Source: Microbacterium pumilum (GTDB lineage: Bacteria > Actinomycetota > Actinomycetes > Actinomycetales > Microbacteriaceae). From it: a stretch of 64,000 nucleotides of DNA. The position numbers and the translations under genes are program-made. Under the pieces are notes generated by a model. That model saw only the letters and a list, made by a program, of their open reading frames with translations, ran no database searches and was not told where the DNA came from. This document shows, piece by piece, positions 1 to 64,000 of the stretch. The stretch covers positions 496,001 through 560,000 of the forward strand of contig NZ_BAAAOH010000001.1 of assembly GCF_039530225.1 (NCBI RefSeq). Reading direction: 5' to 3'. Position 1 is the stretch's first letter. Each line of letters starts with the position of its first letter.

Positions 1-1
1 T

Positions 2-568
2 CCCGCTCACCTCGAGACGTTCCTGCGGCTCGCGGATGCTTTCGACGCGCGACTCGTACGCAGCATGCTGTTCGCGCCGGACTCGCGACCCTCGCTCGAA
101 CAGGCCGAGCGGATGCTGCGCACGGCCCTGCCTGCATACGAGGCGGCCGGCGTCACCCTCGCCCTGGAGACGTACGAGCAGGTCGCGACCGACGATCTCA
201 TCGGACTCATCGAGAGCATCGGGTCCGATCGGCTCGGCATCTGCCTCGACCCCGCGAACGTGGTCGCGCGACTCGAGACCCCGCAGCGGGTCGTCGAGCG
301 CTGCGCGCCGTTCACCAAGAACATCCACGCGAAGGACTTCGCCTTCGCCCGCCAGGACGGCTGGGTGGGCTTCACGTACAGCGGCACGGCGATGGGCACA
401 GGCCTTCACGACTACCCCCACCTGCTGCGGACAGTGCGGCCTGACGAGCGGCACATCAACCAGATCGTCGAGCACTGGCTCCCCTGGCAGGGCGACCCCG
501 AATCCACCATCACCACCGAGCGGGACTGGACCCGCATCACACTCGAATACCTGAGGAGCACGACATGA
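2..568 (+). CDS. Sugar phosphate isomerase/epimerase-type TIM-barrel protein, 5' end outside window
   Basis: The reading frame is open from base 2, so the N-terminal part lies outside the window; 188 codons remain. The visible part fits the xylose-isomerase-like TIM-barrel family, with probable metal-site residues in LALETYE, CLDPANV, NIHAKDF and the C-terminal VEHWLPW. The stop overlaps the next start as ATGA at 565-568, so the two genes are translationally coupled. Coupling to ApnO-like and ApnL-like genes suggests the 3-oxo-isoapionate decarboxylase step (OiaC type), which would give L-erythrulose; that role is inferred from context. Another epimerase or isomerase of the same fold is the alternative. 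Confidence 0.75.
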   Translation, partial: PAHLETFLRLADAFDARLVRSMLFAPDSRPSLEQAERMLRTALPAYEAAGVTLALETYEQVATDDLIGLIESIGSDRLGICLDPANVVARLETPQRVVERCAPFTKNIHAKDFAFARQDGWVGFTYSGTAMGTGLHDYPHLLRTVRPDERHINQIVEHWLPWQGDPESTITTERDWTRITLEYLRSTT

Positions 569-1428
569 GCACCACTCAAGAGGCCTACACGATCGCCGTC
601 CTGGGCGCCGGCGGCAAGATGGGGATGCGAGTCTCCGACAACCTCGTCAAGACCGGACACGACGTCCTCTACGTGGAGAACTCGCCCGCGGGGCAGGAGC
701 GCACTCGCGCGGCGGGACGCGAGGTCACCGAACTGGCGGATGCCGTCGCCGACGCCGACATCGTCGTCTTCGCCGTTCCGGACCTGGCGCTCGGCGCTGT
801 CACCGCTCAGGTGGTGCCGGAGATGAAGAGCGGGTCGATCGTGCTGACGCTCGACCCGGCCGCTGCGTACGCGGGCCTGCTCACGACTCGCGACGACGTC
901 ATCCAGGCTGTCGCGCACCCCTGCCACCCGTCGATCTTCCTGCAGCGCCAGACGCCCGAGGAGTGGGCCGACACGTTCGGAGGCATCGCCGCGCCGCAGG
1001 ACGCGATCGCGGCGATCGAGTCCGACGACCCCGCCAAGCAGGCGATCGTCGAGGCCACCGTGCGGGCGATCTACGCCCCGATCATCGACGTCCACTGGGT
1101 GACGATCAAGCAGCTCGCCCAGCTCGAGCCGACGCTCGTCGAGACGGTCGCCTGCATGATCGGCGCGCTGCTCAACGACGCGCTCAACGAAGCCGTCAAC
1201 ACCATGGGCGTACCCGAGGCGGCCGCGCGAAGCATCCTGTACGGACACACGCAGGTCGCGCTCGCCAACGGCCTCCGCGGCGACAACCCGTTCAGTGATG
1301 CGTGCCTGATCGCGATGGACTACGGTCGCGAGAGCATCATCAAGGACGATTGGAAGAAGATCTTCCGCGACGACGAGCTCGACAAGAACCTCGCCCGCAT
1401 GCTGCACCTGGACCACATCGAACGCTGA
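565..1428 (+). CDS. apnO: NAD-dependent D-apionate oxidoisomerase-like protein
   Basis: This 287-residue protein starts with a Rossmann nucleotide site (VLGAGGKMG, about residues 12-20). It continues with FAVPD, the conserved HPCHPSIF around residue 113, and an all-helical C-terminal half ending in DDWKKIF. That order is typical of proteins annotated as phosphogluconate-dehydrogenase C-terminal-domain family, which includes the D-apionate oxidoisomerase ApnO (D-apionate to 3-oxo-isoapionate). It is coupled to the TIM-barrel gene before it and followed by an SDR and an ApnL-like gene, which supports the apionate assignment. The fold and NAD binding are well supported. The exact substrate is inferred. 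Confidence 0.7.
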   Translation: MSTTQEAYTIAVLGAGGKMGMRVSDNLVKTGHDVLYVENSPAGQERTRAAGREVTELADAVADADIVVFAVPDLALGAVTAQVVPEMKSGSIVLTLDPAAAYAGLLTTRDDVIQAVAHPCHPSIFLQRQTPEEWADTFGGIAAPQDAIAAIESDDPAKQAIVEATVRAIYAPIIDVHWVTIKQLAQLEPTLVETVACMIGALLNDALNEAVNTMGVPEAAARSILYGHTQVALANGLRGDNPFSDACLIAMDYGRESIIKDDWKKIFRDDELDKNLARMLHLDHIER

Positions 1429-1455
1429 TTCGACCGGACGCTGAGGAGTTTCACC

Positions 1456-2217
1456 ATGACAGGTCGCCTCGAAGGCAGAACCGCGCTGGTCACGGGTGCC
1501 GGCACGGGCATCGGTCTCGGCGTCGCAGAGCGCTTCGCCCGCGAGGGCGCACGTGTCATCATCGCCGATCGTGACGCGGATGCCGCGAACCGCGCAGTCG
1601 CGTCGATCGGCGAGTCCGCCCGCGCTGCGGTGCTCGACATCTCGGATGAGGACTCGGTCGCGGCAGCTTTCGCGGATCTCGACGCGGCCGGCTGGAGCCC
1701 CGATGTCGTCGTCGCCAACGCGGGCGTGCAGCTGTTCGGCCACGACGCGAAAGCTGCCGACCTCGACCTGGACGTATGGAAGCGCACGATCGACATCAAC
1801 CTCACCGGCACGTTCCTCACGGTGAAGCACGCCGTGCGATCGATGCTCGCGCGCGGCGAGGGAGGCTCCATCATCCTCACCGGCAGCCCGACCGGACTGA
1901 ACGGCGAGGGCCAGGACTTCACGGCTTACAGCGCATCGAAGGCCGGTATCCACGGGCTGGCACGGACGGTGGCCGCGGCATATGCCGATCGCGGCATCCG
2001 GGTGAACACCGTGGTTCCCGGGTACACGGAGACCAGCCTGGTCACGGCGATCTCGTCCGACCCCGAGGCACGCGCAGCCATCGTCGGTCGCATCCCGCTG
2101 GGCAGACCCGGCAGTCCGGCGGATGTCGAAGGCATCATGGTCTACCTCGCCAGCGACGACGGCGCGTTCGCCACGGGCGCCCTGTTCGCCGTCGACGGCG
2201 GCATGACCACTCTCTGA
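1456..2217 (+). CDS. Short-chain dehydrogenase/reductase (SDR)
   Basis: This 253-residue classical SDR has the cofactor motif TGAGTGIG at residues 13-20, NAG at 88-90, and a catalytic set of Ser144, Tyr158 and Lys162. Asp38 at the end of strand 2 suggests NAD(H) rather than NADP(H). A good ribosome site (GAGGAG) precedes the ATG. The gene ends one base before the ApnL-like start, so all four genes form one operon. In this setting it may oxidise D-apiose to its lactone, or a downstream tetrulose; the sequence does not decide between them. Confidence 0.85.
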   Translation: MTGRLEGRTALVTGAGTGIGLGVAERFAREGARVIIADRDADAANRAVASIGESARAAVLDISDEDSVAAAFADLDAAGWSPDVVVANAGVQLFGHDAKAADLDLDVWKRTIDINLTGTFLTVKHAVRSMLARGEGGSIILTGSPTGLNGEGQDFTAYSASKAGIHGLARTVAAAYADRGIRVNTVVPGYTETSLVTAISSDPEARAAIVGRIPLGRPGSPADVEGIMVYLASDDGAFATGALFAVDGGMTTL

Positions 2218-2218
2218 C

Positions 2219-3967
2219 ATGGCGAGCGCCTGGGATTCGTCTCACGCTCCATCCCGCCACTGGCAGAGCGGAGAGTGGTCGATCGAACTGCGCGACGACG
2301 AGCTCGCCGAGATCCGCTACGGCGGCCGACGGGTGCTGCGCAGCATCCGGGCCGTCGCGCGCGATCGCAACTGGGCGACTGCGGATCTCGTCGTGGACCG
2401 CGTGCGGGAGACCGACTCGACGCTCACCCTGCACGTCCGATCGGTCGGCCTCGGCTCGTCATTCGCTGGAGTGGTTCGCGTCGAGACTCGGGCGGATCGA
2501 CTCAAGGTCGTCTGCGATCTCGAGTCCGCAACGGTCTTCCAGACGAACCGCACGGGGCTCGTTGTGCTGCACCCGCCCGAGCTCGCGGGCGTCGAGCTCG
2601 CGGTGACCCACGCCGGCGGGCGAGTCGAGTCATCCCGCTTCCCTGTCCCGATCAATCCGCACCAGCCCGTCTTCGACATCGCCGGCCTCGCGTGGCGGCA
2701 CGACGGTCTCGCCGCCGAGGTGGCGTTCACCGGCGACGTCTTCGAGATGGAGGACCAGCGCAACTGGTCGGACGCCTCGTTCAAGACGTACAGCAGACCT
2801 CTCGACCTGCCGTTCCCCTACGCGGTCGAAGCCGGCGAGCGCGTACGGCAGGAGATCACCGTCGCGGTGACCGATGCCGCTCCGGCCGCGACGCCGGTTT
2901 CGGGATCGACGACACGGATCGAGTTGAAGCGCGGCGGGACCTTCCCGGCGATCCTCGTCGGCGCGGCGACCGCGCCCGATCCCGCGCCGGCGGCCACGTC
3001 TGTGGGGCAGGGGGTCCTGGTCGAACTCGACCTCGGCTCGTCGAACTGGCGTGCGGCCCTCACCCGTGCGACCGCGAGCGGACTGCCGCTCGACGTGCGG
3101 GCCGTGCTCGCCCGCGATGCAGCCGGCTCGACCGTCGACGATCTGGCCACAGCCCTGGTCGATCTGCCCGTGCTGCGAGTCGCGATCTTCGACCCGATAA
3201 GCCACGTGACGGATGCCGCCGCCACTGCCTCGCTGCGCGCGGCGCTCGCGAGCGCGGGCCTGACGGTGCCCGTGATCGGGGGCGCGCGTTCGCACTTCAC
3301 CGAGTACAACCGAGAGCACGATCGCATCCCCACCGATCTGGACGGGATCACGGTGGCCATCACGCCCCTGTTCCACACGCTGGGCACCGAGCAGCTCGTC
3401 GAGTCCGTCTCGATCCAGCGACTGATCGCCGAGCAGACGATCGCGATGGCGGGCGGTGCGCCCGTCCACATCGGGCCGGTCACGGTGCGACCGCGCTTCA
3501 ACCCCGTGGCGACGGCGGCCGAGCCCGGGCCGACCCGCGACGACCTCGCGGAGGGCTACGGCGCGGAGTTCACCGGTGGCGTGGATCCGCGCCAATCCTC
3601 GCCCGAGCTCGCGGCCTGGACCATCGCGAGCGCCGCGGCGCTGGGGATACCCGGGGTCGCGAGCATCGCATGGTTCGAGGAGTGGGGGCCGCGCGGCATC
3701 CGCTCCGTCGCAGGCGACCCCCTGCCGGCGCATGACGCCATGGCAACGCTCGCCGACATGGCTGCGTCGGCTTCGGACGATCTGCTCTCGGGTGACAGTC
3801 CCGACGGCGAGCTGTGGGCCATCGGCGCACAGTCCTCCACCGGCAGCCGCGTGCTCGTCGCCAACATCGGGCGGATCGAGCGCACCGTAGACGTGGTCAC
3901 GCCGGACGGTGGCCTGACGGCATCCCTCGCGCCAGGGACTTTCGCGGCTCTGACAGCTTCGCCCTAG
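2219..3967 (+). CDS. apnL: D-apionate lactonase-like protein
   Basis: This 582-residue protein has an N-terminal beta-rich domain and a C-terminal TIM-barrel-like region. Stretches such as FQTNRTGLVVLHPPE (about residues 102-116) and MEDQRNWSDASFKTYS (about 177-192) are typical of the D-apionate lactonase ApnL family as I recall it. That enzyme opens D-apionolactone to D-apionate for the next enzyme, ApnO. There is no signal peptide, so it is cytoplasmic. It starts one base after the SDR stop and is the last gene of the operon. A divergent glycosidase-like role cannot be excluded. Confidence 0.7.
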   Translation: MASAWDSSHAPSRHWQSGEWSIELRDDELAEIRYGGRRVLRSIRAVARDRNWATADLVVDRVRETDSTLTLHVRSVGLGSSFAGVVRVETRADRLKVVCDLESATVFQTNRTGLVVLHPPELAGVELAVTHAGGRVESSRFPVPINPHQPVFDIAGLAWRHDGLAAEVAFTGDVFEMEDQRNWSDASFKTYSRPLDLPFPYAVEAGERVRQEITVAVTDAAPAATPVSGSTTRIELKRGGTFPAILVGAATAPDPAPAATSVGQGVLVELDLGSSNWRAALTRATASGLPLDVRAVLARDAAGSTVDDLATALVDLPVLRVAIFDPISHVTDAAATASLRAALASAGLTVPVIGGARSHFTEYNREHDRIPTDLDGITVAITPLFHTLGTEQLVESVSIQRLIAEQTIAMAGGAPVHIGPVTVRPRFNPVATAAEPGPTRDDLAEGYGAEFTGGVDPRQSSPELAAWTIASAAALGIPGVASIAWFEEWGPRGIRSVAGDPLPAHDAMATLADMAASASDDLLSGDSPDGELWAIGAQSSTGSRVLVANIGRIERTVDVVTPDGGLTASLAPGTFAALTASP

Positions 3968-3971
3968 CGGC

Positions 3972-4784
3972 TCAGTGGGGTGCGGTCGGCGCCCATCCCT
4001 CGCCGCAGGCGCCACCGTCGGCCGACTCCGCGATCCTCACCTCGGTGCCGTCCATGCGGAGCAGCGGGTTGTAGAACCGTGCGATCTCGGTGCTGTCCAC
4101 CGGCACGTAGTGGAAGATCAGCGAGCGACGGAAGCGGTCTGCCGACCGGTTGCGCCCCGAGCCGTGGACCATGCTGCCGTGGAAGAAGAGCACGTCTCCG
4201 GCAGCGAGTTCGGTCTGGACAGCCGACATGCCGTCCGGCAGGGTGATCGCGGTGTTCGTGAACGACTCCTCGGGGTCGGCCTCGTCCGGGCAGACGATCT
4301 CGTAACGGTGCGATCCCGGCACCACCTTGAGCCCGCCGTTCTCCTCATCGCAGTCGTCGATCGCGATCCACGCGGCGATGCAGGTCTCGGGATGCGCCTG
4401 CAGGAAGATGTTGTCCTGGTGCAGCGCCTGCCCGCGCGCGGTCGGCGGCTTGAAGTAGAACATCGACTGGGCGGCGTAGACGGGTCCCATCATTTCTTCG
4501 ACCGGTCCCGTGATCCGCGGGTCCAGCAGCCAGCGACGCGCCAGGCCACCGATCGCGAGGTCGGTGCGGCGATGCGGATGGATGAAGCGCGGGTAGCGAG
4601 CCAGCACGTCGTCCGCGGGGAGCTGGTCGTATGAGCCGAGCGTGCGGTCGCGCTCGACCTGCTCCATGAAGACATCGCGGATCTCCGCGGTCTCTTGGGG
4701 GGTCAGGAGGCTCTTCGCGTGCACGACGCCGTGCTCGTCGAATTCGCTGGAGAGGGCTGGTGAGGGACTGATCGTCATCGACAT
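3972..4784 (-). CDS. Phytanoyl-CoA dioxygenase (PhyH) family Fe(II)/2-oxoglutarate oxygenase
   Basis: The 270-residue product has the PhyH iron site HxD as His122-Gln-Asp124 (LHQDN) and a distal His207 (VHGSGRN), with Arg residues near 218-220 that could bind 2-oxoglutarate. The ATG at 4784 is preferred because AGGAAG lies about ten bases before it; the frame is open further upstream, but those codons fall in the divergent promoter region. It is convergent with the ApnL-like gene and divergent from an AraC regulator, its likely controller. Bacterial PhyH proteins hydroxylate many small molecules, and the substrate here is unknown. Confidence 0.85.
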   Translation of the reverse strand: MSMTISPSPALSSEFDEHGVVHAKSLLTPQETAEIRDVFMEQVERDRTLGSYDQLPADDVLARYPRFIHPHRRTDLAIGGLARRWLLDPRITGPVEEMMGPVYAAQSMFYFKPPTARGQALHQDNIFLQAHPETCIAAWIAIDDCDEENGGLKVVPGSHRYEIVCPDEADPEESFTNTAITLPDGMSAVQTELAAGDVLFFHGSMVHGSGRNRSADRFRRSLIFHYVPVDSTEIARFYNPLLRMDGTEVRIAESADGGACGEGWAPTAPH

Positions 4785-4840
4785 GACCGCCACTCTTCCT
4801 TTCGCGACGCTCGCAAGCCATGGCATGATCGGGCGATGAT

Positions 4841-5674
4841 ATGGATGATCCTGCTATGACGGGGTTGGTCAACAGGCGCGAGGCGCCGCATCCGCACGTG
4901 ATACGACTCGTGGCCGGCGAGTTCACGGAAGGCTCCGACTACGACACCTGGCGCGAGCGGGGGACGACGGACTGGCTGCTCATCTACACGGTCGCAGGGT
5001 CGGGGCGCGTCGGCGGACCGACCGGCGAGATCGTCACCGGCGCCGGCGATGCCGTGCTGCTGCGCCCGCACCAGCAGCACGACTACGGCACCTCTATGCG
5101 CACGTGGTCGCTGACATACGCGCATTTCCACCCGCGCGCTGAGTGGTCGCCGCTCCTGGACTGGCCGATGCGCGGTGGGGTGGGCATCCTGCACGTCCCA
5201 GGTGAAGTGCGGTCGCGCGTGCTCGGCGCCCTGCGCACGTGCGCCCGGTCGTCCGTGGGCTCGCTCGCGCAATCGGAGCTGTTCGCGGTGAACTCGCTCG
5301 AGTCGGCCCTGCTCTGGCTCGACACGCAGAATCCACTGCGAGGTCGTATGGATGAGAGGCTCATCCGGGTGATGGAGCACATCGGCGCGCACCTCGCCGA
5401 CGACCTCGGAGTCGGCACGCTCGCGCGCATCGCCACGCTCTCGCCGTCCCGGCTGACCCACCTGTTCTCAGCCACGCTCGGCATCCCGCCGCAGGCGTTC
5501 GTGGAGCGTGAACGACTGACCCGCGCAGCGCAGCTGCTCGACTCGACCGACCGGGCGATCGGCGAGATCGCGCGGGACGTCGGCTGGGACGACCCGCTGT
5601 ACTTCTCCCGGCGCTTCTCGCACCTGCACGGGCTCAGCCCGACGGCTTATCGGCGGCGCACTCCGCAGGCCTGA
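4841..5674 (+). CDS. AraC-family transcriptional regulator
   Basis: The N-terminal half (about residues 20-110) is a cupin-like ligand domain with GAGDAVLLRPHQQHDY. The last 100 residues hold the double helix-turn-helix, including LARIATLSPSRLTHLF and the signature DVGWDDPLYFSRRFSHLHG followed by SPTAYRR. It is divergent from the PhyH gene across about 56 bases and probably regulates it. No clear ribosome site precedes either start. A second ATG at 4856 lies where a leaderless transcript from a GATGAT -10 box at 4844-4849 would begin, so the true start may be five codons later. Confidence 0.88.
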   Translation: MDDPAMTGLVNRREAPHPHVIRLVAGEFTEGSDYDTWRERGTTDWLLIYTVAGSGRVGGPTGEIVTGAGDAVLLRPHQQHDYGTSMRTWSLTYAHFHPRAEWSPLLDWPMRGGVGILHVPGEVRSRVLGALRTCARSSVGSLAQSELFAVNSLESALLWLDTQNPLRGRMDERLIRVMEHIGAHLADDLGVGTLARIATLSPSRLTHLFSATLGIPPQAFVERERLTRAAQLLDSTDRAIGEIARDVGWDDPLYFSRRFSHLHGLSPTAYRRRTPQA

Positions 5675-5715
5675 GATGCCCTGCGCGTGCATGGCGGCGT
5701 CATCCGGCGAGAGCA

Positions 5716-6861
5716 TCAGTCTGCGGCGAAGCGCGGTGCGATCCACGCCGAGACCATGGCAGTGAGCGCCCGGGGACTGACGCTCTTCAGATCGCGCTCC
5801 GGGTCGAGCTCGTCGTACTCGGTCGCGACGACCACGACGAGATCCCGTTCGGGCACGACCTCGATCAGCTGGCCACCGAGTCCGAACGCCGCGAAGGCGC
5901 GCGCGCCATCCGCTTCGAGGGTCCACCACAGGTATCCGTAGCCGAGTTCGCCCTCGGCGCCGGCGACCTGTTGAGCGGTGGCCGTCGCAACCCAATCCTC
6001 GGGAATGACCTGGTCTCCGCGCGGAGACTGACCATCCGCGAGGTAGGCGACACCGAGCGCCGCCAGGTCTTGTGGGCGCAGTTTCAGGAGGGTAGAGCCG
6101 CTGTGGAATCCCTGCGGGTCCATCGGCCAGGCGAAGTCGGCCGCGTTGTATGCCGCGATACCGTCGAGTTCGTCGTCGCCATCCATGACGAACTCGGTCG
6201 TCGGGTCTGCGGGGATGCCGAGTGGTTCGAAGAGATACTCGCGCGCGAACTCCAGCACGGATCGGCCCGTCGCCTCGACAAGGACGGCGGACAGGAGGTG
6301 AGGTCCAGCGTTCGAGTACCGGAACGCCCCGTCACCTGGCCCGGCGGCGGCTCGCTGAGCGAGGATGGCCCTGATCCAGTCGGGCGACTCCCAGAACGTC
6401 TCGTCGGCAGAGCGGTCGAGAGGGAAGTTCTCGGTCTGGGTCAGCAGCCGCTGCAGGGTGATGGCTGAGACTTCCGGCGTCATCTCGGCGGTGTAGGAGG
6501 GCAGCAGCTCACCGAGCGTCGCATCGACTCCGGAGATCATCCCCTGCCCGATGGCGATTCCGACGAGGGTGGACATCACCGACTTGGTCACCGACCGGGT
6601 GTCCCAATAGTCCTCGGGGTCTGCTCCGCGGTAACGCTCGAGAACCGCCTCACCATCGTGATAGACGAGCACCGCCCGCACCTGACCTGCGTCGTCGCCG
6701 TCGCGAAGGAACTCGTCGAGGTCTTCCTCGATCTGGACGGCGATCGATTCCACGTCGGGCCGGTCGGGATCGTCGGGCGTGCGGATGCAGCCGTTGAGGG
6801 CGAGCGAAGCCCCGGTCACCAGGACGATGGCGAGGACGGTTCGCGAGACACGGGCAGACAT
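5716..6861 (-). CDS. Serine hydrolase lipoprotein (class C beta-lactamase / PBP4-like)
   Basis: This 381-residue protein starts with a lipoprotein signal ending in LNGC (lipobox, Cys25), so it should be tethered outside the membrane. The serine-hydrolase SxxK motif is Ser90-Val-Thr-Lys93 and the YxN motif is Tyr182-Ser-Asn184. These are typical of the beta-lactamase/transpeptidase-like family, whose members act as esterases or D-amino-acid peptidases. It begins 17 bases after the DUF5060 glycosidase stop on the same strand and may be the last gene of the rhamnosidase operon. An esterase acting on acylated plant glycans is possible but not shown. Confidence 0.85.
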   Translation of the reverse strand: MSARVSRTVLAIVLVTGASLALNGCIRTPDDPDRPDVESIAVQIEEDLDEFLRDGDDAGQVRAVLVYHDGEAVLERYRGADPEDYWDTRSVTKSVMSTLVGIAIGQGMISGVDATLGELLPSYTAEMTPEVSAITLQRLLTQTENFPLDRSADETFWESPDWIRAILAQRAAAGPGDGAFRYSNAGPHLLSAVLVEATGRSVLEFAREYLFEPLGIPADPTTEFVMDGDDELDGIAAYNAADFAWPMDPQGFHSGSTLLKLRPQDLAALGVAYLADGQSPRGDQVIPEDWVATATAQQVAGAEGELGYGYLWWTLEADGARAFAAFGLGGQLIEVVPERDLVVVVATEYDELDPERDLKSVSPRALTAMVSAWIAPRFAAD

Positions 6862-6878
6862 AGGAGTCGCCGACCGAC

Positions 6879-8381
6879 TCAGTCCACGACCCTCGTGATG
6901 CGCAGCGCCACGGCCTCGCCCGCGGGCAACTCGAGGGGTGCGGCCGCTCGGGCATACGCGTCGTTGCGCTGCACGTCATCGAGCACGAATCGCCCTGCTC
7001 CGGACTGGACGGTCATGTTCCACGTGTCGATGACATCGACGTCGAAGACATCCCCGACTTCGAGCCTGGCGCCGAGGGTGCCCTGCGGGAGTCGGAACGA
7101 CCATTCCGCCGGCGCGCTGGAGCCCAGATACTGCAGGTACTGCCCGCGGGCGACACCGGCGACGTACGCGGGGTCGTCCCACTTGTCGATCGGATCGAGC
7201 CCCGCGACGACGAGGTCGTCCAGGATGCCGCGCAGGAATCCGAGGCGCCGCGGGGCCTCGCCGCGCAACGGACCCCCCTCGACCATGTGGAGGCTGCCGC
7301 TCGGGGTCACGAAGCTCTCGCCGTGCGACGCGTAGCATCCCGACACCGTCGCGATCCAGAACTGGTGCACGAGTTCGCGACCGGTGAGGTGACCCCAGCG
7401 ATCGGGGATGTCGCCTTCGTACTTGATCTCGTCCAGCACGACCGGCTTCTGCCAGACGTCTCGGTACAGGTTGGCGCGGCCGAAATCGGTCGTCGCCGAC
7501 CCGTTCTGCACGGACGCATGCGTCACCCACGACTGGTTGTTGTCGTACAGGTCCTCCCAGTTGTGGATGGACCTCAGGTGCTGATGCGGGTCGATGTCGG
7601 CGAGGAGCGCGCCCACCCGATCCCAGCGCTCCGCCGGGCGTTCGAGCTGGTCGAACTCGTTGCACAGCGACCACCACACGTTCGGGTAGGCCGAGAGTCG
7701 CGCGACGAGGTAGCGGAGGTACGCGGCATCCTGCTCCTCCGTAAGGCGGTCGAAGCCGAAATAGCCTCGGTCGTAGGCGTTGAAGATGAGCACGTCTGCC
7801 TGGATGCCGCGCTCGGCGAGCGTTGTGACCGCCGCATCGAGGCGCCGGAAGAACGGGATGACGGGTCGCGCGACATCCCACATCCCATCGGTGTTCTCGA
7901 ACGGAAGCAGCGCGGGAAAGTGCTCGATGTAGCCGCCCGCCTGCGGGAAGACCATGAAGCGCAGCTTGTTGAAGCCCGCCGCCGCGATCGAGTCGATCGT
8001 CTCGGAGAACAGCGGCTCGTCCTGGTGAAGCCAGTTGTATGCCGTGGCGCCCACCGGCCGGAACGGTGTGCCGTCGGCATGGGCGAAGTGGTACCCGTGC
8101 GCGACGCGCACCGGACCTGCACCCGTGGCCGCCGAGACCGTCAGCGAGCCCTCGTGACCGTCCAGCAGCGGCTCGGCGCTGTCGGTGCGCCACGCCCACT
8201 CTCCTTCGCGCTCCGGCGCGAATCGCACGACGTACCGACCTCCGCCGTCCCAGAAGCCCGGGACGCGATACTCGCGCCCGTCGCCGTCTCGGAAGATCGC
8301 GACGAGGGGAGTGCGGTCCGCGGGGATCGGCATCGCCGGTCCATCGAACACGAGCTCGACCGTGCTGTGGGCAGGAGTCAT
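6879..8381 (-). CDS. DUF5060 / apiosidase-like TIM-barrel glycoside hydrolase
   Basis: This 500-residue protein has an N-terminal beta-sandwich (DUF5060-like, about residues 1-85). A TIM barrel of the apiosidase-like (DUF4038) type follows, with FRPVGATAYNWLHQ, NKLRFMVFP and YPNVWWSLCNEFDQ, then VVLDEIKYEG, whose Glu is the likely nucleophile. A C-terminal beta domain (DUF5605-like) ends it. There is no signal peptide. The start at 8381 overlaps the LacI stop as ATGA. Related barrels include the GH140 apiosidases of rhamnogalacturonan II degradation. With apionate genes close by, an apiose- or rhamnose-releasing role is attractive but inferred. Confidence 0.75.
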   Translation of the reverse strand: MTPAHSTVELVFDGPAMPIPADRTPLVAIFRDGDGREYRVPGFWDGGGRYVVRFAPEREGEWAWRTDSAEPLLDGHEGSLTVSAATGAGPVRVAHGYHFAHADGTPFRPVGATAYNWLHQDEPLFSETIDSIAAAGFNKLRFMVFPQAGGYIEHFPALLPFENTDGMWDVARPVIPFFRRLDAAVTTLAERGIQADVLIFNAYDRGYFGFDRLTEEQDAAYLRYLVARLSAYPNVWWSLCNEFDQLERPAERWDRVGALLADIDPHQHLRSIHNWEDLYDNNQSWVTHASVQNGSATTDFGRANLYRDVWQKPVVLDEIKYEGDIPDRWGHLTGRELVHQFWIATVSGCYASHGESFVTPSGSLHMVEGGPLRGEAPRRLGFLRGILDDLVVAGLDPIDKWDDPAYVAGVARGQYLQYLGSSAPAEWSFRLPQGTLGARLEVGDVFDVDVIDTWNMTVQSGAGRFVLDDVQRNDAYARAAAPLELPAGEAVALRITRVVD

Positions 8382-9385
8382 CGCGCGGTCGACTCGCGCG
8401 CCACCAGCTCGGGCCGGAATCGCACGGACCGTTCGTGCAGCCCATCGGGCTCCGCGAGGTCCTTGAGCAGCAGGTCGACAGCCGTGTACCCGATGAGCTC
8501 GGCGGGCTGCCGGATCGAGCTGAGCGGCACGACGGTCGCGGCGGCGAAGTCGATGTCGTCGTAGCCGATCAGGGCGATGTCGTCCGGCACCCGCACATCG
8601 CTCAGGAGCGAGAAGGCCTGGAGCGCACCGACGGCGAGCAGGTCGTTCGCCGCGAAGACGGCATCCGGCCTGTCGTCCGGCGATCGGGCCACGATCGCGT
8701 CTCCCGCGTCGCGTCCGTGCAGGACAGTGAGGGAGGGCATCTCGATGACCTCGAGCGTCGCATCGGGCCACGCGGCGACAGCCCGCCGCGCACCTTCGAG
8801 TCGATCGGCGACCTGCCGGATCGTGCGCGGGCCGCTGACGAACGCGATACGCCGACGTCCGATCTCGAGGAGGTGCGAAACCGCGAGGTGCCCGCCTTCC
8901 ACGTCGTCGACCGCGACGGACCCGAAGTCGGAGTCCGGCGCCTCGTGGTCGACCAGGATCACGGGCACGCCGCCGCTCTGAAGGCGCTCGAGCAGTCCCA
9001 GATCCTCGGTCACCGGAGTGACGAGCACGCCGTTGACCCGCTGCTCGCGGAAGAGCTCGAGATACGCGCTCTCGCGATCGGGCCGCTCGTCGCTGTTGCC
9101 GAGCAGCACGCTCATGCCGTCCTCGGCCGCCCGTGCGTCTGCACCCCTCGCGACCGCGGCGAAGAACGGGTTGCCGACATCGAGCACGACGAGTCCGATA
9201 CTCCGACTTCGCCCCGCCCGCAGCTGCCGCGCCGCGTCGTTGCGCACGAAGCCGAGCTCGTCGATCGCCTGCATGACGCGCTCGACGGTCGCGGGCGAGA
9301 CCTTCGACGGACGATTGAGCACATTCGAGACGGTGCCCACCGAGACGGATGCCGCCACGGCGACGTCGCGCACACTCACGGCCAC
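8378..9385 (-). CDS. LacI-family transcriptional repressor, probable rhamnose/rhamnoside regulator
   Basis: The 335-residue product has an N-terminal LacI helix-turn-helix (VAVAASVSVGTVSNVLNRP, about residues 8-26) and a periplasmic-binding-like effector domain. It starts with GTG behind a strong GGGAGGAG ribosome site. It sits between a GH78 gene and the apiosidase-like gene and is coupled to the latter. Palindromes with the core TGAAACGATTCA, a typical LacI operator shape with a central CG, precede the rhamnosidase operon and rhaM, and a weaker copy precedes the importer. The natural model is repression relieved by rhamnose or a rhamnoside; the inducer is inferred. Confidence 0.88.
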   Translation of the reverse strand: MAVSVRDVAVAASVSVGTVSNVLNRPSKVSPATVERVMQAIDELGFVRNDAARQLRAGRSRSIGLVVLDVGNPFFAAVARGADARAAEDGMSVLLGNSDERPDRESAYLELFREQRVNGVLVTPVTEDLGLLERLQSGGVPVILVDHEAPDSDFGSVAVDDVEGGHLAVSHLLEIGRRRIAFVSGPRTIRQVADRLEGARRAVAAWPDATLEVIEMPSLTVLHGRDAGDAIVARSPDDRPDAVFAANDLLAVGALQAFSLLSDVRVPDDIALIGYDDIDFAAATVVPLSSIRQPAELIGYTAVDLLLKDLAEPDGLHERSVRFRPELVARESTAR

Positions 9386-9412
9386 GGCGGCTCCTCCCCT
9401 AGGGCGATCATC

Positions 9413-12229
9413 TCATCGAGCGGATCGCGCGGCCGACAGCTCGGCGAGTCGATCCGCGATCACGGCCTGCAACGCCGGACCGGTCTGCTGGAAGATCGCC
9501 TCGCCGAGATCGCGGCCCGGCTTCCATTGTGTCGTCGTGCGGAAGGACTGGGCAGCCGTGGGCTTTCCCGCCTCGAGAGCAGTCAGGATCACCCGGTAGG
9601 CCTCGGGGTCGTCGATCACGGCTGCGAGGGTCGAGTCCAGCCCGACGTGTGCGGGCAGCGCGGCAGGCTGATCGGCGTCGACCTCCCATTCGTGCGTGCC
9701 CGAGCCGACCTCGTGGGTGGATCCATCGGGCAGGGTGACGATTCCCGTCGTGTTCGGCGGGATGACGGCCTCGATCCGGATGCGGTCACCGGAGCGCGTC
9801 CACGCGGAGCGTGCCCGGCCGTAGGGCGTGAGGTGCTCGGCCGAGGCGAAGTCGAACCCTTCGAGCGGATGCGGCGCGATGCTGATCCGCTCGTACGCCG
9901 GCGCCGCGGGCGCGAGGCCCGCGACTACCCGGTGCAGCCAGTCGCCGATCGCACCGAAGGCGTAGTGGTTGAACGACGTCATCTGGCCCGGATTGATGGT
10001 GCCATCCGGCAGCATCGAGTCCCACCGCTCCCAGATCGTGGTCGCTCCCATCGTGACCGGGTAGAGCCACGAGGGGTTCTCGGTCTGCACGAGCAGGCGC
10101 CGGGCCGTGTCGAGGTGTCCGGTGCGCGTGAGTGCGTCCTGGATGATCGGCGTGCCCACGAACCCGGTGCCGATCTTGTAGCCGGACTCGCGGGTGAGTT
10201 CTGCGAGGCGATCGCCGAGCGCGGGGATGAGCGACTCCGGTGCGATCTCGAACACGATCGCCATCGCGTACGCGGTCTGCGCATCCGACATCATCCGGCC
10301 CGAAGGGGTCACGTACTCGGAGAGGAACGCCTCGCGCACCTCTTCGGCGATCGCGGCATATTCCGTGGCTTCGGCGTCGTTCCCGAGCAGCTTCGCCGCG
10401 CGTGCGACCGCGTCGGCGGAGCGGAAGAGGTACGCGGTCGCAACGATGTCGCCATCCGTCTTCGCCCGCGCGGGCAGGTCCGGCGGAGCATCCGGGTCGA
10501 GCCAGTCGCCGAACTGGAACTTGCCCTCCCAGAGACGCCGATCGCCGGCGATCTCGAGCAGTGCGTCGGTCCACGCCTTCATGCTCGGGTACTGCCGCTC
10601 GAGGATGCTCGTGTCGGCGTAGCGCTCGTTGAGGACCCACGGGACGACCGTCGCGGCATCCCCCCACGCGGCAGCAGGCCGAGCGGGGCCGAGCACATTC
10701 GGAACGACGAACGGAACGATGCCGTGGTCGTTCTCCTGCTCGAGCGCGAGATCGCGCAGCCACGAGTCGAGGAACCCGCGCACGTCGTAGAGGAAGCTCG
10801 CCGTCGGGGCGAAGACCTGGATGTCGCCGGTCCATCCCAATCGCTCATCCCGCTGGGGGCAGTCGGTCGGCACGTACAGGAAGTTGCCCTTGAGCCCCCA
10901 CACCACGTTCTCGTGCAGCTTGCTCACGAGCTCGTGGGATGTCTCGAACCACCCGGTGCGCTCCATGTCGCTGTGGATGACCACTGCGGTGACCGCTCCG
11001 GGATCGACGTCTCCCTGCCATCCCGAGATCTCGGCGTACCGGAATCCGTGGAATGTGAACTCGGGCTCCCACTCGATCTCGCCATCGCCGGCGAGCGTCA
11101 GCCGGTCGGTCGCAGCGGCCTGCCGAAGCGGCCGCGTTCCGAGCTCCCCGTGCTCGAGCACCTCGGCATGGCGCAGCACGAGCTCGGTGCCGGCGGGCCC
11201 GGTCACACGCACTCGCAGCCGGCCCACGAGGTTCTGCCCGAAATCGAGGACCGTCTTGCCGGACGGTGTCGTGATGACCTCCACGACCGGAAGCTCCTCG
11301 AGCCGGCGGACGAAGGGCGACACGCGGGCCTCGGGAACCACGACCGGCTCGAACACGGCCACCGCGCTCCAGCCCGACTCGTCGTATCCGGCATCCGCGA
11401 ATCCGCGCCCGCCGCCGTCGATCAGGACCCGGCGAGCGTCGTAGTGCTCGCCGCCGTAGAGGCCGCTGAAGGTGATCGGACCCGTCGAGGCGCGCCACGC
11501 GGCATCCGTCACCACCCACTCCGCTGACCCGTCGGCGTACTCCAGGAGCAGCTGAGCCGCGAAGCGCGGCTGGGAGCCGTAGATCAGGCGCGCGTTCTCG
11601 CGGAAGCCGAAGTGCTCAGTGCCCCACGCTCCTGCGAGGCGCACGCCGATCGCGTTGCGGCCGGGCGTGATCAGCCCGGTGACGTCGGTCGTCTCGTGGA
11701 TCGTGCGGTACTGGTACGGGGTCCAGCCCGGCTTCATCACCTGGTCGTCGACATCCGCACCGTTGAGTGCCACTTGGTACACGCCCACGGCGGTCGCATA
11801 GAGCGTCGCGCGCGACACTGTCGATGCGATGTCGAACTCGGTGCGCAGGTACGCCGGCTGAGCGTGCTCCTGCGGGTCCGCGAGGCCGACCGTCGTCGCC
11901 TGCCACTCGCCGTCGAGGAAGCCGGCGAAGATCCGGCGCGGCTCGCTCCAGGGACCCTGCTGCCCGTCCTCGCCCGTCACGCGCACGCGCAGGGTCACGT
12001 CGTCGCGCGGCGCGAGCGGAGCGAACGGCCAGGCGATCTGGGTCGACGCGCGACCCTCGACCGTGTGCGACTCGATCGTGCCGGCGCGGTCCAGTTCGAG
12101 CTCGGCGCCCGCCTGGAGCCAGTTCGCGGCATCCGTCTCGGTGATCCAGCCGACGATCGGCTCAGGTGAGGCGACGATGTCGCTGCGGTATGGGGCATCG
12201 ACGACGACGCGTGCGATCGGATGAGTCAT
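9413..12229 (-). CDS. Alpha-L-rhamnosidase, GH78 (copy A)
   Basis: This 938-residue protein has the GH78 layout: N-terminal Fn3-like and beta-jelly-roll domains (MKPGWTPYQYR, HFGFRENARLIYG), the concanavalin-like domain, an alpha6/alpha6 barrel and a C-terminal beta-sandwich. The catalytic-acid motif DCPQRDERLGWTGD and the WERWDSMLPDG segment with the second Glu are intact. No signal peptide is present, so it acts on imported oligosaccharides or glycosides in the cytoplasm. GAGGAG precedes the ATG at 12229. It extends about 60 residues past the usual C-terminal domain, with a helical tail (about 875-938) resembling a small alpha-helical cap of unknown use. Confidence 0.93.
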   Translation of the reverse strand: MTHPIARVVVDAPYRSDIVASPEPIVGWITETDAANWLQAGAELELDRAGTIESHTVEGRASTQIAWPFAPLAPRDDVTLRVRVTGEDGQQGPWSEPRRIFAGFLDGEWQATTVGLADPQEHAQPAYLRTEFDIASTVSRATLYATAVGVYQVALNGADVDDQVMKPGWTPYQYRTIHETTDVTGLITPGRNAIGVRLAGAWGTEHFGFRENARLIYGSQPRFAAQLLLEYADGSAEWVVTDAAWRASTGPITFSGLYGGEHYDARRVLIDGGGRGFADAGYDESGWSAVAVFEPVVVPEARVSPFVRRLEELPVVEVITTPSGKTVLDFGQNLVGRLRVRVTGPAGTELVLRHAEVLEHGELGTRPLRQAAATDRLTLAGDGEIEWEPEFTFHGFRYAEISGWQGDVDPGAVTAVVIHSDMERTGWFETSHELVSKLHENVVWGLKGNFLYVPTDCPQRDERLGWTGDIQVFAPTASFLYDVRGFLDSWLRDLALEQENDHGIVPFVVPNVLGPARPAAAWGDAATVVPWVLNERYADTSILERQYPSMKAWTDALLEIAGDRRLWEGKFQFGDWLDPDAPPDLPARAKTDGDIVATAYLFRSADAVARAAKLLGNDAEATEYAAIAEEVREAFLSEYVTPSGRMMSDAQTAYAMAIVFEIAPESLIPALGDRLAELTRESGYKIGTGFVGTPIIQDALTRTGHLDTARRLLVQTENPSWLYPVTMGATTIWERWDSMLPDGTINPGQMTSFNHYAFGAIGDWLHRVVAGLAPAAPAYERISIAPHPLEGFDFASAEHLTPYGRARSAWTRSGDRIRIEAVIPPNTTGIVTLPDGSTHEVGSGTHEWEVDADQPAALPAHVGLDSTLAAVIDDPEAYRVILTALEAGKPTAAQSFRTTTQWKPGRDLGEAIFQQTGPALQAVIADRLAELSAARSAR

Positions 12230-12267
12230 GGCACTCCTCTGTGCGAGTTGGTCTCGGGCCGTACGGG

Positions 12268-14952
12268 TCAGGCGACGACGGCAGCGCTCGGATGGGCGAC
12301 CGCGGGGGCGGTGACGCTGATCCGGTGCGTGCCGTGCCGGAGATCGGCCGGCGCCGGCGCGCCGTCGACGGTGACGATCGATTCGTCGGTGACCGGCAGG
12401 TCGAGGATCGCGCGAGAGCCGAACGGCACCTCGAGGGTGGCCTCGAACACCCCGTCCGTCACCTGCCAGTCGATCGCGAGTCTGCCGAGCCGCGTGTCGA
12501 TGGATGCGCTCGCCCGGTCGAGGCCCTCGGCCGGCCGCGGTGCGACGTGGACGGTGCGATATCCCGGGTCGTCGATGTCGGGAGCCAGACCGGCGACCGT
12601 GCGATAGACCCAGTCGATCATGGCGCCGTAGGCGTAGTGGTTGAACGAGAGCATGCTGCCCTCTTCGCGGTCGACCTCTTCGCTCGGCTGCGCGTCCATC
12701 GCCCCGGAGTGGATGCTCCCGTCGGGCAGGATCGCATCCCATCGCTCCCACACGGTCGTGGCGCCACGGTCGACCTGGTAGAGCCAGGATGGCGCGTCGC
12801 GGCGGAGCAGCATGAGGTACGCCTCGTCGAGGTACCCGTGGCGCGAGAGCGCGAACAGCACGAGCGGTGTGCCGAGGAAACCGGTCGCGATGCGGCCGTT
12901 CTCACGCCGTACGTCTTCCGCTAGTCCGGCGGCGATCGCCTCGCGCTGGTCGGCGGGAGCGAGATCGAACTCGAGTGAGAGCGCAGCCCCGGTCTGGGTG
13001 GTGACAGCCTCGTCGCCCCACTTCTCGAAGGTCGCGGCGGCCACTCGGTCGGCGAGCGCGTCGTAGTCGGACCCACGACCGGCGTCGCCCACGAGGCGCT
13101 CCGCCTCGGCCAGCAGCCGGGCCGAGCGCACGTAGAAGGCGTTCGCGACGAAGTCGCTCGACACCTTCGCCTCCCAGGGCCGCTCGCCCGGCGCATCCGG
13201 GTCGAGCCAGTCGCCGTACTGGAACGGCTCGGTCGGCAGCACGACTCCGTCGCCCGCGCGGCGACGCAGGTGCTCGACCCATCGGCGCATGCTGTCGAGC
13301 TGGCGCGCGAGGATCTCGTCCGACCCGTACGACTCGTATACCGCGAACGGCACGATGGTGGCGGCATCCGCCCAGCCGGCCCGGCCCATGTTTTCGGTCG
13401 GCACTCCGCCCATCAGCATGTCGACGGGGCGGATGATGTCGGGAACGACGGATGCCACGCCACCCTCATCCGTCTGATCGATCTCGAGGTCGCGCAGCCA
13501 CGATGCCCAGAACGACTCCGAGTCCATCAGCGTCGACGCCGTGGCACTGAAGGCCTGTGCGTCTCCGGTCCAGCCGAGCCGCTCATCGCGCTGCGGGCAG
13601 TCCGTGGGCACCGAGACGAAGTTGTCGCGCTGCGACCAGAACACGTTCGAGTGGAACTGATCGAGCGCTTCATGCGAGGAGCGGAATGCACTCCGCGGCG
13701 CGAGGTCGCTCGAGATCGAGATCGCATCGGCCGACACGACTTCGGCGCCGACGACATCCGCATAACGGAACCCGTGGAAGGTGAACGCGGGCTCGAGGGT
13801 GTGCTCGCCGTCACGATCGAGCGTGTAGACATCCGTCGCCTTCGCGCTGCGCAGCGCGGCGGTGTGCAGGTTGCCCGACGGCTCGAGCACCTCGGCGTGG
13901 CGGATGGTGACCGTGTCGCCGGTGCGACCGCGCACCGTCAGCCGCACCCAGCCCGCGATGTTCTGACCGGCATCGAGCTGAGTGGTGTCGCCGTGGGCGT
14001 AGGCGCGCATGGGGAGCTCTGCCACGACCTCGACCGGGGCGGCGATACGAGGCTCGAAGAGTGCGGGATCGGCATCCAGTATCTCGACGGCGACCCAGCC
14101 CTCTGCCGCGAAGCCCGGGGTGTGGATGTCGGCCGAGAGGCGCAGGTCCGTCACCGTTCCGTCGTAGATGCCGGCCGATCGCACCGCCCCGAAGCCGCCC
14201 ACCCAGGACTCGTCCGTGACGAGCGCCACGTCGCCGTCGACCTCGAGCTGCGCGATCGCGCCGATGCGGTCGCCGTAGATCGCGGTGCGACGGGCGAAGC
14301 CGAAGCTCCCCCGGTACCAGCCTTCACCCACCGCGAGCACGATGACGTTCTCACCTTCGTGCAGGAGATCGGTGACATCGACCGTGTCGATCAGGATCCG
14401 CTCCTGATACGACGTCCACCCGGGGGTGAGCAGGGCGTCCGACGCGCGCACGCCGTTGATCCACGCGTCCACCAGTCCCAGTGCGCTGAGTCGAAGGCGG
14501 GCGGATGCGGGTGCCGCATCCAGCGTGAACTCACGGCGAAGCAGCGGCACCGGGCCGTCGATCTCGCTCGGGATGCCGATCACGCGCGCTTCGAGCTGCG
14601 TGCCGTCGACGCCGGCCTCGACCGTGAGGGAGTCGCTCCACTCGGTCCATCCGGCATCCGTCGCGATCCGGACGCTGTAGCTTCGCCGCTCGCGCGGCGA
14701 CAGGCCGCCGGGCGCCTCGACGCCGATCGAATCGCTCGACTCGACCGGTTCCGCCGGGGTGGGCTCGGTTCCCTCTGCGCCGCTCCTGAGCTGATACCCG
14801 AGCTGTCGCGCGGTGGGTTCGTCGCTCTCGACGCGCCACGTCAGCCGGACGCTTCCAGCCGGGACGCCGAGCAGGCCGGCGGGATATTGGGACTGGACAG
14901 CGACAACCCTGGTCGACGTATCTGCACTCGTGGACGGAGGAAGTGCCGGCAT
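12268..14952 (-). CDS. Alpha-L-rhamnosidase, GH78 (copy B)
   Basis: This is a second, divergent GH78 enzyme of 894 residues, first gene of the leftward operon. It has the same domain order as copy A, with LTPGWTSYQERI, the catalytic DCPQRDERLGWTGD and WERWDAILPDG followed by LSFNHYAYGAMIDW. The ATG at 14952 follows AAAGGA; the frame extends 15 codons upstream, but those fall downstream of the probable promoter without a better start. No signal peptide is seen. Two cytoplasmic rhamnosidases of one family usually split substrates by linkage or aglycone. The operon promoter carries a LacI operator at 14998-15013. Confidence 0.93.
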   Translation of the reverse strand: MPALPPSTSADTSTRVVAVQSQYPAGLLGVPAGSVRLTWRVESDEPTARQLGYQLRSGAEGTEPTPAEPVESSDSIGVEAPGGLSPRERRSYSVRIATDAGWTEWSDSLTVEAGVDGTQLEARVIGIPSEIDGPVPLLRREFTLDAAPASARLRLSALGLVDAWINGVRASDALLTPGWTSYQERILIDTVDVTDLLHEGENVIVLAVGEGWYRGSFGFARRTAIYGDRIGAIAQLEVDGDVALVTDESWVGGFGAVRSAGIYDGTVTDLRLSADIHTPGFAAEGWVAVEILDADPALFEPRIAAPVEVVAELPMRAYAHGDTTQLDAGQNIAGWVRLTVRGRTGDTVTIRHAEVLEPSGNLHTAALRSAKATDVYTLDRDGEHTLEPAFTFHGFRYADVVGAEVVSADAISISSDLAPRSAFRSSHEALDQFHSNVFWSQRDNFVSVPTDCPQRDERLGWTGDAQAFSATASTLMDSESFWASWLRDLEIDQTDEGGVASVVPDIIRPVDMLMGGVPTENMGRAGWADAATIVPFAVYESYGSDEILARQLDSMRRWVEHLRRRAGDGVVLPTEPFQYGDWLDPDAPGERPWEAKVSSDFVANAFYVRSARLLAEAERLVGDAGRGSDYDALADRVAAATFEKWGDEAVTTQTGAALSLEFDLAPADQREAIAAGLAEDVRRENGRIATGFLGTPLVLFALSRHGYLDEAYLMLLRRDAPSWLYQVDRGATTVWERWDAILPDGSIHSGAMDAQPSEEVDREEGSMLSFNHYAYGAMIDWVYRTVAGLAPDIDDPGYRTVHVAPRPAEGLDRASASIDTRLGRLAIDWQVTDGVFEATLEVPFGSRAILDLPVTDESIVTVDGAPAPADLRHGTHRISVTAPAVAHPSAAVVA

Positions 14953-14995
14953 GGCTGGGGTCCTTTCGGCGCTGGCAGCTTTGCCGCGCGATCTC

Positions 14996-15025
14996 ATCCT
15001 GAAACGATTCAGGCGCTGGTGTCAA
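14996..15025 (-). promoter_or_regulatory. Promoter of the rhamnosidase-lacI operon
   Basis: On the minus strand a perfect -35 box, TTGACA (15025-15020), is followed 18 bases later by CAGGAT (15001-14996) as a -10 candidate. The LacI operator at 14998-15013 lies in the spacer and over the -10 box, so a bound repressor would block RNA polymerase. Confidence 0.6.
14998..15013. promoter_or_regulatory. LacI-type operator O1
   Basis: CCTGAAACGATTCAGG is a 16-base inverted repeat with arms CCTGAA/TTCAGG and a central CG, the usual shape of a LacI-family operator. Its 12-base core is identical to the site before rhaM. Confidence 0.75.
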
Positions 15026-15076
15026 TCCCGGGGTCCCGGACGTTCATGTTCTGGTCGAGACGTTACGGGATCGTAA

Positions 15077-15088
15077 TGATACGTTTCA
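15077..15088. promoter_or_regulatory. LacI-type operator O2
   Basis: TGATACGTTTCA matches the reverse complement of the O1 core (TGAATCGTTTCA) at 11 of 12 positions and keeps the central CG. It lies just upstream of a TTGACT (15097-15102), N18, TAGCGT (15121-15126) promoter candidate for the ABC importer operon. Confidence 0.6.
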
Positions 15089-15133
15089 CCGGATGCTTGA
15101 CTCCGAGCCCCATCGCGTCGTAGCGTGACGGCA

Positions 15134-15147
15134 TTGAATGGTTTCAA
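15134..15147. promoter_or_regulatory. Possible weaker LacI operator O3
   Basis: TTGAATGGTTTCAA is an inverted repeat (TTGAA/TTCAA) just downstream of the predicted importer -10 box. The centre is TGGT rather than the ACGA of O1, so it could be a weaker site for the same repressor or a site for another regulator. Confidence 0.35.
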
Positions 15148-15207
15148 CCCTTTCGACCCCGCAATGTGGCGGACCTACCGCACAGCGGCTTTACAAGGAG
15201 GTAAAGG

Positions 15208-16536
15208 ATGAAGCAATCCCCGACCCGACGGGTCCTGACAGCAGCCGCAGGGCTGGCGGTGCTCGCGCTCCCGCTCGCCGCCTGTAGTGGTGGCGGCGGC
15301 AACTCCGACGATGGTGGCGCTGTCGAGATCTCGTACCTCACGCAGAGCGATGACAACAACACCAACCAGGCGAAGGCGCTTATCGAGGCGTTCGAGAAGG
15401 CCAACCCTGACATCACGGTGAAGCTGGAGACGCAGCCGGGTGGCACCGAGGGCGACAACCTCATGAAGACCAAGCTGTCGACCGGTTCGATGGAAGACGT
15501 CTTCCACTACAACTCCGGGTCGCTGTTTCAGGCGCTGAACCCCGACCAGACGATGGTCGACCTGAGCGACGAGGAGTGGGTGAGCACACTCACGGACGAC
15601 TTCAAGGCGGTCGTCTCGACCGACACCGCCCTGTACGGGGCGCCCTGGGGCGCATCGTTCGCCGGCGCGGTGATGTACAACAAGAAGGTGTACGCCGACC
15701 TCGGCCTCGAGGTTCCGACGACGTGGGATGAGTTCATCGCGAACAGCGAGAAGATCAAGGCTGAAGGCAACGGCGTCGCTCCGATCATCCAGTCCTACGG
15801 AGACACCTGGACGAGCCAGCTGTTCGTGCTGGGCGACTTCGCCAATGTCACGGCGCAGGAACCGGAGTGGGCGGAGCAGTACACCGCGAACGACCCGAAC
15901 GCGAAGTACGTCAACGAGCCGGCGTTCGCGGGATTCGCGAACCAGCAGGAAGCATTCGACAAGGGGCTGTTCAACGAGGACTTCCCGTCGATGACCAACG
16001 CGCAGGCGATGGAGGCTCTGGCCACCGGCGCGGGCGCGCAGTACCCGATGCTGACCGCGACGATCGCGACGATCATCCAGAACAATCCGGACAACGTCGA
16101 TGACATCGGCGTGTTCGCTCTGCCCGCCGCGAACGCAGACGACACGGCGATCACGATCTGGCAGCCGAACGCCATCTACATCTCGAAGGCAACCGAGGGC
16201 GACAAGCTCGACGCAGCGAAGAAGTTCGTCGCGTTCGCCAACTCGTCCGAGGGCTGCGAGGTGCAGAATGCGACCGCCGCGCCGGCCGGTCCGTACGTGA
16301 CGACCGCCTGCACGATTCCGGAGGACTCGCCCGCGCTGGTGGATGACATCCAGGCGTACTTCGACTCCGGCAAGACCGGGTCGGCGTTGGAGTTCCTCTC
16401 CCCCATCAAGGGACCGAACCTCGAGAACATCACCGTCGCGGTCGGCTCGGGCATCACCCCTGCTGAGGAGGGCGCTGCACAGTACGACGACGACGTGAAG
16501 AAGCAGGCCCAGCAGCTCGGACTCCCGGGCTGGTAA
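15208..16536 (+). CDS. ABC sugar transporter, extracellular solute-binding lipoprotein (CUT1)
   Basis: The 442-residue product has a lipoprotein signal peptide with lipobox LAAC (Cys26), followed by a Gly-rich linker and a family-1 solute-binding fold; FEKANPDITVKLE and PWGASFAGAVMYNKKVY are typical segments. AAGGAGG lies seven bases before the ATG. It is followed by two permeases and lies between rhamnosidase and rhamnose-catabolic operons, so it probably binds rhamnose-containing oligosaccharides or glycosides. Because both rhamnosidases are cytoplasmic, import of intact rhamnosides makes sense. The ligand itself is inferred. Confidence 0.93.
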   Translation: MKQSPTRRVLTAAAGLAVLALPLAACSGGGGNSDDGGAVEISYLTQSDDNNTNQAKALIEAFEKANPDITVKLETQPGGTEGDNLMKTKLSTGSMEDVFHYNSGSLFQALNPDQTMVDLSDEEWVSTLTDDFKAVVSTDTALYGAPWGASFAGAVMYNKKVYADLGLEVPTTWDEFIANSEKIKAEGNGVAPIIQSYGDTWTSQLFVLGDFANVTAQEPEWAEQYTANDPNAKYVNEPAFAGFANQQEAFDKGLFNEDFPSMTNAQAMEALATGAGAQYPMLTATIATIIQNNPDNVDDIGVFALPAANADDTAITIWQPNAIYISKATEGDKLDAAKKFVAFANSSEGCEVQNATAAPAGPYVTTACTIPEDSPALVDDIQAYFDSGKTGSALEFLSPIKGPNLENITVAVGSGITPAEEGAAQYDDDVKKQAQQLGLPGW

Positions 16537-16569
16537 ACCCTCACCTGATCTGCTGAGATCGACACACCA

Positions 16570-16601
16570 GGGGCCGGCGGCGAAAGTTCGCCGCCGGCCC
16601 C
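16570..16601. terminator. Strong intercistronic hairpin after the binding-protein gene
   Basis: A perfect 15-base-pair GC-rich stem (16570-16584 with 16587-16601) has a two-base loop and no T-run. It lies 34 bases after the binding-protein stop and about 20 bases before the permease start. Such hairpins usually protect the upstream message or partly end transcription, giving more binding protein than permease. Confidence 0.75.
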
Positions 16602-16620
16602 GCTTCACGAAGGAGTGATG

Positions 16621-17553
16621 ATGACGACTGCTGTCGCACCCACCGGAGCGGCTCCACCGGCCTCCCGGACGAGCAAGCCCCCCATGGGACGCAAGGGCAT
16701 GAAGAGCATGTACCCGTCCTGGTTCTACATCCCCGCCGCCGTGCTGTTCATCATCTTCTTCGCGGTGCCGACGTTCTCCTCGTTCTATTTCTCCCTCACC
16801 CGCTGGACGCTGTTCGACGTGCAGTTCATCGGGTTCGACAACTTCATCGCGTTCTTCCAAGAGCCACAGCTCGTCACGGCGTTCATCAACACCTTCATCT
16901 ACGGGTTCGTCACCTCCGCGTCGAAGGTCGTCCTGGGTCTCGCGCTGGCGCTGCTGCTGACTGGCCCGATCCTCGGCCGCGGCTATCTTCGCGGCGTCAT
17001 CTTCTTCCCCGTGCTGGTCTCCACCATCGGGGTCGGCTTCACCTTCAAGGCGCTCCTGGACCCGTTCCACGGCATCGTGAACAACGTCCTCGGCTTCATG
17101 AACCTGCCGCAGCCGGGCTGGTACACCGACCCGAACCTCGCGCTGCTCACTGTCGCAGCGGTGGACGTCTGGAAGGGCGTCGGTATCGCGACACTGATCT
17201 TCATGGCCGGGATCGTCGCGATCCCGCATGAGTATTTCGAGGCAGCCCGGATGGACGGCGCCGGCGCCTGGTCGGTGTTCCGCAACATCACGCTGCCGCT
17301 GGTGCGGCCGGCGACAGCGACCGTCATCATCCTGTCGCTCATCGGCGGGCTGAGATCCTTCGATCTCATCTGGGCGATCACAAAGGGCGGACCAGGGTTC
17401 ACCAGCGACGTGATCGCATCCGTCATCTACAAGCAGTACCAAGCCGGGTTCTTCGGCCTGTCCACCGCCGGCAACGTCATCCTCTTCATCGTGGTGATCG
17501 CGGTCATGGTGCCGGTATCGCTGTTCCTCAATCGAAAGCAGGACGAGCTGTGA
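16621..17553 (+). CDS. ABC sugar transporter permease, MalF-like
   Basis: The product is a six-helix CUT1 permease (310 residues from this start) with the EAA loop EYFEAARMDGAGAWSVFRNITLP near residue 210, which contacts the ATPase. Three start codons are stacked (GTG 16615, ATG 16618, ATG 16621) behind AAGGAG at 16610-16615; 16621 gives the best spacing. The stop overlaps the next permease start as GTGA. No ATPase gene follows; in actinobacteria such importers often share one MsiK-type ATPase encoded elsewhere. Confidence 0.92.
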   Translation: MTTAVAPTGAAPPASRTSKPPMGRKGMKSMYPSWFYIPAAVLFIIFFAVPTFSSFYFSLTRWTLFDVQFIGFDNFIAFFQEPQLVTAFINTFIYGFVTSASKVVLGLALALLLTGPILGRGYLRGVIFFPVLVSTIGVGFTFKALLDPFHGIVNNVLGFMNLPQPGWYTDPNLALLTVAAVDVWKGVGIATLIFMAGIVAIPHEYFEAARMDGAGAWSVFRNITLPLVRPATATVIILSLIGGLRSFDLIWAITKGGPGFTSDVIASVIYKQYQAGFFGLSTAGNVILFIVVIAVMVPVSLFLNRKQDEL

Positions 17554-18458
17554 CTCTCACCGAAGCGATCACCACCGGCCGCAGCCGTGGCACTCGCCGC
17601 CCCAAGGTGGATCGCCGGCCGATGACCTTCCGCCGCTGGATCCGCAAGTATCTCATCGGGATCATCGCGATCCTCGTGTCCATCGTCGTCTTCCTCGTGC
17701 CTTTCGCATTCGTCATCCTCCAGGCCGCGAAGGACCCCAGGGAAGCCGGGCTGGTCACGTTCTCGCTGCCCACCGAATGGCAGCTCTGGGAGAACTTCAT
17801 CGCTGTCGTCTCGGCGAACGACTACAACTTCGTGCTGGCGCTGTTCAACAGCGTCGTCCTCACCGTGGCCAGCGTCACCATCATGGTGGTGTTCGCCGCG
17901 ATGGTCGGCTATGTCCTGCAGCGCAAGCGCACCAAGCTCAACGCGTACATCAACTTCCTCGTGTTGGCCGCCCTGATCGTGCCGCCCGCCGTGCTGCCGA
18001 CGATCTGGGTGCTGCAGGGCGTCGGTCTGTTCAAGACGCTCCCCGGCCTGATCCTCGTCGAAGCAACCTTCGGGCTCGCGTTCTGCATCCTGCTGTTCCG
18101 TGCATTCGTGGCGACGATCCCCAAAGAGCTCGACGAGGCTGCGATCATCGACGGCGCTGGTCCGATCCGCCTGTTCTTCGGGGTGGTCCTGCCACTGCTG
18201 AAGCCCGTGATCGTCACCGTGATCGTGGTGCAGGCCGTGAACGTGTTCAGCAACTTCCAGAACCCGCTGTACTTCCTGCCGGGCAGCGACACCCCGACCG
18301 TGCAGCTCGCGCTCTACAACTATCAGAGCCAGACGGTGAGCCAGTTCAACCTGCTGTTCATGTACGTGCTGCTCGTCACGATCCCGCCGCTCATCATGTA
18401 CATCTTCTTCAACCGTCAGATCGTCGCCGGCATGACCAGTGGAGCCGTCAAGGGCTGA
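17550..18458 (+). CDS. ABC sugar transporter permease, MalG-like
   Basis: This 302-residue second CUT1 permease has about six membrane segments and the EAA motif ELDEAAIIDGAGPIRLFFGVVLP around residues 193-215. It starts with GTG overlapping the stop of the first permease by four bases, so the two are coupled and form the heteromeric channel. It is the last gene of the importer operon and is convergent with a nucleotidyltransferase gene 12 bases away. Confidence 0.92.
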   Translation: MTLTEAITTGRSRGTRRPKVDRRPMTFRRWIRKYLIGIIAILVSIVVFLVPFAFVILQAAKDPREAGLVTFSLPTEWQLWENFIAVVSANDYNFVLALFNSVVLTVASVTIMVVFAAMVGYVLQRKRTKLNAYINFLVLAALIVPPAVLPTIWVLQGVGLFKTLPGLILVEATFGLAFCILLFRAFVATIPKELDEAAIIDGAGPIRLFFGVVLPLLKPVIVTVIVVQAVNVFSNFQNPLYFLPGSDTPTVQLALYNYQSQTVSQFNLLFMYVLLVTIPPLIMYIFFNRQIVAGMTSGAVKG

Positions 18459-18470
18459 ACCATGTCGCGC

Positions 18471-19253
18471 TCACCAGAACTCCGCGGGGACCCCACCGCG
18501 GAGCCAAGGGAGTTCGTTGTCCCGGATGAAGACGGAGAGGGTGTCGTCGGGATCGAGTTCCGATCCGAGCCAATCGTCCAGGGCCCGCATGAGCACGCCC
18601 GCGGTCTGGATGTCCGGGTCAGCGACCACCTGTTCCCACGCGGCCACGAACCCGTCGGGGGTGGGAACGTCGCGAATCAGCCGGGAGATGTACTTCGGCC
18701 CGGGCATGAGAGTGCGGGATGCCGCGAGTGCAGCACGGGCAGCGGCCAGAGACAGATGGAGGCCGGCATGCTGACGAAGGAACGGGTCTCCGCGTTCGAC
18801 GGCCTGCTTCAGGAAATAGCCGCCGTAGAGACGGGCCTGGGCCACGTGCGAGCGCACCCGTTCGGACCAGACCTCGTCGGGAAGCACAGTGATCCGCTCG
18901 ATGAGCTGCTCGAGTCCGTCGACTCGGCTGAAGGCGGCGCGAGCGCCGACGAACGAAGCTCGAGTAGGGTCATCGGCGCGCTCCGCGGCGGCGGCGAGAT
19001 AGGACGGACTCGCGAGCTTGACGTCGATGTACGAGCCGGGATAGTCGATGTTCCACCGCTCGATCCATGCGAATCGGCCGGCGGCGGACTCCTCGGCGAA
19101 CCGCTGGTCGTCCACGACCAGATAGACGTCGACATCCGAGTCCGGCCGCTCGCTCCCGCGCGCCACCGAACCGACCACGACGACTGCCAGAGTCCGCGGG
19201 TCGTCCCGGACCGACTCCACGTAGGCGGACAACGCCCTCTCCTGCTGCTCCAC
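18471..19253 (-). CDS. Nucleotidyltransferase-domain protein
   Basis: The 260-residue product carries the Pol-beta-like nucleotidyltransferase motif GSVARGSERPDSDVDVYLV (about residues 28-46), with the GS pair and two Asp ligands, then a helical C-terminal half. Antibiotic adenylyltransferases and toxin-type NTases share this fold. The GTG start at 19253 has AAGGAG five bases upstream. It sits alone between the importer and the rhamnose operon on the opposite strand. Nothing in it relates to sugar metabolism; an aminoglycoside-nucleotidyltransferase-like enzyme of unknown substrate is the cautious reading. Confidence 0.75.
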   Translation of the reverse strand: MEQQERALSAYVESVRDDPRTLAVVVVGSVARGSERPDSDVDVYLVVDDQRFAEESAAGRFAWIERWNIDYPGSYIDVKLASPSYLAAAAERADDPTRASFVGARAAFSRVDGLEQLIERITVLPDEVWSERVRSHVAQARLYGGYFLKQAVERGDPFLRQHAGLHLSLAAARAALAASRTLMPGPKYISRLIRDVPTPDGFVAAWEQVVADPDIQTAGVLMRALDDWLGSELDPDDTLSVFIRDNELPWLRGGVPAEFW

Positions 19254-19334
19254 ATCGGCTCCTTCGCGTCGGGATCGCGGAACACGCTACCGCCTGCCGC
19301 GGGGGCCGGGTGGCGCGACCGTTCACGCGATCTG

Positions 19335-19364
19335 TTGCCGAGACATGCGTTCCTGTGCAAGAAT
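19335..19364 (+). promoter_or_regulatory. Predicted promoter of the rhaM-rhaB operon
   Basis: TTGCCG (19335-19340) and AAGAAT (19359-19364) are separated by 18 bases. The -10 box touches the LacI operator that begins at 19362, so repression by occlusion is likely. Confidence 0.5.
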
Positions 19365-19377
19365 GAAACGATTCATT
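19362..19377. promoter_or_regulatory. LacI-type operator O4 before rhaM
   Basis: AATGAAACGATTCATT is a near-perfect palindrome whose core TGAAACGATTCA equals that of O1, 4.3 kb away. It links the rhamnose pathway to the same repressor as the rhamnosidases. Confidence 0.78.
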
Positions 19378-19417
19378 TCCACCTACCCTCAACGCCGAGG
19401 ACGCGACCCCAGAGACC

Positions 19418-19795
19418 ATGCGCCGCATCTGCTTCCAGCTTCTGATCAAGCCCGAACTGCTCGACGAGTACGTCGAGCGGCACACTCCCGTCTGGCCGGA
19501 GATGCTCGCCGAGATCGCCGCGGCAGGCCGTCACAACTACTCGCTGTTCCTGGGCGAGGGCGGGCGCCTCATCGGCTACTACGAGACCGACGACGATGAC
19601 GCGGCCCAGGCGTACCTTGCGGCATCCCCCGTCGCCGCACGGTGGGAAGCCCAGATGGGCCGGTATTTCGCCGGTCTCGAGGGCCGCCCCGACCAGGCTG
19701 CGACTCCCCTCGCCGAGATCTTCCACCTCGAAGACCAGCTCGCCGCTGCTGCGGCACCATCCCCCGCGATTGACGAAGAAAGCGACCCATCGTGA
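19418..19795 (+). CDS. rhaM: L-rhamnose mutarotase
   Basis: This 125-residue protein matches the RhaM family (MRRICFQLLIKPELLDEY, HTPVWPEML, NYSLFL and GYYETDD). It interconverts alpha- and beta-L-rhamnose so that the isomerase receives its preferred anomer. The family is usually about 105 residues; here a short Ala/Pro-rich tail is added. It is the first gene of the rhamnose operon, 41 bases after operator O4, and overlaps the rhaI start as GTGA. Confidence 0.93.
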   Translation: MRRICFQLLIKPELLDEYVERHTPVWPEMLAEIAAAGRHNYSLFLGEGGRLIGYYETDDDDAAQAYLAASPVAARWEAQMGRYFAGLEGRPDQAATPLAEIFHLEDQLAAAAAPSPAIDEESDPS

Positions 19796-20958
19796 GCACT
19801 CTCTCTCCCGCTGTTCTGCAGACCCTCGAGGGTCAGGCCATCGAGCTCCCCTCGTGGGCGTTCGGTAATTCGGGTACCCGGTTCAAGGTGTTCACGACAC
19901 CGGGGACGCCGCGGGACCCGTTCGAGAAGATCGCGGATGCTGCACAGGTCAACCGTGTCACGGCTCTCGCACCGAGCGTGGCGTTGCATATCCCGTGGGA
20001 CAAGGTCGATGACTACGCGGGCCTGCGCGCCTATGCGCAGGATCTCGGTGTGGAGCTCGGCACGATCAACTCGAACACGTTCCAGGACGACGACTACAAG
20101 TTCGGCGCCCTCACCCATGAAGACCCGGTGGTGCGGCAGAAGGCGATCGACCACCACCTGGAGTGCATCGACATCATGGACGCCACCGGTTCCCGTGATC
20201 TGAAGATCTGGCTCGCCGAGGGCTCCAACTACCCGGGCCAGGCCGACCTGCGCGGACGGCAGGACCGGCTGCACGAGTCGCTCGAGAAGATCTACGCACG
20301 GCTCACGGGTGAGCAGCGCCTGGTGCTGGAGTACAAGTTCTTCGAGCCGTCGTTCTACCACACCGACGTCCCGGACTGGGGAACGTCGTATGTGCAGGTC
20401 GCCGCGCTCGGCGACAAGGCGATGGTGTGCCTGGACACCGGCCACCACGCCCCCGGGACGAACATCGAGTTCATCGTGATGCAGCTGCTGCGCCTCGGCA
20501 AGCTGGGCTCGTTCGACTTCAACTCCCGGTTCTACGCCGACGACGACCTCATCGTGGGTGCCGCCGACCCGTTCCAGCTGTTCCGGATCCTGTTCGAGGT
20601 GATCCGCGGCGGCGGCCTGAACAACCCGGACGTGGCGTTCATGCTCGACCAGTGCCACAACGTCGAGAAGAAGATCCCCGGCCAGATCCGCTCCGTCCTC
20701 AACGTGCAGGAGATGACCGCCCGCGCCCTCATCGTCGACCAGGACGCCCTGCGCGCAGCGCAGGTCTCCGGTGACGTGCTGGCCGCGAACGCGGTGCTGA
20801 TGGACGCGTTCTACACCGACATCCGCCCCGCCCTCGCCGAATGGCGCGAGACCCGCGGCCTGCCCGCCGACCCGATGGCCGCGTTCGCCGCATCCGGCTA
20901 CCAGGAGAAGATCGAAGCCGACCGCGTCGGCGGCGTCCAAGCCGGCTGGGGAGCCTGA
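19792..20958 (+). CDS. rhaI: L-rhamnose isomerase (RhaI type)
   Basis: This 388-residue isomerase converts L-rhamnose to L-rhamnulose. It belongs to the Pseudomonas stutzeri type rather than the E. coli RhaA type; characteristic segments are IWLAEGSNYPGQ, VLEYKFFEPSFYHTDV, CLDTGHHAPGTNIEF and FDFNSRFYADDDL, which carry the metal-ligand Glu, Asp and His residues. It starts with GTG overlapping rhaM. The enzyme is cytoplasmic and metal (usually Mn) dependent. Confidence 0.95.
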   Translation: MSTLSPAVLQTLEGQAIELPSWAFGNSGTRFKVFTTPGTPRDPFEKIADAAQVNRVTALAPSVALHIPWDKVDDYAGLRAYAQDLGVELGTINSNTFQDDDYKFGALTHEDPVVRQKAIDHHLECIDIMDATGSRDLKIWLAEGSNYPGQADLRGRQDRLHESLEKIYARLTGEQRLVLEYKFFEPSFYHTDVPDWGTSYVQVAALGDKAMVCLDTGHHAPGTNIEFIVMQLLRLGKLGSFDFNSRFYADDDLIVGAADPFQLFRILFEVIRGGGLNNPDVAFMLDQCHNVEKKIPGQIRSVLNVQEMTARALIVDQDALRAAQVSGDVLAANAVLMDAFYTDIRPALAEWRETRGLPADPMAAFAASGYQEKIEADRVGGVQAGWGA

Positions 20959-20963
20959 CCACC

Positions 20964-21818
20964 ATGGCGGCAGCGGAGAACCGAACGCTCGACGGGCCGC
21001 ACGGGCCCCTCGTCGTGCGGGTCTACGCGCCCGAAGCACCCGCCGGCCCCGGGCTGGTGTGGCTGCACGGCGGCGGATTCGCCGCCGGCGACCTCGACAT
21101 GCCCGAGGCGGACTGGGTCTCGAAGCAATTCGCGAACCGGGGAATCACGGTCGTCTCGGTCGACTACCAGCGCGCACCGCTGCCGCTCGAGTGGGCAGCG
21201 GCGCTGGGCGTCGAGCCTGTGGCGGGCGCGCACTACCCCGTCGCCTCGGAAGAGGTCGCCTTCGCGTTCGCGTGGGCGGCGGAATCCGGCCTCGCGTCCG
21301 GTCCGTGGGCTCTCGGCGGCGCGAGCGCCGGCGGGAACCTTGCGGCGGGCGCCGCGCTGCGGCTGGTCCACGCCGGAGGCGAGGTCCCCGCGCTCGCCGT
21401 TCTCGCCTACCCGACCCTGCACGCCGTGCAGGAGGAGCCGGATGCCGCGCTCCGCGCCGCGCTCGATGCAGACCCCGAGGCCGACCAGTTCAGTCCCGCG
21501 GCCGTGCGTGGCATGTACGAGAACTACCTCGGCGGCTCGACGGACGGGGCGGAGATCTTCGCCGTCCCCGGCTCCGCGACTGCTGACGACGTCGCCGGGT
21601 TCCCGCCGACCATCATGATCAACGACGAGGTCGACGAGCTGAGGGTGTCCGGCGAAGCGTTCGCGGCGTCGCTGCGCGGCGCCGGTGTCGACGTCCATGC
21701 CCACACCGAACCGGGGACCCGACACGGTCACCTCAACGACCCCGAAAAGCCCGCCGCCGCGGCATCCGTCGACCGCTTCGCGACCCGAATCCTGACCCTG
21801 AAAAGGAAGACCACATGA
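20964..21818 (+). CDS. Alpha/beta-hydrolase (HSL-family esterase) in the rhamnose operon
   Basis: The 284-residue protein has the oxyanion motif HGGG (residues 35-38) and the nucleophile elbow GASAG (119-123, Ser121). Acid and histidine candidates lie in NDEVDEL and TRHGHLN. These place it in the hormone-sensitive-lipase family. It starts five bases after rhaI and overlaps the aldolase gene start, so it is part of the operon. No signal peptide is seen. It may remove acyl groups from imported acylated rhamnosides; that is inferred from position only. Confidence 0.85.
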   Translation: MAAAENRTLDGPHGPLVVRVYAPEAPAGPGLVWLHGGGFAAGDLDMPEADWVSKQFANRGITVVSVDYQRAPLPLEWAAALGVEPVAGAHYPVASEEVAFAFAWAAESGLASGPWALGGASAGGNLAAGAALRLVHAGGEVPALAVLAYPTLHAVQEEPDAALRAALDADPEADQFSPAAVRGMYENYLGGSTDGAEIFAVPGSATADDVAGFPPTIMINDEVDELRVSGEAFAASLRGAGVDVHAHTEPGTRHGHLNDPEKPAAAASVDRFATRILTLKRKTT

Positions 21819-23869
21819 CGAATCCGACTGCTGCCGAGTTGATTGCCCGATCGAATCGCCTGGGCGCTGATCCGAAGAACACGAACTACGCAGGTGGTAA
21901 TACGTCCGCGAAGGGGACCGAGACCGATCCGGTGACGGGCGAGCCCGTCGAGCTGCTGTGGGTGAAGGGCTCGGGCGGTGACCTGGGAACGTTGAAGGAG
22001 TCGGGTCTCGCAGTGCTGCGTCTGGACCGGTTCCGTTCGCTCGTGAACGTCTACCCCGGCGTCGACCGGGAGGACGAGATGGTGGCCGCGTTCGACTACT
22101 GCCTGCACGGCAAGGGCGGGGCGGCACCGTCGATCGACACCGCGATGCACGGACTCGTGGATGCCGCGCACGTCGATCACCTGCACCCGGACTCGGGCAT
22201 CGCGATCGCGACGTCCAAGGACGGCGCGAAGCTGACGAAGAAGATCTTCGGGGACAAGGTGGTGTGGGTGCCGTGGCGGCGCCCCGGGTTCCAGCTCGGC
22301 CTGGACATCGCGGCGATCAAGGCGAAGAACCCCGCCGCGATCGGCTGCATCCTCGGCGGGCACGGCATCACCGCGTGGGGAGACACGTCGGAGGAGGCGG
22401 AGGCGAACTCGTTGTGGATCATTCAGACCGGCCAGACGTACATCGACGAGCACGGCAAGGCACTGCCCTTCGGCAAGCAGCGCAAGAAGTTCGCGCCGCT
22501 CGAAGCCGACGAGCGGCGCGTGAAGGCCGCCGCCCTCGCGGCGACGATCCGTGGCATCGCGTCGCAGGACAAGCCGATGGTGGGTCACTTCACCGACGAC
22601 CCCCGGGTGTTGGAGTTCCTCGCGTCGGCGAAGGCCCCGAAGCTCGCCGCGCTGGGCACCTCCTGCCCGGACCATTTCCTGCGCACCAAGGTCAAGCCGC
22701 TGCTGCTCGACCTGCCGTCCGAGGCCCCCGTCGACAAGCAGATCGCTAGGTTGAAGGAACTGCACGAGGCGTACCGCGCGGACTACACCGCCTACTACGA
22801 CAAGCACGCTTCGACAGGCTCAGCGACCGAACCTGCATCCCCCGCGATCCGCGGCGCCGACCCGCTCATCGTGCTGGTGCCCGGTGTGGGCATGTTCTCG
22901 TATGGGGCGAACAAGCAGACCGCCCGCGTCGCGGGGGAGTTCTACCTGAACGCGATCAACGTGATGCGCGGCGCCGAGGCGCTGTCGACCTACACCCCGA
23001 TCTCGGATGCGGAGAAGTTCAACATCGAGTACTGGGCGCTGGAAGAGGCGAAGCTGCAGCGGATGCCGAAACCGAAGACCCACCAGGGCCGTATCGCGTT
23101 CGTCACCGGCGCGGCATCCGGAATCGGCAAGGCCATCGCCACCCGTCTCGCGGCGGAAGGCGCCTGCGTCGTGGTCGCCGACCTCGACCTCGCCAAAGCA
23201 CAAGCCGCCGCCGCGGAACTCGGCGGCACGGATGTCGCGATCGGCGTCGCCGCGAACGTCGCCGACGCCGACGGGGTGCAGGCCGCGATCGACGCCACCC
23301 TGCTCGCATTCGGCGGCATCGACCTCGTCGTCAACAACGCCGGCCTGTCGCTGTCGAAACCTTTGCTGGAGACCACCGAGAAGGACTGGGACCTGCAGCA
23401 CGACGTCATGGCGAAGGGCTCGTTCCTGGTCTCGAAGGCCGCCGCGAAAGCGCTCATCGAACAGGGACTCGGCGGCGACGTCATCTACATCTCGTCGAAG
23501 AACTCCGTGTTCGCCGGCCCGAACAACATCGCCTACTCCGCCACCAAGGCCGACCAAGCCCATCAGGTGCGCCTGCTCGCGGTCGAGCTCGGCGAATACG
23601 GGGTGCGGGTCAACGGCATCAACCCCGACGGCGTCGTCCGCGGCTCCGGCATCTTCGCCGCCGGCTGGGGCGCCAACCGCGCCGCGACCTACGGCGTCGA
23701 AGAGAAGGACCTCGGCAAGTACTACGCGCAACGCACCATCCTCAAACGCGAAGTCGTCCCCGAAAACGTCGCCGACGCCGTCTACGTCCTCACCGGCCCC
23801 GAGCTCACCCGCACCACCGGCCTGCACATCCCCGTCGACTCCGGCGTCGCCGCCGCCTTCCTGCGATGA
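21815..23869 (+). CDS. rhaEW: Bifunctional L-rhamnulose-1-phosphate aldolase / L-lactaldehyde dehydrogenase
   Basis: The first about 400 residues form a class II aldolase with its zinc-site histidines in AAHVDHLHPDSG. The last about 255 residues form an SDR with TGAASGIG, NNAG and YSATK. Together they cleave rhamnulose-1-phosphate to dihydroxyacetone phosphate and L-lactaldehyde and oxidise the aldehyde, as in the RhaEW/YuxG type. A copy of an interspersed repeat (22808-22830) is translated in frame within the first domain's C-terminal part. ATGA overlaps occur at both ends. Confidence 0.93.
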   Translation: MTNPTAAELIARSNRLGADPKNTNYAGGNTSAKGTETDPVTGEPVELLWVKGSGGDLGTLKESGLAVLRLDRFRSLVNVYPGVDREDEMVAAFDYCLHGKGGAAPSIDTAMHGLVDAAHVDHLHPDSGIAIATSKDGAKLTKKIFGDKVVWVPWRRPGFQLGLDIAAIKAKNPAAIGCILGGHGITAWGDTSEEAEANSLWIIQTGQTYIDEHGKALPFGKQRKKFAPLEADERRVKAAALAATIRGIASQDKPMVGHFTDDPRVLEFLASAKAPKLAALGTSCPDHFLRTKVKPLLLDLPSEAPVDKQIARLKELHEAYRADYTAYYDKHASTGSATEPASPAIRGADPLIVLVPGVGMFSYGANKQTARVAGEFYLNAINVMRGAEALSTYTPISDAEKFNIEYWALEEAKLQRMPKPKTHQGRIAFVTGAASGIGKAIATRLAAEGACVVVADLDLAKAQAAAAELGGTDVAIGVAANVADADGVQAAIDATLLAFGGIDLVVNNAGLSLSKPLLETTEKDWDLQHDVMAKGSFLVSKAAAKALIEQGLGGDVIYISSKNSVFAGPNNIAYSATKADQAHQVRLLAVELGEYGVRVNGINPDGVVRGSGIFAAGWGANRAATYGVEEKDLGKYYAQRTILKREVVPENVADAVYVLTGPELTRTTGLHIPVDSGVAAAFLR
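22808..22830 (+). repeat. Interspersed repeat copy A, inside rhaEW
   Basis: The core TTCGACAGGCTCAGCGACC is translated in frame (STGSATEP). Close relatives occur at 50624, 55535 and 57583. Confidence 0.7.
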
Positions 23870-25287
23870 CCGGCGGCGCCGTCGCCGCCGTCGACCTCGG
23901 CGCCACCAGCGGACGCGTCATGCTCGGGCGCGTGAGCGACGGGATGGTGTCGCTCGAGCCGGTCGCGCGCTTCCCGAACGGTCCGGTCGAGGGCGCCGAT
24001 GGGCTGCACTGGGACTTCTCGGCTCTCTACGGGCATATTCTCTCCGGACTCCGGGATGCCGTGGCTCGCGAGCCCGCGCTCGCGAGCATCGGCATCGACT
24101 CGTGGGCGGTCGACTACGGCCTGGTGGCCGAGGGACACCTCGTCGGCGAGCCATTCCACTACCGCGACGAGCGCACCCTCCGCGGAGCCGAAGCGGTCCA
24201 CGCCATCGTGCCGTTCGAGCAGCTCTACCGCCGCAACGGCCTGCAGTTCCTCGCGTTCAACACGCTCTACCAGTACGTCACAGAGCAGGGCCTGGACGAC
24301 ATCGACGTCGCGCTCCTCATCCCCGACCTCGTGTCGTTCCTGCTGACCGGAACCCAGGGCGCCGAACGCACGAACGCATCGACCACCGGGCTCGTCGACG
24401 TGCAGACCGGCCAGTGGGACCTCGAACTGGCCCGACGCCTGGGTGTCCCGGCATCCGTCCTCCCGCCGCTCGTCGATCCTGGGGCGCACCTCGGTCGCCT
24501 GCGGGGCGAGGCCGCGGCCGCTGTCGGCGCCGACCTCGAGGTCATCGCCGTCGGTTCGCACGACACCGCGTCGGCCATCGTCGCCGTGCCGCTCAGCTCC
24601 CCGAACGCCGCGTACATCTCGTGCGGCACGTGGGGGCTCGTCGGCGTCGAACTCGACACCCCGGTCGTGAGCGATGCGGCACGTGAGGCGAACTTCACCA
24701 ACGAGGGCGGCGTCGACGGCCGCGTGCGGTTCCTGCACAACGTGACGGGTCTGTGGCTGCTCAGCGAGTCGGTGCGCGCGTGGGAGGCCGAGGACGGCGA
24801 GAGCATCGACCTCCCGTCGCTGCTGGCGGACGCGGCATCCGTCGGCCACGACGTGCCATTGTTCGACGCGAACGATCCGCGTCTTGCTGCTCCCGGCGAC
24901 ATGCCCGCTCGCATCGCGGCTGTGCTGAGGGATGCCGGTGCCGCTGCGCCGACGAGCCGCCCGGCCTTCGCGCGCAGCATCGTGGAGAGCATCGCCGCCG
25001 CCTTCGCCGGTGCGGTGCACACGGCCGGCCGCCTGACCGATCGAGAGATCGACGTGATCCACATCGTCGGCGGCGGGACGCTGAACCGCCTGCTCTGCCA
25101 GGCGACTGCCGACCGCTCGGGCCTGACCGTGCTCGCCGGTCCGGTCGAGGCGACCGCGCTCGGGAACGTGCTGGTGCAGGCTCGCGCGCTGGGATGGTTC
25201 GGGGCGGATGCCGCTCTCGAGACCCTCCGAGAGGCTGTGGTGGCGGCGTTCCCGCCGGAACGATTCGAGCCGGCCCAGCGCCCCTGA
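23866..25287 (+). CDS. rhaB: L-rhamnulokinase
   Basis: This 473-residue FGGY-family kinase has the N-terminal phosphate loop VDLGATSGRVMLG (residues 8-20), IDSWAVDYGLV, the substrate segment GSHDTASA and the C-terminal VIHIVGGGTLNRLLCQATAD. It phosphorylates L-rhamnulose at O1 before the aldolase step. It overlaps the aldolase stop as ATGA and is the last gene of the operon. Confidence 0.95.
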   Translation: MTGGAVAAVDLGATSGRVMLGRVSDGMVSLEPVARFPNGPVEGADGLHWDFSALYGHILSGLRDAVAREPALASIGIDSWAVDYGLVAEGHLVGEPFHYRDERTLRGAEAVHAIVPFEQLYRRNGLQFLAFNTLYQYVTEQGLDDIDVALLIPDLVSFLLTGTQGAERTNASTTGLVDVQTGQWDLELARRLGVPASVLPPLVDPGAHLGRLRGEAAAAVGADLEVIAVGSHDTASAIVAVPLSSPNAAYISCGTWGLVGVELDTPVVSDAAREANFTNEGGVDGRVRFLHNVTGLWLLSESVRAWEAEDGESIDLPSLLADAASVGHDVPLFDANDPRLAAPGDMPARIAAVLRDAGAAAPTSRPAFARSIVESIAAAFAGAVHTAGRLTDREIDVIHIVGGGTLNRLLCQATADRSGLTVLAGPVEATALGNVLVQARALGWFGADAALETLREAVVAAFPPERFEPAQRP

Positions 25288-25337
25288 TCGCTCAGACCCC
25301 CGCTGTCAACGCCCTGCCGAGGTCGGTCCCGCGGGCC

Positions 25338-25343
25338 TACCGT
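25338..25343 (+). promoter_or_regulatory. -10 box (TACCGT) of a leaderless transcript
   Basis: TACCGT is followed by six bases and then ATG at 25350, so the predicted +1 falls on the A of the start codon. No ribosome-binding site is present, which fits leaderless translation. Confidence 0.55.
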
Positions 25344-25349
25344 GTCGGT

Positions 25350-25502
25350 ATGACAGACAAGCGAACTGAGGGCGAGAACACGACTCCGGATGAAGCAGCG
25401 CCCACCGGAGGCGATGAGGTCACCGAAGAGCAGCTCGAGGCCGACAACCCGGCGGAAGAGGACACCCTCAAGATGCTGGATCCCGACGCCGCACCGGGCT
25501 GA
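25350..25502 (+). CDS. Small acidic protein of unknown function
   Basis: This is a 50-codon acidic, probably disordered protein (MTDKRTEGENTTPDEAAPTG start). It has no cysteine and no membrane segment. Its -10 box is placed exactly for leaderless initiation, which supports it being real. Function unknown. Confidence 0.55.
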   Translation: MTDKRTEGENTTPDEAAPTGGDEVTEEQLEADNPAEEDTLKMLDPDAAPG

Positions 25503-25546
25503 GCCGCGCAGGTATCAGTCGACGGTCCGCGGCCCTCTTTCCCACC

Positions 25547-25846
25547 ATGAACAGCAAAATCAAACTCGTCCTGTCGGTCGTGGGGTACATCCTCGGTGCC
25601 GCCGCCGGAGTCACCGCCATCGTGGTCGGTGCGATGCAGTCCGAGGCGGGCTACATCGTCATCGGTATCGCGTTCCTCGCTGCGGTCGTCGTCGCGTTCA
25701 TCGCCGGCGCGACCGCATCCCCGCGCGGTTCGGTGTCGGGCCCGAAGTACGGGGCCAAGTTCACTCCGCCCGATTGGGCGTGGTGGGTCGCCGTCGGGAT
25801 CATCGTCGTCGGCATGGTCATCGGCGGAATCCTGCTCGCGCTCTGA
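25547..25846 (+). CDS. Small membrane protein
   Basis: This 99-residue protein has three predicted membrane helices: two in the first 55 residues and one at the C-terminus (WWVAVGIIVVGMVIGGILLAL). A short loop with PKYGAKFTPPDW lies between the second and third. No catalytic motif is visible. It lies in a group of small membrane proteins next to the injection-system operon, on the opposite strand. Confidence 0.7.
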   Translation: MNSKIKLVLSVVGYILGAAAGVTAIVVGAMQSEAGYIVIGIAFLAAVVVAFIAGATASPRGSVSGPKYGAKFTPPDWAWWVAVGIIVVGMVIGGILLAL

Positions 25847-25873
25847 ACACTGGCGCCACCGGCGCGGAGTGGA

Positions 25874-25879
25874 CAGACT
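25874..25879 (+). promoter_or_regulatory. -10 box (CAGACT) of a leaderless transcript
   Basis: CAGACT is followed by six bases and ATG at 25886, the spacing expected for a transcript starting at the A of the start codon. Confidence 0.4.
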
Positions 25880-25885
25880 GAACGC

Positions 25886-26809
25886 ATGGACGGCCTGCGC
25901 CGCTGGGCTCTCTGGGTCGCCGTCGTGGCGATCCTGCTCGCGCTGCTCGCGTGCATCGGCGCCGGGATCATCATCTCGCCGCCGCCGCTGGGTGACCGGA
26001 TCCAGTCGCTGCAGCAGGACTCGTCCGCGGCTCCCTCCGAGCTCGACCAGGACGACATCGAGGACCTCAGCGCGGACGATTTCGGCGAGAGCGCGGATGA
26101 CCCGCCGGGTCTTGCCATCCCCTACCTCGCCCTGCCGAACGGACTGCTGCTCATCATCGTGGGCCTGATGGCCCTGCCGCTGCTGATCGGCAATCGGATG
26201 ATCCCACTGATAGGCGGGATCGTGAGCGTGCTCGGCGGGCTCGTCGCCGTGATCGCCGGCATCATCATGGCGATCATCGCGTTCGTCGCCCTCCTCGTGA
26301 TGGTCTCGCTCTTCCTCGCGGTGCCGTTCGGCACGCTCGCGTACCTCGCGATCTTCGGGTTCTTCGATATCTGGGCATCCGCCGCGCTGCTCGGGCTCAT
26401 CATGTTCCTGCAGCTCGCGGCGATCGTATTCCTGATCGTCGCCCAGCAGAGCATCCTCGGCAACAAGCGCCTCGTGTTCTGGCTGCTGCTGACCGTGCTC
26501 CTGACATTCGTCGTGATGATCCTGCACTCGATCGTGCCGATCATCCTCGTCAGCATCACGGATGCGCTGGGCGCGCTCATCATCGCGATCGTCGGCGCCA
26601 TCTGGGGGCTCCTGATGCTCATCGGCGGGATCATCTCGCTCATCAAGCAGCTGAACCTCGGGCGTCAGGGGGGCGGCCCTCTCCGCGAGCGCGAAGCGAC
26701 CGAGTCGGCGACGGCAGCAGCCGTGCGCGAGCGCGAAGCGAGCCGACCTGCGACGATGACGTCTCCCGGCTCGACGCCCGGCGCCGGTACCGCACCGGCG
26801 CCTGGTTAG
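25886..26809 (+). CDS. Multi-pass membrane protein of unknown function
   Basis: The 307-residue product has an N-terminal membrane helix, an acidic external segment (about residues 45-75), then seven or so strongly hydrophobic helices rich in Ile/Val/Leu, and a charged cytoplasmic tail (about 250-307) with two LREREAT/VREREAS-like repeats. No family was recognised. It is convergent with the secreted protein that ends the injection-system operon (four-base overlap of stop regions). Confidence 0.75.
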   Translation: MDGLRRWALWVAVVAILLALLACIGAGIIISPPPLGDRIQSLQQDSSAAPSELDQDDIEDLSADDFGESADDPPGLAIPYLALPNGLLLIIVGLMALPLLIGNRMIPLIGGIVSVLGGLVAVIAGIIMAIIAFVALLVMVSLFLAVPFGTLAYLAIFGFFDIWASAALLGLIMFLQLAAIVFLIVAQQSILGNKRLVFWLLLTVLLTFVVMILHSIVPIILVSITDALGALIIAIVGAIWGLLMLIGGIISLIKQLNLGRQGGGPLREREATESATAAAVREREASRPATMTSPGSTPGAGTAPAPG

Positions 26810-27258
26810 CCCTCGGGCTCGACGACGACCACCGTGCACGTGGCGATCAGGACGCACTGGATCGTCATGGTCGTGTCGTCGTCATAGATCGGGACCGGCT
26901 GAGGATCCGAGCACGACAGCGCGGACGCCTTGACCGTCTGGGCCGGATACTCCTTGCCCTCGGTCCGAACGATCACGGTCGCCGGGTCCGGAGCGCACAG
27001 GGTGATCTGCGCAGGATCGGGGAGCGGGATGGCGCAGCCGGCCGCTCCGACGACGAACCCGGGAATGGTCGCATCGGCGCAGTCGGCGTCGGCGACATCC
27101 GCGAAGTCGAGGCTCGGACGCGGGACCAGCCAGCCCAGTCCGCCGCCGACTCCGCCCTGAGCCTGGTCTGACTCACCCTCCGGCCGCAGCGACCCGTAGA
27201 ACAGCACGAGCACCACGGCGACCACGATCGCGACGAGCACGACGATCATGACCTTCAC
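26806..27258 (-). CDS. Single-pass membrane-anchored exported protein at the end of the eCIS operon
   Basis: The 150-residue product has an N-terminal signal anchor (about residues 3-22), a Gly-rich linker and an external domain with six cysteines, likely paired as disulfides. It starts with GTG overlapping the stop of the gpI-like tail gene as GTGA, so it is translated with the injection-system genes. No known family was recognised. Its coupling suggests a link between the tail machine and the cell envelope. Confidence 0.7.
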   Translation of the reverse strand: MKVMIVVLVAIVVAVVLVLFYGSLRPEGESDQAQGGVGGGLGWLVPRPSLDFADVADADCADATIPGFVVGAAGCAIPLPDPAQITLCAPDPATVIVRTEGKEYPAQTVKASALSCSDPQPVPIYDDDTTMTIQCVLIATCTVVVVEPEG

Positions 27259-28112
27259 GCGGGCGGCTCCTCGGGCTCGGGCGGAGGGGGCGCGGGCGCG
27301 GGGACAGGTGCGGGGGCGGTCGCCGGAGCGGGCCCCGGAGCGGCCGCCGGGGGCCTGGCGATCACCACGGTGGGCGCATCACCGTCGACGGTGGCCGCGG
27401 GCGCGACGACGGCCGGGGTCGGGGACTCGGGCTCAGGACCCGCCGGCGGCTCCGCCTCCGGCGCGCCGGTGAGGACGGGCGCAGGTTCACTCCCCGGGAA
27501 GGACGGCTCAGGCGGTGCGGCGGGTCCGCCGACCGGCAGCGTGGGTGCGACGGGGGCCTCCTCGGGGACCGGCTCGGGCGGGGACGTCTCGGGCCCGTTC
27601 TCGAACACGACCTCGGCCGTCACGTGCGCCGGCTTCTCCTGCTGGACGATCCGCTGCACGAGCATCTGGTGGACGACGGCCTCCTTCGGCAGCCTCACGA
27701 CCACGTGGAACGGACGGATGCGGCCCGCGGCGTCCGGCACCTCCTCGTCGATCCGAACGCCGCTCACCCCGGTCGCCCACTCGAGGGCATCGCGCAGTCC
27801 CTGGGCGGTGCCGCGGATGCGCGACAGATGCGCGGCTCCCGCCACGACCTGGCGCAGCCGTCCGACACCCGAATCGAAGCCGCCGGATGTGTCATCCAAC
27901 CACCGCGCAAGATCGACCCATCGCGCGAGGAACGGCACGAAGCGGTCGGGCGTGAGCTGCGGGTCGAAGTAGTCCGGCAGCTGGGCGAGCACCTCCTCGA
28001 CCGGATCCTGCAGCTGCGCCATGACCTCGAGGAGGGTCGCGATCGGCGTACCGGCGACGATCGTGCGCTGGTAGACCTCGGGCAGCAGCCTCGCGATGCG
28101 TTCAGCCTGCAT
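27255..28112 (-). CDS. Phage tail protein I-like baseplate protein with Pro-rich tail
   Basis: The first about 175 of 285 residues match the P2 gpI-type tail domain: LLPEVYQRT, PIATLLEVMAQLQDPVEEVL, FVPFLARWVDLARWLDD and GTAQGLRDALEWATGV. The last about 110 residues are a Pro/Ala/Glu-rich low-complexity tail. The start at 28112 overlaps the baseplate-J gene by 11 bases; the longer frame upstream is a shadow of that gene. In contractile tails gpI-like proteins sit at the baseplate edge and connect fibres, so the disordered tail may reach outward or hold effectors. Confidence 0.85.
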   Translation of the reverse strand: MQAERIARLLPEVYQRTIVAGTPIATLLEVMAQLQDPVEEVLAQLPDYFDPQLTPDRFVPFLARWVDLARWLDDTSGGFDSGVGRLRQVVAGAAHLSRIRGTAQGLRDALEWATGVSGVRIDEEVPDAAGRIRPFHVVVRLPKEAVVHQMLVQRIVQQEKPAHVTAEVVFENGPETSPPEPVPEEAPVAPTLPVGGPAAPPEPSFPGSEPAPVLTGAPEAEPPAGPEPESPTPAVVAPAATVDGDAPTVVIARPPAAAPGPAPATAPAPVPAPAPPPPEPEEPPA

Positions 28113-30663
28113 CGTCGTATGCCACCGTGATCTCGTGGGAGCCCGGTGCGAACAGCCAGTTCGGCGGCAGCGACACCTCGTCACCGAACGCGGCGGGCGA
28201 GGCGAGACGCCACGTGCGCCCGTCCGCGCTGCGGAAGACGCCATCCGGTCCGCCGCACAGCGCGAGCGGCGGGCTCGCGTCGTTCGAGGCCACGGTGAAG
28301 AGCGCCTGGAATGTGCCGTTCTGGCGCAGCGGCAGTCCGCAGTCCCGCGTGGGGGTGCGCCAGCTGCCGCCGTCCTGCCGCGGGTTGGCGACCGCGACGC
28401 CGGCCCGCTCGGTCGCGGCCAGAACCGTCTCGCCGATGAACGCGATGTCGCGGCAGCTTCCGCCGGTCCATTTCGCGCCAGCCGGCTCCCAGCCCTTCGC
28501 ATCGAGCTGCACGCCGAGTACTTCGACGCGCGATACTCCCGCGCCCTCCTCCTCGCCCGTGGCATATGCCCCCGCGTACAGGTAGCGCCGGTTCGCGATC
28601 TCGAGGGTGCGCAGCACCCTGATGTCCTGGTTCTTGAGACCGGTGTTGACGAATGTGCCGGGGCGGCCCTCGGCGAAAGAGACGTACACACCCTTGAGCT
28701 CCTGGGCTGCCGCTGCGACGCACAGCGCGCCCGACGGGTCGACCGAGGTCGAGACGGCGTAGAAGCCCATCGCGGCATCCTCCGCCACCACGAGGATGCG
28801 GTCGCCCACGGCGTCGCCCTGCAGCGGCTGCCGGAACAGGCCGGCATCGGTCGCGAGGAAGGCGTGGGGCGCGCCGTCGATCAGTGCGAGAGCGACCTCT
28901 TCGACGTGCGAGTCGAACTCGCGGATGCGCGCCCACGTCTCGCCGTAGTCCATCGACGCGTGCACCACGCTCGACTCGGTCTCGCCGACGCGAGCGGTCG
29001 CCACCACACAGCCCGGAGCCTCCCGGAGCACAGCGAGGCGTTCCACCGACTCGCCCTCGAAGCGCGCGACGGCGACCCATCCGGTCGAGTCGTCGACGGT
29101 ACGGAAGATCTGCTCGCCGCTCGCCGAGAACCAGGTCTTGCGCTGATTCGGATCCCGGACGATCGACGGAACGACGCGAGGCACGTCCTCGACGATGAGC
29201 GTGACATCCGAGACGTAGCGCACACCGCGCTCGGCCTGCAGGACGTCGTACACCTTCGCGACCCGCAGGTGTTCGCCGAACGGCCAACCCGTCTCGGTGC
29301 CCACCGGCACCGGCGAGAGCACCCGGTCCAGCCGCTCGCGCAGGCGGCGTTCGATCGCCACACGATCCTCGGCACGGTGCACCACCACGGACGCGCGCAC
29401 GAGGGTGCCCTTCAATCCCACCCATGAGACCCCCACGCGCGCACCGATCGGCTGGCGCGAATGAAGGGCTTCGGCGAGCCGCTCGAGCACATTCGGGCTC
29501 ATCGAGGCGGCCAGCGCATCGGCACTCACGTCGCCGCCGTCGCTCGACGGCACGACATACACCTGCACCTCACCCGGCGTGGCCCCCACCCACGCATCGG
29601 CGCGCGTCACGGCACGGGCGCGCGAGACCCCGCCGCTCGCGGCCACCGCGAACTGCTCGTAATCCCGCGCCGTCACCACGCGGTCGAGCGTATGGATCGA
29701 CTGCGGCCCGCGGACCATGGCGTTCTCGAGGGTCTCGCGGTCGCGCCCACCGGTCGCCGCTGCGGGATTCGTCACGGAGACACCCGGCACCGCATCCTTC
29801 AACGTCGTGAGCGTGCCGGCAGCGACGTTGCCCTTCGCCCCGCCGCCGTGGCGGTACCAGGCCACGATGCGCCTGCCCGGACCCGGAACCTCGGCGAGCG
29901 CCACGGCTTGCGCGGTCAGTCCGCCCGCGGCGGCATCGGCGATCTGAGCGGCCGGGGCGAACATGATCACGCCCTCGGCGCGGTCCACGGTGTACAGGTG
30001 TGCCTCGGTCTCGGGACCGGGCGGTGCGCCGAAGTGCTCGGCCTCGGTCCAGATCCGGTACGTGATGCCGCCGGACTCACGGGCGGGCTCGCGATTCTCC
30101 AGCTCCCCGGGCTCGGCCTGCACACCGATCACGAGATCGAACACGTCGCCCGTGGGCAGCGAGATGGGCGGATGGGCGACCCGCAGCAGCTGGCCGGGCT
30201 TTCCCGTCCCGTTGCCGAGGTGTTCGCCGTCCACGACCTCTCCCGCGTACGCGCGGACGGTCGCCGTCTGCTGTCCCACGGCGATGCGGGCGTCATCCGC
30301 CGTCGCGAAGACCGGAGAGTCGGCATCCGATCGCGCCGTCGCGACGCGGCTGCCACGCGGCACGATCACCTCGCTCGTCGCGGGCGCCGACAGCGAGAAG
30401 ACGAGATCGACGGATGCCGCGGCCGGCGGCATGACACGCACCCCGATGAGTTCGAGGAACTGCACGAACGCCTTCTCGGGGATGCGGTTGACCCGGTAGA
30501 GCAGTGTGTCGGTCAGGTACGCGAAGACCTCGAGCAGCGTCACACCGGGATCGCTGGGCGACAGGTCCGTCCACTCCGGACTGCGCGCGGCGATGAGCGC
30601 TTTTGCGTCGGCGACGAGCCGGTCGAAGTCACGGTCGTCGAGGTTCGGGATCGGGAGCGGCAC
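28102..30663 (-). CDS. Baseplate assembly protein J-like, fused to a C-terminal beta-propeller
   Basis: This 853-residue protein begins like eCIS/phage baseplate wedge J proteins (PIPNLDDRDFDRLVADAKALI, DPGVTLLEVFAYLTDTLLYRVNRIPE), and its J region runs to about residue 480. The remaining about 370 residues are a BNR-like beta-propeller with Asp-box motifs (SMDYGETWARI, SADGRTWRL). The start is GTG, two bases after the gp25 stop. The J part forms the baseplate wedge; a propeller is unusual there and could bind a glycan or an effector. Confidence 0.85.
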   Translation of the reverse strand: MPLPIPNLDDRDFDRLVADAKALIAARSPEWTDLSPSDPGVTLLEVFAYLTDTLLYRVNRIPEKAFVQFLELIGVRVMPPAAASVDLVFSLSAPATSEVIVPRGSRVATARSDADSPVFATADDARIAVGQQTATVRAYAGEVVDGEHLGNGTGKPGQLLRVAHPPISLPTGDVFDLVIGVQAEPGELENREPARESGGITYRIWTEAEHFGAPPGPETEAHLYTVDRAEGVIMFAPAAQIADAAAGGLTAQAVALAEVPGPGRRIVAWYRHGGGAKGNVAAGTLTTLKDAVPGVSVTNPAAATGGRDRETLENAMVRGPQSIHTLDRVVTARDYEQFAVAASGGVSRARAVTRADAWVGATPGEVQVYVVPSSDGGDVSADALAASMSPNVLERLAEALHSRQPIGARVGVSWVGLKGTLVRASVVVHRAEDRVAIERRLRERLDRVLSPVPVGTETGWPFGEHLRVAKVYDVLQAERGVRYVSDVTLIVEDVPRVVPSIVRDPNQRKTWFSASGEQIFRTVDDSTGWVAVARFEGESVERLAVLREAPGCVVATARVGETESSVVHASMDYGETWARIREFDSHVEEVALALIDGAPHAFLATDAGLFRQPLQGDAVGDRILVVAEDAAMGFYAVSTSVDPSGALCVAAAAQELKGVYVSFAEGRPGTFVNTGLKNQDIRVLRTLEIANRRYLYAGAYATGEEEGAGVSRVEVLGVQLDAKGWEPAGAKWTGGSCRDIAFIGETVLAATERAGVAVANPRQDGGSWRTPTRDCGLPLRQNGTFQALFTVASNDASPPLALCGGPDGVFRSADGRTWRLASPAAFGDEVSLPPNWLFAPGSHEITVAYDDAG

Positions 30664-30665
30664 GG

Positions 30666-31112
30666 TCAGGCACCCCCTTGCAGTGCGACGTCGGCGATCA
30701 GCCGGTCGGCCGGCCCGCCGAGGCGTGGACGGTAGTCGAGAATCACCTGGAGGCGGTCGGGCGCGTCGGGGACCGGCCCCGCATCGATCGCGAGGATGAT
30801 GACACGCGGCTCGAACCGCTCGACGGCGCGGCCGACGTAATACCTGGCAAGGCCCGCCGCGGTGGCATCGTTCGGCGAGAAGATGAGGCGGGCGAGATCG
30901 CAGCCGTAGTCGGGTCGCATGATCCGCTCGCCGGGGCGGGTCGACAGCAGCAGCATGAGCGCCTGACGGATCGCGTCGGCATCGCGGACGAGCTCGATAC
31001 TCCCGTTCGGACCGACGGACAGCCCGCTGAGGCCGTCATCGAGGTCGGGATGACCGAACCGCCACCCGATCCAGGTGGGCGGTGTGCGTCTCGTCGGCAC
31101 CTGGATCGTCAT
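30666..31112 (-). CDS. gp25/GPW baseplate wedge protein
   Basis: The 148-residue product has the gp25 hallmarks DADAIRQALMLLLSTRPGERIMRPDYGCDLARLIFSPND, including the EIMRPDYG-type motif, and ends with a beta-strand pair. It is the T4 gp25 / Pvc9 equivalent that joins the baseplate wedge to the first sheath ring. The start overlaps the PAAR-like gene stop as ATGA at 31109-31112. The longer upstream frame is a shadow of the spike genes. Confidence 0.88.
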   Translation of the reverse strand: MTIQVPTRRTPPTWIGWRFGHPDLDDGLSGLSVGPNGSIELVRDADAIRQALMLLLSTRPGERIMRPDYGCDLARLIFSPNDATAAGLARYYVGRAVERFEPRVIILAIDAGPVPDAPDRLQVILDYRPRLGGPADRLIADVALQGGA

Positions 31113-31453
31113 GGCGCCTCCGTCACGAGCGTCTGTCCGGGATGATCTACTCGGTACTTGACCTGCCCCTGCGGCGTTCCGTCGGTGAGGCCGGCGAGGT
31201 CGGCGCGCACGATCGGCTTGCCGGCGATCGTCACGAACCCCGACTCGCCTCGCTGCAGATTCACGGTCGTGGTGCACGGCTTGATTCCGACGCTCAGGTT
31301 CGGGCATCCGCCGATCGGTCGACCGACAGGATCGTGGTCGGTCAATACGGGCTGACCCGAGACGAAGACGAAGTCCTCGGGAGCGATGAGATCCAGCTTG
31401 CCGAGCTTGTGCTCGCAGCGGATGTCGGCATCCAGGGTCACCCAGTACCACAT
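31109..31453 (-). CDS. PAAR-like spike-tip protein
   Basis: This 114-residue beta-rich protein carries IGGCPNLSVGIKPCTTTVNL and a GKPIVRADLAGLTDG segment, typical of PAAR-like/DUF4280-type tip proteins in injection systems (Pvc10 role). Its stop and start overlap the neighbouring gp25 and VgrG-like genes by four bases and one base. It should cap the VgrG-like spike and pierce the target membrane. Confidence 0.75.
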   Translation of the reverse strand: MWYWVTLDADIRCEHKLGKLDLIAPEDFVFVSGQPVLTDHDPVGRPIGGCPNLSVGIKPCTTTVNLQRGESGFVTIAGKPIVRADLAGLTDGTPQGQVKYRVDHPGQTLVTEAP

Positions 31454-32994
31454 CAGGCCTGCTCCAGTTCGATGCGATCGGCCTGCAGCCGCATGAGGTG
31501 ACCGGGAGCCTCGAGGACGAGGTCTCCCTCGGCGTGCACGACGATCCCCGTCTCGGTGAGCTCGACCCGGCTTCCGGTCTGATTGCCGATCACGAGGCTG
31601 TCGCCGTCGGCGCTCATGCGCAGCGACTGGCCGGTCGGGAGCCGCAGTCCGTACACGCCGACCGCGCCATCGACGACGCCGACGCCGGGCTCACCGCCAT
31701 CGTTCGTGCGCAGCCCGCCCAGCACCACGCCCCGACCGGGGTCGCGGGAGTCGTGCGCGACGACGACCTGGTCGCCCACATCCGGCTGCAATGCGAGCCC
31801 CTTGCTCTCCCCTGCGCCGAGCGCGATCACCGGAAGCCACTCCGACTCCAGCCCGTCGTAGGCGGAGAGCGCGACGCGCACGCGTCCTCGTCCATCAGGA
31901 TCGTCGATCCGCAGGACCTCTCCGATCGTGATGGCGGATGCCTCACGCCCGGGCGAATCGTCGAGCCGGCGCAGCAGGCGCAGGTGGTCCGGCGTCGTGG
32001 TCGTGACCGTGCACGTGTACCCGCCGAACGAGTCGATGACGTGGTCCGCGGTGAGAAGGACGAACGACCCTGACGCGCCGGAGGTGAGCCCCTCGATGAT
32101 GAGCGTGGTTCCGGGCTCGAGGGCCGGATCACCCTCGATGACCGCCCGCAGCGACCGTCCGGCGGCGCGGTCATCGCCCGCGAGTCCGCGGGCCAGCGCG
32201 TCGAGGTGGGCGGCACCGGCTGTCATCGCCCCGCCGAGGATGCCTTCCGCCGCCCCGGGAGCGGTGGATTCGCCATCCGCCGATCCCGTCGCCACATCGC
32301 CGGTCACGGGGTCCCACCCCATGACGCGCCAGCCCGACCGGTTCGCCAGCGAACTCGACGTCACGGTCGCGTGCAGCAGGGTCTCGCCGTAGACGACCGT
32401 GACCTCGTCGCCCGCGCCCTCGTCGCTGAAGAGCTCGAGAGTGCTCCCGGACGGGTCGACCCGCCACCACAGCCCCGCGCGGCGGGTGATGGCCGTCACA
32501 AGATCGAGAGCGGACCGGCCGTCCTGCACGAGCCTCGGCATGCGAGGCCCTTCCTCGGATGCGTCGACGTCCAATCCCGCGGTCGACGCCAGTTCCCGCA
32601 CGAGCTCTGCCACCGACACGTCCACGAAGACCCTCAGCTGCGAATCGGCCCGCATCCGGTGGGCGGCGTCCTGGCAGCGAGCCGTGACGAGCAACGTGCC
32701 GTCGGCACCGAATGACTCCTCGACCGAGACGATCTCTCCCGTGAAGAGTGCATCCGAGAAGCCCTCGACGGATGCCTCGACCGACGCCCCGAGAGCCAGG
32801 ATGCCCTCGAGCGCATCTGCGTCCGCGGGATCCTCGAACGTGAGCGCGCACGCCGTCGGCGCACTTGCCTCCCGTCGCACCCGGATGCCCGCGAGCAGGG
32901 CGACGTCCACGGCGTCGAGCTCGTCGCCGTCGACGCGCAGTGTCACGCCCGGAACCCGATGCGGTCCCAGGGCAACGGTGGCGGCATCGGTCAT
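31453..32994 (-). CDS. VgrG / gpV-gpD-like spike protein
   Basis: The 513-residue protein has a gpD-like N-terminal region (LLAGIRVRREASAPTACALTFEDP, VSVAELVRELASTAGLDVD, LDLVTAITRRAGLWWRV). An OB-fold gpV region follows (about residues 345-440, ITIGEVLRIDDPDGRGRVRVAL, QPDVGDQVVVAHD), then a C-terminal beta-helix. This is the Pvc8-type central spike. The ATG at 32994 overlaps the LysM-protein stop as ATGA; the frame upstream is a shadow. Confidence 0.88.
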   Translation of the reverse strand: MTDAATVALGPHRVPGVTLRVDGDELDAVDVALLAGIRVRREASAPTACALTFEDPADADALEGILALGASVEASVEGFSDALFTGEIVSVEESFGADGTLLVTARCQDAAHRMRADSQLRVFVDVSVAELVRELASTAGLDVDASEEGPRMPRLVQDGRSALDLVTAITRRAGLWWRVDPSGSTLELFSDEGAGDEVTVVYGETLLHATVTSSSLANRSGWRVMGWDPVTGDVATGSADGESTAPGAAEGILGGAMTAGAAHLDALARGLAGDDRAAGRSLRAVIEGDPALEPGTTLIIEGLTSGASGSFVLLTADHVIDSFGGYTCTVTTTTPDHLRLLRRLDDSPGREASAITIGEVLRIDDPDGRGRVRVALSAYDGLESEWLPVIALGAGESKGLALQPDVGDQVVVAHDSRDPGRGVVLGGLRTNDGGEPGVGVVDGAVGVYGLRLPTGQSLRMSADGDSLVIGNQTGSRVELTETGIVVHAEGDLVLEAPGHLMRLQADRIELEQA

Positions 32995-33929
32995 CGCGTC
33001 GCTCCCGTCGGCAGATCCTCCGGGGCGGGGGGGATGATGAGATCGCGGCCGGCCTCGGGCCAGATGACGTCGTCGAGCACGTTGACGTCCGCGATCCACC
33101 GCCACAGCGCCGAGCGGCCGCCGAAATAGCGGGCCGCGATCTCGGGGAGGGTCTCTCCCCCCGCAGCCGGCCCTTCATCCGACGACGAACCCGCTCCGAT
33201 GACCACGTGGATCGCCGCGGGTGCGGCAGCCGCGATCGCCGCGGCCTCGGCATCCGGGATCGTGACAGGGACGGGCGTCTCGGGCGCGGGAGGATTCGGG
33301 TCGGGTACTCGGACCAGACGCATGCTGAGCCAGGACCGACTGGGCGTGCCGCTCGCGTCGAACCGTTCGAATCGCTCCGCGAGCGACTCGACGACGGCCA
33401 GCACGTTCATCTCCTTGCCGTAGACGACCCGGACCTCCGGAACGCCCCGGCCGCCCTTGTCCGAGTTCTCGGCCAGCTGCCACAGCGGTCTGGTGTGATC
33501 GCGGACGTCGCGGCGCGGCGGCACGACCGCGGTGGAGAGCGGGATGTCCGTGCCGCTCTCGATGGGAAGCGGCGTCTCCGTGCCGGGCTCGGCGATCTCG
33601 ACGTCGCCGGGCTGGAGTGTGCCGACATCCGACCCGCTCGGCTCAGCCGCCACCGGCTCAGCCGCCACCGGCTCGGTCTGAACAGGCGCAGGCGGAGGGA
33701 CGATCGGCGGCGGAAGGAGGTCGAGGTCGAAGAGCAGCTGAAGCTCCAGCTCGGTGCGGCCGCCGCCGGTGTGCAGCAGGGGAGAGTCGGAGCGCGCCGG
33801 ACCTGCGACGACACCCGCGCCGGTGCGGCGGGGTGCGAGGCCCGCGACGCGGCGCTGCACGATGTGCTCCGGGTTGAGCATGCATGTGATCCGCTCGCCG
33901 TCAGGCAGGAGGAAGGCCACCCGCTCCAT
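32991..33929 (-). CDS. LysM-domain tail protein (Pvc7-like)
   Basis: The 312-residue protein starts with a tail/baseplate domain (MERVAFLLPDGERITCMLNPEH). It contains a Pro-rich linker with a direct repeat (VAAEPVAAEP), a second conserved block (VPEVRVVYGKEMNVLAVVESL) and a C-terminal LysM-like module ending in WPEAGRDLIIPP. In eCIS and T4-like tails the gp53/Pvc7 class of LysM proteins joins the tube to the baseplate. The start overlaps the upstream stop as TGATG. Confidence 0.82.
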   Translation of the reverse strand: MERVAFLLPDGERITCMLNPEHIVQRRVAGLAPRRTGAGVVAGPARSDSPLLHTGGGRTELELQLLFDLDLLPPPIVPPPAPVQTEPVAAEPVAAEPSGSDVGTLQPGDVEIAEPGTETPLPIESGTDIPLSTAVVPPRRDVRDHTRPLWQLAENSDKGGRGVPEVRVVYGKEMNVLAVVESLAERFERFDASGTPSRSWLSMRLVRVPDPNPPAPETPVPVTIPDAEAAAIAAAAPAAIHVVIGAGSSSDEGPAAGGETLPEIAARYFGGRSALWRWIADVNVLDDVIWPEAGRDLIIPPAPEDLPTGATR

Positions 33930-35092
33930 CAGGTGCTCCGCTGTTCGTCGATGAGCACATCAGCAGGCGATGCGCCCTCCCATGCGAGCGTTCCGCCCGA
34001 GTCCATCGGCGGTGCGCTCCATGTCGAAGGAGGCAGCTCCGGCCACGGCGCCGGCCTCGTGAGGTCGCCCCTCGAGATCCGCACCGCCGGTGCGATCGAC
34101 GCGGGCCCCGGCGTGCGAGACCGGGGGGCCTGCTCGATCCGGTCCCGCGACGGGGCGACGGAAGCCGCAGGACGGGGCTGCGCCGGCCAGGACGGCTCGT
34201 GCGTGTGTTGACGGGCGGTCGCTGCCACCTGGGGCGCCGGGGTCGTCGCCGCGAGCGGCGAATCCCGGACCGGCCGCGACGCGACGGCGATTCGCGGCGG
34301 TGAGGAGTCGGGTGAGGGGACGAGCGATGGCACGGGCGACGGCGGTGTGAGGCCGGCATGGTCCGGCCGCGCAGCCTGCACGTCCTGCTTCGCGCCGCTT
34401 GTGCGGCGGTCGTCGAAGTGTTCCTGACCGGTCTTCGCCGCGCGGCTGCCGACGTCCGCTGTCGCACCCGATTCGGCGAGTCCCGCCACGGTCGGCGTTC
34501 GCGGGCCCTTCGGATCGGCGGCGCGCGGCGGCTTCGGGTTCGACTCGCTGGGAGTCGCACTTGCGGCGTCGACGCCACGACGGCCGTCCTCCGATGCCTC
34601 CCGGTCGGAGACGTGGCGCGATCGCCGGCGGAATGAGATGCGCGACGGCCGCGCGGGCCGACCTGCGGGCAGCTCGGCGGCGGTGGGCTTCCCGCGCGCC
34701 GGTCGCCGGCGGCGCCGGGGTGGCTCGGATGCGGCCGACGAACCTCGGCCGGCCGCTGGGGACTCCTGCGTCTGCGGAGCGCGAGTCGCGGCGGTGGCCT
34801 CTGCCGTCGGCCACGGCGGCAGCGCGCCATCGCCGCCCGGCCAGCCCGGTTCCGGTGCGTCGCCCGTCAGATCGAACGAGAACCACTCCGGATCCTGCGC
34901 GGCGACATACGCGGCGATCCCCGGATCGACGCCCGCGAGTCGCGGGTCCTTCGGCAGCACCGGCGCCCGCTCGCTCCCGAGCGAGCGCAGTCCCTCGGCG
35001 GCGAGCTCGAGACCGTCGGCGACACGGTCGAAGGCGGTCTGAGCGGCGGCGACCAGTGTCTTCCAGAGACCCGGGCGACGCCCATCAGGCAT
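33929..35092 (-). CDS. Disordered Pro/Arg/Ser-rich protein in the eCIS operon
   Basis: Only the first about 80 residues of 387 look structured (LVAAAQTAFDRVADGLELAAEGL, DPGIAAYVAAQDPEWFSFDL). The rest is low-complexity, rich in Pro, Arg, Ser and Ala. It overlaps the tube gene by eight bases and the LysM gene by one base, so it is embedded in the operon and translated with it. It could be a tape-measure substitute, a cargo adaptor or an effector loaded in the tube; no family was recognised. Confidence 0.7.
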   Translation of the reverse strand: MPDGRRPGLWKTLVAAAQTAFDRVADGLELAAEGLRSLGSERAPVLPKDPRLAGVDPGIAAYVAAQDPEWFSFDLTGDAPEPGWPGGDGALPPWPTAEATAATRAPQTQESPAAGRGSSAASEPPRRRRRPARGKPTAAELPAGRPARPSRISFRRRSRHVSDREASEDGRRGVDAASATPSESNPKPPRAADPKGPRTPTVAGLAESGATADVGSRAAKTGQEHFDDRRTSGAKQDVQAARPDHAGLTPPSPVPSLVPSPDSSPPRIAVASRPVRDSPLAATTPAPQVAATARQHTHEPSWPAQPRPAASVAPSRDRIEQAPRSRTPGPASIAPAVRISRGDLTRPAPWPELPPSTWSAPPMDSGGTLAWEGASPADVLIDEQRST

Positions 35093-35582
35093 TGGCCGAA
35101 CCCACCCTCTCGATGCCCTCGTACTTCAGCCCGAACTCGTGGATGTAGACGTCGCGGGCGGTCGCCTGGAGGCGGGCACCCGCGAAGCTCACCGGAAACG
35201 ACCCGGCAAGATCCCACTGCACGACCGGTGTCGTACCGCGTGAGTCCAGCAGGATGATGGAGACCGCGAGTCGCCGGATCTCGCCCCGGAGCGTGGCTGC
35301 GAACCAATCCCACAGCTCCGTCTGGCGGGTCAGCCCCTGCCGCAGGTACAGCGTCTCGTAGCTGGCAAGGGTGGGGATGTGGTGCACCACCTGCGACTGA
35401 CCTGCCTCGCGATACTCGACGGTGTCGATCGTCACCCGCGGACCCGAGCACTCGGTGAAGTGCCCGACGGCGAGCTTGCCGATCACCAGCTTGAAGTTGC
35501 TCGCTCCGAACGGTGCCTCGAACAGAGGCTGGGCCGCAGCCGGGGCCGGCGGCGTCGTGGGAGCAGCGGATGCGTCGCTCAC
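35085..35582 (-). CDS. Contractile tail tube protein (T4 gp19-like)
   Basis: The 165-residue product matches the gp19-like inner-tube family: FKLVIGKLAVGHFTECSGPRV, ETLYLRQGLTRQTELWDWF and WDLAGSFPVSFAG are conserved. Hexamers of such proteins stack into the hollow tube (Pvc1/Pvc5). It starts with GTG at 35582, one base into the sheath stop codon. Only one tube gene is present, whereas many eCIS carry two or three. Confidence 0.92.
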   Translation of the reverse strand: MSDASAAPTTPPAPAAAQPLFEAPFGASNFKLVIGKLAVGHFTECSGPRVTIDTVEYREAGQSQVVHHIPTLASYETLYLRQGLTRQTELWDWFAATLRGEIRRLAVSIILLDSRGTTPVVQWDLAGSFPVSFAGARLQATARDVYIHEFGLKYEGIERVGSANA

Positions 35583-36877
35583 TATGCTTCCTCTCCGCCG
35601 GCGCTGCCGGCCACGTATTGGCTGACCTTGAAGACGATGAACTCAGCCGGTTTGACCGGTGCCATGCCCACGAGTGCCGTCAAGATGCCCGCGTCGATGT
35701 TCTCCGGCGGGTTGGTCTCGGCGTCGCACTTGACGAAGAACGCCTCGCGTTCGGTCGCGCCGAACAGTGCGCCGTCGCTCCACAGCCGACGGAGGAACGC
35801 GATGACGTCCCGTCGGAGCAGGTTCCAGAGCGTTCGGTCGTTGGGCTCGAACACCACCCAGTTGGTGCCCTGCTGGATCGACTCCTCGGCGAAGGCGAAG
35901 AGCCGGCGCACCGGCAGGTACTTCCATGGGCTGGCGCTGCCCGCCCTGGTCCTGGCGCCCCAGATCCTGATGCCACCGTTGATCATGCGAATCGCATTGA
36001 TGCCCGAGCTGTTCAGCAGTCCCTGCTCGCTGGAGGTCAGCGCGTACTCGAGGCCGACCGCGCCGCGCACGATCTCGTTGGCCGGGGCCTTGTGCACGCC
36101 GCGACTGCCGTCGACGCGCGCCCACACGCCGGCGACATGGCCGGACGGGGGGGCGAGCACGAGCTTGCCGGTGACCGGGTCGACGATCCAGATGTACGGG
36201 CCGTACTGCGCCGCCCAGTCCGTCTCGCGTGACGCGTTGCCCTCCTCGGTCGGTGCGCCGGGGGCGCCGCGTCGGGCGGGCGACGCCGGCGGCGGTGCCT
36301 CCGCGCCCTCGGCATCGGACGCGCCCTCGGCGTCGGATGCCGCTCCGTCGGCCGACGAGCCGGACGAGCCGGACGAGCTCGATGAGGTCGGGCCTGTCAC
36401 CGTCGCCGGCCTCGTCAGCGTGTTCAGGTCGGTGATCCCCTGCGGGAAGTCGAGCACGGCGACGCGGTCCTGCATGCTCTCGCAGTGGCTGATGACCGCT
36501 TCGAGCGACACGGCATCCGTCTCGCCCGGCGCCGCGACGATGGCGATCTCGTCGATCGTTCCGAACTTGTCGATGCCCGGTTGGGACGACGTTCCGGCGA
36601 CAGAGCCGTTCTTGCCGATGTTCAGCACGTAGCAGCGCTGACCGCCGTTGAGGAAGAACCCGTGCACGGCGAGCGTGAGGTCCGAGCTCGGCCCTTCGCC
36701 GCCGAAGATGGTCCGGTACTGCGTCCAGTTGTTGACCGCCAAGGGGACGCCGACGGGAGCCTCGAGATTGTCGGCCCGCCCTATGAATGCCGCGACGTTC
36801 GTGCCGACCCCTTCGATCGGTCGGGTGCCCTCCATGACTTCTTCTACGTAGACGCCCGGAGTGAGGTATTGGGGCAT
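35582..36877 (-). CDS. Contractile tail sheath protein with disordered insertion
   Basis: The 431-residue protein begins with the sheath signature YLTPGVYVEEVMEGTRPIEGVGT and ends with the conserved C-terminal segment MAPVKPAEFIVFKVSQ that hooks neighbouring subunits. Residues about 163-218 are a Ser/Gly/Ala/Glu-rich insertion between the two halves of the sheath fold. Such a loop would decorate the outside of the particle. AGGACAGGA precedes the ATG. Only one sheath gene is present. Confidence 0.93.
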   Translation of the reverse strand: MPQYLTPGVYVEEVMEGTRPIEGVGTNVAAFIGRADNLEAPVGVPLAVNNWTQYRTIFGGEGPSSDLTLAVHGFFLNGGQRCYVLNIGKNGSVAGTSSQPGIDKFGTIDEIAIVAAPGETDAVSLEAVISHCESMQDRVAVLDFPQGITDLNTLTRPATVTGPTSSSSSGSSGSSADGAASDAEGASDAEGAEAPPPASPARRGAPGAPTEEGNASRETDWAAQYGPYIWIVDPVTGKLVLAPPSGHVAGVWARVDGSRGVHKAPANEIVRGAVGLEYALTSSEQGLLNSSGINAIRMINGGIRIWGARTRAGSASPWKYLPVRRLFAFAEESIQQGTNWVVFEPNDRTLWNLLRRDVIAFLRRLWSDGALFGATEREAFFVKCDAETNPPENIDAGILTALVGMAPVKPAEFIVFKVSQYVAGSAGGEEA

Positions 36878-36905
36878 GTGTCGTCCTGTCCTTTCTCAGT
36901 GTCGG

Positions 36906-37628
36906 TCAGACGGATTCAGGTATGGGGAGAGCGAGGTCCCCGAGGTCGCCGCCGGCTCGCTCGAGCGGCGCATCGACGGTGAATGTGCGCGCCACACCGC
37001 GGGCACGGACGCTCAGACTGAGCGGACCGCCCTCGACGGTGGCGACGGGGAGGCGGAACCGGCCGCGGTGATCGGACATCACCCACGCACCGGAATCGGC
37101 GAAGGCGATGCGTGCGGAGGCGAGCGGTCGACCGTCGGATGCCACGACCCTGCCGACGACGACGTGCATGTTGGCCGGCATGACGTGCAGCGGCTCCCTG
37201 ACGAGCGGTGCCGTCGGACGTTCCACGATGCGCTGCACCGGCACGCGCAGGATGAAGGCGGGCGCGGGTGCGCGGTCGAGGGCTCGCCAGAGGTCGAGGC
37301 TCGGGCCTGCCGCATCCATCGGCCAGTCGGTGTCGGATGTCGCCGACAGCGCGAGCCCGCTGGTGACCCCGGCGGCGTCGAACATGGCGAGCCCCACTGT
37401 CGTCACCAGCAGGCCGAGCGTGAGTTCGGCGCTGCTGATGTATCGCCGATCCGGCCCCGCCGGGCCCGCGAGCTCGAGGTGGAGCGGGCGGAGCAGCACG
37501 GCGCCGTCTCCGGTGTGCTCCTCGTCGAAGTCGTGGACCACCGGGAGCTTCGTGACGTCGGTCGCCCACGCGCTCACCGGTTCGATGGCACGGGCGAAGT
37601 CCTCGGCGGGCTCAGGGTTCCGTGCCAT
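36906..37628 (-). CDS. eCIS-associated protein with carboxypeptidase-regulatory-like domain (possible tail cap)
   Basis: The 240-residue product has an N-terminal about 150-residue domain of unclear family (RRYISSAELTLGLLVTTVG) and a C-terminal beta-sandwich (GRVVASDGRPLASARIAFADSG, SDHRGRFRLP) of the carboxypeptidase-regulatory type. Its place just before the sheath gene is where Pvc16-like tail-cap genes often lie, so that role is suggested. The ATG at 37628 is chosen; the frame further upstream overlaps another gene. N-terminal similarity to Pvc16 is not obvious by eye. Confidence 0.65.
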   Translation of the reverse strand: MARNPEPAEDFARAIEPVSAWATDVTKLPVVHDFDEEHTGDGAVLLRPLHLELAGPAGPDRRYISSAELTLGLLVTTVGLAMFDAAGVTSGLALSATSDTDWPMDAAGPSLDLWRALDRAPAPAFILRVPVQRIVERPTAPLVREPLHVMPANMHVVVGRVVASDGRPLASARIAFADSGAWVMSDHRGRFRLPVATVEGGPLSLSVRARGVARTFTVDAPLERAGGDLGDLALPIPESV

Positions 37629-37920
37629 ATGCCCACAGCTCCATCGGTGGCGCGAAGGAGATACAGTCCCGGAGGCCCGGCGCCGCCGACCTCGCAGGCG
37701 CGCGGAACCGTGCGGTCTCGCGGACCTTGGCAAGCCGCGGGATGAGACCGATCGTGAGGGACCACACGCGCTGTAAGAGTGCCGACACCGCGTGCGTGAT
37801 ACCGACGATCCGAAGGAGGATCGGTCCGAGGAGGCGGGCCTGCGCCGCGAACGGTGTGCCCACCGCCAGTGCGGCCGACGCGGCAGGGGTCAGGATGGTC
37901 CGGACGACGGGTTTTCCCAT
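37612..37920 (-). CDS. Hypothetical 102-residue protein at the head of the eCIS operon
   Basis: The product is hydrophobic in its N-terminal 60 residues (two possible amphipathic or membrane helices, ILLRIVGITHAVSALLQRV) and overlaps the next start by 17 bases. No ribosome site is clear before the ATG, but a tiny ORF ends six bases upstream, so coupled translation is possible. The family is unknown. It is listed because it fills the space between the leaderless promoter at 38047 and the tail genes. Confidence 0.45.
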   Translation of the reverse strand: MGKPVVRTILTPAASAALAVGTPFAAQARLLGPILLRIVGITHAVSALLQRVWSLTIGLIPRLAKVRETARFRAPARSAAPGLRDCISFAPPMELWAYGTEP

Positions 37921-37926
37921 GGTGGC

Positions 37927-38040
37927 CTAGCTCGTCCCGCCCGCGCGGATTCGCGCGGCGGCGTCCGTCGCCGCCGCGACAGTCGGCAAGCGGCACGAGT
38001 CATGGACCCACTCGCGGCGCCGCGCCCCCCTGGTCGCCAC
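37927..38040 (-). CDS. Possible 37-codon leaderless small ORF
   Basis: A GTG at 38040 opens a 37-codon frame ending in TAG at 37927. The TACCGT -10 box at 38047-38052 puts +1 exactly on this GTG, as for the three paralogous membrane genes upstream, which share the same flanking bases. The Arg-rich product is not recognisable. It may be a true small protein or a leader ORF that couples translation into the 102-residue gene. Confidence 0.4.
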   Translation of the reverse strand: MATRGARRREWVHDSCRLPTVAAATDAAARIRAGGTS

Positions 38041-38046
38041 GGCCAC

Positions 38047-38052
38047 ACGGTA
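38047..38052 (-). promoter_or_regulatory. Extended -10 box for a leaderless start at 38040
   Basis: On the minus strand TGCTACCGT is an extended -10 (TG, one base, TACCGT). The +1 prediction falls on the GTG at 38040. The same TACCGTGTGGCC context recurs before the three upstream paralogues. Confidence 0.55.
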
Positions 38053-38094
38053 GCAGTCGCCGTGCGGGCGCACCAGGGGCGTCGTGGGCCGGCG

Positions 38095-38982
38095 TCAGCC
38101 ACGCTCCCACGTGGTGAACGAGACCGGGAACCCGTCCCCGGTGATGGGGCCGATGGACATCACGGACCAGCGCTGCTGATCGGTCAGCTTCACGCAGACG
38201 AACGTCTCCCGGTCCGGAAGGAGAGTGATGTTCTGGGCATCGATGTCGTCGTATGCGGTGGCGGCTTCACACGCCGCGAACGTCGGCTCGTCGACGACGG
38301 CGAGACGCGGCGGACCCTGCCCGACGACGCCCAGCTCGCCCGAGCCGCCGCCCTGATAGAAGTACACATCCACTCCGTCGGTCGGCGTGGTGGTCGAGCG
38401 ACTCTCGTCGAGGTCGAAGTACATGTTCGGCGTGGCGAGGAACAGGTCGGACAGGAATACCGGCGGCTCCTCCGCCGCCGTCTCGGTGGGAGTGGGGTCT
38501 GGTCGGGTGAGATTCCAGATCAGGATGCCGCCACCCACCAGCAGCAGCAGGGCGACCGCCGCCACGATCACGATCCACCAGGGGAACCTGCGCTTCGTCG
38601 GCGCCGGCACCTGGAACGTCACCGTCGGACCCGACACCACCTGATCCGGCGCCTCTTCGAGTGCCGCACCGACCGCGAATGAAGAGGGGCCGGCCGGAGC
38701 CTGCTCGGGGACTTTCAGTGCGACATCCACCGTCGCACTGCCGGCCACCGGGAGCGCCCGCTCCGACTCACCCACGACCTGGAACCAGGACGCATCCGCG
38801 CCCGCGCCCGGCAGCACCAGCATCCGCGCCCGCACCGGGCGCCCCGTCACGTTCGACACGGTGAACGAGCCCGATCCCGAGCGCGTGGAATCCAACGACA
38901 CGGTCGACGGACCCGCCACTGCAAACGGAGGCCCCTGAGCCGCCTCAGGTCCTACCGGACCGAAACCATCACCGCCAGACAT
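38095..38982 (-). CDS. Membrane protein paralogue 1 (cytoplasmic Ig-like domain, TM, external domain)
   Basis: This 295-residue protein has no signal peptide. An N-terminal beta-rich domain (about residues 20-125, with FTVSNVTGRPVRARM and WFQVVGESERALPV) is followed by basic KRRFPWW and one membrane helix. The positive-inside rule puts the N-terminus in the cytoplasm. The external part (about 160-295) is specific to this copy and has no known family. It shares N-terminal domain and helix with the next two upstream genes. ATG 38982 is preferred over the GTG two codons earlier because +1 of the -10 box falls on it. Confidence 0.82.
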   Translation of the reverse strand: MSGGDGFGPVGPEAAQGPPFAVAGPSTVSLDSTRSGSGSFTVSNVTGRPVRARMLVLPGAGADASWFQVVGESERALPVAGSATVDVALKVPEQAPAGPSSFAVGAALEEAPDQVVSGPTVTFQVPAPTKRRFPWWIVIVAAVALLLLVGGGILIWNLTRPDPTPTETAAEEPPVFLSDLFLATPNMYFDLDESRSTTTPTDGVDVYFYQGGGSGELGVVGQGPPRLAVVDEPTFAACEAATAYDDIDAQNITLLPDRETFVCVKLTDQQRWSVMSIGPITGDGFPVSFTTWERG

Positions 38983-38988
38983 GGCCAC

Positions 38989-38994
38989 ACGGTA
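38989..38994 (-). promoter_or_regulatory. Extended -10 box for leaderless paralogue 1
   Basis: On the minus strand TGATACCGT gives an extended -10 with +1 on the A of ATG 38982. No ribosome-binding site lies between. Confidence 0.6.
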
Positions 38995-39027
38995 TCAGCG
39001 ACCCGAGACGCCGTGACAGACCGAACG

Positions 39028-39891
39028 CTATTCCCAGACCGTCGCCTTGACCTCTCGGCTCTGATCGGGCTGCGTCGGGCCGAATTCGAGCACCCCCGCG
39101 TGCCCTTCGCTGGTGAACACGCAGACGAAGGTGCCGTCGTCGGCCTCGGGGACCTCGACGAACTGCTGGAGGAATACGTCCCGGCACTGCTCGAAGGTCG
39201 GCGCAGGGATGAAGGCCACTCCTCGCATGTTGCCGAACACGGTGGTCGGTCGCCCGGCGGGAACCGCGGGTGAGAGGTCGGCATCGGAGAGCTGGATGTC
39301 GGTCACGCCGTCGAGGTCCAGGTCGACGTCACGGGTGGCGGTGTCGAACAGGAACGTCTCCGACCGCAGGACCGCGGGTCCCGTGTCGGTCGGACTGGGC
39401 TGCGGGTTCGGGCGGGTGAGGTTCCAGATCAGGATGCCGCCACCCACGAGCAGCAGCAGCGCCACCGCGGCGACGATCACGATCCACCAGGGGAACCTGC
39501 GCTTCGTGGCCCCCGGCACCTGGAACACCACCGTCGGACCCGAAACCACCTGATCAGGTGCCTCTTCCAGCGCCGCGCCGACGGCGAACGAGAAAGACCC
39601 TGCTGGCGCCTTCTCCGCCACCTTGATCGCGACATCCACCGTCGCCGTGCCTGCCAACGGCAGCGCACGCTCCGACTCCCCCGTCACCTGGAACCACGAT
39701 GCATCCGCACCCTCGCCAGGCAGCACGAGCACGCGCGCCCGCACCGCACGTCCGGTCACGTTCGACACGGTGAACGACCCAGACCCCGTCCGCGCGGCAT
39801 CCAACGACACGGTCGTGGGTCCCGCCACCGAGAACGGCGGTCCCTCCGCTGCGACAGGTCCTGCTGGACCGAAACCCTCACCGCCCGACAT
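39028..39891 (-). CDS. Membrane protein paralogue 2
   Basis: The 287-residue product has the same N-terminal domain (FTVSNVTGRAVRARVLVLPG) and the same membrane helix (RRFPWWIVIVAAVALLLLVG) as paralogue 1, with nearly identical DNA over the helix. Its external region differs: an acidic segment with DVDLDLDGVTDIQLSDADL, resembling a calcium-binding DxDxDG loop, and two cysteines. It starts at ATG 39891, where the -10 box predicts +1. Tandem copies with one conserved inner half and distinct outer halves point to diversification of the outer part. Confidence 0.82.
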   Translation of the reverse strand: MSGGEGFGPAGPVAAEGPPFSVAGPTTVSLDAARTGSGSFTVSNVTGRAVRARVLVLPGEGADASWFQVTGESERALPLAGTATVDVAIKVAEKAPAGSFSFAVGAALEEAPDQVVSGPTVVFQVPGATKRRFPWWIVIVAAVALLLLVGGGILIWNLTRPNPQPSPTDTGPAVLRSETFLFDTATRDVDLDLDGVTDIQLSDADLSPAVPAGRPTTVFGNMRGVAFIPAPTFEQCRDVFLQQFVEVPEADDGTFVCVFTSEGHAGVLEFGPTQPDQSREVKATVWE

Positions 39892-39897
39892 GGGCAC

Positions 39898-39903
39898 ACG
39901 GTA
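39898..39903 (-). promoter_or_regulatory. Extended -10 box for leaderless paralogue 2
   Basis: TGATACCGT on the minus strand, with TTCACC 17 bases upstream as a -35 candidate (39926-39921). The +1 falls on the A of ATG 39891. Confidence 0.6.
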
Positions 39904-39932
39904 TCAGCGACGCCCCTCTCGGTGAACCGTTA

Positions 39933-41084
39933 TCAAGGACCCACTTGCTCGAAGAACCAATCGTTCGTGATCACCAGGTCGTCCTTCTGGATCCACCCGA
40001 TGCATGTCAGGAGTTCCGGCGGATGCAGGGTCGTGATTCCCACCACGCTGCCGATGGGCGCCTGCTCGAAGCCGTCGGGACTCTGGTCCACCACGTCCGG
40101 ATCGCACTCCCCGATCTCGTCGGACGTGGTGCGGACGACCTGGAATCCGGCCGCCGAGAGCAGGGACACCGCCTGGCTGTAGGGCAAGGTCTCGACGGGC
40201 GGCACCTCTGCGGTCGTGGGGGGCGCCGCGACCACCGGATCCGTCATGGCAGAGGATGCCGACGCATTGGGGAGGTCGGAGAGGTCGTCAGGGCCGTCCT
40301 CGCCGAACGTCTCGGGATCGACTCGCACGGCGGTCTCGACGACGCGGATCCGCATGCCGACCACATCCGCACCCACGACGTACGTCGGGCCGCGTGCACT
40401 CGCGGCGTCCTCGCCGGTGCCGACGATGATATCGGCGCACTCTGCGTCGTCCTCGTCGGTGGCGGCATCCGGACACGCTTGCCAGGTGTGCACGAGCACC
40501 GAGTCGTCAGGATCCCAGACGCCGGGAGCGACGGCGAGTTCCGCCCCGACCTGCACCGTGCCCGAGACCGTGGGCGCCTGGCTCATCGTCGGGGCAGCGG
40601 GGGTTCGCATCAGCAGCCAGATCGTGATGCCGCCGCCGATGAGCAGCAGCAGCGCGACCGCTGCGACGATCACGATCCACCACGGGAACTTGCGCTTCTT
40701 GGGCTCCGGAACCTGGAACGCCACGGTGGGACCGGACACCACCTGATCGGGCGCCTCCTCCAGTGCGGCTCCGACCGCGAACGAGAATGCGCCCGCCGGT
40801 GCCTTCTCCGCCACTTTCACCGTGACATCCACCGTCGCCGTGCCGGCGACCGGCAGTGACCGCTCCGACTCCCCCACCACCTGGAACCACGACGCATCGG
40901 CGCCCGCACTCGGCACCACCATCACACGGGCTCGCACCGGGCGACCGGTCACGTTCGACACGGTGAACGACCCGGACCCCGCTCGTGCGCCATCCAGGGC
41001 GACGGTGGACGGACCCGCAACGGCGAACGGTGGACCACCGACCACCGCGGGATCCACCGGACCGAAATCGCCGCCCGACGACAT
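39933..41084 (-). CDS. Membrane protein paralogue 3 with PASTA-like external domain
   Basis: The 383-residue product is the longest copy. The shared inner domain spans about residues 18-126 and the helix about 134-159. Outside lies an Ig-like module with cysteines (about 165-270, PTVSGTVQVGAELAVAPGVW), then a PASTA-like unit (about 305-365, LPYSQAVSLLSAAGFQVV, DVVDQSPDGFEQAPIGSVV). PASTA modules bind peptidoglycan or lipid II, so this copy could sense or grip the cell wall. ATG 41084 is preferred over GTG 41090 because the -10 box predicts +1 there. Confidence 0.83.
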   Translation of the reverse strand: MSSGGDFGPVDPAVVGGPPFAVAGPSTVALDGARAGSGSFTVSNVTGRPVRARVMVVPSAGADASWFQVVGESERSLPVAGTATVDVTVKVAEKAPAGAFSFAVGAALEEAPDQVVSGPTVAFQVPEPKKRKFPWWIVIVAAVALLLLIGGGITIWLLMRTPAAPTMSQAPTVSGTVQVGAELAVAPGVWDPDDSVLVHTWQACPDAATDEDDAECADIIVGTGEDAASARGPTYVVGADVVGMRIRVVETAVRVDPETFGEDGPDDLSDLPNASASSAMTDPVVAAPPTTAEVPPVETLPYSQAVSLLSAAGFQVVRTTSDEIGECDPDVVDQSPDGFEQAPIGSVVGITTLHPPELLTCIGWIQKDDLVITNDWFFEQVGP

Positions 41085-41090
41085 GGCCAC

Positions 41091-41096
41091 ACCGTA
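41091..41096 (-). promoter_or_regulatory. -10 box (TACGGT) for leaderless paralogue 3
   Basis: TACGGT followed by GTGTGGCC-type flank puts +1 on the A of ATG 41084. The TG extension seen in copies 1 and 2 is absent, so strength may differ. Confidence 0.5.
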
Positions 41097-41180
41097 CCGC
41101 AGGCGGCACGCTCGGACCAGGGCTTCGTGCTACTCGACGGTGACGGATGCTGTTCCGCAGCGGCACCACCCCGCCGGTCG

Positions 41181-41200
41181 CGCGAGGCTCACGCCTCGCG
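41181..41200. terminator. Hairpin at the 3' end of the transglutaminase gene
   Basis: CGCGAGGC and GCCTCGCG pair perfectly around a four-base loop. The hairpin covers the stop codon of the leftward transglutaminase gene and lies just before paralogue 3. No T-run follows, so it may be a weak terminator or a message-end stabiliser. Confidence 0.4.
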
Positions 41201-42034
41201 TGTGATGGTCACCTTCACGTGGAGGTGGCTCTTGAAGGGCCCGGCGTACACGCCGCGCAGCGGCGGCACATCGCCGTAATCCCGCCCGCGGCCGACGAGC
41301 ACGTGACGGTCGCCGATCTCGATGTTGTTCGTGGGATCGAAGCCCTGCCACTCGCCGGCGAACCATTCGATCCAGGCGTGGGATTCGCCGGTGACCGGCT
41401 CACCGACCTCGGCGCTCGGCCGTGGATGCAGATAGCCCGAGACGTAGCGCGCCGGAATGCCGACTTCGCGCAGCGCTCCGAGCGTGACGTGGGCGATGTC
41501 CTGGCAGACGCCCTTGCGGGCTTCCCATGCCTCGTGAGCGGTCGAGTGCACGCCGGTGATCCCGTGCATGTATTCGACGGCATCGCCCACGGCGATCGCG
41601 ATCGCATGCGCGGCCCGCCCGGGATGATCGTGGTCGGCGGCGATCGAACGAGCGAGGTCGGCCACCTCCGGATGCGGCCGCGTGCGGTGCGTCTGCGTCA
41701 TCTGCTCGACGGTCTCGATCGATCGCGACGACTCGCGCGCAAGCATGTGCCACGAGACGTCGACGTGCTCGAGCGGACGCGGCCGCACCTCGACGAGGGA
41801 CCGCGCCGTGATGGTCAGCGCCCCGTGAGGTGACAGAACATCGAACGCGGCGACGCGCGTGCCGAAGTAGTCGACGTACTGGTTGACGGATGTCGAGGGC
41901 TCGATGTCGAGCGACGAGTTGAGCACGAACTGGCTGTCGGTCGAACCCGGCAGCATCCGCGCTTCGTTGTACGAAGCCGTCACGTCGCCTTGATAGCTGA
42001 ACCCGGTCTGGTGCTCGATGCGCAGGCGCTTCAT
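41189..42034 (-). CDS. Transglutaminase-like protein
   Basis: This 281-residue protein has an N-terminal beta domain (LRIEHQTGFSYQGDV) and a transglutaminase core with the triad Cys in RKGVCQDIAH, His in ESHAWIEWF and Asp in GFDPTNN. There is no signal peptide, so it works in the cytoplasm. Its start overlaps the alpha-E gene stop as ATGA. With the alpha-E and circularly permuted ATP-grasp genes it forms a three-gene set widespread in bacteria and proposed to make or process a peptide-like product; the product is not known. Confidence 0.92.
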   Translation of the reverse strand: MKRLRIEHQTGFSYQGDVTASYNEARMLPGSTDSQFVLNSSLDIEPSTSVNQYVDYFGTRVAAFDVLSPHGALTITARSLVEVRPRPLEHVDVSWHMLARESSRSIETVEQMTQTHRTRPHPEVADLARSIAADHDHPGRAAHAIAIAVGDAVEYMHGITGVHSTAHEAWEARKGVCQDIAHVTLGALREVGIPARYVSGYLHPRPSAEVGEPVTGESHAWIEWFAGEWQGFDPTNNIEIGDRHVLVGRGRDYGDVPPLRGVYAGPFKSHLHVKVTITREA

Positions 42035-42963
42035 GAGATCTCCCCGATCCAGCTGGGCTCCGCCTGCGCGGGGAAGAACCGGTGACGGATCGCCTCGGAT
42101 GCCTCACGGGTCACCTTCTGCACCCGTTTCATATGCTGCGGGAGCTCGTCCAGGATCTCGCTGACCGGCCGATACTCGAGGTCATTGCGGATCTGGCCGA
42201 GCGCACGGAGGACGGTGTTCGAGTGCCCCACGCGATCGGCGCGCGGGTCGATCGCGCTCATGCAGTTCTCGGCCCGCTGGATCGAGTAGATGATCGAGCG
42301 CGGGAAGAGCCGGTCGAGCAGCAGGAACTCCGCGGCGTTTCGAGCGCTGGGCATGCCCCGATAGGTCCGCAGGTACGCTTCGTAGGCACCGCACGAACGC
42401 AGGATGGTGGTCCACGAGGGGCCCGATGCCTGCGTGAGCGACCTCGTTGCGAGAAGTCGCGCCGTCATGTCGGCGCGCTCGATGCTGCGTCCGAGCGTGA
42501 AGAACTGCCACGCCTCATCCCGACTCGTGGACGAGTCGACGATGCCGACCGCGAGCGCCGAGCGCTCGCGCACCCACTGGAAGAACTCGTGCACCTTCTC
42601 GGTCTGCAGGCGTCGCGGCATCCTGGCACTCGTCGTGTTGAGTGTCTCCCAGAGCTCGGTCGACACGATCTCGCGGGCTCGCCGGGCATTCTCGCGTGCT
42701 GCGGTCAGGGCGTACGCGATGCTCGCGGGGTTCATGCGGTCGACGGCGAGACGCTGCAGCACGTCACCACGGCGAACCACCTCGAGGCCCTGTGGGGGGA
42801 ACGAGCCCATGACGCTCAGCAGCGAGCGACAGGCCGTGTCTTCGTCGATCCAAGGGTCTTCGAGGAGCAGCTGCAGGTGCACGTCGAGGATGCGCGCGGT
42901 GCCGTCGGCGCGCTCGATGTACCGACCGATCCAGAACAGCGACTCTGCGATGCGGCTCAGCAT
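42031..42963 (-). CDS. Alpha-E domain protein (DUF403)
   Basis: The 310-residue all-helical protein starts with the family hallmark LSRIAESLFWIGRYIERADGTARILDV and contains a second copy-like segment LGRSIERADMTARLL. The start at 42963 overlaps the ATP-grasp stop by seven bases. It always occurs with the ATP-grasp partner and probably acts with it; no independent activity is known to me. Confidence 0.92.
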   Translation of the reverse strand: MLSRIAESLFWIGRYIERADGTARILDVHLQLLLEDPWIDEDTACRSLLSVMGSFPPQGLEVVRRGDVLQRLAVDRMNPASIAYALTAARENARRAREIVSTELWETLNTTSARMPRRLQTEKVHEFFQWVRERSALAVGIVDSSTSRDEAWQFFTLGRSIERADMTARLLATRSLTQASGPSWTTILRSCGAYEAYLRTYRGMPSARNAAEFLLLDRLFPRSIIYSIQRAENCMSAIDPRADRVGHSNTVLRALGQIRNDLEYRPVSEILDELPQHMKRVQKVTREASEAIRHRFFPAQAEPSWIGEIS

Positions 42964-44648
42964 GACGTCACCTCCGCATCCTGCGACTGCTGTTGCTGCT
43001 GTTGCTGCTCCTGCTGCTCGATGCGCGACCGGGGCCGATCCTGCGGCGAGTGCGTCGGCTCGGGCTGTCCGTCGTAGATGATCGGGATGGCGGCGGTCAC
43101 GGTGGCCGCCTGGTCGGCGACGAGTCCGGCCAGACCACTGCCCTGTCCGTATTCGACGTGCGCGGGGGCCGAGCCGCCGATCACCCAGGTGTCCTTCGAT
43201 CCGCCGCCCTGGCTCGAGTTGACGACGAGCTGGCCCTCCGGCAGGGCGACGCGGGTGAGCCCCCCGGGCAGCACCCAGACGTTCTCGCCGTCGTTCACCG
43301 CGAAGGGGCGCAGGTCGGCGTGGCGCGGGCGCATCCCGTCCTCGACGAGGGTCGGGATCGTCGAGAGCATGACGACGGGCTGTGCGATCCAGCCGCGAGG
43401 ATCGGCGATGAGCCGCTGGCGAAGCTTGTCGAGCTCGGCGGGCGAGGCATCCGGCCCTACGACCAGTCCCTTGCCGCCCGAGCCGTCCACGGGCTTGACC
43501 ACGAGCTCGGCGAGGCGGTCGAGCACCTCTTCGAGGGCTCCTGCGTCTTCGAGCCGCCAGGTGTCGACGTTCTTGAGGATCGGCTCCTCGGCAAGGTAGT
43601 AGCGGATGAGCTCGGGCACATATGTGTAGAGCAGCTTGTCGTCCGCGACGCCGTTGCCGACGGCGTTGGCGATGGTGACATTGCCGAGACGCGCGGCGAG
43701 CATCAGACCCGGAGCCCCGAGCATCGAGTCGGCACGGAACTGAAGCGGGTCGAGGAATTCGTCGTCGACGCGGCGATAGATGACGTCGACCCGCTTCGGG
43801 CCGCGCGTGGTGCGCATGAAGACCTTGCCGCCGATGCACAGCAGGTCGCGACCTTCGACGAGCTCGACTCCCATCAGCCGCGCGAGCAGCGTGTGCTCGA
43901 AGTAGGCGGAGTTGTAGACGCCCGGCGTCAGCACGACGACGTTCGGATCCTCCACCCCGGGCGGCGCCGATGCCCGGAGGGCTGCGAGGAGCTTGTTGGG
44001 GTAGTCGCCCACGGGCCGCACCTGCATCGAGACGAACAGCTCGGGAAGCGTCTGGGCCATGACCCGGCGGTTCGAGATGACGTAGCTCACCCCCGAAGGG
44101 ACTCGCACGTTGTCTTCGAGCACGCGCATCTCACCGTGCTCGTCGCGGATCAGGTCGATGCCCGACACCTGGATGCGAACGCCGTTCGCACTGTGGATGC
44201 CGGCGGCCTGGCGGTAGAAGTACTGGGATGACGCGATCAGGCCCGCGGGCAGCACTTCGTCGCGGACGCAATGCTGGTGCCCGTAGGCGTCGTCGAGAAA
44301 TGCCTCGAGCGCTCGCACCCGCTGCTTGACGCCGGACTCGATCCTCGACCACTCCTCGAAGGCGATCACGCGCGGCACCGCATCCAACGGGAAGGGACGC
44401 TCCTCCCCCGCGAAGTCGAACGTCACGCCCTGCGCCAGGTAGGAGCTCGCGAGCGATTCGGTGCGTCCGCGCAACTCCTCTTGAGTCATGCGCGCCAGCG
44501 CCTGGTAGAGCTCCCGATAGGCCTCGCGGGATTCCGCTGCCTCGCCAGGGTGAGCCGGGTTGCCGAACATCTCGTCGAATGCCGGAATGCCGCTCGCAGT
44601 CTTCCGCGGCGCCAGCGTGGAGCCGTAGCCATCGAAGAGATCGCCCAT
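42957..44648 (-). CDS. Circularly permuted type 2 ATP-grasp protein
   Basis: The 563-residue product has the circularly permuted ATP-grasp layout, with EDNVRVPSGVSYVISNR, LLCIGGKVFMRTTRGPKRVDVIYRRVDDEFLDPL, VVKPVDGSGGKGLVVG and PRGWIAQPVV. It should activate a carboxylate with ATP and join it to an amine. It ends in a Gln-rich stretch (EQQEQQQQQQQ, about residues 545-555). A TAGGCT -10 box at 44661-44656 places transcription within one base of the ATG, so the message is probably leaderless. Confidence 0.92.
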   Translation of the reverse strand: MGDLFDGYGSTLAPRKTASGIPAFDEMFGNPAHPGEAAESREAYRELYQALARMTQEELRGRTESLASSYLAQGVTFDFAGEERPFPLDAVPRVIAFEEWSRIESGVKQRVRALEAFLDDAYGHQHCVRDEVLPAGLIASSQYFYRQAAGIHSANGVRIQVSGIDLIRDEHGEMRVLEDNVRVPSGVSYVISNRRVMAQTLPELFVSMQVRPVGDYPNKLLAALRASAPPGVEDPNVVVLTPGVYNSAYFEHTLLARLMGVELVEGRDLLCIGGKVFMRTTRGPKRVDVIYRRVDDEFLDPLQFRADSMLGAPGLMLAARLGNVTIANAVGNGVADDKLLYTYVPELIRYYLAEEPILKNVDTWRLEDAGALEEVLDRLAELVVKPVDGSGGKGLVVGPDASPAELDKLRQRLIADPRGWIAQPVVMLSTIPTLVEDGMRPRHADLRPFAVNDGENVWVLPGGLTRVALPEGQLVVNSSQGGGSKDTWVIGGSAPAHVEYGQGSGLAGLVADQAATVTAAIPIIYDGQPEPTHSPQDRPRSRIEQQEQQQQQQQSQDAEVTSC

Positions 44649-44731
44649 GGGGATGAGCCTACTGGGGGCTGTGTTGCCGAGGTGTTTCGGAACTGGACAC
44701 CGCGATCGTGTCCGTTGTCAGCCGCGCCGAG

Positions 44732-45727
44732 TCACGGGGCGATGCCCGCCCCTGCTCCGCTGCGCGAACGGCCCATGGCCAGGCTCGCTGCGACGCCCAC
44801 CCCGGCGACCACGACGATCGCGCCGGCCGCGAGGAGGGTCAGGCCGTCAGGCTGCACGATCGACTGGCCGCGCAGCGCCTGCCACGTGACGAGCGCCACG
44901 ACGCCGGTGTAGACGACCGCCGTCGTCCAGACGAGGCCGACCCGCACGCGCACATCACGGAGGATGGGGATGCGGCGCGAGGCGAGCTCGACCAGGATCA
45001 GCGCCAGCGGGATGAGCTGCAGGGCGTGCATGCCGACGAAGTGCGGGATGCGCAGATCGCCATGCTCGGTGCTCCAGCCCAGGATCAGGATGCCGGGCCC
45101 GCCGTCAACGGCGCCGACCGTGTGTGCGCCGACGATGTCGCCTCCCGCAGCCATCTGGGCCTCGCTGGGGATGGTCATGAGAAACCCGAGCGAGAGGCCG
45201 ACGAGGCAGATGACGGACCCGAGGCGCACCGCCAGCGTGCGAGCGCGATCGGCGTATGGCGAGAACCACAGCAGGATCGCGGCGACGAGCGTCGCCAGCC
45301 ACAGCACGGCGATGGTGGCGCCCATGACGGACCACACGAAATCGTCGTACGGCGTCTGCTGGTTGAAGTGGCTGCGCTCGCCCCGCACCGTCTGGCTGAT
45401 GACCGCGGCCATCTCGATGAAGAGGGTCGCGGAGATCACGGTGCCGGCCCACCACGCGATGCGGCGGAACCGACGCAGCTGGCCGATGAGCCAGGCCCAC
45501 GTCACGGCGTAGATCAGTATCGACACCGAGAACTTGAACGGCTTCGCCCAGATCGGCGCGCCGACGAGCTCACGCCCGTCGAGGAGCAGCCCGCCGATGC
45601 TCACGAGTCCGGTGATCGCCATCGTGGCGGCGAGCGCGATGAGCGGTCCGTGCCAGCGGAGGCTCCCCGGCCCCGCCGCGGAGTCCTCGGACGATGCGCC
45701 GACAGGCTTCGTCGAAGTGGTCATCAT
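44732..45727 (-). CDS. Multi-pass membrane protein of unknown function
   Basis: The 331-residue protein has about eight or nine membrane helices and no extramembrane domain. Recurring polar residues in helices (WAKPFKFSVSILIYAVTWAW, ERSHFNQQTPYDDFVW, LRIPHFVGMHALQL with conserved-looking His) suggest a functional membrane centre. I do not recognise the family. ATG 45727 or 45724 can serve as start; the long frame extending upstream is a shadow of the divergent molybdoenzyme gene. Confidence 0.75.
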   Translation of the reverse strand: MMTTSTKPVGASSEDSAAGPGSLRWHGPLIALAATMAITGLVSIGGLLLDGRELVGAPIWAKPFKFSVSILIYAVTWAWLIGQLRRFRRIAWWAGTVISATLFIEMAAVISQTVRGERSHFNQQTPYDDFVWSVMGATIAVLWLATLVAAILLWFSPYADRARTLAVRLGSVICLVGLSLGFLMTIPSEAQMAAGGDIVGAHTVGAVDGGPGILILGWSTEHGDLRIPHFVGMHALQLIPLALILVELASRRIPILRDVRVRVGLVWTTAVVYTGVVALVTWQALRGQSIVQPDGLTLLAAGAIVVVAGVGVAASLAMGRSRSGAGAGIAP

Positions 45728-45868
45728 TGCCCCCGATCGTCGTTCCGGCCGTGGATCCGCCGGTACTTGCGACGCTAGGGACGTGCTCACGCGCGAGACA
45801 CCCGGCCGGCCACCGCATCGACGGGGGGCAGACCCCCGGCTTTCCGCCCCGGCCCACGCCACTCCGCG

Positions 45869-45874
45869 TAGGCT
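45869..45874 (+). promoter_or_regulatory. -10 box (TAGGCT) of a leaderless transcript
   Basis: TAGGCT is followed by six bases and the GTG at 45881, so +1 is predicted on the start codon. The same TAGGCT box precedes the ATP-grasp and putA genes at nearly the same distance. Confidence 0.55.
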
Positions 45875-45880
45875 CATCAC

Positions 45881-47431
45881 GTGGCCGCCAGCCCGACAAG
45901 CCGTCGCCTCGCCGCTGCCGCCGCGGGCGCCGCTTCCGCCGTGCTCGGCGCCGGTCTCGGCGAATTGACAGCCGCCGTGGTCGCGCCGGCCGCCAGCCCG
46001 TTCGCCGCCATCGGCTCGGCCCTCATCGACCTCGCCCCACCGTGGGCGAAGGATGCTGCGATCGCGCTGTTCGGCACCAGCGACAAGTTCGCGCTCCTGC
46101 TCGGAATCGCGATCGTGCTGGTGCTGGTCGCCGCAGCCGCCGGGCTGCTCGAGCTGTGGCGGTCGCCGTGGGGCTCGGTCGTGATGCTCGGCTTCGGCGC
46201 GGTCGGCGTGCTGGCGGCGATGACGCGAGCTGATGCCGGACCGCTCGACTGGATTCCGTCGGCCGTCGCGGGCATCGTCGCCGCGGTGGCGCTCCGGATG
46301 CTCGTCAAGCGGGTGCCCGCAGGAACCGCGTCCCGTCCGGCGGAGTCGAGGCCCAGCGCAGGCGTCGACCGCCGCACGTTCATCGGGTGGACAGCCGGTG
46401 CGGCCGCCGTCGGAGTGCTCGCCGCTGTGGGGGGCACGCTGTTGCGCGCCGGAGCCAGCACGGTGACCGCCGTCCGTCAGACGCTGAAGCTTCCCACTCC
46501 CGCGGTGGCGGCACCGCCGATCCCGGCGGGCGCCGAGCTCGACCTGCCGGGGCTCGCGAGCGTCGTCACTCCGAACGAGTCGTTCTACCGGATCGACACC
46601 GCCCTCATCGTGCCGCAGCTCAACCCGGCCGAATGGAGCCTGCGGATCCACGGACTCGTCGAGAACGAGGTCGAGATCACGTGGGACGAACTGCTGGCAC
46701 TTCCGCTCGAGGAGTCCGTCACCACGCTCACGTGCGTCTCGAATGAGGTCGGCGGCGACCTCGTCGGCAACGCGGTGTGGCTGGGCTATCCGATCCGCGA
46801 ACTCCTGGCGCGCGCGAAGCCGACATCCGATGCCGACATGGTGCTGTCGCACTCGAGCGACGGGTTCACGGCATCCACCCCTCTCGAGGTGCTCCAAGAT
46901 GACCGCAACGCGATCCTCGCCGTAGGGATGAACGGTGAGCCGCTTCCTGCCGAGCACGGATTCCCGGTGCGGATGGTGGTGCCCGGACTCTACGGGTATG
47001 TGTCGGCCACGAAGTGGGTGGTCGAACTCGAGGTCACGCGCTTCGACCGGGCTCGGGCGTACTGGACGGATCGCGGCTGGTCGGAGCGTGGACCGATCAA
47101 GCTCGAGTCGCGGATCGACGTGCCTCTCAGGGGTCAAGGTCTGAAGGCCGGAGATGTCGTCATCGCCGGCGTCGCGTGGCAGCAGCAGGTCGGGGTCGAG
47201 GGCGTCGAGGTGCAGATCGACGAGGGCGAATGGGTTCCCGCGAGACTCGCGACGGCGATCTCGGACGACACCTGGGTGCAGTGGAGCCTCGCCTGGACCG
47301 CCGAGAAGGGCGACCATGTGATCCGCTGCCGCGCGACCAGCAAGGCGGGTGAGCTGCAGACCGAGGATGAGGCGCACCCCGCTCCCGACGGCGCCACAGG
47401 CTGGCACTGGCGCACGGTGTCGGTCTTCTGA
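45881..47431 (+). CDS. Membrane-anchored sulfite-oxidase-type molybdopterin oxidoreductase
   Basis: The 516-residue protein has about three N-terminal membrane helices (residues 10-145). A twin-arginine-like segment, DRRTFIGWTAGAAAVGVLAAVGG (about 163-185), follows. The molybdopterin domain starts near 225 and carries the Mo-ligand Cys285 in TLTCVSNEVGG. A C-terminal Mo-co dimerisation domain (about 400-516, ESRIDVPLRG, GVAWQQQVGVEGVEVQIDEGEW) completes it. The catalytic part should face outside. The electron partner and substrate are unknown. GTG start, leaderless. Confidence 0.88.
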   Translation: MAASPTSRRLAAAAAGAASAVLGAGLGELTAAVVAPAASPFAAIGSALIDLAPPWAKDAAIALFGTSDKFALLLGIAIVLVLVAAAAGLLELWRSPWGSVVMLGFGAVGVLAAMTRADAGPLDWIPSAVAGIVAAVALRMLVKRVPAGTASRPAESRPSAGVDRRTFIGWTAGAAAVGVLAAVGGTLLRAGASTVTAVRQTLKLPTPAVAAPPIPAGAELDLPGLASVVTPNESFYRIDTALIVPQLNPAEWSLRIHGLVENEVEITWDELLALPLEESVTTLTCVSNEVGGDLVGNAVWLGYPIRELLARAKPTSDADMVLSHSSDGFTASTPLEVLQDDRNAILAVGMNGEPLPAEHGFPVRMVVPGLYGYVSATKWVVELEVTRFDRARAYWTDRGWSERGPIKLESRIDVPLRGQGLKAGDVVIAGVAWQQQVGVEGVEVQIDEGEWVPARLATAISDDTWVQWSLAWTAEKGDHVIRCRATSKAGELQTEDEAHPAPDGATGWHWRTVSVF

Positions 47432-47439
47432 CCCCCTCG

Positions 47440-47483
47440 CCGGCTCGGTGCGGCTGTCGATGGGAAGGCGCTCAGCGAGCCGG
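47440..47483. terminator. Possible bidirectional terminator
   Basis: CCGGCTCG (47440-47447) and CGAGCCGG (47476-47483) form an eight-base stem with a 28-base loop between two convergent genes. No T-run is present, so the call is tentative. Confidence 0.3.
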
Positions 47484-47539
47484 TTCCCGTGCGGTTGGCT
47501 GGGCTGAACGAGAAGGTGGCCGCCGTGGCGCCGCCGGGA

Positions 47540-48403
47540 TCAGCAGAGGATCATGAGTGTGAAATCCCGGTCGGTCGGGTTGTGGCTGATGTTGTCGAGT
47601 CGCACATCGATCAAGGAGCCATCGACTCTGGTACGGCTCGTGACTCCTTCCGCGAACGCGTAGGCGCTGACCTGCGCGGTCGCGGCACAGCCTGTCAAAG
47701 GGCGGTCGAAGCTCACGAAGTACGCCCCGGTGCCAGCGTGATTCACCGAGAGGACGCGTCCGCTGGACGACTGGATCGATCCGTTGGACCCGATGGTCGC
47801 GACCATGGGTGCGATGTAATAGCCCGCGACATCGATCACGAGGTGAGTCGCCGCCTTCACGTTGAGCAGCCGGATCTTGCCCGTCGTCGAGAGCGGCACG
47901 ATCGGGTTGCCCGTCATACTCCCCGAGCTCAGGTACGAGAGCGCCGTCGAGTTCGGCTGCGACGCACCGTCCGCCCATGCGACGATCCGCCCTGCGCCCG
48001 TGGCTTCGCCCGTCGTGATCGAAAGGGCGACGGCCTTCGCCGCGAGAGGCACCCCGCATCCGTTGCCCGTGCCTCCCTGCCCCAAGAAGCCGACCGTTCC
48101 TCCGACGAACAGCGCACGGGACGCGCCCGAGGCGAACTTTCCGCCCGCCGCACGCGTGTCCACGACGCGGCACGGCGCAACGGGGACGAAATCGAGCTCA
48201 GAGGTGGTGACGGCGCCGACGGCGGCCGCACCCACCGCTGGGGCAGCCGGCGCGACCGGTGCGCTGGGGAGGTCCGTCGGGGCGGGCGGCAGGTTGGGAA
48301 GGTCGGTCAGCCGGACGGCGGACGCCGAGATGGATGCCATGCCCCCTCCGATGAGCGCGGCGAGTGTTCCGATCACAATGGCAGTGCGCAGCCGGATGTA
48401 CAT
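47540..48403 (-). CDS. Secreted surface protein with a VAPCRVVDTR-type domain
   Basis: The 287-residue protein has an N-terminal signal peptide (RLRTAIVIGTLAALIGGGMA) and an Ala/Pro-rich linker. Its mature domain begins with FVPVAPCRVVDTRAAGGKF and contains HLVIDVAGYYI. This repeat type is common in secreted actinobacterial proteins and usually flanks other extracellular domains; here it stands alone. ATG 48403 is chosen because AGGAGG lies seven bases before it; the ATG two codons earlier sits too close. Several cysteines suggest disulfides. Confidence 0.78.
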   Translation of the reverse strand: MYIRLRTAIVIGTLAALIGGGMASISASAVRLTDLPNLPPAPTDLPSAPVAPAAPAVGAAAVGAVTTSELDFVPVAPCRVVDTRAAGGKFASGASRALFVGGTVGFLGQGGTGNGCGVPLAAKAVALSITTGEATGAGRIVAWADGASQPNSTALSYLSSGSMTGNPIVPLSTTGKIRLLNVKAATHLVIDVAGYYIAPMVATIGSNGSIQSSSGRVLSVNHAGTGAYFVSFDRPLTGCAATAQVSAYAFAEGVTSRTRVDGSLIDVRLDNISHNPTDRDFTLMILC

Positions 48404-48548
48404 CGACATTCCTCCTCATGGGGCGGGTGTGTGCGTCGTGCGACCGGCACCGCCCCCAGGCGGAGCCGCATGCGCCCACAGTAGTGTTCCCGACCCCGCT
48501 CCGCCGCTCGCAAATCAGCACACGACCTGCATCGCGACGCCCGAGTCC

Positions 48549-49769
48549 TCAGCCCGCGAGCACGACCTTCAGCTGCTCGACGGCCCAATCGAGTTCGGTC
48601 GAGCGGATGACGAGCGGGGGCGCGATGCGGATCGTCTGACCGTGCGTGTCCTTGACGAGCACACCCCGGGAGATCAGTCGCTCGGCGATCTCGCGACCGG
48701 TCCCGGCAGCGGGGTCGATGTCGACGCCCGCCCACAGACCCGCGACGCGGATGCCCGTCACACCGTGGCCGACGAGCTCGGTGAGCTTCGCCTCCAGGTG
48801 CTCGCCGAGCGCGGCCGCGCGCCGCTGGAACTCGCCGGTCTGCAGCATCTCGACCACGCGCAGGCCGACCGCCGCCGCAAGTGGGTTGCCACCGAACGTG
48901 GAGCCGTGCTCACCGGGGCGGATGACGCCGAGGACGTGACTGTCGGCGACCACGGCAGACAGCGGGAGGATGCCGCCGCCGAGCGCCTTGCCGAGCAGGT
49001 AGACATCGGGCACGACGCCTTCGCGGTCGCACGCGAACGTCTCGCCGACGCGTCCGAGCCCCGACTGGATCTCGTCGGCGATGAACAGAACGTTGTGGCG
49101 CGTGCATATCTCGCGGACGGCGCGCAGATACCCTTCAGGCGGCAGGATGACGCCCGCCTCGCCCTGGATCGGCTCGATCAGCACGGCTGCGGTCTCGGGG
49201 GTGATCGCGGCCTCGAGGGCGGCCGCATCCCCGAACGGCACCGGCACGAAACCAGGCGTGAACGGACCGAAATCACCGTACGCGTCGGGGTCGTCGCTGA
49301 AGCCGACGATCGTCGTGGTCCGGCCGTGGAAGTTTCCGTGAGCGACGACGATCGTGGCGGTGTCCGGTGCGATGCCCTTGGTGCGATAGCCCCACGCACG
49401 CGCGACCTTGATGCCGGTCTCGACCGCCTCGGCGCCGGTGTTCATCGGCAGCACGAGGTCCTTGCCGCAGAGCTCGGCGAGCGCCGCCGCGAAGGGTCCG
49501 AGCCGGTCGTTGTGGTACGCGCGACTGGTGAGCGTGAGGCGGGTGAGCTGCTCCTGCGCGGCGGCGACGATGGCGGGATGCCCGTGGCCGAAGTTCAGCG
49601 CCGAGTAGGCCGACAGCAGGTCGAGGTAGCGTTTGCCCTCGACGTCCGTCACCCACGAACCCTCGCCGCGGGAGACGACCACCGGCAGCGGGTGGTAGTT
49701 GTGCGCGACATGCTCGCCTTCGGCCGCGATCACCGCTGCCGTCGGGTCGGCGGCGATCGAGAAGGTCAT
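48549..49769 (-). CDS. rocD: Ornithine aminotransferase
   Basis: The 406-residue class III PLP aminotransferase has NTGAEAVETGIKVARAWGY, FHGRTTTIVGFSDD, the PLP-Asp segment FIADEIQSGLGR and the Schiff-base Lys in YLLGKALGGGILP. It converts ornithine and 2-oxoglutarate to glutamate semialdehyde/P5C and glutamate. The ATG at 49769 overlaps the DDAH-like gene stop as ATGA, so both belong to one operon. Confidence 0.92.
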   Translation of the reverse strand: MTFSIAADPTAAVIAAEGEHVAHNYHPLPVVVSRGEGSWVTDVEGKRYLDLLSAYSALNFGHGHPAIVAAAQEQLTRLTLTSRAYHNDRLGPFAAALAELCGKDLVLPMNTGAEAVETGIKVARAWGYRTKGIAPDTATIVVAHGNFHGRTTTIVGFSDDPDAYGDFGPFTPGFVPVPFGDAAALEAAITPETAAVLIEPIQGEAGVILPPEGYLRAVREICTRHNVLFIADEIQSGLGRVGETFACDREGVVPDVYLLGKALGGGILPLSAVVADSHVLGVIRPGEHGSTFGGNPLAAAVGLRVVEMLQTGEFQRRAAALGEHLEAKLTELVGHGVTGIRVAGLWAGVDIDPAAGTGREIAERLISRGVLVKDTHGQTIRIAPPLVIRSTELDWAVEQLKVVLAG

Positions 49770-50671
49770 CGCGAGGCTCCTCGCAGCTCGAGCGTGCAGC
49801 ACTTGATGCCGCCGCCACCAAGGAGAAGCTCGGACAGATCGATGAGCACGGGGTTGTAACCGCGCTCGCGCAGCTGCGCCTCGAAGCCCTTCGCCCGCGG
49901 CGAGATGAGGACATTGAGGCCGTCACTGGCCGAGTTGAGACCGAAAACGGCGCCGTCCTCATCCGAGACGAGGATGGCGTCCGGGTAGCGCTCGGCCAGG
50001 ATCTGCTGACCGCGCGCGTCGAAAGCGCCGGGGAGGTACGCGATGTTCGCCTTCTCGACGCCGTCGGGCCCCTCCACCGGGTCGAGCACCGAGATGGCGG
50101 TGTCGAGGTGATAGAAGCGCGGGTCGACGAGGTTGAGGCTCACAACCTCCTTGCCGAAGACCTCGCTCAGCTCGCGGTGGCTGTCGCCCGTCGAGCGGAA
50201 GCCTGTGCCGGCGAGGATCGTGTCGCCGACGAGCAGGAAGTCGCCCTCACCTTCGTTGACCTCCAGGGGGTCCACGACGTCGAAGCCGCTCTCGCCGAAC
50301 CACGCCATGAACGCGGGGCCTTCGGGCACGCGCTCCTGGAAGCGGAACTTCGCACCGTAGGCGACGCCGTCGATGATGAACCCGCCGTTGGCCGTGTAGA
50401 CCATGTCGGGAAGACCCTCGATCGGGTCGATGAGGTGCACGTCGTGGCCGAGGGCGATGTACGTGTCGTACAGCGTCTGCCACTGCTGGATTGCGCGAGC
50501 GGTGTCGGTCGGGTTCGCCGGCTCCATCCACGGGTTGATCGTGTAGCTGACAGTGAAGTGCTCGGGGCGGCACATCAGGTACGTGCGGTGCTGCTGGATG
50601 CGGCGGGTCGAGGTGCTTGCCACGGTCGCTGAGCTTGTCGAAGCGGCGGGCGCGGTGTTCTGCGTGGACAT
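49766..50671 (-). CDS. ddaH: Dimethylargininase-like guanidine hydrolase
   Basis: This 301-residue amidinotransferase-fold enzyme keeps the DDAH-type residues: Asp in MVYTANGG context, EGEGDFLLVGDTILAG, His in DPRFYHLDTAISVL and the C-terminal nucleophile Cys in GGGGIKCCTLELRG. Family members release citrulline from methylated arginine, or hydrolyse citrulline to ornithine (CtlX type); the second would feed RocD directly. TAGGAG lies before ATG 50671. Residues about 10-22 (STSSATVASTSTR) are partly encoded by an interspersed repeat. Confidence 0.85.
   Translation of the reverse strand: MSTQNTAPAASTSSATVASTSTRRIQQHRTYLMCRPEHFTVSYTINPWMEPANPTDTARAIQQWQTLYDTYIALGHDVHLIDPIEGLPDMVYTANGGFIIDGVAYGAKFRFQERVPEGPAFMAWFGESGFDVVDPLEVNEGEGDFLLVGDTILAGTGFRSTGDSHRELSEVFGKEVVSLNLVDPRFYHLDTAISVLDPVEGPDGVEKANIAYLPGAFDARGQQILAERYPDAILVSDEDGAVFGLNSASDGLNVLISPRAKGFEAQLRERGYNPVLIDLSELLLGGGGIKCCTLELRGASR
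50624..50644 (-). repeat. Interspersed repeat copy B, inside ddaH
   Basis: Read on the minus strand, 20 of 21 bases match copy A (one A for G). It lies in the flexible N-terminus of the DDAH-like protein. Confidence 0.7.
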
Positions 50672-50784
50672 ACTTGCTCCTACAGGGAGGGGCGGCGGAC
50701 GCTGTCCAGGGGCCCGACGGGGCTGGGGAAGCCGGCGACTCGGGCACGCCGCATCCATTGTCTCACGGTCGCCGCGAAGGGCCG

Positions 50785-51009
50785 TCAGGACGGATCGGCG
50801 TCCGGATACTGGAACACATCGTCCAGTCCGACTGCGAAGACCCGCGAGATCTGGAACGCCAGCTCGAGCGTCGGCGAGTATCTGCCCAGCTCGATCGCGA
50901 TGAGCGTCTGGCGCGTCACGCCGATGCGCCTGGCGAGCTCGGCTTGGGTGAGGCCCGCCGCTTCGCGCAGCGGTCGGATCGAGTTGGTGACCTTCGTGGG
51001 TTTGACCAT
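50785..51009 (-). CDS. Small XRE-family helix-turn-helix regulator
   Basis: The 74-residue protein is almost all helix-turn-helix: LREAAGLTQAELARRIGVT and RQTLIAIELGRYSPTLELAFQIS. It resembles YozG-type mini-regulators. Its start overlaps the stop of the upstream membrane protein as TGATG. Such pairs with a small membrane protein are common in Gram-positives; the partner may hold or release the regulator. Confidence 0.9.
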   Translation of the reverse strand: MVKPTKVTNSIRPLREAAGLTQAELARRIGVTRQTLIAIELGRYSPTLELAFQISRVFAVGLDDVFQYPDADPS

Positions 51010-51476
51010 CAGGCGAGGCCCCGGCGGTAGGCGACGACCCGTGCGATGTCTCCCACCAGAGTCGACAGCGCGAAGCCGAAGAACAGGGCGTTGCCGATCC
51101 AGAACCAGTCCGCCTCGATCATCGACAGCGCGAGTGCCACAAGCGCGCCGGCGACCAGCACGCCATAGCCCAGGCGATTGCCGAACCGCGATATGTCGCG
51201 GTCGCGCTGGTCGGAAGTGCCGACCTCGCTGGGATCCCGCATGCCGGCGAGGATCCCCCACACGATGCTGATCACGATCGCTCCCACGATCGACGCGGCC
51301 ATCGTCCAGAGCATGATGGGAACCCAGTCCACGTCGGTGACCGGTCCGCCCGCGGCGCGGGCCAGCACGACGAACACGTACACCGGAACGGTGATGATCG
51401 TGGCGATGAGCGTCGCCCATGTGGTGCGTTCCTGGTAGACCACCGGAGACTCCCATGTGTAAGGAATATTTGACAT
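51009..51476 (-). CDS. Membrane protein paired with the XRE regulator
   Basis: The 155-residue protein has four membrane helices in two pairs with a charged loop (RDPSEVGTSDQRDRDISRFGN) between them. This is the DUF2178-like layout often paired with a YozG-type regulator. ATG 51476 is preferred because TTGACA (51509-51504), N17, TACGGT (51486-51481) lies directly before it; the frame upstream would begin in that promoter. The message would be leaderless or nearly so. Confidence 0.82.
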   Translation of the reverse strand: MSNIPYTWESPVVYQERTTWATLIATIITVPVYVFVVLARAAGGPVTDVDWVPIMLWTMAASIVGAIVISIVWGILAGMRDPSEVGTSDQRDRDISRFGNRLGYGVLVAGALVALALSMIEADWFWIGNALFFGFALSTLVGDIARVVAYRRGLA

Positions 51477-51480
51477 TTCG

Positions 51481-51509
51481 ACCGTAGCGGTGTGCGGAGG
51501 TGATGTCAA
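51481..51509 (-). promoter_or_regulatory. Promoter of the membrane protein / XRE pair
   Basis: A perfect TTGACA -35 box and TACGGT -10 box with 17-base spacing lie on the minus strand, ending four bases before ATG 51476. Confidence 0.65.
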
Positions 51510-51560
51510 TTATTCTTTACTCGCGGGGCTTCGATACATGCTCCGCGCCGCGACGTCCGG

Positions 51561-52676
51561 TCAGATCACGGCTTCCCCGACCCTCGTGCCGGGCCGCTCG
51601 GCCGGGCGTTCGACGCTGCACAGCGCGTCCACGACGTACTCCGCGTCGGCGCCCATTCCGAACAGCGCCCCCGACGCCGCCGAGTGCTGGAAGTCGAGTC
51701 CGACGAATGCCAGTCCGGCGCATCGGCGTGCCATCCCACGGTCGTGCAGTGGCTCGCCCTCGGCGTCGAGCACGCCGTCGATGCGGATCCAACCGAGGTC
51801 CGGCCGCGACCCCGTCGCCCACACCACCGTGGCCGCATCGATCGCGGCGCCATCCGCAGTGACGGGCAGTCCGTCGACGACCGACTCGATGCGTGCGACG
51901 CGCGTGATCCCCGCCCGGTCGAGATCGGCGAGTTTGTTGCGGATCAGCATGATGCCGCGATGAGTCTCCTTCGCGGCGCGACCCTTCTCCGTGTCGATCG
52001 TGAGGTGGCGGAGTCGGCTGAGGAAGATGCCCGAGAGGATGTTGCCGATCGGCGTGTCGACGTCGACCGGCACCTGCCCGGGATGACGCCCTGCGATCGT
52101 GACCCGATGACCGTTGCGCGCTGCCTCGAGCGCGATGTCCGTGCCCGAGTTGCCGGCGCCGACCACGAGCACGTCGCCGGGTGCGAGCTGCTCCGGGCCT
52201 CGGTAGTCGATGGAAGTCACCTGCGTGATGCCGGGGTCGAGGTCGCGCGCGAACTCCGGAAGCTTCGGCGTGCGATGCGCGCCCGCCGCGACGACCACAC
52301 GATGTGCCAGCACGGCATCCCCGTTCGCGAGGTCGAGCCGGAATCGCCCCGAGTCGTCCCGCGTCAGCCCGGCGACGGCCGCGTCGGTGCGCACGACGAT
52401 GCCGAAGCGCGTGGCGTACCGCTCCAGGTAGTCCCCCATCTGCTGAGCCGTGGGGAACCGGAAGAAGCCGACATCCAGCGGAAGCCCGGGGAGGCTCGAG
52501 ACGCGGCTCGGGCTGAAGATCCGCAAGGAGCGATAGCGCTCCCTCCAGGAGTCGCCCACGCGCGGATGCGCATCGAACAGCTCTGCGCTCATCCCCCGGT
52601 CCATCAGCAGACGGCCGACGTGCAGACCAGCGGCTCCGGCGCCGATGACGGCGGTATCGAGAACTGTTTCGGTCAT
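51561..52676 (-). CDS. Flavin-dependent monooxygenase-like oxidoreductase
   Basis: The 371-residue product has two dinucleotide sites: FAD (VIGAGAAGLHVGRLL, residues 10-24) and NADPH (VVGAGNSGTDIALEA, about 172-186), plus the ATGSRPD segment near the C-terminus. The layout fits YhiW/CzcO-type flavin monooxygenases. AAGGAGG precedes ATG 52676. It follows the LuxR regulator gene on the same strand and may be its target. Substrate unknown. Confidence 0.88.
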   Translation of the reverse strand: MTETVLDTAVIGAGAAGLHVGRLLMDRGMSAELFDAHPRVGDSWRERYRSLRIFSPSRVSSLPGLPLDVGFFRFPTAQQMGDYLERYATRFGIVVRTDAAVAGLTRDDSGRFRLDLANGDAVLAHRVVVAAGAHRTPKLPEFARDLDPGITQVTSIDYRGPEQLAPGDVLVVGAGNSGTDIALEAARNGHRVTIAGRHPGQVPVDVDTPIGNILSGIFLSRLRHLTIDTEKGRAAKETHRGIMLIRNKLADLDRAGITRVARIESVVDGLPVTADGAAIDAATVVWATGSRPDLGWIRIDGVLDAEGEPLHDRGMARRCAGLAFVGLDFQHSAASGALFGMGADAEYVVDALCSVERPAERPGTRVGEAVI

Positions 52677-52751
52677 GATGACCTCCTTCTTCGTGCTCGA
52701 ACGTACGGCCGCGGCGATCGTCCTCTCATCGGCAGAAATGACCAACTCGAG

Positions 52752-54392
52752 TCAGGCCGGTGTGGTCATTCCGTGCTCGAACGCGAATGCAGTGGCAGCC
52801 GCGCGACTGGGCAGCGCAAGCTTGGCGAGGATGTTGCTCACATGCCGGGCGACAGTCCGCTCGCTGAGGAAGAGTTCGTTCGCGATGGCTCGATTCGAGA
52901 GGCCACGCGCGATGAGCCGAATCACCTCGCTCTCCCGGGGAGTGAGACCTCCGGCGGCCGACGGAGGCACGGGCGACGCAATGCGTTCCAGGCGGTCGAG
53001 ATCCGGCGCCGCGCCGAGCATCGCGAGCGTCGATCGTGCGGCGTCGAACTCGAGCTGCGCCCCCTCCTCGTCTCCCGATGCGCGCGCGGCGCGGCCCAGC
53101 TGCATCCGCGTCAGGGCGGCCTCGTAGGGAGCATCGAGGCTGCGCCACGCCGCCCACGATCGGCGCAGCAGTGGCAGCGCGGCAGCGGAGTCGTCACGCG
53201 CGACGAGCACGATCGCCCGCGCCCTGTCCGCCTGTGCGCGAAGGTAGACGGTGTCCAACGCCGTGGCGAGCGCTCCGAGGTCTGCGGCCGCCCTCTCGGC
53301 CGTATCGAGGTCGCCATGGGCGGCCTCGAGCTCGACCTGCGCCGCGAGCAGATCCGCGCGCCGGTTCGGCTCGCCGGCGGCCTCCAGCGCGCGCGAGATC
53401 CCGCTCCGGGCGGTCACCGAATCTCCTTGATCGCGACGCAGCAGCCCGAGCCCCGGCTGTACCTCGCGCCCGAGATCGGCGGCCAGGCGGTATGCGGCCT
53501 CAGCCTCGCCGCGACGGCCGGCGAGCCGGTGGAGTTCGGCGAGGCCGTAGACAGCGTTCTCCCTCGTTTCGGGACGACGCTCGTGAGCCGCGACCTCGGT
53601 GAGGGTGCGTGTCGCCTCCTCCCACTCCCCGCCGACTCGGAGAACCACGGCGCGCAGCACCGAGCACTCGCCACGGAATGGCTTCAAGCCCTCCTGTGCA
53701 TCGCACCAGGAGCTGAGGTCACGGGTCCACACCCTGGCGCGATCTACGTCCCATCGTGCGAGGCAGCTCGCGATCACCGCGCAATAGGCGGGGCCGGCGA
53801 CCCGATCGCTCACGTGGTGAGACGAGATCATCAGCATGACCTGGTCCATCTGCGCGAAGCCGTCTTCGATCCGCCCGATGGCCACGAGCGCCCGCCCGAG
53901 CGACATGGTGGCCAGCACCTCTGCGTCGGCGTCTCTGGTCGCACGCGCGATCGCGACGGCCTTCTGGGCGAGATCCGCTGACTCGTCGATCCTGCCGCGA
54001 CCGAATGCGGCGACCGATCGGCAGATCGCGACGAGCGCCTCCGAGCCTCGACCAGCGGCATCGGATTGGCACAACTCGAACACGCGAGCCATCCATGCGC
54101 CGCCACGGATCCCATCGCCCTCCTCCGACAGCGTGAAACCGATCCAGAACGCGCACCGGATGGCCGCATCGACATCGCCGGCCTCGAGGTAGGCGAGATG
54201 CGCAGCATCCCACGCCCGCTCCGATTCCTTGGCGCGGCCGATGAACCAGGCCGCCAGCCCGAGATCGTCGAGACCCTGCGCCGACAACCCGCCCGCGGCC
54301 TCGTCACGGCTGAGATCTTCGAACCGTGCCGTCCAGTCGTTCAGCGTCGAGGTGACAGTGGCGCCGCCGCCATCCTTCGCGTGATCGGGCAT
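52752..54392 (-). CDS. LuxR-family regulator with TPR-like repeats
   Basis: The 546-residue protein consists of helical TPR-like repeats (about residues 10-470) and a C-terminal LuxR helix-turn-helix (LTPRESEVIRLIARGLSNRAIA, then LSERTVARHVSNILAKL). No ATP-binding P-loop is seen, so it is not a full MalT/LAL regulator. ATG 54392 is preferred; the in-frame GTG at 54398 overlaps a TACTGT -10 box (54402-54397). It probably controls the flavoprotein gene that follows. Confidence 0.85.
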   Translation of the reverse strand: MPDHAKDGGGATVTSTLNDWTARFEDLSRDEAAGGLSAQGLDDLGLAAWFIGRAKESERAWDAAHLAYLEAGDVDAAIRCAFWIGFTLSEEGDGIRGGAWMARVFELCQSDAAGRGSEALVAICRSVAAFGRGRIDESADLAQKAVAIARATRDADAEVLATMSLGRALVAIGRIEDGFAQMDQVMLMISSHHVSDRVAGPAYCAVIASCLARWDVDRARVWTRDLSSWCDAQEGLKPFRGECSVLRAVVLRVGGEWEEATRTLTEVAAHERRPETRENAVYGLAELHRLAGRRGEAEAAYRLAADLGREVQPGLGLLRRDQGDSVTARSGISRALEAAGEPNRRADLLAAQVELEAAHGDLDTAERAAADLGALATALDTVYLRAQADRARAIVLVARDDSAAALPLLRRSWAAWRSLDAPYEAALTRMQLGRAARASGDEEGAQLEFDAARSTLAMLGAAPDLDRLERIASPVPPSAAGGLTPRESEVIRLIARGLSNRAIANELFLSERTVARHVSNILAKLALPSRAAATAFAFEHGMTTPA

Positions 54393-54459
54393 GCGCACAG
54401 TATCGACCCGTCGACAAGGGCGAGCAATGGTCTGGGCCGGCGCATGGGACGCGCTCGGG

Positions 54460-57400
54460 TCAGATCACGCTCTCCGACCAGCGGTCGGGATTGCCGAAGC
54501 GGTGCGCGGTGATCGTGATGGACTGCTCGTGAAGGAACGGCAGAAGCTCGAGCCGGCCCGCCGTGGTCACCTCGTTGTCGTAGACCGCGAGGTCGGGGTC
54601 GCCTCCCACTGCCTCGGCGAGCCCGCGATGCAGCGCCGCCACGGATTCGCGAGAACCCACGAGACGCGTCCGCGGCGGACGAGAAACGGATGCCGCATCC
54701 GCCGCCTCGGCGATGATGTCGGTCGAGCCGACCATGCGCTGGATCCACTGCTCATCGGTCTCGACGAACACGGCGATGCCCTGGTCGCTGAAGGCGCGAC
54801 GCACCGCGGCGGGGAGCCCGACAGACGCGCTCAGCGTCAGCGACGACCCCGCGCGGATGCCCGCGATCGCGACACGGAGGACGGCCTGCCAGGACGCATC
54901 GGCCGCCGCACGGATGGCGACTGCAGAGATCGGACGGTACCGGAAGAGGTTGCGCTCGATGCCGAGCCCCGAGACATCCTTCACCTGTCCGAACTCGCGG
55001 TCCCACGCGATCGCGTCCGACAGGGCACCTCGACGCAGCCACTCGAAGGACTCGTAGTCCAGCGACGGCTGAGCCGCCTCGATGACCGACGAGATACGCG
55101 AGTCGAGCCCCCGCAGGTGCAGCGTCGCGGAACCGGTGCTGCCCGAGGTGGCACGCCACGATCCGAGGCCGACAAGGTAGTTCGGTCCGCCCGCTTTGGT
55201 GCCGGCGCCGACCGACGAGCGCTTCCAGCCGCCGAACGGCTGGCGCTGCACGATCGCACCCGTGATCCCCCGGTTGACGTAGAGGTTTCCGGCCTCGACG
55301 CGGTCGAGCCACGTCGCGAGGTCATCGGGGTTCTGTGTGTAGAGCCCGGCCGTGAGGCCGTACGCGACCGCGTTCTGAAGCTCGATCGCGTGTGCGAGCG
55401 AGTGTGCGTGCATGATGCCGAGCACCGGCCCGAAGAACTCCTCCTGGTGGAATCGCGACCCCGGCTGCACCCCGGTGCGGATGCCGGGACTCCAGAGACG
55501 ACCGGCGAGTTCCGGGATGCCGTCCCGTCCCTGTGCTTCGACAGGCATAGCAACCGTTACCAGTTTGGGCTCGACCAGCCACTGCTCCTCCTCGTCGAGG
55601 GTCGACAGCGCCCATGCGAGCTTGCCCTGCGGCGGCTCGATCACGGGGCCGACCTCGGCCAGCGGATCGGTCGGCGGTCCGACGCGGAGCGATGCCGCGG
55701 CATCCACCAACTGGCGAGCGAACCGGCGTGACCGGCCGACCGGACCGACGAGGATCGCGAGCGAGGCCGCCGAGCACTTCTGGCCGGCATGGCCGAACGC
55801 ACTCTTGATGACATCGCCCGCTGCCAGGTCGAGGTCGGCCGACGGCATCACGATCATCGCGTTCTTGCCGCTGGTCTCGGCGAGGAGCGGCAGGTCGGGG
55901 CGCCACGAGCGGAACAGTGCGGCCGTCTCCCACGATCCGGTGAGGATGACGCGATCGACGTCGGGATGGGACAGGAGCCGCCGGCCGAGTGAGCCTTCGT
56001 CGATGTCGACGAGCGCCAGCACATCCCGAGGAACGCCCGCCTCCCACAGCGCCTCAGCGACGACGGCGGCACACCGTCGCGCCTGGGGCGCGGGCTTGAA
56101 CACCACGCCCGATCCGGCGGCGAGCGCCGCGAGCACGCCGCCGGCGGGGATCGCGACGGGGAAGTTCCAGGGAGGGGTGACCACGGTCAGCCGGGCGGGC
56201 TCGAAGACGGCGCCGCTGACGCGATCCAGCTCGCGTGCGGTCGCGGCGTAATAGCTCGCGAAGTCCACGGCCTCGCTGACCTCGACATCCGCCTCGGCGA
56301 AGATCTTGCCGGTCTCCGAAGCCGCCACCTCGATCAGCTCGCCGCGACGCGCCTCGAGCGAACGCGCGGCCTCGGCGATGATCACAGAGCGCTCGGCGGC
56401 GGGCATCGCACCCCATCGCGCCGCGGCATCCCTCACCCGGCCGACGATCGCCTCGAGCGTCCCCTCGTCGTCGACGCGAGCGGCCGCGATCGTCGCGTCA
56501 CCGGCCGTCGACGCCTCGATGCGACCCACGATCTCGCGCGCCCACGCCCGGTTGGCGGGAAGCGCAGGGTCGGTGTCGGCGGCATTGCGGAAGCCGGGGG
56601 CTCCGGCGGCTCGGCCCTCCGACTCTCGCGACGCGAACACCGCGGTCTCGACAAAGGCCCCGCCGCCGAAGGTCTGCTCCTCGGCAGCGACCGGAGCGAG
56701 CGGCGCGGTGTCGCCCGCGTCAGTCCCGGCGGAACGGGCGATTCCGAGCACCGCCTGCGTGAGCCCCGCGTCGTCCTCGCCCGTGTCGCCGTGTTGCAGC
56801 CGGGCACGCGCGCGCAGCGAGTCCGGCAACGCCGCGGTGCGGTCCTGCCGGCGGTTCGGTCCGGTGCGAAGGGCCGGATCCACGGCGCGCTCGAGCGAGG
56901 CGAGGAACCGGTCCCGCTCGCGGTCGAACATCGCGGGGTCGTCGGCGAGCTCGAATGCCGCCGAGAGGAAGTTCTCGCTCGAGGCGTTCTCTTCGAGGCG
57001 CCGCACGAGATAGCTGATCGCCACGTCGAACTCGTCCGGACGCACGACGGGCACGTAGAGCAGCACATGCCCCACCTCGCGCGCCACCGCGTGCACCTGG
57101 CCCTGGGCCATGCCGAGCAGCATCTCGAACTCGACATCGTGCTGAACGCCGGTCTCGGCCGCGAGCAGCCACGCGTAGGCGATGTCGAACATGTTGTGTC
57201 CTGCGACGCCGATCCGCACCGCTGCGGTGTTCTCGGGCCGAAGTGCGAACTCGAGGCAGCGCAGGTAGCTGGCGTCGGAGTCGACCTTCGCGTCGTACGT
57301 GGCCAGCGACCAGCCGTGCATGACGGCATCGACTCGCTCCATCGCCAGGTTCGCACCCTTGACCAGTCGCACCTTGATGCGCGCCCCGCCTGCCGCGACG

Positions 57401-58263
57401 CGTGCCTGTGCCCATGTGGTCAGCTGCTCCAGCGCCGGCAGCGCGTCGGGGAGGTAGGCCTGCAGCACGATCCCCGCCTCGAGGTCGCGCAGGCGCGGGT
57501 CTTCGAGGATGCGGGTGAAGACGGCGATCGTGAGGTCGAGGTCGCGGTACTCCTCCATGTCGAGGTTGATGAAGGTGGTGTCGGTCCCTGGGCCTGTCGA
57601 AGGGCCGGCCGCCGTCACATAGAGCGGCAGCAGTCGTTCCACGACCTTGTCGACCACTTCGTCGAACGCCCACATCGAGATATGACTCGCGATCGCCGAC
57701 ACCTTCACCGACACGTAGTCGACATCGGGGCGACGGATCAGGTCATGGATGCCGTCGAGCCGGCGCAGCGCCTCATCCTCACCGAGCACGGCCTCGCCGA
57801 GCAGATTGAGGTTGAGCTTCGCGCCGCTCTCGCGGATCGCCGCGATCGCCGGCCCGAGCTTCTCGGGTCGCGCGTCGACGACGAGGTGCCCGACCATCTC
57901 ACGCAGCACGCGACGTGCGATGGGCACGACCGGCGACGGCAGGATCGGGGCCACGGCGCCACCGACTCGGACTGCCCCGCGCAGGTACCACGGCAGGAAC
58001 CCGGGGACGAGGGGTGCCACGCGGCTCAGATTGGATGCCGCGGCCGTCAGGCTCTCGGGACGCATCACGCCGTCGACGAAGCCGATCGTGAAGGGAAGCC
58101 CGTTCGGGTCTTTCAGTACGCCGGCGAGTCGCTCGGCGGCGGGGTCCACGTCGACCTCGGCGCTTTCGGTGATCCACCGCTGCGCCAGCAGCACGGCACG
58201 CGCGGCGAGGTCGTCGCCGGATGCCGTGAGGTCGGTGTCCCCCTGTGAAGGGTCGGTCACCAT
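54460..58263 (-). CDS. putA: Bifunctional proline dehydrogenase / L-glutamate-gamma-semialdehyde dehydrogenase
   Basis: This 1267-residue PutA has an N-terminal FAD-binding proline dehydrogenase barrel (about residues 40-480, with VSVKVSAIASHI, INLDMEEYRDLDLT, RIKVRLVKGANL). The aldehyde dehydrogenase region starts near 590 and holds Glu in ETSGKNAMIV and the nucleophile Cys in GHAGQKCSAASLAI (about 829). A linker around 450-580 and the last about 200 residues add to the usual core. It makes glutamate from proline, with P5C shared with RocD. Two interspersed repeat copies are translated in frame. Confidence 0.95.
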   Translation of the reverse strand: MVTDPSQGDTDLTASGDDLAARAVLLAQRWITESAEVDVDPAAERLAGVLKDPNGLPFTIGFVDGVMRPESLTAAASNLSRVAPLVPGFLPWYLRGAVRVGGAVAPILPSPVVPIARRVLREMVGHLVVDARPEKLGPAIAAIRESGAKLNLNLLGEAVLGEDEALRRLDGIHDLIRRPDVDYVSVKVSAIASHISMWAFDEVVDKVVERLLPLYVTAAGPSTGPGTDTTFINLDMEEYRDLDLTIAVFTRILEDPRLRDLEAGIVLQAYLPDALPALEQLTTWAQARVAAGGARIKVRLVKGANLAMERVDAVMHGWSLATYDAKVDSDASYLRCLEFALRPENTAAVRIGVAGHNMFDIAYAWLLAAETGVQHDVEFEMLLGMAQGQVHAVAREVGHVLLYVPVVRPDEFDVAISYLVRRLEENASSENFLSAAFELADDPAMFDRERDRFLASLERAVDPALRTGPNRRQDRTAALPDSLRARARLQHGDTGEDDAGLTQAVLGIARSAGTDAGDTAPLAPVAAEEQTFGGGAFVETAVFASRESEGRAAGAPGFRNAADTDPALPANRAWAREIVGRIEASTAGDATIAAARVDDEGTLEAIVGRVRDAAARWGAMPAAERSVIIAEAARSLEARRGELIEVAASETGKIFAEADVEVSEAVDFASYYAATARELDRVSGAVFEPARLTVVTPPWNFPVAIPAGGVLAALAAGSGVVFKPAPQARRCAAVVAEALWEAGVPRDVLALVDIDEGSLGRRLLSHPDVDRVILTGSWETAALFRSWRPDLPLLAETSGKNAMIVMPSADLDLAAGDVIKSAFGHAGQKCSAASLAILVGPVGRSRRFARQLVDAAASLRVGPPTDPLAEVGPVIEPPQGKLAWALSTLDEEEQWLVEPKLVTVAMPVEAQGRDGIPELAGRLWSPGIRTGVQPGSRFHQEEFFGPVLGIMHAHSLAHAIELQNAVAYGLTAGLYTQNPDDLATWLDRVEAGNLYVNRGITGAIVQRQPFGGWKRSSVGAGTKAGGPNYLVGLGSWRATSGSTGSATLHLRGLDSRISSVIEAAQPSLDYESFEWLRRGALSDAIAWDREFGQVKDVSGLGIERNLFRYRPISAVAIRAAADASWQAVLRVAIAGIRAGSSLTLSASVGLPAAVRRAFSDQGIAVFVETDEQWIQRMVGSTDIIAEAADAASVSRPPRTRLVGSRESVAALHRGLAEAVGGDPDLAVYDNEVTTAGRLELLPFLHEQSITITAHRFGNPDRWSESVI
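55535..55555 (+). repeat. Degenerate repeat copy C, inside putA
   Basis: Eighteen of 21 bases match copy A, antisense to putA. The gene's frame is kept open. Confidence 0.5.
57583..57606 (-). repeat. Interspersed repeat copy D, inside putA
   Basis: The minus strand reads CCCTTCGACAGGCCCAGGGA here, a variant of copy A with flanking complementary bases. It encodes Ser-Thr-Gly-Pro in a loop of the proline dehydrogenase domain. Confidence 0.55.
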
Positions 58264-58270
58264 GGCATCC

Positions 58271-58276
58271 AGCCTA
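58271..58276 (-). promoter_or_regulatory. -10 box (TAGGCT) before putA
   Basis: TAGGCT is placed so that +1 is predicted one base before ATG 58263. No ribosome site is present. Confidence 0.45.
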
Positions 58277-58286
58277 GGTGCCGCCC

Positions 58287-58329
58287 GCCCGGCGAGACAG
58301 CCGAGCGCTTAGCGCGTGTCTCGCCGGGC
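58287..58329. terminator. Long hairpin between the coiled-coil gene and putA
   Basis: A perfect 13-base-pair stem (58287-58299 with 58317-58329) surrounds a 17-base loop that itself contains GCGCT/AGCGC. It follows the leftward coiled-coil gene by 23 bases and lies just upstream of the putA -10 box, so it should end the upstream transcript and isolate putA. Confidence 0.65.
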
Positions 58330-58352
58330 AGACGATGCGGGGAATGAGTTCG

Positions 58353-58805
58353 TCAGACGCGATCCGCGCGTCGGGACCGGGTGGCCGGCTGGTCGTCGAC
58401 GACTTCGGGTTCGGCATCCGCCGTCACATACGGGTCGACCTCATCGGCTTTGCGCAGGGTCTCCTGCTGCTCGGCGCGATGCTTCGATGCATCGGCGGCG
58501 TGCTCGTCGACGGTGTCGCTGAGGCGCTGAGCGTCGAGATCCGCCTGAGCAGCACGCGCCTGGGCCTGCTGCGCTTCGGCGGCTGCCGTTGCGGCATCCG
58601 CTCGCGCCTGCGCAGCTCGTGCTTCGCCTTCGCGTGCGGCGAGATCAGACTCACGCGCTTCTTCGCGCAGCTTCTCGGCCTTGTCGTGTTCGGTGCGACG
58701 GCGCTGCTCGTTGCGTCTGCGGGAGGTGAGGGCGAGCGCTCCGACGATGACGATCGCCACGACGATGATGGCGATGATGATCCACACCAGTACAGCGTTA
58801 TCCAT
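58353..58805 (-). CDS. Single-pass membrane protein with long coiled coil
   Basis: The 150-residue protein has one N-terminal membrane helix ([19 protein letters not shown]). A long, highly charged Ala/Glu/Arg/Gln helix (about residues 28-120), predicted to form a coiled coil, follows, and the tail is acidic. AAGGAG lies before ATG 58805. Positive residues after the helix place the coil in the cytoplasm. Similar small proteins are frequent in Microbacteriaceae; function unknown. Confidence 0.8.
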
Positions 58806-58996
58806 GGGTGACTCCTTCTGTGCGATGCCGCCGGGTCGCGGACGACGCACTCCTGGCACGAAACCCGATCGCGCCGCCTGGGGCAAAGGTCTTGCGCTCC
58901 CCGCGTACGTCGGCTATGGGTCTCGAAACACCCGAGAGTCCCCACCTTTGGCCCACGGCGGTTGCCTCCGGCGGCAGGCTGAGAGAGCCTGGACAG

Positions 58997-60391
58997 ATGC
59001 AGCGGCGGCGAACGATCACACTGATGTGCACCGTCGGAGGGACTCTGGCGACCGTGGTGATCGTGTCGTCCTTCATCGCAGCCAGCGCTGGAGCGGCGCC
59101 CGGCGACACGATAGGGCCGATCAATCCGGTGACCCAGCCCCTCGACGGGCACCCCGCCAACAGCGGTTTTCTGGCCTTCATCGAGAACGATGTGCAGCTC
59201 AACGCCGACGAGGCGGAAGGAACGCTCGCGCTCGGCGGCGACCTGGCGTTCAACCGCACGTACAACCTGGAAGCTGCGCGACCGACCTTCACCGTGCCTG
59301 GCGAGACGCAGTCCGTGACCCTCTTCGTCGGAGGCGGCATCCGATTCCCCGCCGACAGCGGGCTCATCCTTCGACTGCTCGGCGGTGCCGGGTACGCCAA
59401 AGTCGCCGACACGTCCACCTACACCGCCTTCGACACCGACTCCAACGGTGCGGTGCAGAACTTCCACATCGTGCCGCCCGGCGGCACCTTCGAGACCCAG
59501 CCGCGGATCGAGGGCACAGTCACCCAGACGCCGGCCTCCATCGCGGCGCCCGTCCCGGACGACCTCATCGACCTCCCGGCCGCTTTCGAGCTCTACCGCG
59601 ACACGTCGACGCTGCTCGGCAGCTGTACGCCGACGATCGAGCTCGTCGCCCGCGACGACGGCGCGGACCTTCCGACTCCGTATCCCCCTGGGACGAATGC
59701 ACGGCTGACGCTGGTCGCCGGCCAGACGAACGTGCTGAACATCACCGCGTCCGATCTCGCCAATCTGGCGGAGATCACGTATCCGACAGCCCCCAGCGCG
59801 GACACACCGCTGCTCGTGAACATCACCGGCGACTTCATCGGCTCGATGCCGAACAGCGCAGGCATCAGCTCGGTGTCGGCGCCCTTCATCCTGTGGAACT
59901 TCGTGGATGCGACCACCATGACGGTGACCGGAGGCGACAGCCTGCAAGGGACGGTCTACGCACCGCGAGCGCTCGTCAACTGGCAGGTGACCCAGAACAT
60001 CGAGGGCAACGTGATCGCGGCCGCGTTCATCCACGGCCTTCCGATCGCCGCTCCAGTGGGTCTGCCGCGCGAGATCCACGACTTCCCGTTCGGCACCGAG
60101 CTGACGTGTGTCGAGGCGGGTCCGACACCCACCCCGACGCCGACACCGACACCCACGCCGACGCCGACACCCACACCGACACCGACACCCACACCGACAC
60201 TCACGCCGACGCCGACGCCGAGTGCGTCTCCGACCGCCGGGGTCACGCCGACGCCGACCGACCCCGCGCTGGCGGCGAGCGGCGGCGACACCGGCTGGCT
60301 GCCCCTGGCCGCAGTGGCCGCTCTCGGCCTCGGCGGTATCCTCCTCGTGGGCGACGGCGTGCGGCGCAGTCGGCGTCGCGGACGCGTCTAG
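58997..60391 (+). CDS. Choice-of-anchor A family wall-anchored surface protein
   Basis: The 464-residue protein has a signal peptide (about residues 1-36). A choice-of-anchor A domain follows, with [36 protein letters not shown] and [14 protein letters not shown]. Then comes a Thr-Pro repeat stretch (60118-60210) and a sorting-signal-like end: LAASGGDTG, a hydrophobic helix and [15 protein letters not shown] is not a canonical LPXTG but matches the loose LAxTG-like signals of actinobacterial sortase E substrates. The ATG at 58997 precedes the signal peptide. Confidence 0.83.
60118..60210 (+). repeat. Thr-Pro-coding hexamer repeat
   Basis: About fifteen near-identical units of CCGACR/CCCACR encode a (Thr-Pro)n wall-spanning linker in the surface protein. 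Length variation by slippage is likely between strains. Confidence 0.8.
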
Positions 60392-60397
60392 CCTGCG

Positions 60398-61018
60398 TCA
60401 GCGCCAGACGCTCGGTGCGTCGGCGCGGGTGGACGGCAGAGCGGATGCCGCGGCCCAGTCGTGCACCCAGGGTGCGACATCCGGGAGCCCGTCAGGCCTG
60501 CCGAGCGCGGCGAACAGTTCATCGTGCGACAGCGTGCCGCCGGAGCGCTTGAGCATGCGCGCGCGGATGATGGCTCGCGCGTAGACCTCACCGTCGACGA
60601 CCGCACGGTGCTCGAGATAGAGCGCCTTGTCGTCGTGCCCCATGAAGCGCGATTCGACGTCGAAGCGCTGCCAAGGGTTCAGCGACTTGCGAAAGGTGAT
60701 CGTCTCGCTCGACACCACCGCGTACCAGCCATGCCTGCGCATCGCGTCGGCCATCCCTGTCCGGATGAGCAGATCCCATCGGCCGAGGTCGAACAGCGAC
60801 AGGTAGCGACCGTTGTTCATGTGCCGCAGGATGTCGAGATCCGTGGGCAGGGTCGTCAGCCGGATGACGCCCACGGCTACCGGATCGATGCGCCCCTGAC
60901 GGCGCACGCGCCGCCTCGCGAGCACGGTGATGAGGAGGGTCCGCCAGATCACATTCACGAGAAGCGATGGTAGCCATGGGTCAACGGACGCGTCGATTCG
61001 ATTGTGGGGTTCCACCAT
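60398..61018 (-). CDS. Hotdog-fold acyl-CoA thioesterase-like protein
   Basis: The 206-residue product has a short hydrophobic N-terminal segment and a hotdog core: LDILRHMNNGRYLSLFDLGRWDLL, ETITFRKSLNPWQRFDVESRF and KALYLEHRAVVDGEVYARAI. This resembles THEM6/4HBT-like thioesterases, with the Asp/Asn in DLDILRHMNNG as the probable active region. It is convergent with the surface-protein gene six bases away. Substrate unknown. Confidence 0.85.
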   Translation of the reverse strand: MVEPHNRIDASVDPWLPSLLVNVIWRTLLITVLARRRVRRQGRIDPVAVGVIRLTTLPTDLDILRHMNNGRYLSLFDLGRWDLLIRTGMADAMRRHGWYAVVSSETITFRKSLNPWQRFDVESRFMGHDDKALYLEHRAVVDGEVYARAIIRARMLKRSGGTLSHDELFAALGRPDGLPDVAPWVHDWAAASALPSTRADAPSVWR

Positions 61019-61068
61019 CGAGCCGCCAACGGACGGTATTCCACCCCCGTATCAGGTGCCGGTCGTGA

Positions 61069-62502
61069 TCAGGTGCCTGTCGTGCGTTCACCCAGGCGTT
61101 CGCGCAATCGGGTGGGTGACATCGTGACCGCCCGCCACGTGCCCGAGCCATCCCACCAGGTCGGTCCGCGCACATCGGGGACGCCGTGATTCATGCGGAT
61201 CTGCCATCCGCTGCAGTCGAGCGTTCGATGGTGGTGCCAGCAGAGCGGAACACCGTTGTCGGTGCCGGTCGAGCCGCCGCGAGAATGCTCACGGACATGA
61301 TGGATTTCACACCAGCTCGCAGGGACGTGGCACCCCGGAATGATGCACTCCCCGTCGCGAAGAGCAATCCCGAGCCTTTGGTGGTAGTTGAAGATCCGAT
61401 CGGACGTCTCGATCGCCACGATGCGGCCTCGCTTGTCGCTGATCACCCGCTCGACGTTGCCGCAGCACGCGACCTGCCGGGCAAGACTCAGTGACACCGG
61501 CTCGTCGAAGCCGTCGATGTGGGCGAATCCGCGACCGCTCTGCAGATCTGCGGCGCGTACGGAGACCACCAATGTCGGAGCCGCGCCGCCGAGCGTCGGC
61601 AGGGCGCCCGAACCCGCGACCTTGAAGATCGCCGTCGCGAAGGCATCGTGCTGCTTCTGCGCGCGCGTGCGGTCATCGGCGAGGCTGTCGACCGGGGCAC
61701 CCTCGGGACCTGTCTGGCGAAACTCGGGACCTGACGAGGAGCCATCGACCTTCGGATTCAGGATGCTGTCGAATACGAGTTTCAGCTGGCCTGCCACCTC
61801 GGGCAGGAGGTTGCCGCGCACCGGCACGAGGCCGTCGCGGCAGACGCCGACAGCCAATCCACGTTTGCGCATCGCGACCGCTTCGCGGGGCTCCGCGCCG
61901 TCCTGGTCGAGGTAGGTCGCCCACACAGATGCGAGGGCGCGAAGGTCGTCGGCGCAGGCCGGAGGAGCAGCATCCACCCCCTCGCCTCGCGCTGCGGCGG
62001 CAAGCTCCTCATCGGCCGCCTGATGCGCGGCACGGCCCGCGACACCGGCGACGCCGGCGAGCGGCCCCACAACGGCGAGCAGGCCGTCGAGACCGACATG
62101 CCCGGACGCGAGCACCGCACGCATGGCGGGATACTCAGCCGGGAGCGTCTCTCCCGACGATGGCGCAACCTCGCGGATGATCACGTGTCCTGCTTTGACC
62201 AGCTCGGCCGCGGAGCGGGACGATGCCCGCGTAACCCGCTGCACCAGCTCGTTGGTCGATCGACATCCATATCGCGACGTCATCCGCTCATCGCGCGCCG
62301 GCACGCTCGATCGGTAGTAAATCTGCGCGACGCTCTCGATCTGCACCGCCTCCGCTCGGCGAGCGATGCGCGCCGACAACCCGAGTACCGCGAGCAACTC
62401 GTCGTCCGAAACGCCCTGCGCGTCGTCAGCAGCGAACATCTCCTCGACGACACCCGCGAGCGCCGCATCGACTGCTTCGAGCGCTGCAGCGAGGGTGTTC
62501 AT
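61069..62502 (-). CDS. DUF222 / HNH endonuclease-signature protein
   Basis: The 477-residue protein has the helical DUF222 region (about residues 10-310) and a C-terminal HNH motif: CEIHHVREHSRGGSTGTDNGVPLCWHHHRTLD. Such proteins are multicopy in actinobacterial genomes; their mobility and function are unclear. ATG 62502 is chosen because a CAGAAT -10 box at 62514-62509 places +1 on it; the longer frame upstream covers the GNAT gene's strand opposite and is a shadow. Confidence 0.9.
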   Translation of the reverse strand: MNTLAAALEAVDAALAGVVEEMFAADDAQGVSDDELLAVLGLSARIARRAEAVQIESVAQIYYRSSVPARDERMTSRYGCRSTNELVQRVTRASSRSAAELVKAGHVIIREVAPSSGETLPAEYPAMRAVLASGHVGLDGLLAVVGPLAGVAGVAGRAAHQAADEELAAAARGEGVDAAPPACADDLRALASVWATYLDQDGAEPREAVAMRKRGLAVGVCRDGLVPVRGNLLPEVAGQLKLVFDSILNPKVDGSSSGPEFRQTGPEGAPVDSLADDRTRAQKQHDAFATAIFKVAGSGALPTLGGAAPTLVVSVRAADLQSGRGFAHIDGFDEPVSLSLARQVACCGNVERVISDKRGRIVAIETSDRIFNYHQRLGIALRDGECIIPGCHVPASWCEIHHVREHSRGGSTGTDNGVPLCWHHHRTLDCSGWQIRMNHGVPDVRGPTWWDGSGTWRAVTMSPTRLRERLGERTTGT

Positions 62503-62508
62503 GACTCG

Positions 62509-62514
62509 ATTCTG
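62509..62514 (-). promoter_or_regulatory. -10 box (CAGAAT) of the leaderless HNH gene
   Basis: CAGAAT followed by six bases and ATG 62502; +1 is predicted on the start codon. Confidence 0.45.
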
Positions 62515-62745
62515 GTGAGGGCCCCCGACATTGGACCGCCGATGATCTCCCAGATCAAGCGTTGAAACGAAAGCTGTGGAGAAGTCCCTTCTAGCGTCAG
62601 AATCGCGGCGGTTGGGGAGGAGCCGAACCCGATGCCCGCCGGGCCGGCCGGCAATTTCACACACTCGAAGCGCGGCATCCGATCGACATTCACAGCCGAT
62701 CCCGCCTCGCAATCCGGCGGATTTCGCCTCGCGCCGGAGCGAGCG

Positions 62746-62751
62746 TAGAGT
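62746..62751 (+). promoter_or_regulatory. -10 box (TAGAGT) of the leaderless GNAT gene
   Basis: TAGAGT is followed by six bases and ATG 62758. TTCGCC 17 bases upstream (62723-62728) is a weak -35 candidate. Confidence 0.5.
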
Positions 62752-62757
62752 CTGGCC

Positions 62758-63264
62758 ATGGAAGCCGAACTGCAGACCGACGTCGTCGTCCGTCCGGTGC
62801 GGGATGTCGACGCCGAGGCACTGGGACGGGTGCACGCGACGTGCTGGCACGAAACATACGACCACCTGATCAGCAAGGCCGCTCTCGAGAAGATCTCCCC
62901 TCGGCGCATGGCCGAACTCTGGACGCACTGGGCGGTGCAGGGCCCTGAGTTCAAGATGTTCGCCGCGCTCGTCGACGGTGAGATCGTCGGATTCGCCGGC
63001 TCCGGCCCGGCGCGCGACAAGGACGCCCCGCGGTTCCGCGAGCTGTACTTCATCTACCTCCTCGACGCCTGGCATGGTACGGGCATCGGCCAGAAGCTCT
63101 TCGACGCCGTCATCGACGAAGACGAGCAGGTCTACCTCTGGGTGGCCGACGACAACCCCCGCGCCCACCGTTTCTACGTCCGCAACGGCTTCGCCGCCGA
63201 CGGCGCCGCCCACACCGAGCCGTTCCTGGGTGAGACGCTCACCGAGGTGCGGTTCGCCCGCTGA
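62758..63264 (+). CDS. GNAT-family N-acetyltransferase
   Basis: The 168-residue protein fits the GNAT fold: [18 protein letters not shown] at the N-terminus, [10 protein letters not shown], then [24 protein letters not shown] with the acetyl-CoA loop HGTGIGQ (near residues 107-113), and a C-terminal [13 protein letters not shown]. Leaderless start. It lies 11 bases before cofE and may be co-transcribed with it. Substrate unknown. Confidence 0.92.
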
Positions 63265-63275
63265 CGCCGCCGGAC

Positions 63276-64000
63276 GTGCTGCAGGCTTGGGCTCTCGAGG
63301 GCATCCCGGAGATCACCGCCGGCGCTGATCTCGTGAGCCTGATCGCAGACGCCGCGGCCGGCGCGCTGGCAGACGGCGACATCCTCGTGGTGACGTCGAA
63401 GATCGTCTCGAAGGCCGAAGGCCGCACGGTCGCCGCCGACGATCGTGAAGACGCCATCACCGCCGAGACCGTGCGTGTGGTGGCAAGTCGTCAGACACCG
63501 AACGGCGGCACCACCCGCATCGTGCAGAATCGTCTCGGCATCGTGTCGGCCGCCGCCGGGGTCGATGCCTCGAACACTCCCCACGGCACCGTTCTGCTGC
63601 TGCCGATGGATCCGGATGCCTCGGCCCGAGCCCTCGCGACGGGCCTGCGATCGCTGCTCGGCGTAGAAGTCGGCGTCATCGTGTCGGACACCCTCGGCCG
63701 CGCATGGCGGGAAGGGCAGACCGACTCCGCGATCGGGGCCGCCGGCCTGCACGTCTTCGAGGATCTGCGCGGCGGGACGGATGCTGAGGGCCGAGCGCTC
63801 GTCGTGACCATGCCGTGCGTCGCCGACGAGATCGCCGCTGCGGCCGACCTGGTGAAGGGCAAGACGTCGCGACGGCCGGTCGCCGTCGTCCGCGGTCGCG
63901 CCGACCTCGTCGGCAGCCTGGACCTGCCCGGGGCGCGATCGATCGTGCGCCCGCTCGAGCGCGACATGTTCCGCCTCGGTGCGGACGAGGCCTACGCCGA
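63276..64000 (+). CDS. cofE: Coenzyme F420-0:L-glutamate ligase, 3' end outside window
   Basis: The frame runs open to the window end (241 codons seen). Conserved CofE/FbiB segments are VEGIPE-like [26 protein letters not shown] (residues 33-49), [13 protein letters not shown] and [25 protein letters not shown]. It adds gamma-linked glutamates to F420-0 with GTP. The GTG at 63276 is the only reasonable in-frame start. Whether a FbiB-type C-terminal nitroreductase-like domain follows cannot be seen. Confidence 0.88.

Follow-up and report, generated by a model that had tools for sequence, protein, structure and literature searches.

Modular single-helix membrane proteins beside a contractile injection system in Microbacterium pumilum: candidate adaptors between particle and membrane

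How a cytoplasmic contractile injection system (CIS) locates the membrane, and how it decides to fire, is the question raised by a locus of Microbacterium pumilum, in which three tandem paralogous genes encoding membrane proteins lie beside a CIS gene cluster. The window, that is, the whole stretch of 64,000 nucleotides that was analysed, corresponds to positions 496,001 to 560,000 of contig NZ_BAAAOH010000001.1. The original prediction, made from the sequence alone, placed the trio directly upstream of the tail genes on the same strand, and the CIS genes do follow it on the minus strand (Table 1). The domain scan recovered the sheath, tube, spike, gp25, J, and P2_I genes of the CIS together, with no match to a capsid among the 18 proteins scanned. 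The same general scan gave no AAA ATPase for the proteins that it covered from 25886 to 41084. The gene beside the sheath, whose putative cap or terminator role is suggested by its position, also adjoins the sheath in related loci.

Table 1. Window coordinates of the three paralogues, their parts, and the neighbouring genes.
Feature	Position	Strand	Basis or remark
Paralogue 1 (gene 1)	39933-41084	minus	383 aa from ATG, 385 from GTG
Gene 1, inner Ig-like domain	~40710-41027	minus	
Gene 1, membrane helix	40608-40682	minus	
Gene 1, outer Ig-like module	~40305-40598	minus	AlphaFold model
Gene 1, outer PASTA module	40032-40208	minus	Pfam, above cut-off (E 1e-5)
Paralogue 2 (gene 2)	39028-39891	minus	287 aa from ATG, 289 from GTG
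Gene 2, inner domain	~39517-39834	minus	
Gene 2, helix	~39415-39489	minus	by alignment
Gene 2, outer domain		minus	FVCV...TWE family, with DxDxDG stretch; alignment and E-value comparison
Paralogue 3 (gene 3)	38095-38982	minus	295 aa from ATG, 297 from GTG
Gene 3, inner domain	~38608-38925	minus	
Gene 3, helix	38506-38580	minus	
Gene 3, outer beta domain	38107-38460	minus	same family as gene 2 outer domain
Putative cap/terminator (position)	36906-37733	minus	CarboxypepD_reg E 5e-7, just under cut-off; start codon uncertain
Contractile sheath, 431 aa	35582-36877	minus	PF17482 E 1.9e-17, PF04984 4.4e-17; sheath tree
Inner tube, T4 gp19-like	35085-35582	minus	PF06841 E 9.7e-29
Unassigned protein (387 aa), flanked by the tube and tube-initiator type genes	33929-35092	minus	recognised in 4 Microbacterium-type loci
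CIS_tube-type, tube initiator position	32991-33929	minus	PF19266 E 1e-5, just under cut-off; related loci
VgrG-like spike	31453-33105	minus	PF04717, PF05954; true start probably inside
gp25-like baseplate protein	30666-31451	minus	PF04965; true start probably inside
Baseplate J-like (Cis11 type)	28102-30663	minus	PF04865
P2_I-like baseplate wedge (Cis12 type)	27255-28847	minus	PF09684; coding part probably ~27255-28100
Small single-helix protein, 150 aa	26806-27258	minus	seen only in Microbacterium-type loci
Seven-helix membrane protein	25886-26809	plus	hydropathy count; follows inner-domain carriers across loci

The three genes are separated by gaps of 41 and 45 bp, and are the only significant copies of the inner domain in the whole 4.45 Mb genome, where the next two matches have E values of 0.13 and 0.27. 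The AlphaFold models of genes 1 and 3 (mean pLDDT 87.0 and 92.3, respectively) contain an ordered eight-strand sandwich at residues 22-127 (pLDDT mostly >90), a helix at residues 137-161, and then the outer part, numbered from the GTG, two codons before the ATG; this bears out the beta-rich inner domain and membrane helix that had been proposed. A single helix is predicted per protein, in the sequence set and in both models. Of the 92 family entries, 91 have a hydrophobic helix between the two halves, the exception, P0039, being apparently frameshifted. Given that basic residues are more numerous before than after the helix in only 23 of 36 copies (equal in five, fewer in eight), an inside-N topology is not uniformly signalled by charge bias.

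The inner-half DNA was first described as almost identical among the three genes, which overstates the measured identities of 79.1, 79.5, and 82.9%. In blocks of 60 columns, identity is mostly 70-90% across the shared half (the first coding block gives 62-80%), and falls to approximately 20-57% past the helix. The genes, the shared half, and the helix are as first described, whereas the three unrelated external domains are not: the outer domain of gene 2 is homologous to that of gene 3 (29% identity, E 4e-6), and the trio contains two outer families rather than three. Both domains fall in one cluster of 39 proteins, in a clustering which, like the motif-based stretch set, left out six motif-less proteins (P0016, P0032, P0035, P0039, P0058, and P0061); profile A2 was built from 22 of the 44 non-redundant stretches. 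The calcium-loop-like segment attributed to one of the proteins is the DxDxDG stretch of gene 2, which is kept in all three aligned sequences of its type (DLDLDGVTD, DLDLDGVQD, and DLDEDGEPD), and the protein with both Ig-like and PASTA-like modules is that of gene 1.

A fold search of the AlphaFold model, which effectively covered the inner domain and barely tested the other parts, identified an Ig domain of the MSP/PapD type, similar in fold to VAP/MSP and PapD/FixG/WxLIP-type domains, at 8-14% identity in those rows, although a common fold does not establish a common function. VAP, a protein that tethers partners, likewise has its MSP domain at the N-terminus, in the cytosol, and its helix at the C-terminus, and the trio resembles it in having an N-terminal MSP-type domain and a helix. 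The search of solved structures by sequence returned two marginal matches (E 0.007 and 0.022). PHROGs (gene 3 only) gave no name, PADLOC did not name the trio, and no relative was found in the viral contigs searched. Gene 1 also resembles the PASTA Ser/Thr kinases (PknB/Stk1) in having an outer PASTA module behind a single helix, but it has an Ig-like domain across the helix, and its Pfam and NCBIfam matches hit the PASTA part rather than a kinase domain.

Co-occurrence with sheath genes had been set beforehand as the test of a link with the injection system. The inner domain was found in 4 of the 345 genomes of a genus sample and in 3 of the 296 genomes of a phylum sample, in each case on a contig that also encodes a contractile sheath (4/4 and 3/3), and neither sample contained an unlinked copy at E 1e-6. 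In further sequenced genomes, CIS genes accompany the inner domain at 17 of 17 loci, which span the Chloroflexota, Acidobacteriota, Alpha- and Gammaproteobacteria, and Actinomycetota, a set that is neither complete nor neutral because the search required an FPWWI-like motif. The linkage holds for every carrier located in a genome, and the carriers form one clade in a sheath tree made without L076-L095 and without 10 of the 55 sheath ORFs (first aligned stretch <100 residues), in which 25 rows are under half filled. This is neither the random spread nor the distribution of general wall sensors that would have told against the original prediction, and the linkage disfavours the inner domain as a general sensor.

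Among the 54 non-carrier loci, 36 lie in genomes searched whole, and 18 (L078-L095) were searched in the fetched stretch, which seldom passes P2_I (4 of the 54 non-carrier stretches reach 1.5 kb beyond it); the region was fetched for 20 of 31, 20 of 36, and 20 of 50 sheath places in the three sets. Sheath length was rejected as a marker of the clade, given that linked complete frames measure 408-445 aa, yet six unlinked ones measure 389-444 aa. A Roseiflexus case in which the adaptor is missing (PMC12998442) was also dropped, as the sheath there looks long-type.

The carriers share a further gene, encoding the seven-helix protein, which is present in 18 of the 24 carrier loci, in four of the other six carrier genomes, and in none of the 44 non-carrier genomes. 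By its distribution, it is the second signature gene of the clade, and together with the inner domain it provides a gene-content marker for one CIS clade.

The presence of relatives beside one CIS family in very different bacteria suggests that the trio probably ties the machine to the membrane and senses the surface, and a cytoplasmic adaptor domain, a helix, and a changeable outer module would fit both docking and sensing. The preferred reading, with a probability of roughly 0.6, is that the three proteins are bitopic adaptors that would dock a cytoplasmic CIS at the membrane and carry swappable outer sensor modules, working much as CisA does in Streptomyces. The N-terminal PapD/MSP-type Ig domain would lie in the cytoplasm and dock the particle to the membrane, probably via the baseplate, the helix would span the membrane, and the outer module, whether of the PASTA, lectin, or propeller kind or a beta domain specific to the family, would bind the wall or another surface ligand, which would, in turn, gate docking or firing. 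Several copies may allow one machine to answer several outside cues, with the common inner half keeping all of them compatible with one particle, although this would not be general, since 12 of the 24 loci show a single copy (some being cut by contig ends). The place of the trio ahead of the sheath in Microbacterium, rather than behind the baseplate genes, and the mixed charge bias around the helix also tell against the preferred reading.

CisA (SCO4242) of Streptomyces coelicolor, as described in PMC12237407, is a bitopic membrane protein without which the CIS does not fire, proposed as the membrane adaptor and sensor of the cytoplasmic CIS, with a cytoplasmic N-terminus and an outer C-terminal domain. 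Its gene comes immediately after those of the baseplate, and of 120 type IId actinomycete genomes, 75 gave a reciprocal match. In the literature examined, no other separate membrane adaptor has functional evidence behind it. It is a single-helix membrane protein on the same plan as that proposed for the trio, and the statement that no described system has such an arrangement is therefore not supported (PMC12237407). The cytoplasmic part of CisA is, however, largely unstructured, in contrast with the ordered eight-strand sandwich modelled for genes 1 and 3, and the outer domains of the two differ in type (PMC12237407).

The CisA-like ORFs of L100 and L101 (G554 and G607, large actinobacterial genomes taken for Streptomyces) contain a zinc ribbon and a low-complexity stretch besides the helix, match an F5/8-type domain weakly, and are probably CisA, judging from position and architecture; none was among the best six matches of the inner-domain profile, run at full sensitivity with E values up to 10. 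These ORFs go with long sheaths, whereas the trio family has multiplied copies and exchanged outer halves. The small single-helix protein of the window was rejected as a CisA counterpart, as it has 11 matches, including itself, the named ones being all from Microbacterium, and is thus not a general part. If the preferred reading is correct, the family would be a second answer besides CisA, apparently unrelated to it, in Gram-positive and Gram-negative bacteria, and one in which the proposed sensing could be tested directly, given the named domains, the probable partner gene, and the domain swaps found in nature. No published description of the inner-domain family was found in open-access full texts.

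Dedicated parts also fix the thylakoid-anchored CIS of Anabaena to a membrane, through an extension of Cis12 and a helix of Cis13, although these are extensions of particle proteins rather than separate genes with outer modules (PMC8894136). The trio might, by analogy with this membrane-helix-bearing fibre protein, represent parts of the particle itself, such as membrane-inserted fibres or wedge extensions, and the first inner-domain copy does lie directly after the P2_I gene, a tail-fibre position, in 19 of the 24 loci. This is unlikely, given that the Ig-like fold and the PASTA and lectin outer halves resemble cell-surface receptors, and that in Microbacterium the trio precedes the sheath and stands apart from the genes of the baseplate. 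The Streptomyces membrane protein encoded at the same position is absent from the particle structure, although its peptides were found in crude preparations from stressed cells (PMC12237407).

Tandem copies with a constant N-terminus and a variable C-terminus also recall effectors of the polymorphic-toxin style, in which a loading domain would carry different payloads. This appears improbable in view of the helix that splits the halves, the position upstream of the sheath in Microbacterium, and the modules named by Pfam across the family (PASTA, lectin, LamG, propeller, and TIG), with no toxin enzyme among the Pfam matches of the scanned outer halves. Some caution is warranted here, as most Microbacterium outer domains matched no family, and a ricin-B lectin copy also matches CDtoxinA above the cut-off (E 2.5e-6), which is read as a shared lectin fold.

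The constant linkage, several copies, and polytopic membrane partner would also suit a shield or plug protecting the producer's membrane against firing, a quite improbable role, as a shield needs no variable sensor-like outer modules, although nothing speaks directly against it. General envelope-stress receptors recruited beside the CIS, acting on transcription or wall synthesis, are very improbable, despite the PASTA module and the weak matches to anti-sigma-factor profiles shown by 14 of 30 members (best 6.9e-5), given the lack of unlinked copies in the genus and phylum samples, the tie to one CIS clade across phyla, and the failure to find a kinase domain.

A broader version of the adaptor reading, in which a separate CIS clade of at least four phyla would be deployed at the membrane by this modular bitopic family and its seven-helix partner, with gene-converted tandem copies as alternative triggers for one machine, is more tentative, and somewhat doubtful as a whole. 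Concerted evolution of the inner halves, which is part of the preferred reading as well, is observed in Microbacterium and in one other actinobacterium, with the outer halves staying apart. This is not a general rule, given that Caulobacter shows no recent concerted evolution, its inner dS being 0.46-0.71 within a genome and 0.20-0.51 between genomes for orthologues, pairs with <60 shared residues having been left out. In one between-genome Microbacterium pair with different outer types, the inner dS is 0.66, lower than the 0.73 found within Root53.

The inner domain, the N-terminal half shared by the three tandem paralogues (genes 1, 2 and 3) before their membrane helix, is linked to the genes of the contractile injection system (CIS), as the original prediction of co-occurrence had anticipated. 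With a profile built from 22 sequences (A2; match threshold E 1e-6), the domain was recognised in 4/345 genomes of the genus and the sheath profile in 25/345, and all four carriers were also sheath-positive, the two genes sharing a contig in each. In a sample of 296 genomes of the phylum, which includes the M. pumilum genome again, the domain was present in three and the sheath in 29, and all three carriers had both on one contig. A scan of a one-genome-per-species collection for an FPWWI-type motif confirmed 17 loci, in Chloroflexota groups, Bryobacterales (which we take to be Acidobacteriota), Caulobacter, Frigidibacter, Methylomonas, gammaproteobacterial bins, Cryobacterium and Microbacterium Root53, the last being genus genome G207 by its coordinates. 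All 17 loci had at least one CIS gene, and 16 of the genomes had a sheath, the exception being a metagenome-assembled bin with J and P2_I at its locus. The reverse search, with the window's sheath, covered 119 Caulobacteraceae, 201 Chloroflexota and 329 Pseudomonadota genomes, and from the 50 places listed 20 regions were examined; L076 and L077 keep the window's gene order and carry the inner domain, and the other 18 have a different order and no inner domain within the examined stretch. The record of Micromonospora sp. DT81.3 holds at least four Microbacterium-like paralogues (P0012, P0031, P0057 and P0068), which may reflect a misnamed record or transfer of the cluster.

At least one CIS gene is present at 78 loci, of which 24 have the inner domain and 54 lack it, an absence that rests on whole-genome search in 36, including the second clusters of two carrier genomes (L043 in G000, M. 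pumilum itself, and L064 in G649), and that covers only the fetched stretch in the other 18, few of which extend well beyond P2_I. In the sheath tree, where 15 of the 45 rows are carriers, all of the carrier sheaths lie on one side of a branch with support of 99/99. A CIS_tube-type protein was recognised in 20/24 carrier loci, as opposed to 1/54 of the others (L092, weakly); the stretch covered in the four carriers lacking this match (L014, L015, L016 and L019) does not include that part of the cluster. The seven-helix protein was likewise recognised in 18/24 carrier loci and in 0/54 other stretches. Whole-genome search of the remaining six carriers recovered it in four, on the cluster's contig in G351, on the contig of the sheath in G347, and as weaker matches, apparently on other contigs, in G357 and G358, with no match in two fragmentary bins; the same query, for which these six carriers served as the positive control, gave 0/44 in the non-carrier genomes searched whole. 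The seven-helix protein goes with the carrier CIS clade, and its place within the cluster varies.

The window covers positions 496001-560000 of a single 4.45 Mb contig, and the named close relatives of the trio in the protein search are mostly Microbacterium. The same strand continues downstream of the trio with a cap-position gene, the sheath, the tube, an unassigned protein, the CIS_tube-type protein, the spike, gp25, J and P2_I. The second contractile cluster of this genome (L043, C1:4013327-4016123), outside the window, has tubes, a spike, gp25 and two long sheath frames, of 709 and 755 aa, and no member of the inner-domain family.

Features of the trio and its neighbours (window positions)
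Feature	Position	Strand or orientation	Description
Trio	38095-41084	minus	three genes; 383, 287 and 295 aa from ATG
Transglutaminase-like, Alpha-E and circularly permuted ATP-grasp genes	41189-44648	same strand as trio	directly upstream of trio
Small protein	26806-27258		150 aa, single-helix, membrane; after P2_I, just 3' of baseplate genes
Seven-helix membrane protein	25886-26809	convergent to CIS genes	beyond small protein; no Pfam or PADLOC match

Alignment, together with models of genes 3 and 1, divides the proteins (P0001-P0003) into one domain at residues 22-127, one helix at 137-161 and a divergent remainder. The DNA identity of the inner halves is 79.1, 79.5 and 82.9%, and drops where the helix ends. 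The proposal of a constant inner and a variable outer half holds for the common domain and helix; the outer types, by contrast, are not all unrelated. That of gene 1 has a PASTA domain (Pfam) and an Ig-like module (predicted structure), whereas those of genes 2 and 3 belong to a single beta-domain family that Pfam does not name. The outer part of gene 3 recovered 12 proteins, all with the inner domain preceding it; 11 were already among the trio homologues, and the twelfth, P0104, fits the inner profile at 2e-28. A (GA)TACCGTGTG- or TACGGTGTG-type stretch, found just 5' of each trio ATG (41084, 39891 and 38982), resembles a leaderless promoter's -10 box; a similar stretch precedes the single-copy gene of L046, is absent from the two-copy loci L020 and L044, and recurs near 38050 without a clear gene.

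The 24 carrier loci have one gene in 12 cases, two in 10 and three in two, although several stretches stop at contig ends. The outer modules with a Pfam name are spread over ten proteins from seven loci: eight proteins have PASTA, while ricin-B lectin, Laminin_G_3, PD40 propeller and TIG each occur in a single protein. Two copies look broken: P0039 (on a 313295-base contig) keeps the inner half, with no helix and a frameshifted-looking outer half, and the third copy of L065 (1203-2240) is an open frame without a clear helix.

The inner domain has an Ig-like sandwich fold, and among its tied best matches are FixG-related, WxLIP, PapD-type chaperone, SPD-2/HYDIN and VAP-A MSP domains. Ig-like domains of the PapD and MSP kinds are often protein-binding adaptors, and this one, probably on the cytoplasmic side of the helix, could tether a cytoplasmic particle. 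The inner-domain gene adjoins P2_I in 19/24 carrier loci, and the baseplate is therefore indicated as the likely docking partner. The named outer modules, such as PASTA and lectin, are of wall- or ligand-binding kinds. According to Casu and colleagues (PMC12237407), the bitopic CisA, encoded at a similar gene position, is required for contraction of the Streptomyces CIS, and is proposed as a membrane recruiter of particles and a possible stress sensor. By analogy, it is proposed that the inner-domain family does the job of CisA in a different CIS clade, in which case the outer half would bind a ligand and might influence firing. The position at which cisA is reported in Streptomyces is occupied here by the small protein, which was seen only in Microbacterium-type loci. 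Two large actinobacterial genomes whose sheaths are long have, following the baseplate genes, a gene for a protein with a zinc ribbon, a helix and a weak F5/8-type domain, which is taken to be CisA; the inner profile had no match to these proteins among the matches listed.

A membrane adaptor of a cytoplasmic CIS is, as a kind, already known through CisA. The inner-domain family is not described in the available portions of PMC8894136, PMC12998442, PMC8213781 and PMC13277306, and a search of open-access full texts turned up nothing relevant that combines CIS or eCIS with PASTA; within the searchable literature, novelty appears to extend to the family itself and to its clade, partner gene and constant/variable organisation.

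The outer domain of the gene-2/3 type occurs in 20 proteins across nine contigs. The best outer match lies in another contig for 20/20, which is not significant (p 0.30 by shuffling) because chance expects only 1.6 in the same contig, whereas 11/20 have their best inner match in the same contig (chance 1.6; reached in 0/5000 shuffles). Pairs from one contig average 5.7 points more identity in the inner half than pairs from different contigs (p 0.0008), and 6.1 points less in the outer half (p 0.0004), with p values that take no account of kinship among contigs. Inner dS is 0.47-0.73 within three Microbacterium genomes, compared with 0.82-0.95 between genomes for the same outer type, except for one between-genome pair of different outer types at 0.66. 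The tandem pair of G649 has 97.5% inner DNA identity and 44% outer amino-acid identity, the high DNA identity extending beyond the helix into the first PASTA. Given these best matches, the dS values and the G649 pair, the inner halves seem to be homogenised within these Microbacterium-type genomes and G649, with the outer types kept apart. Four Caulobacter genomes have the reverse pattern, with orthologues more alike than paralogues even in the inner half, although the identity of same-genome paralogues is 81-85% in the inner half and only 14-28% in the outer half.
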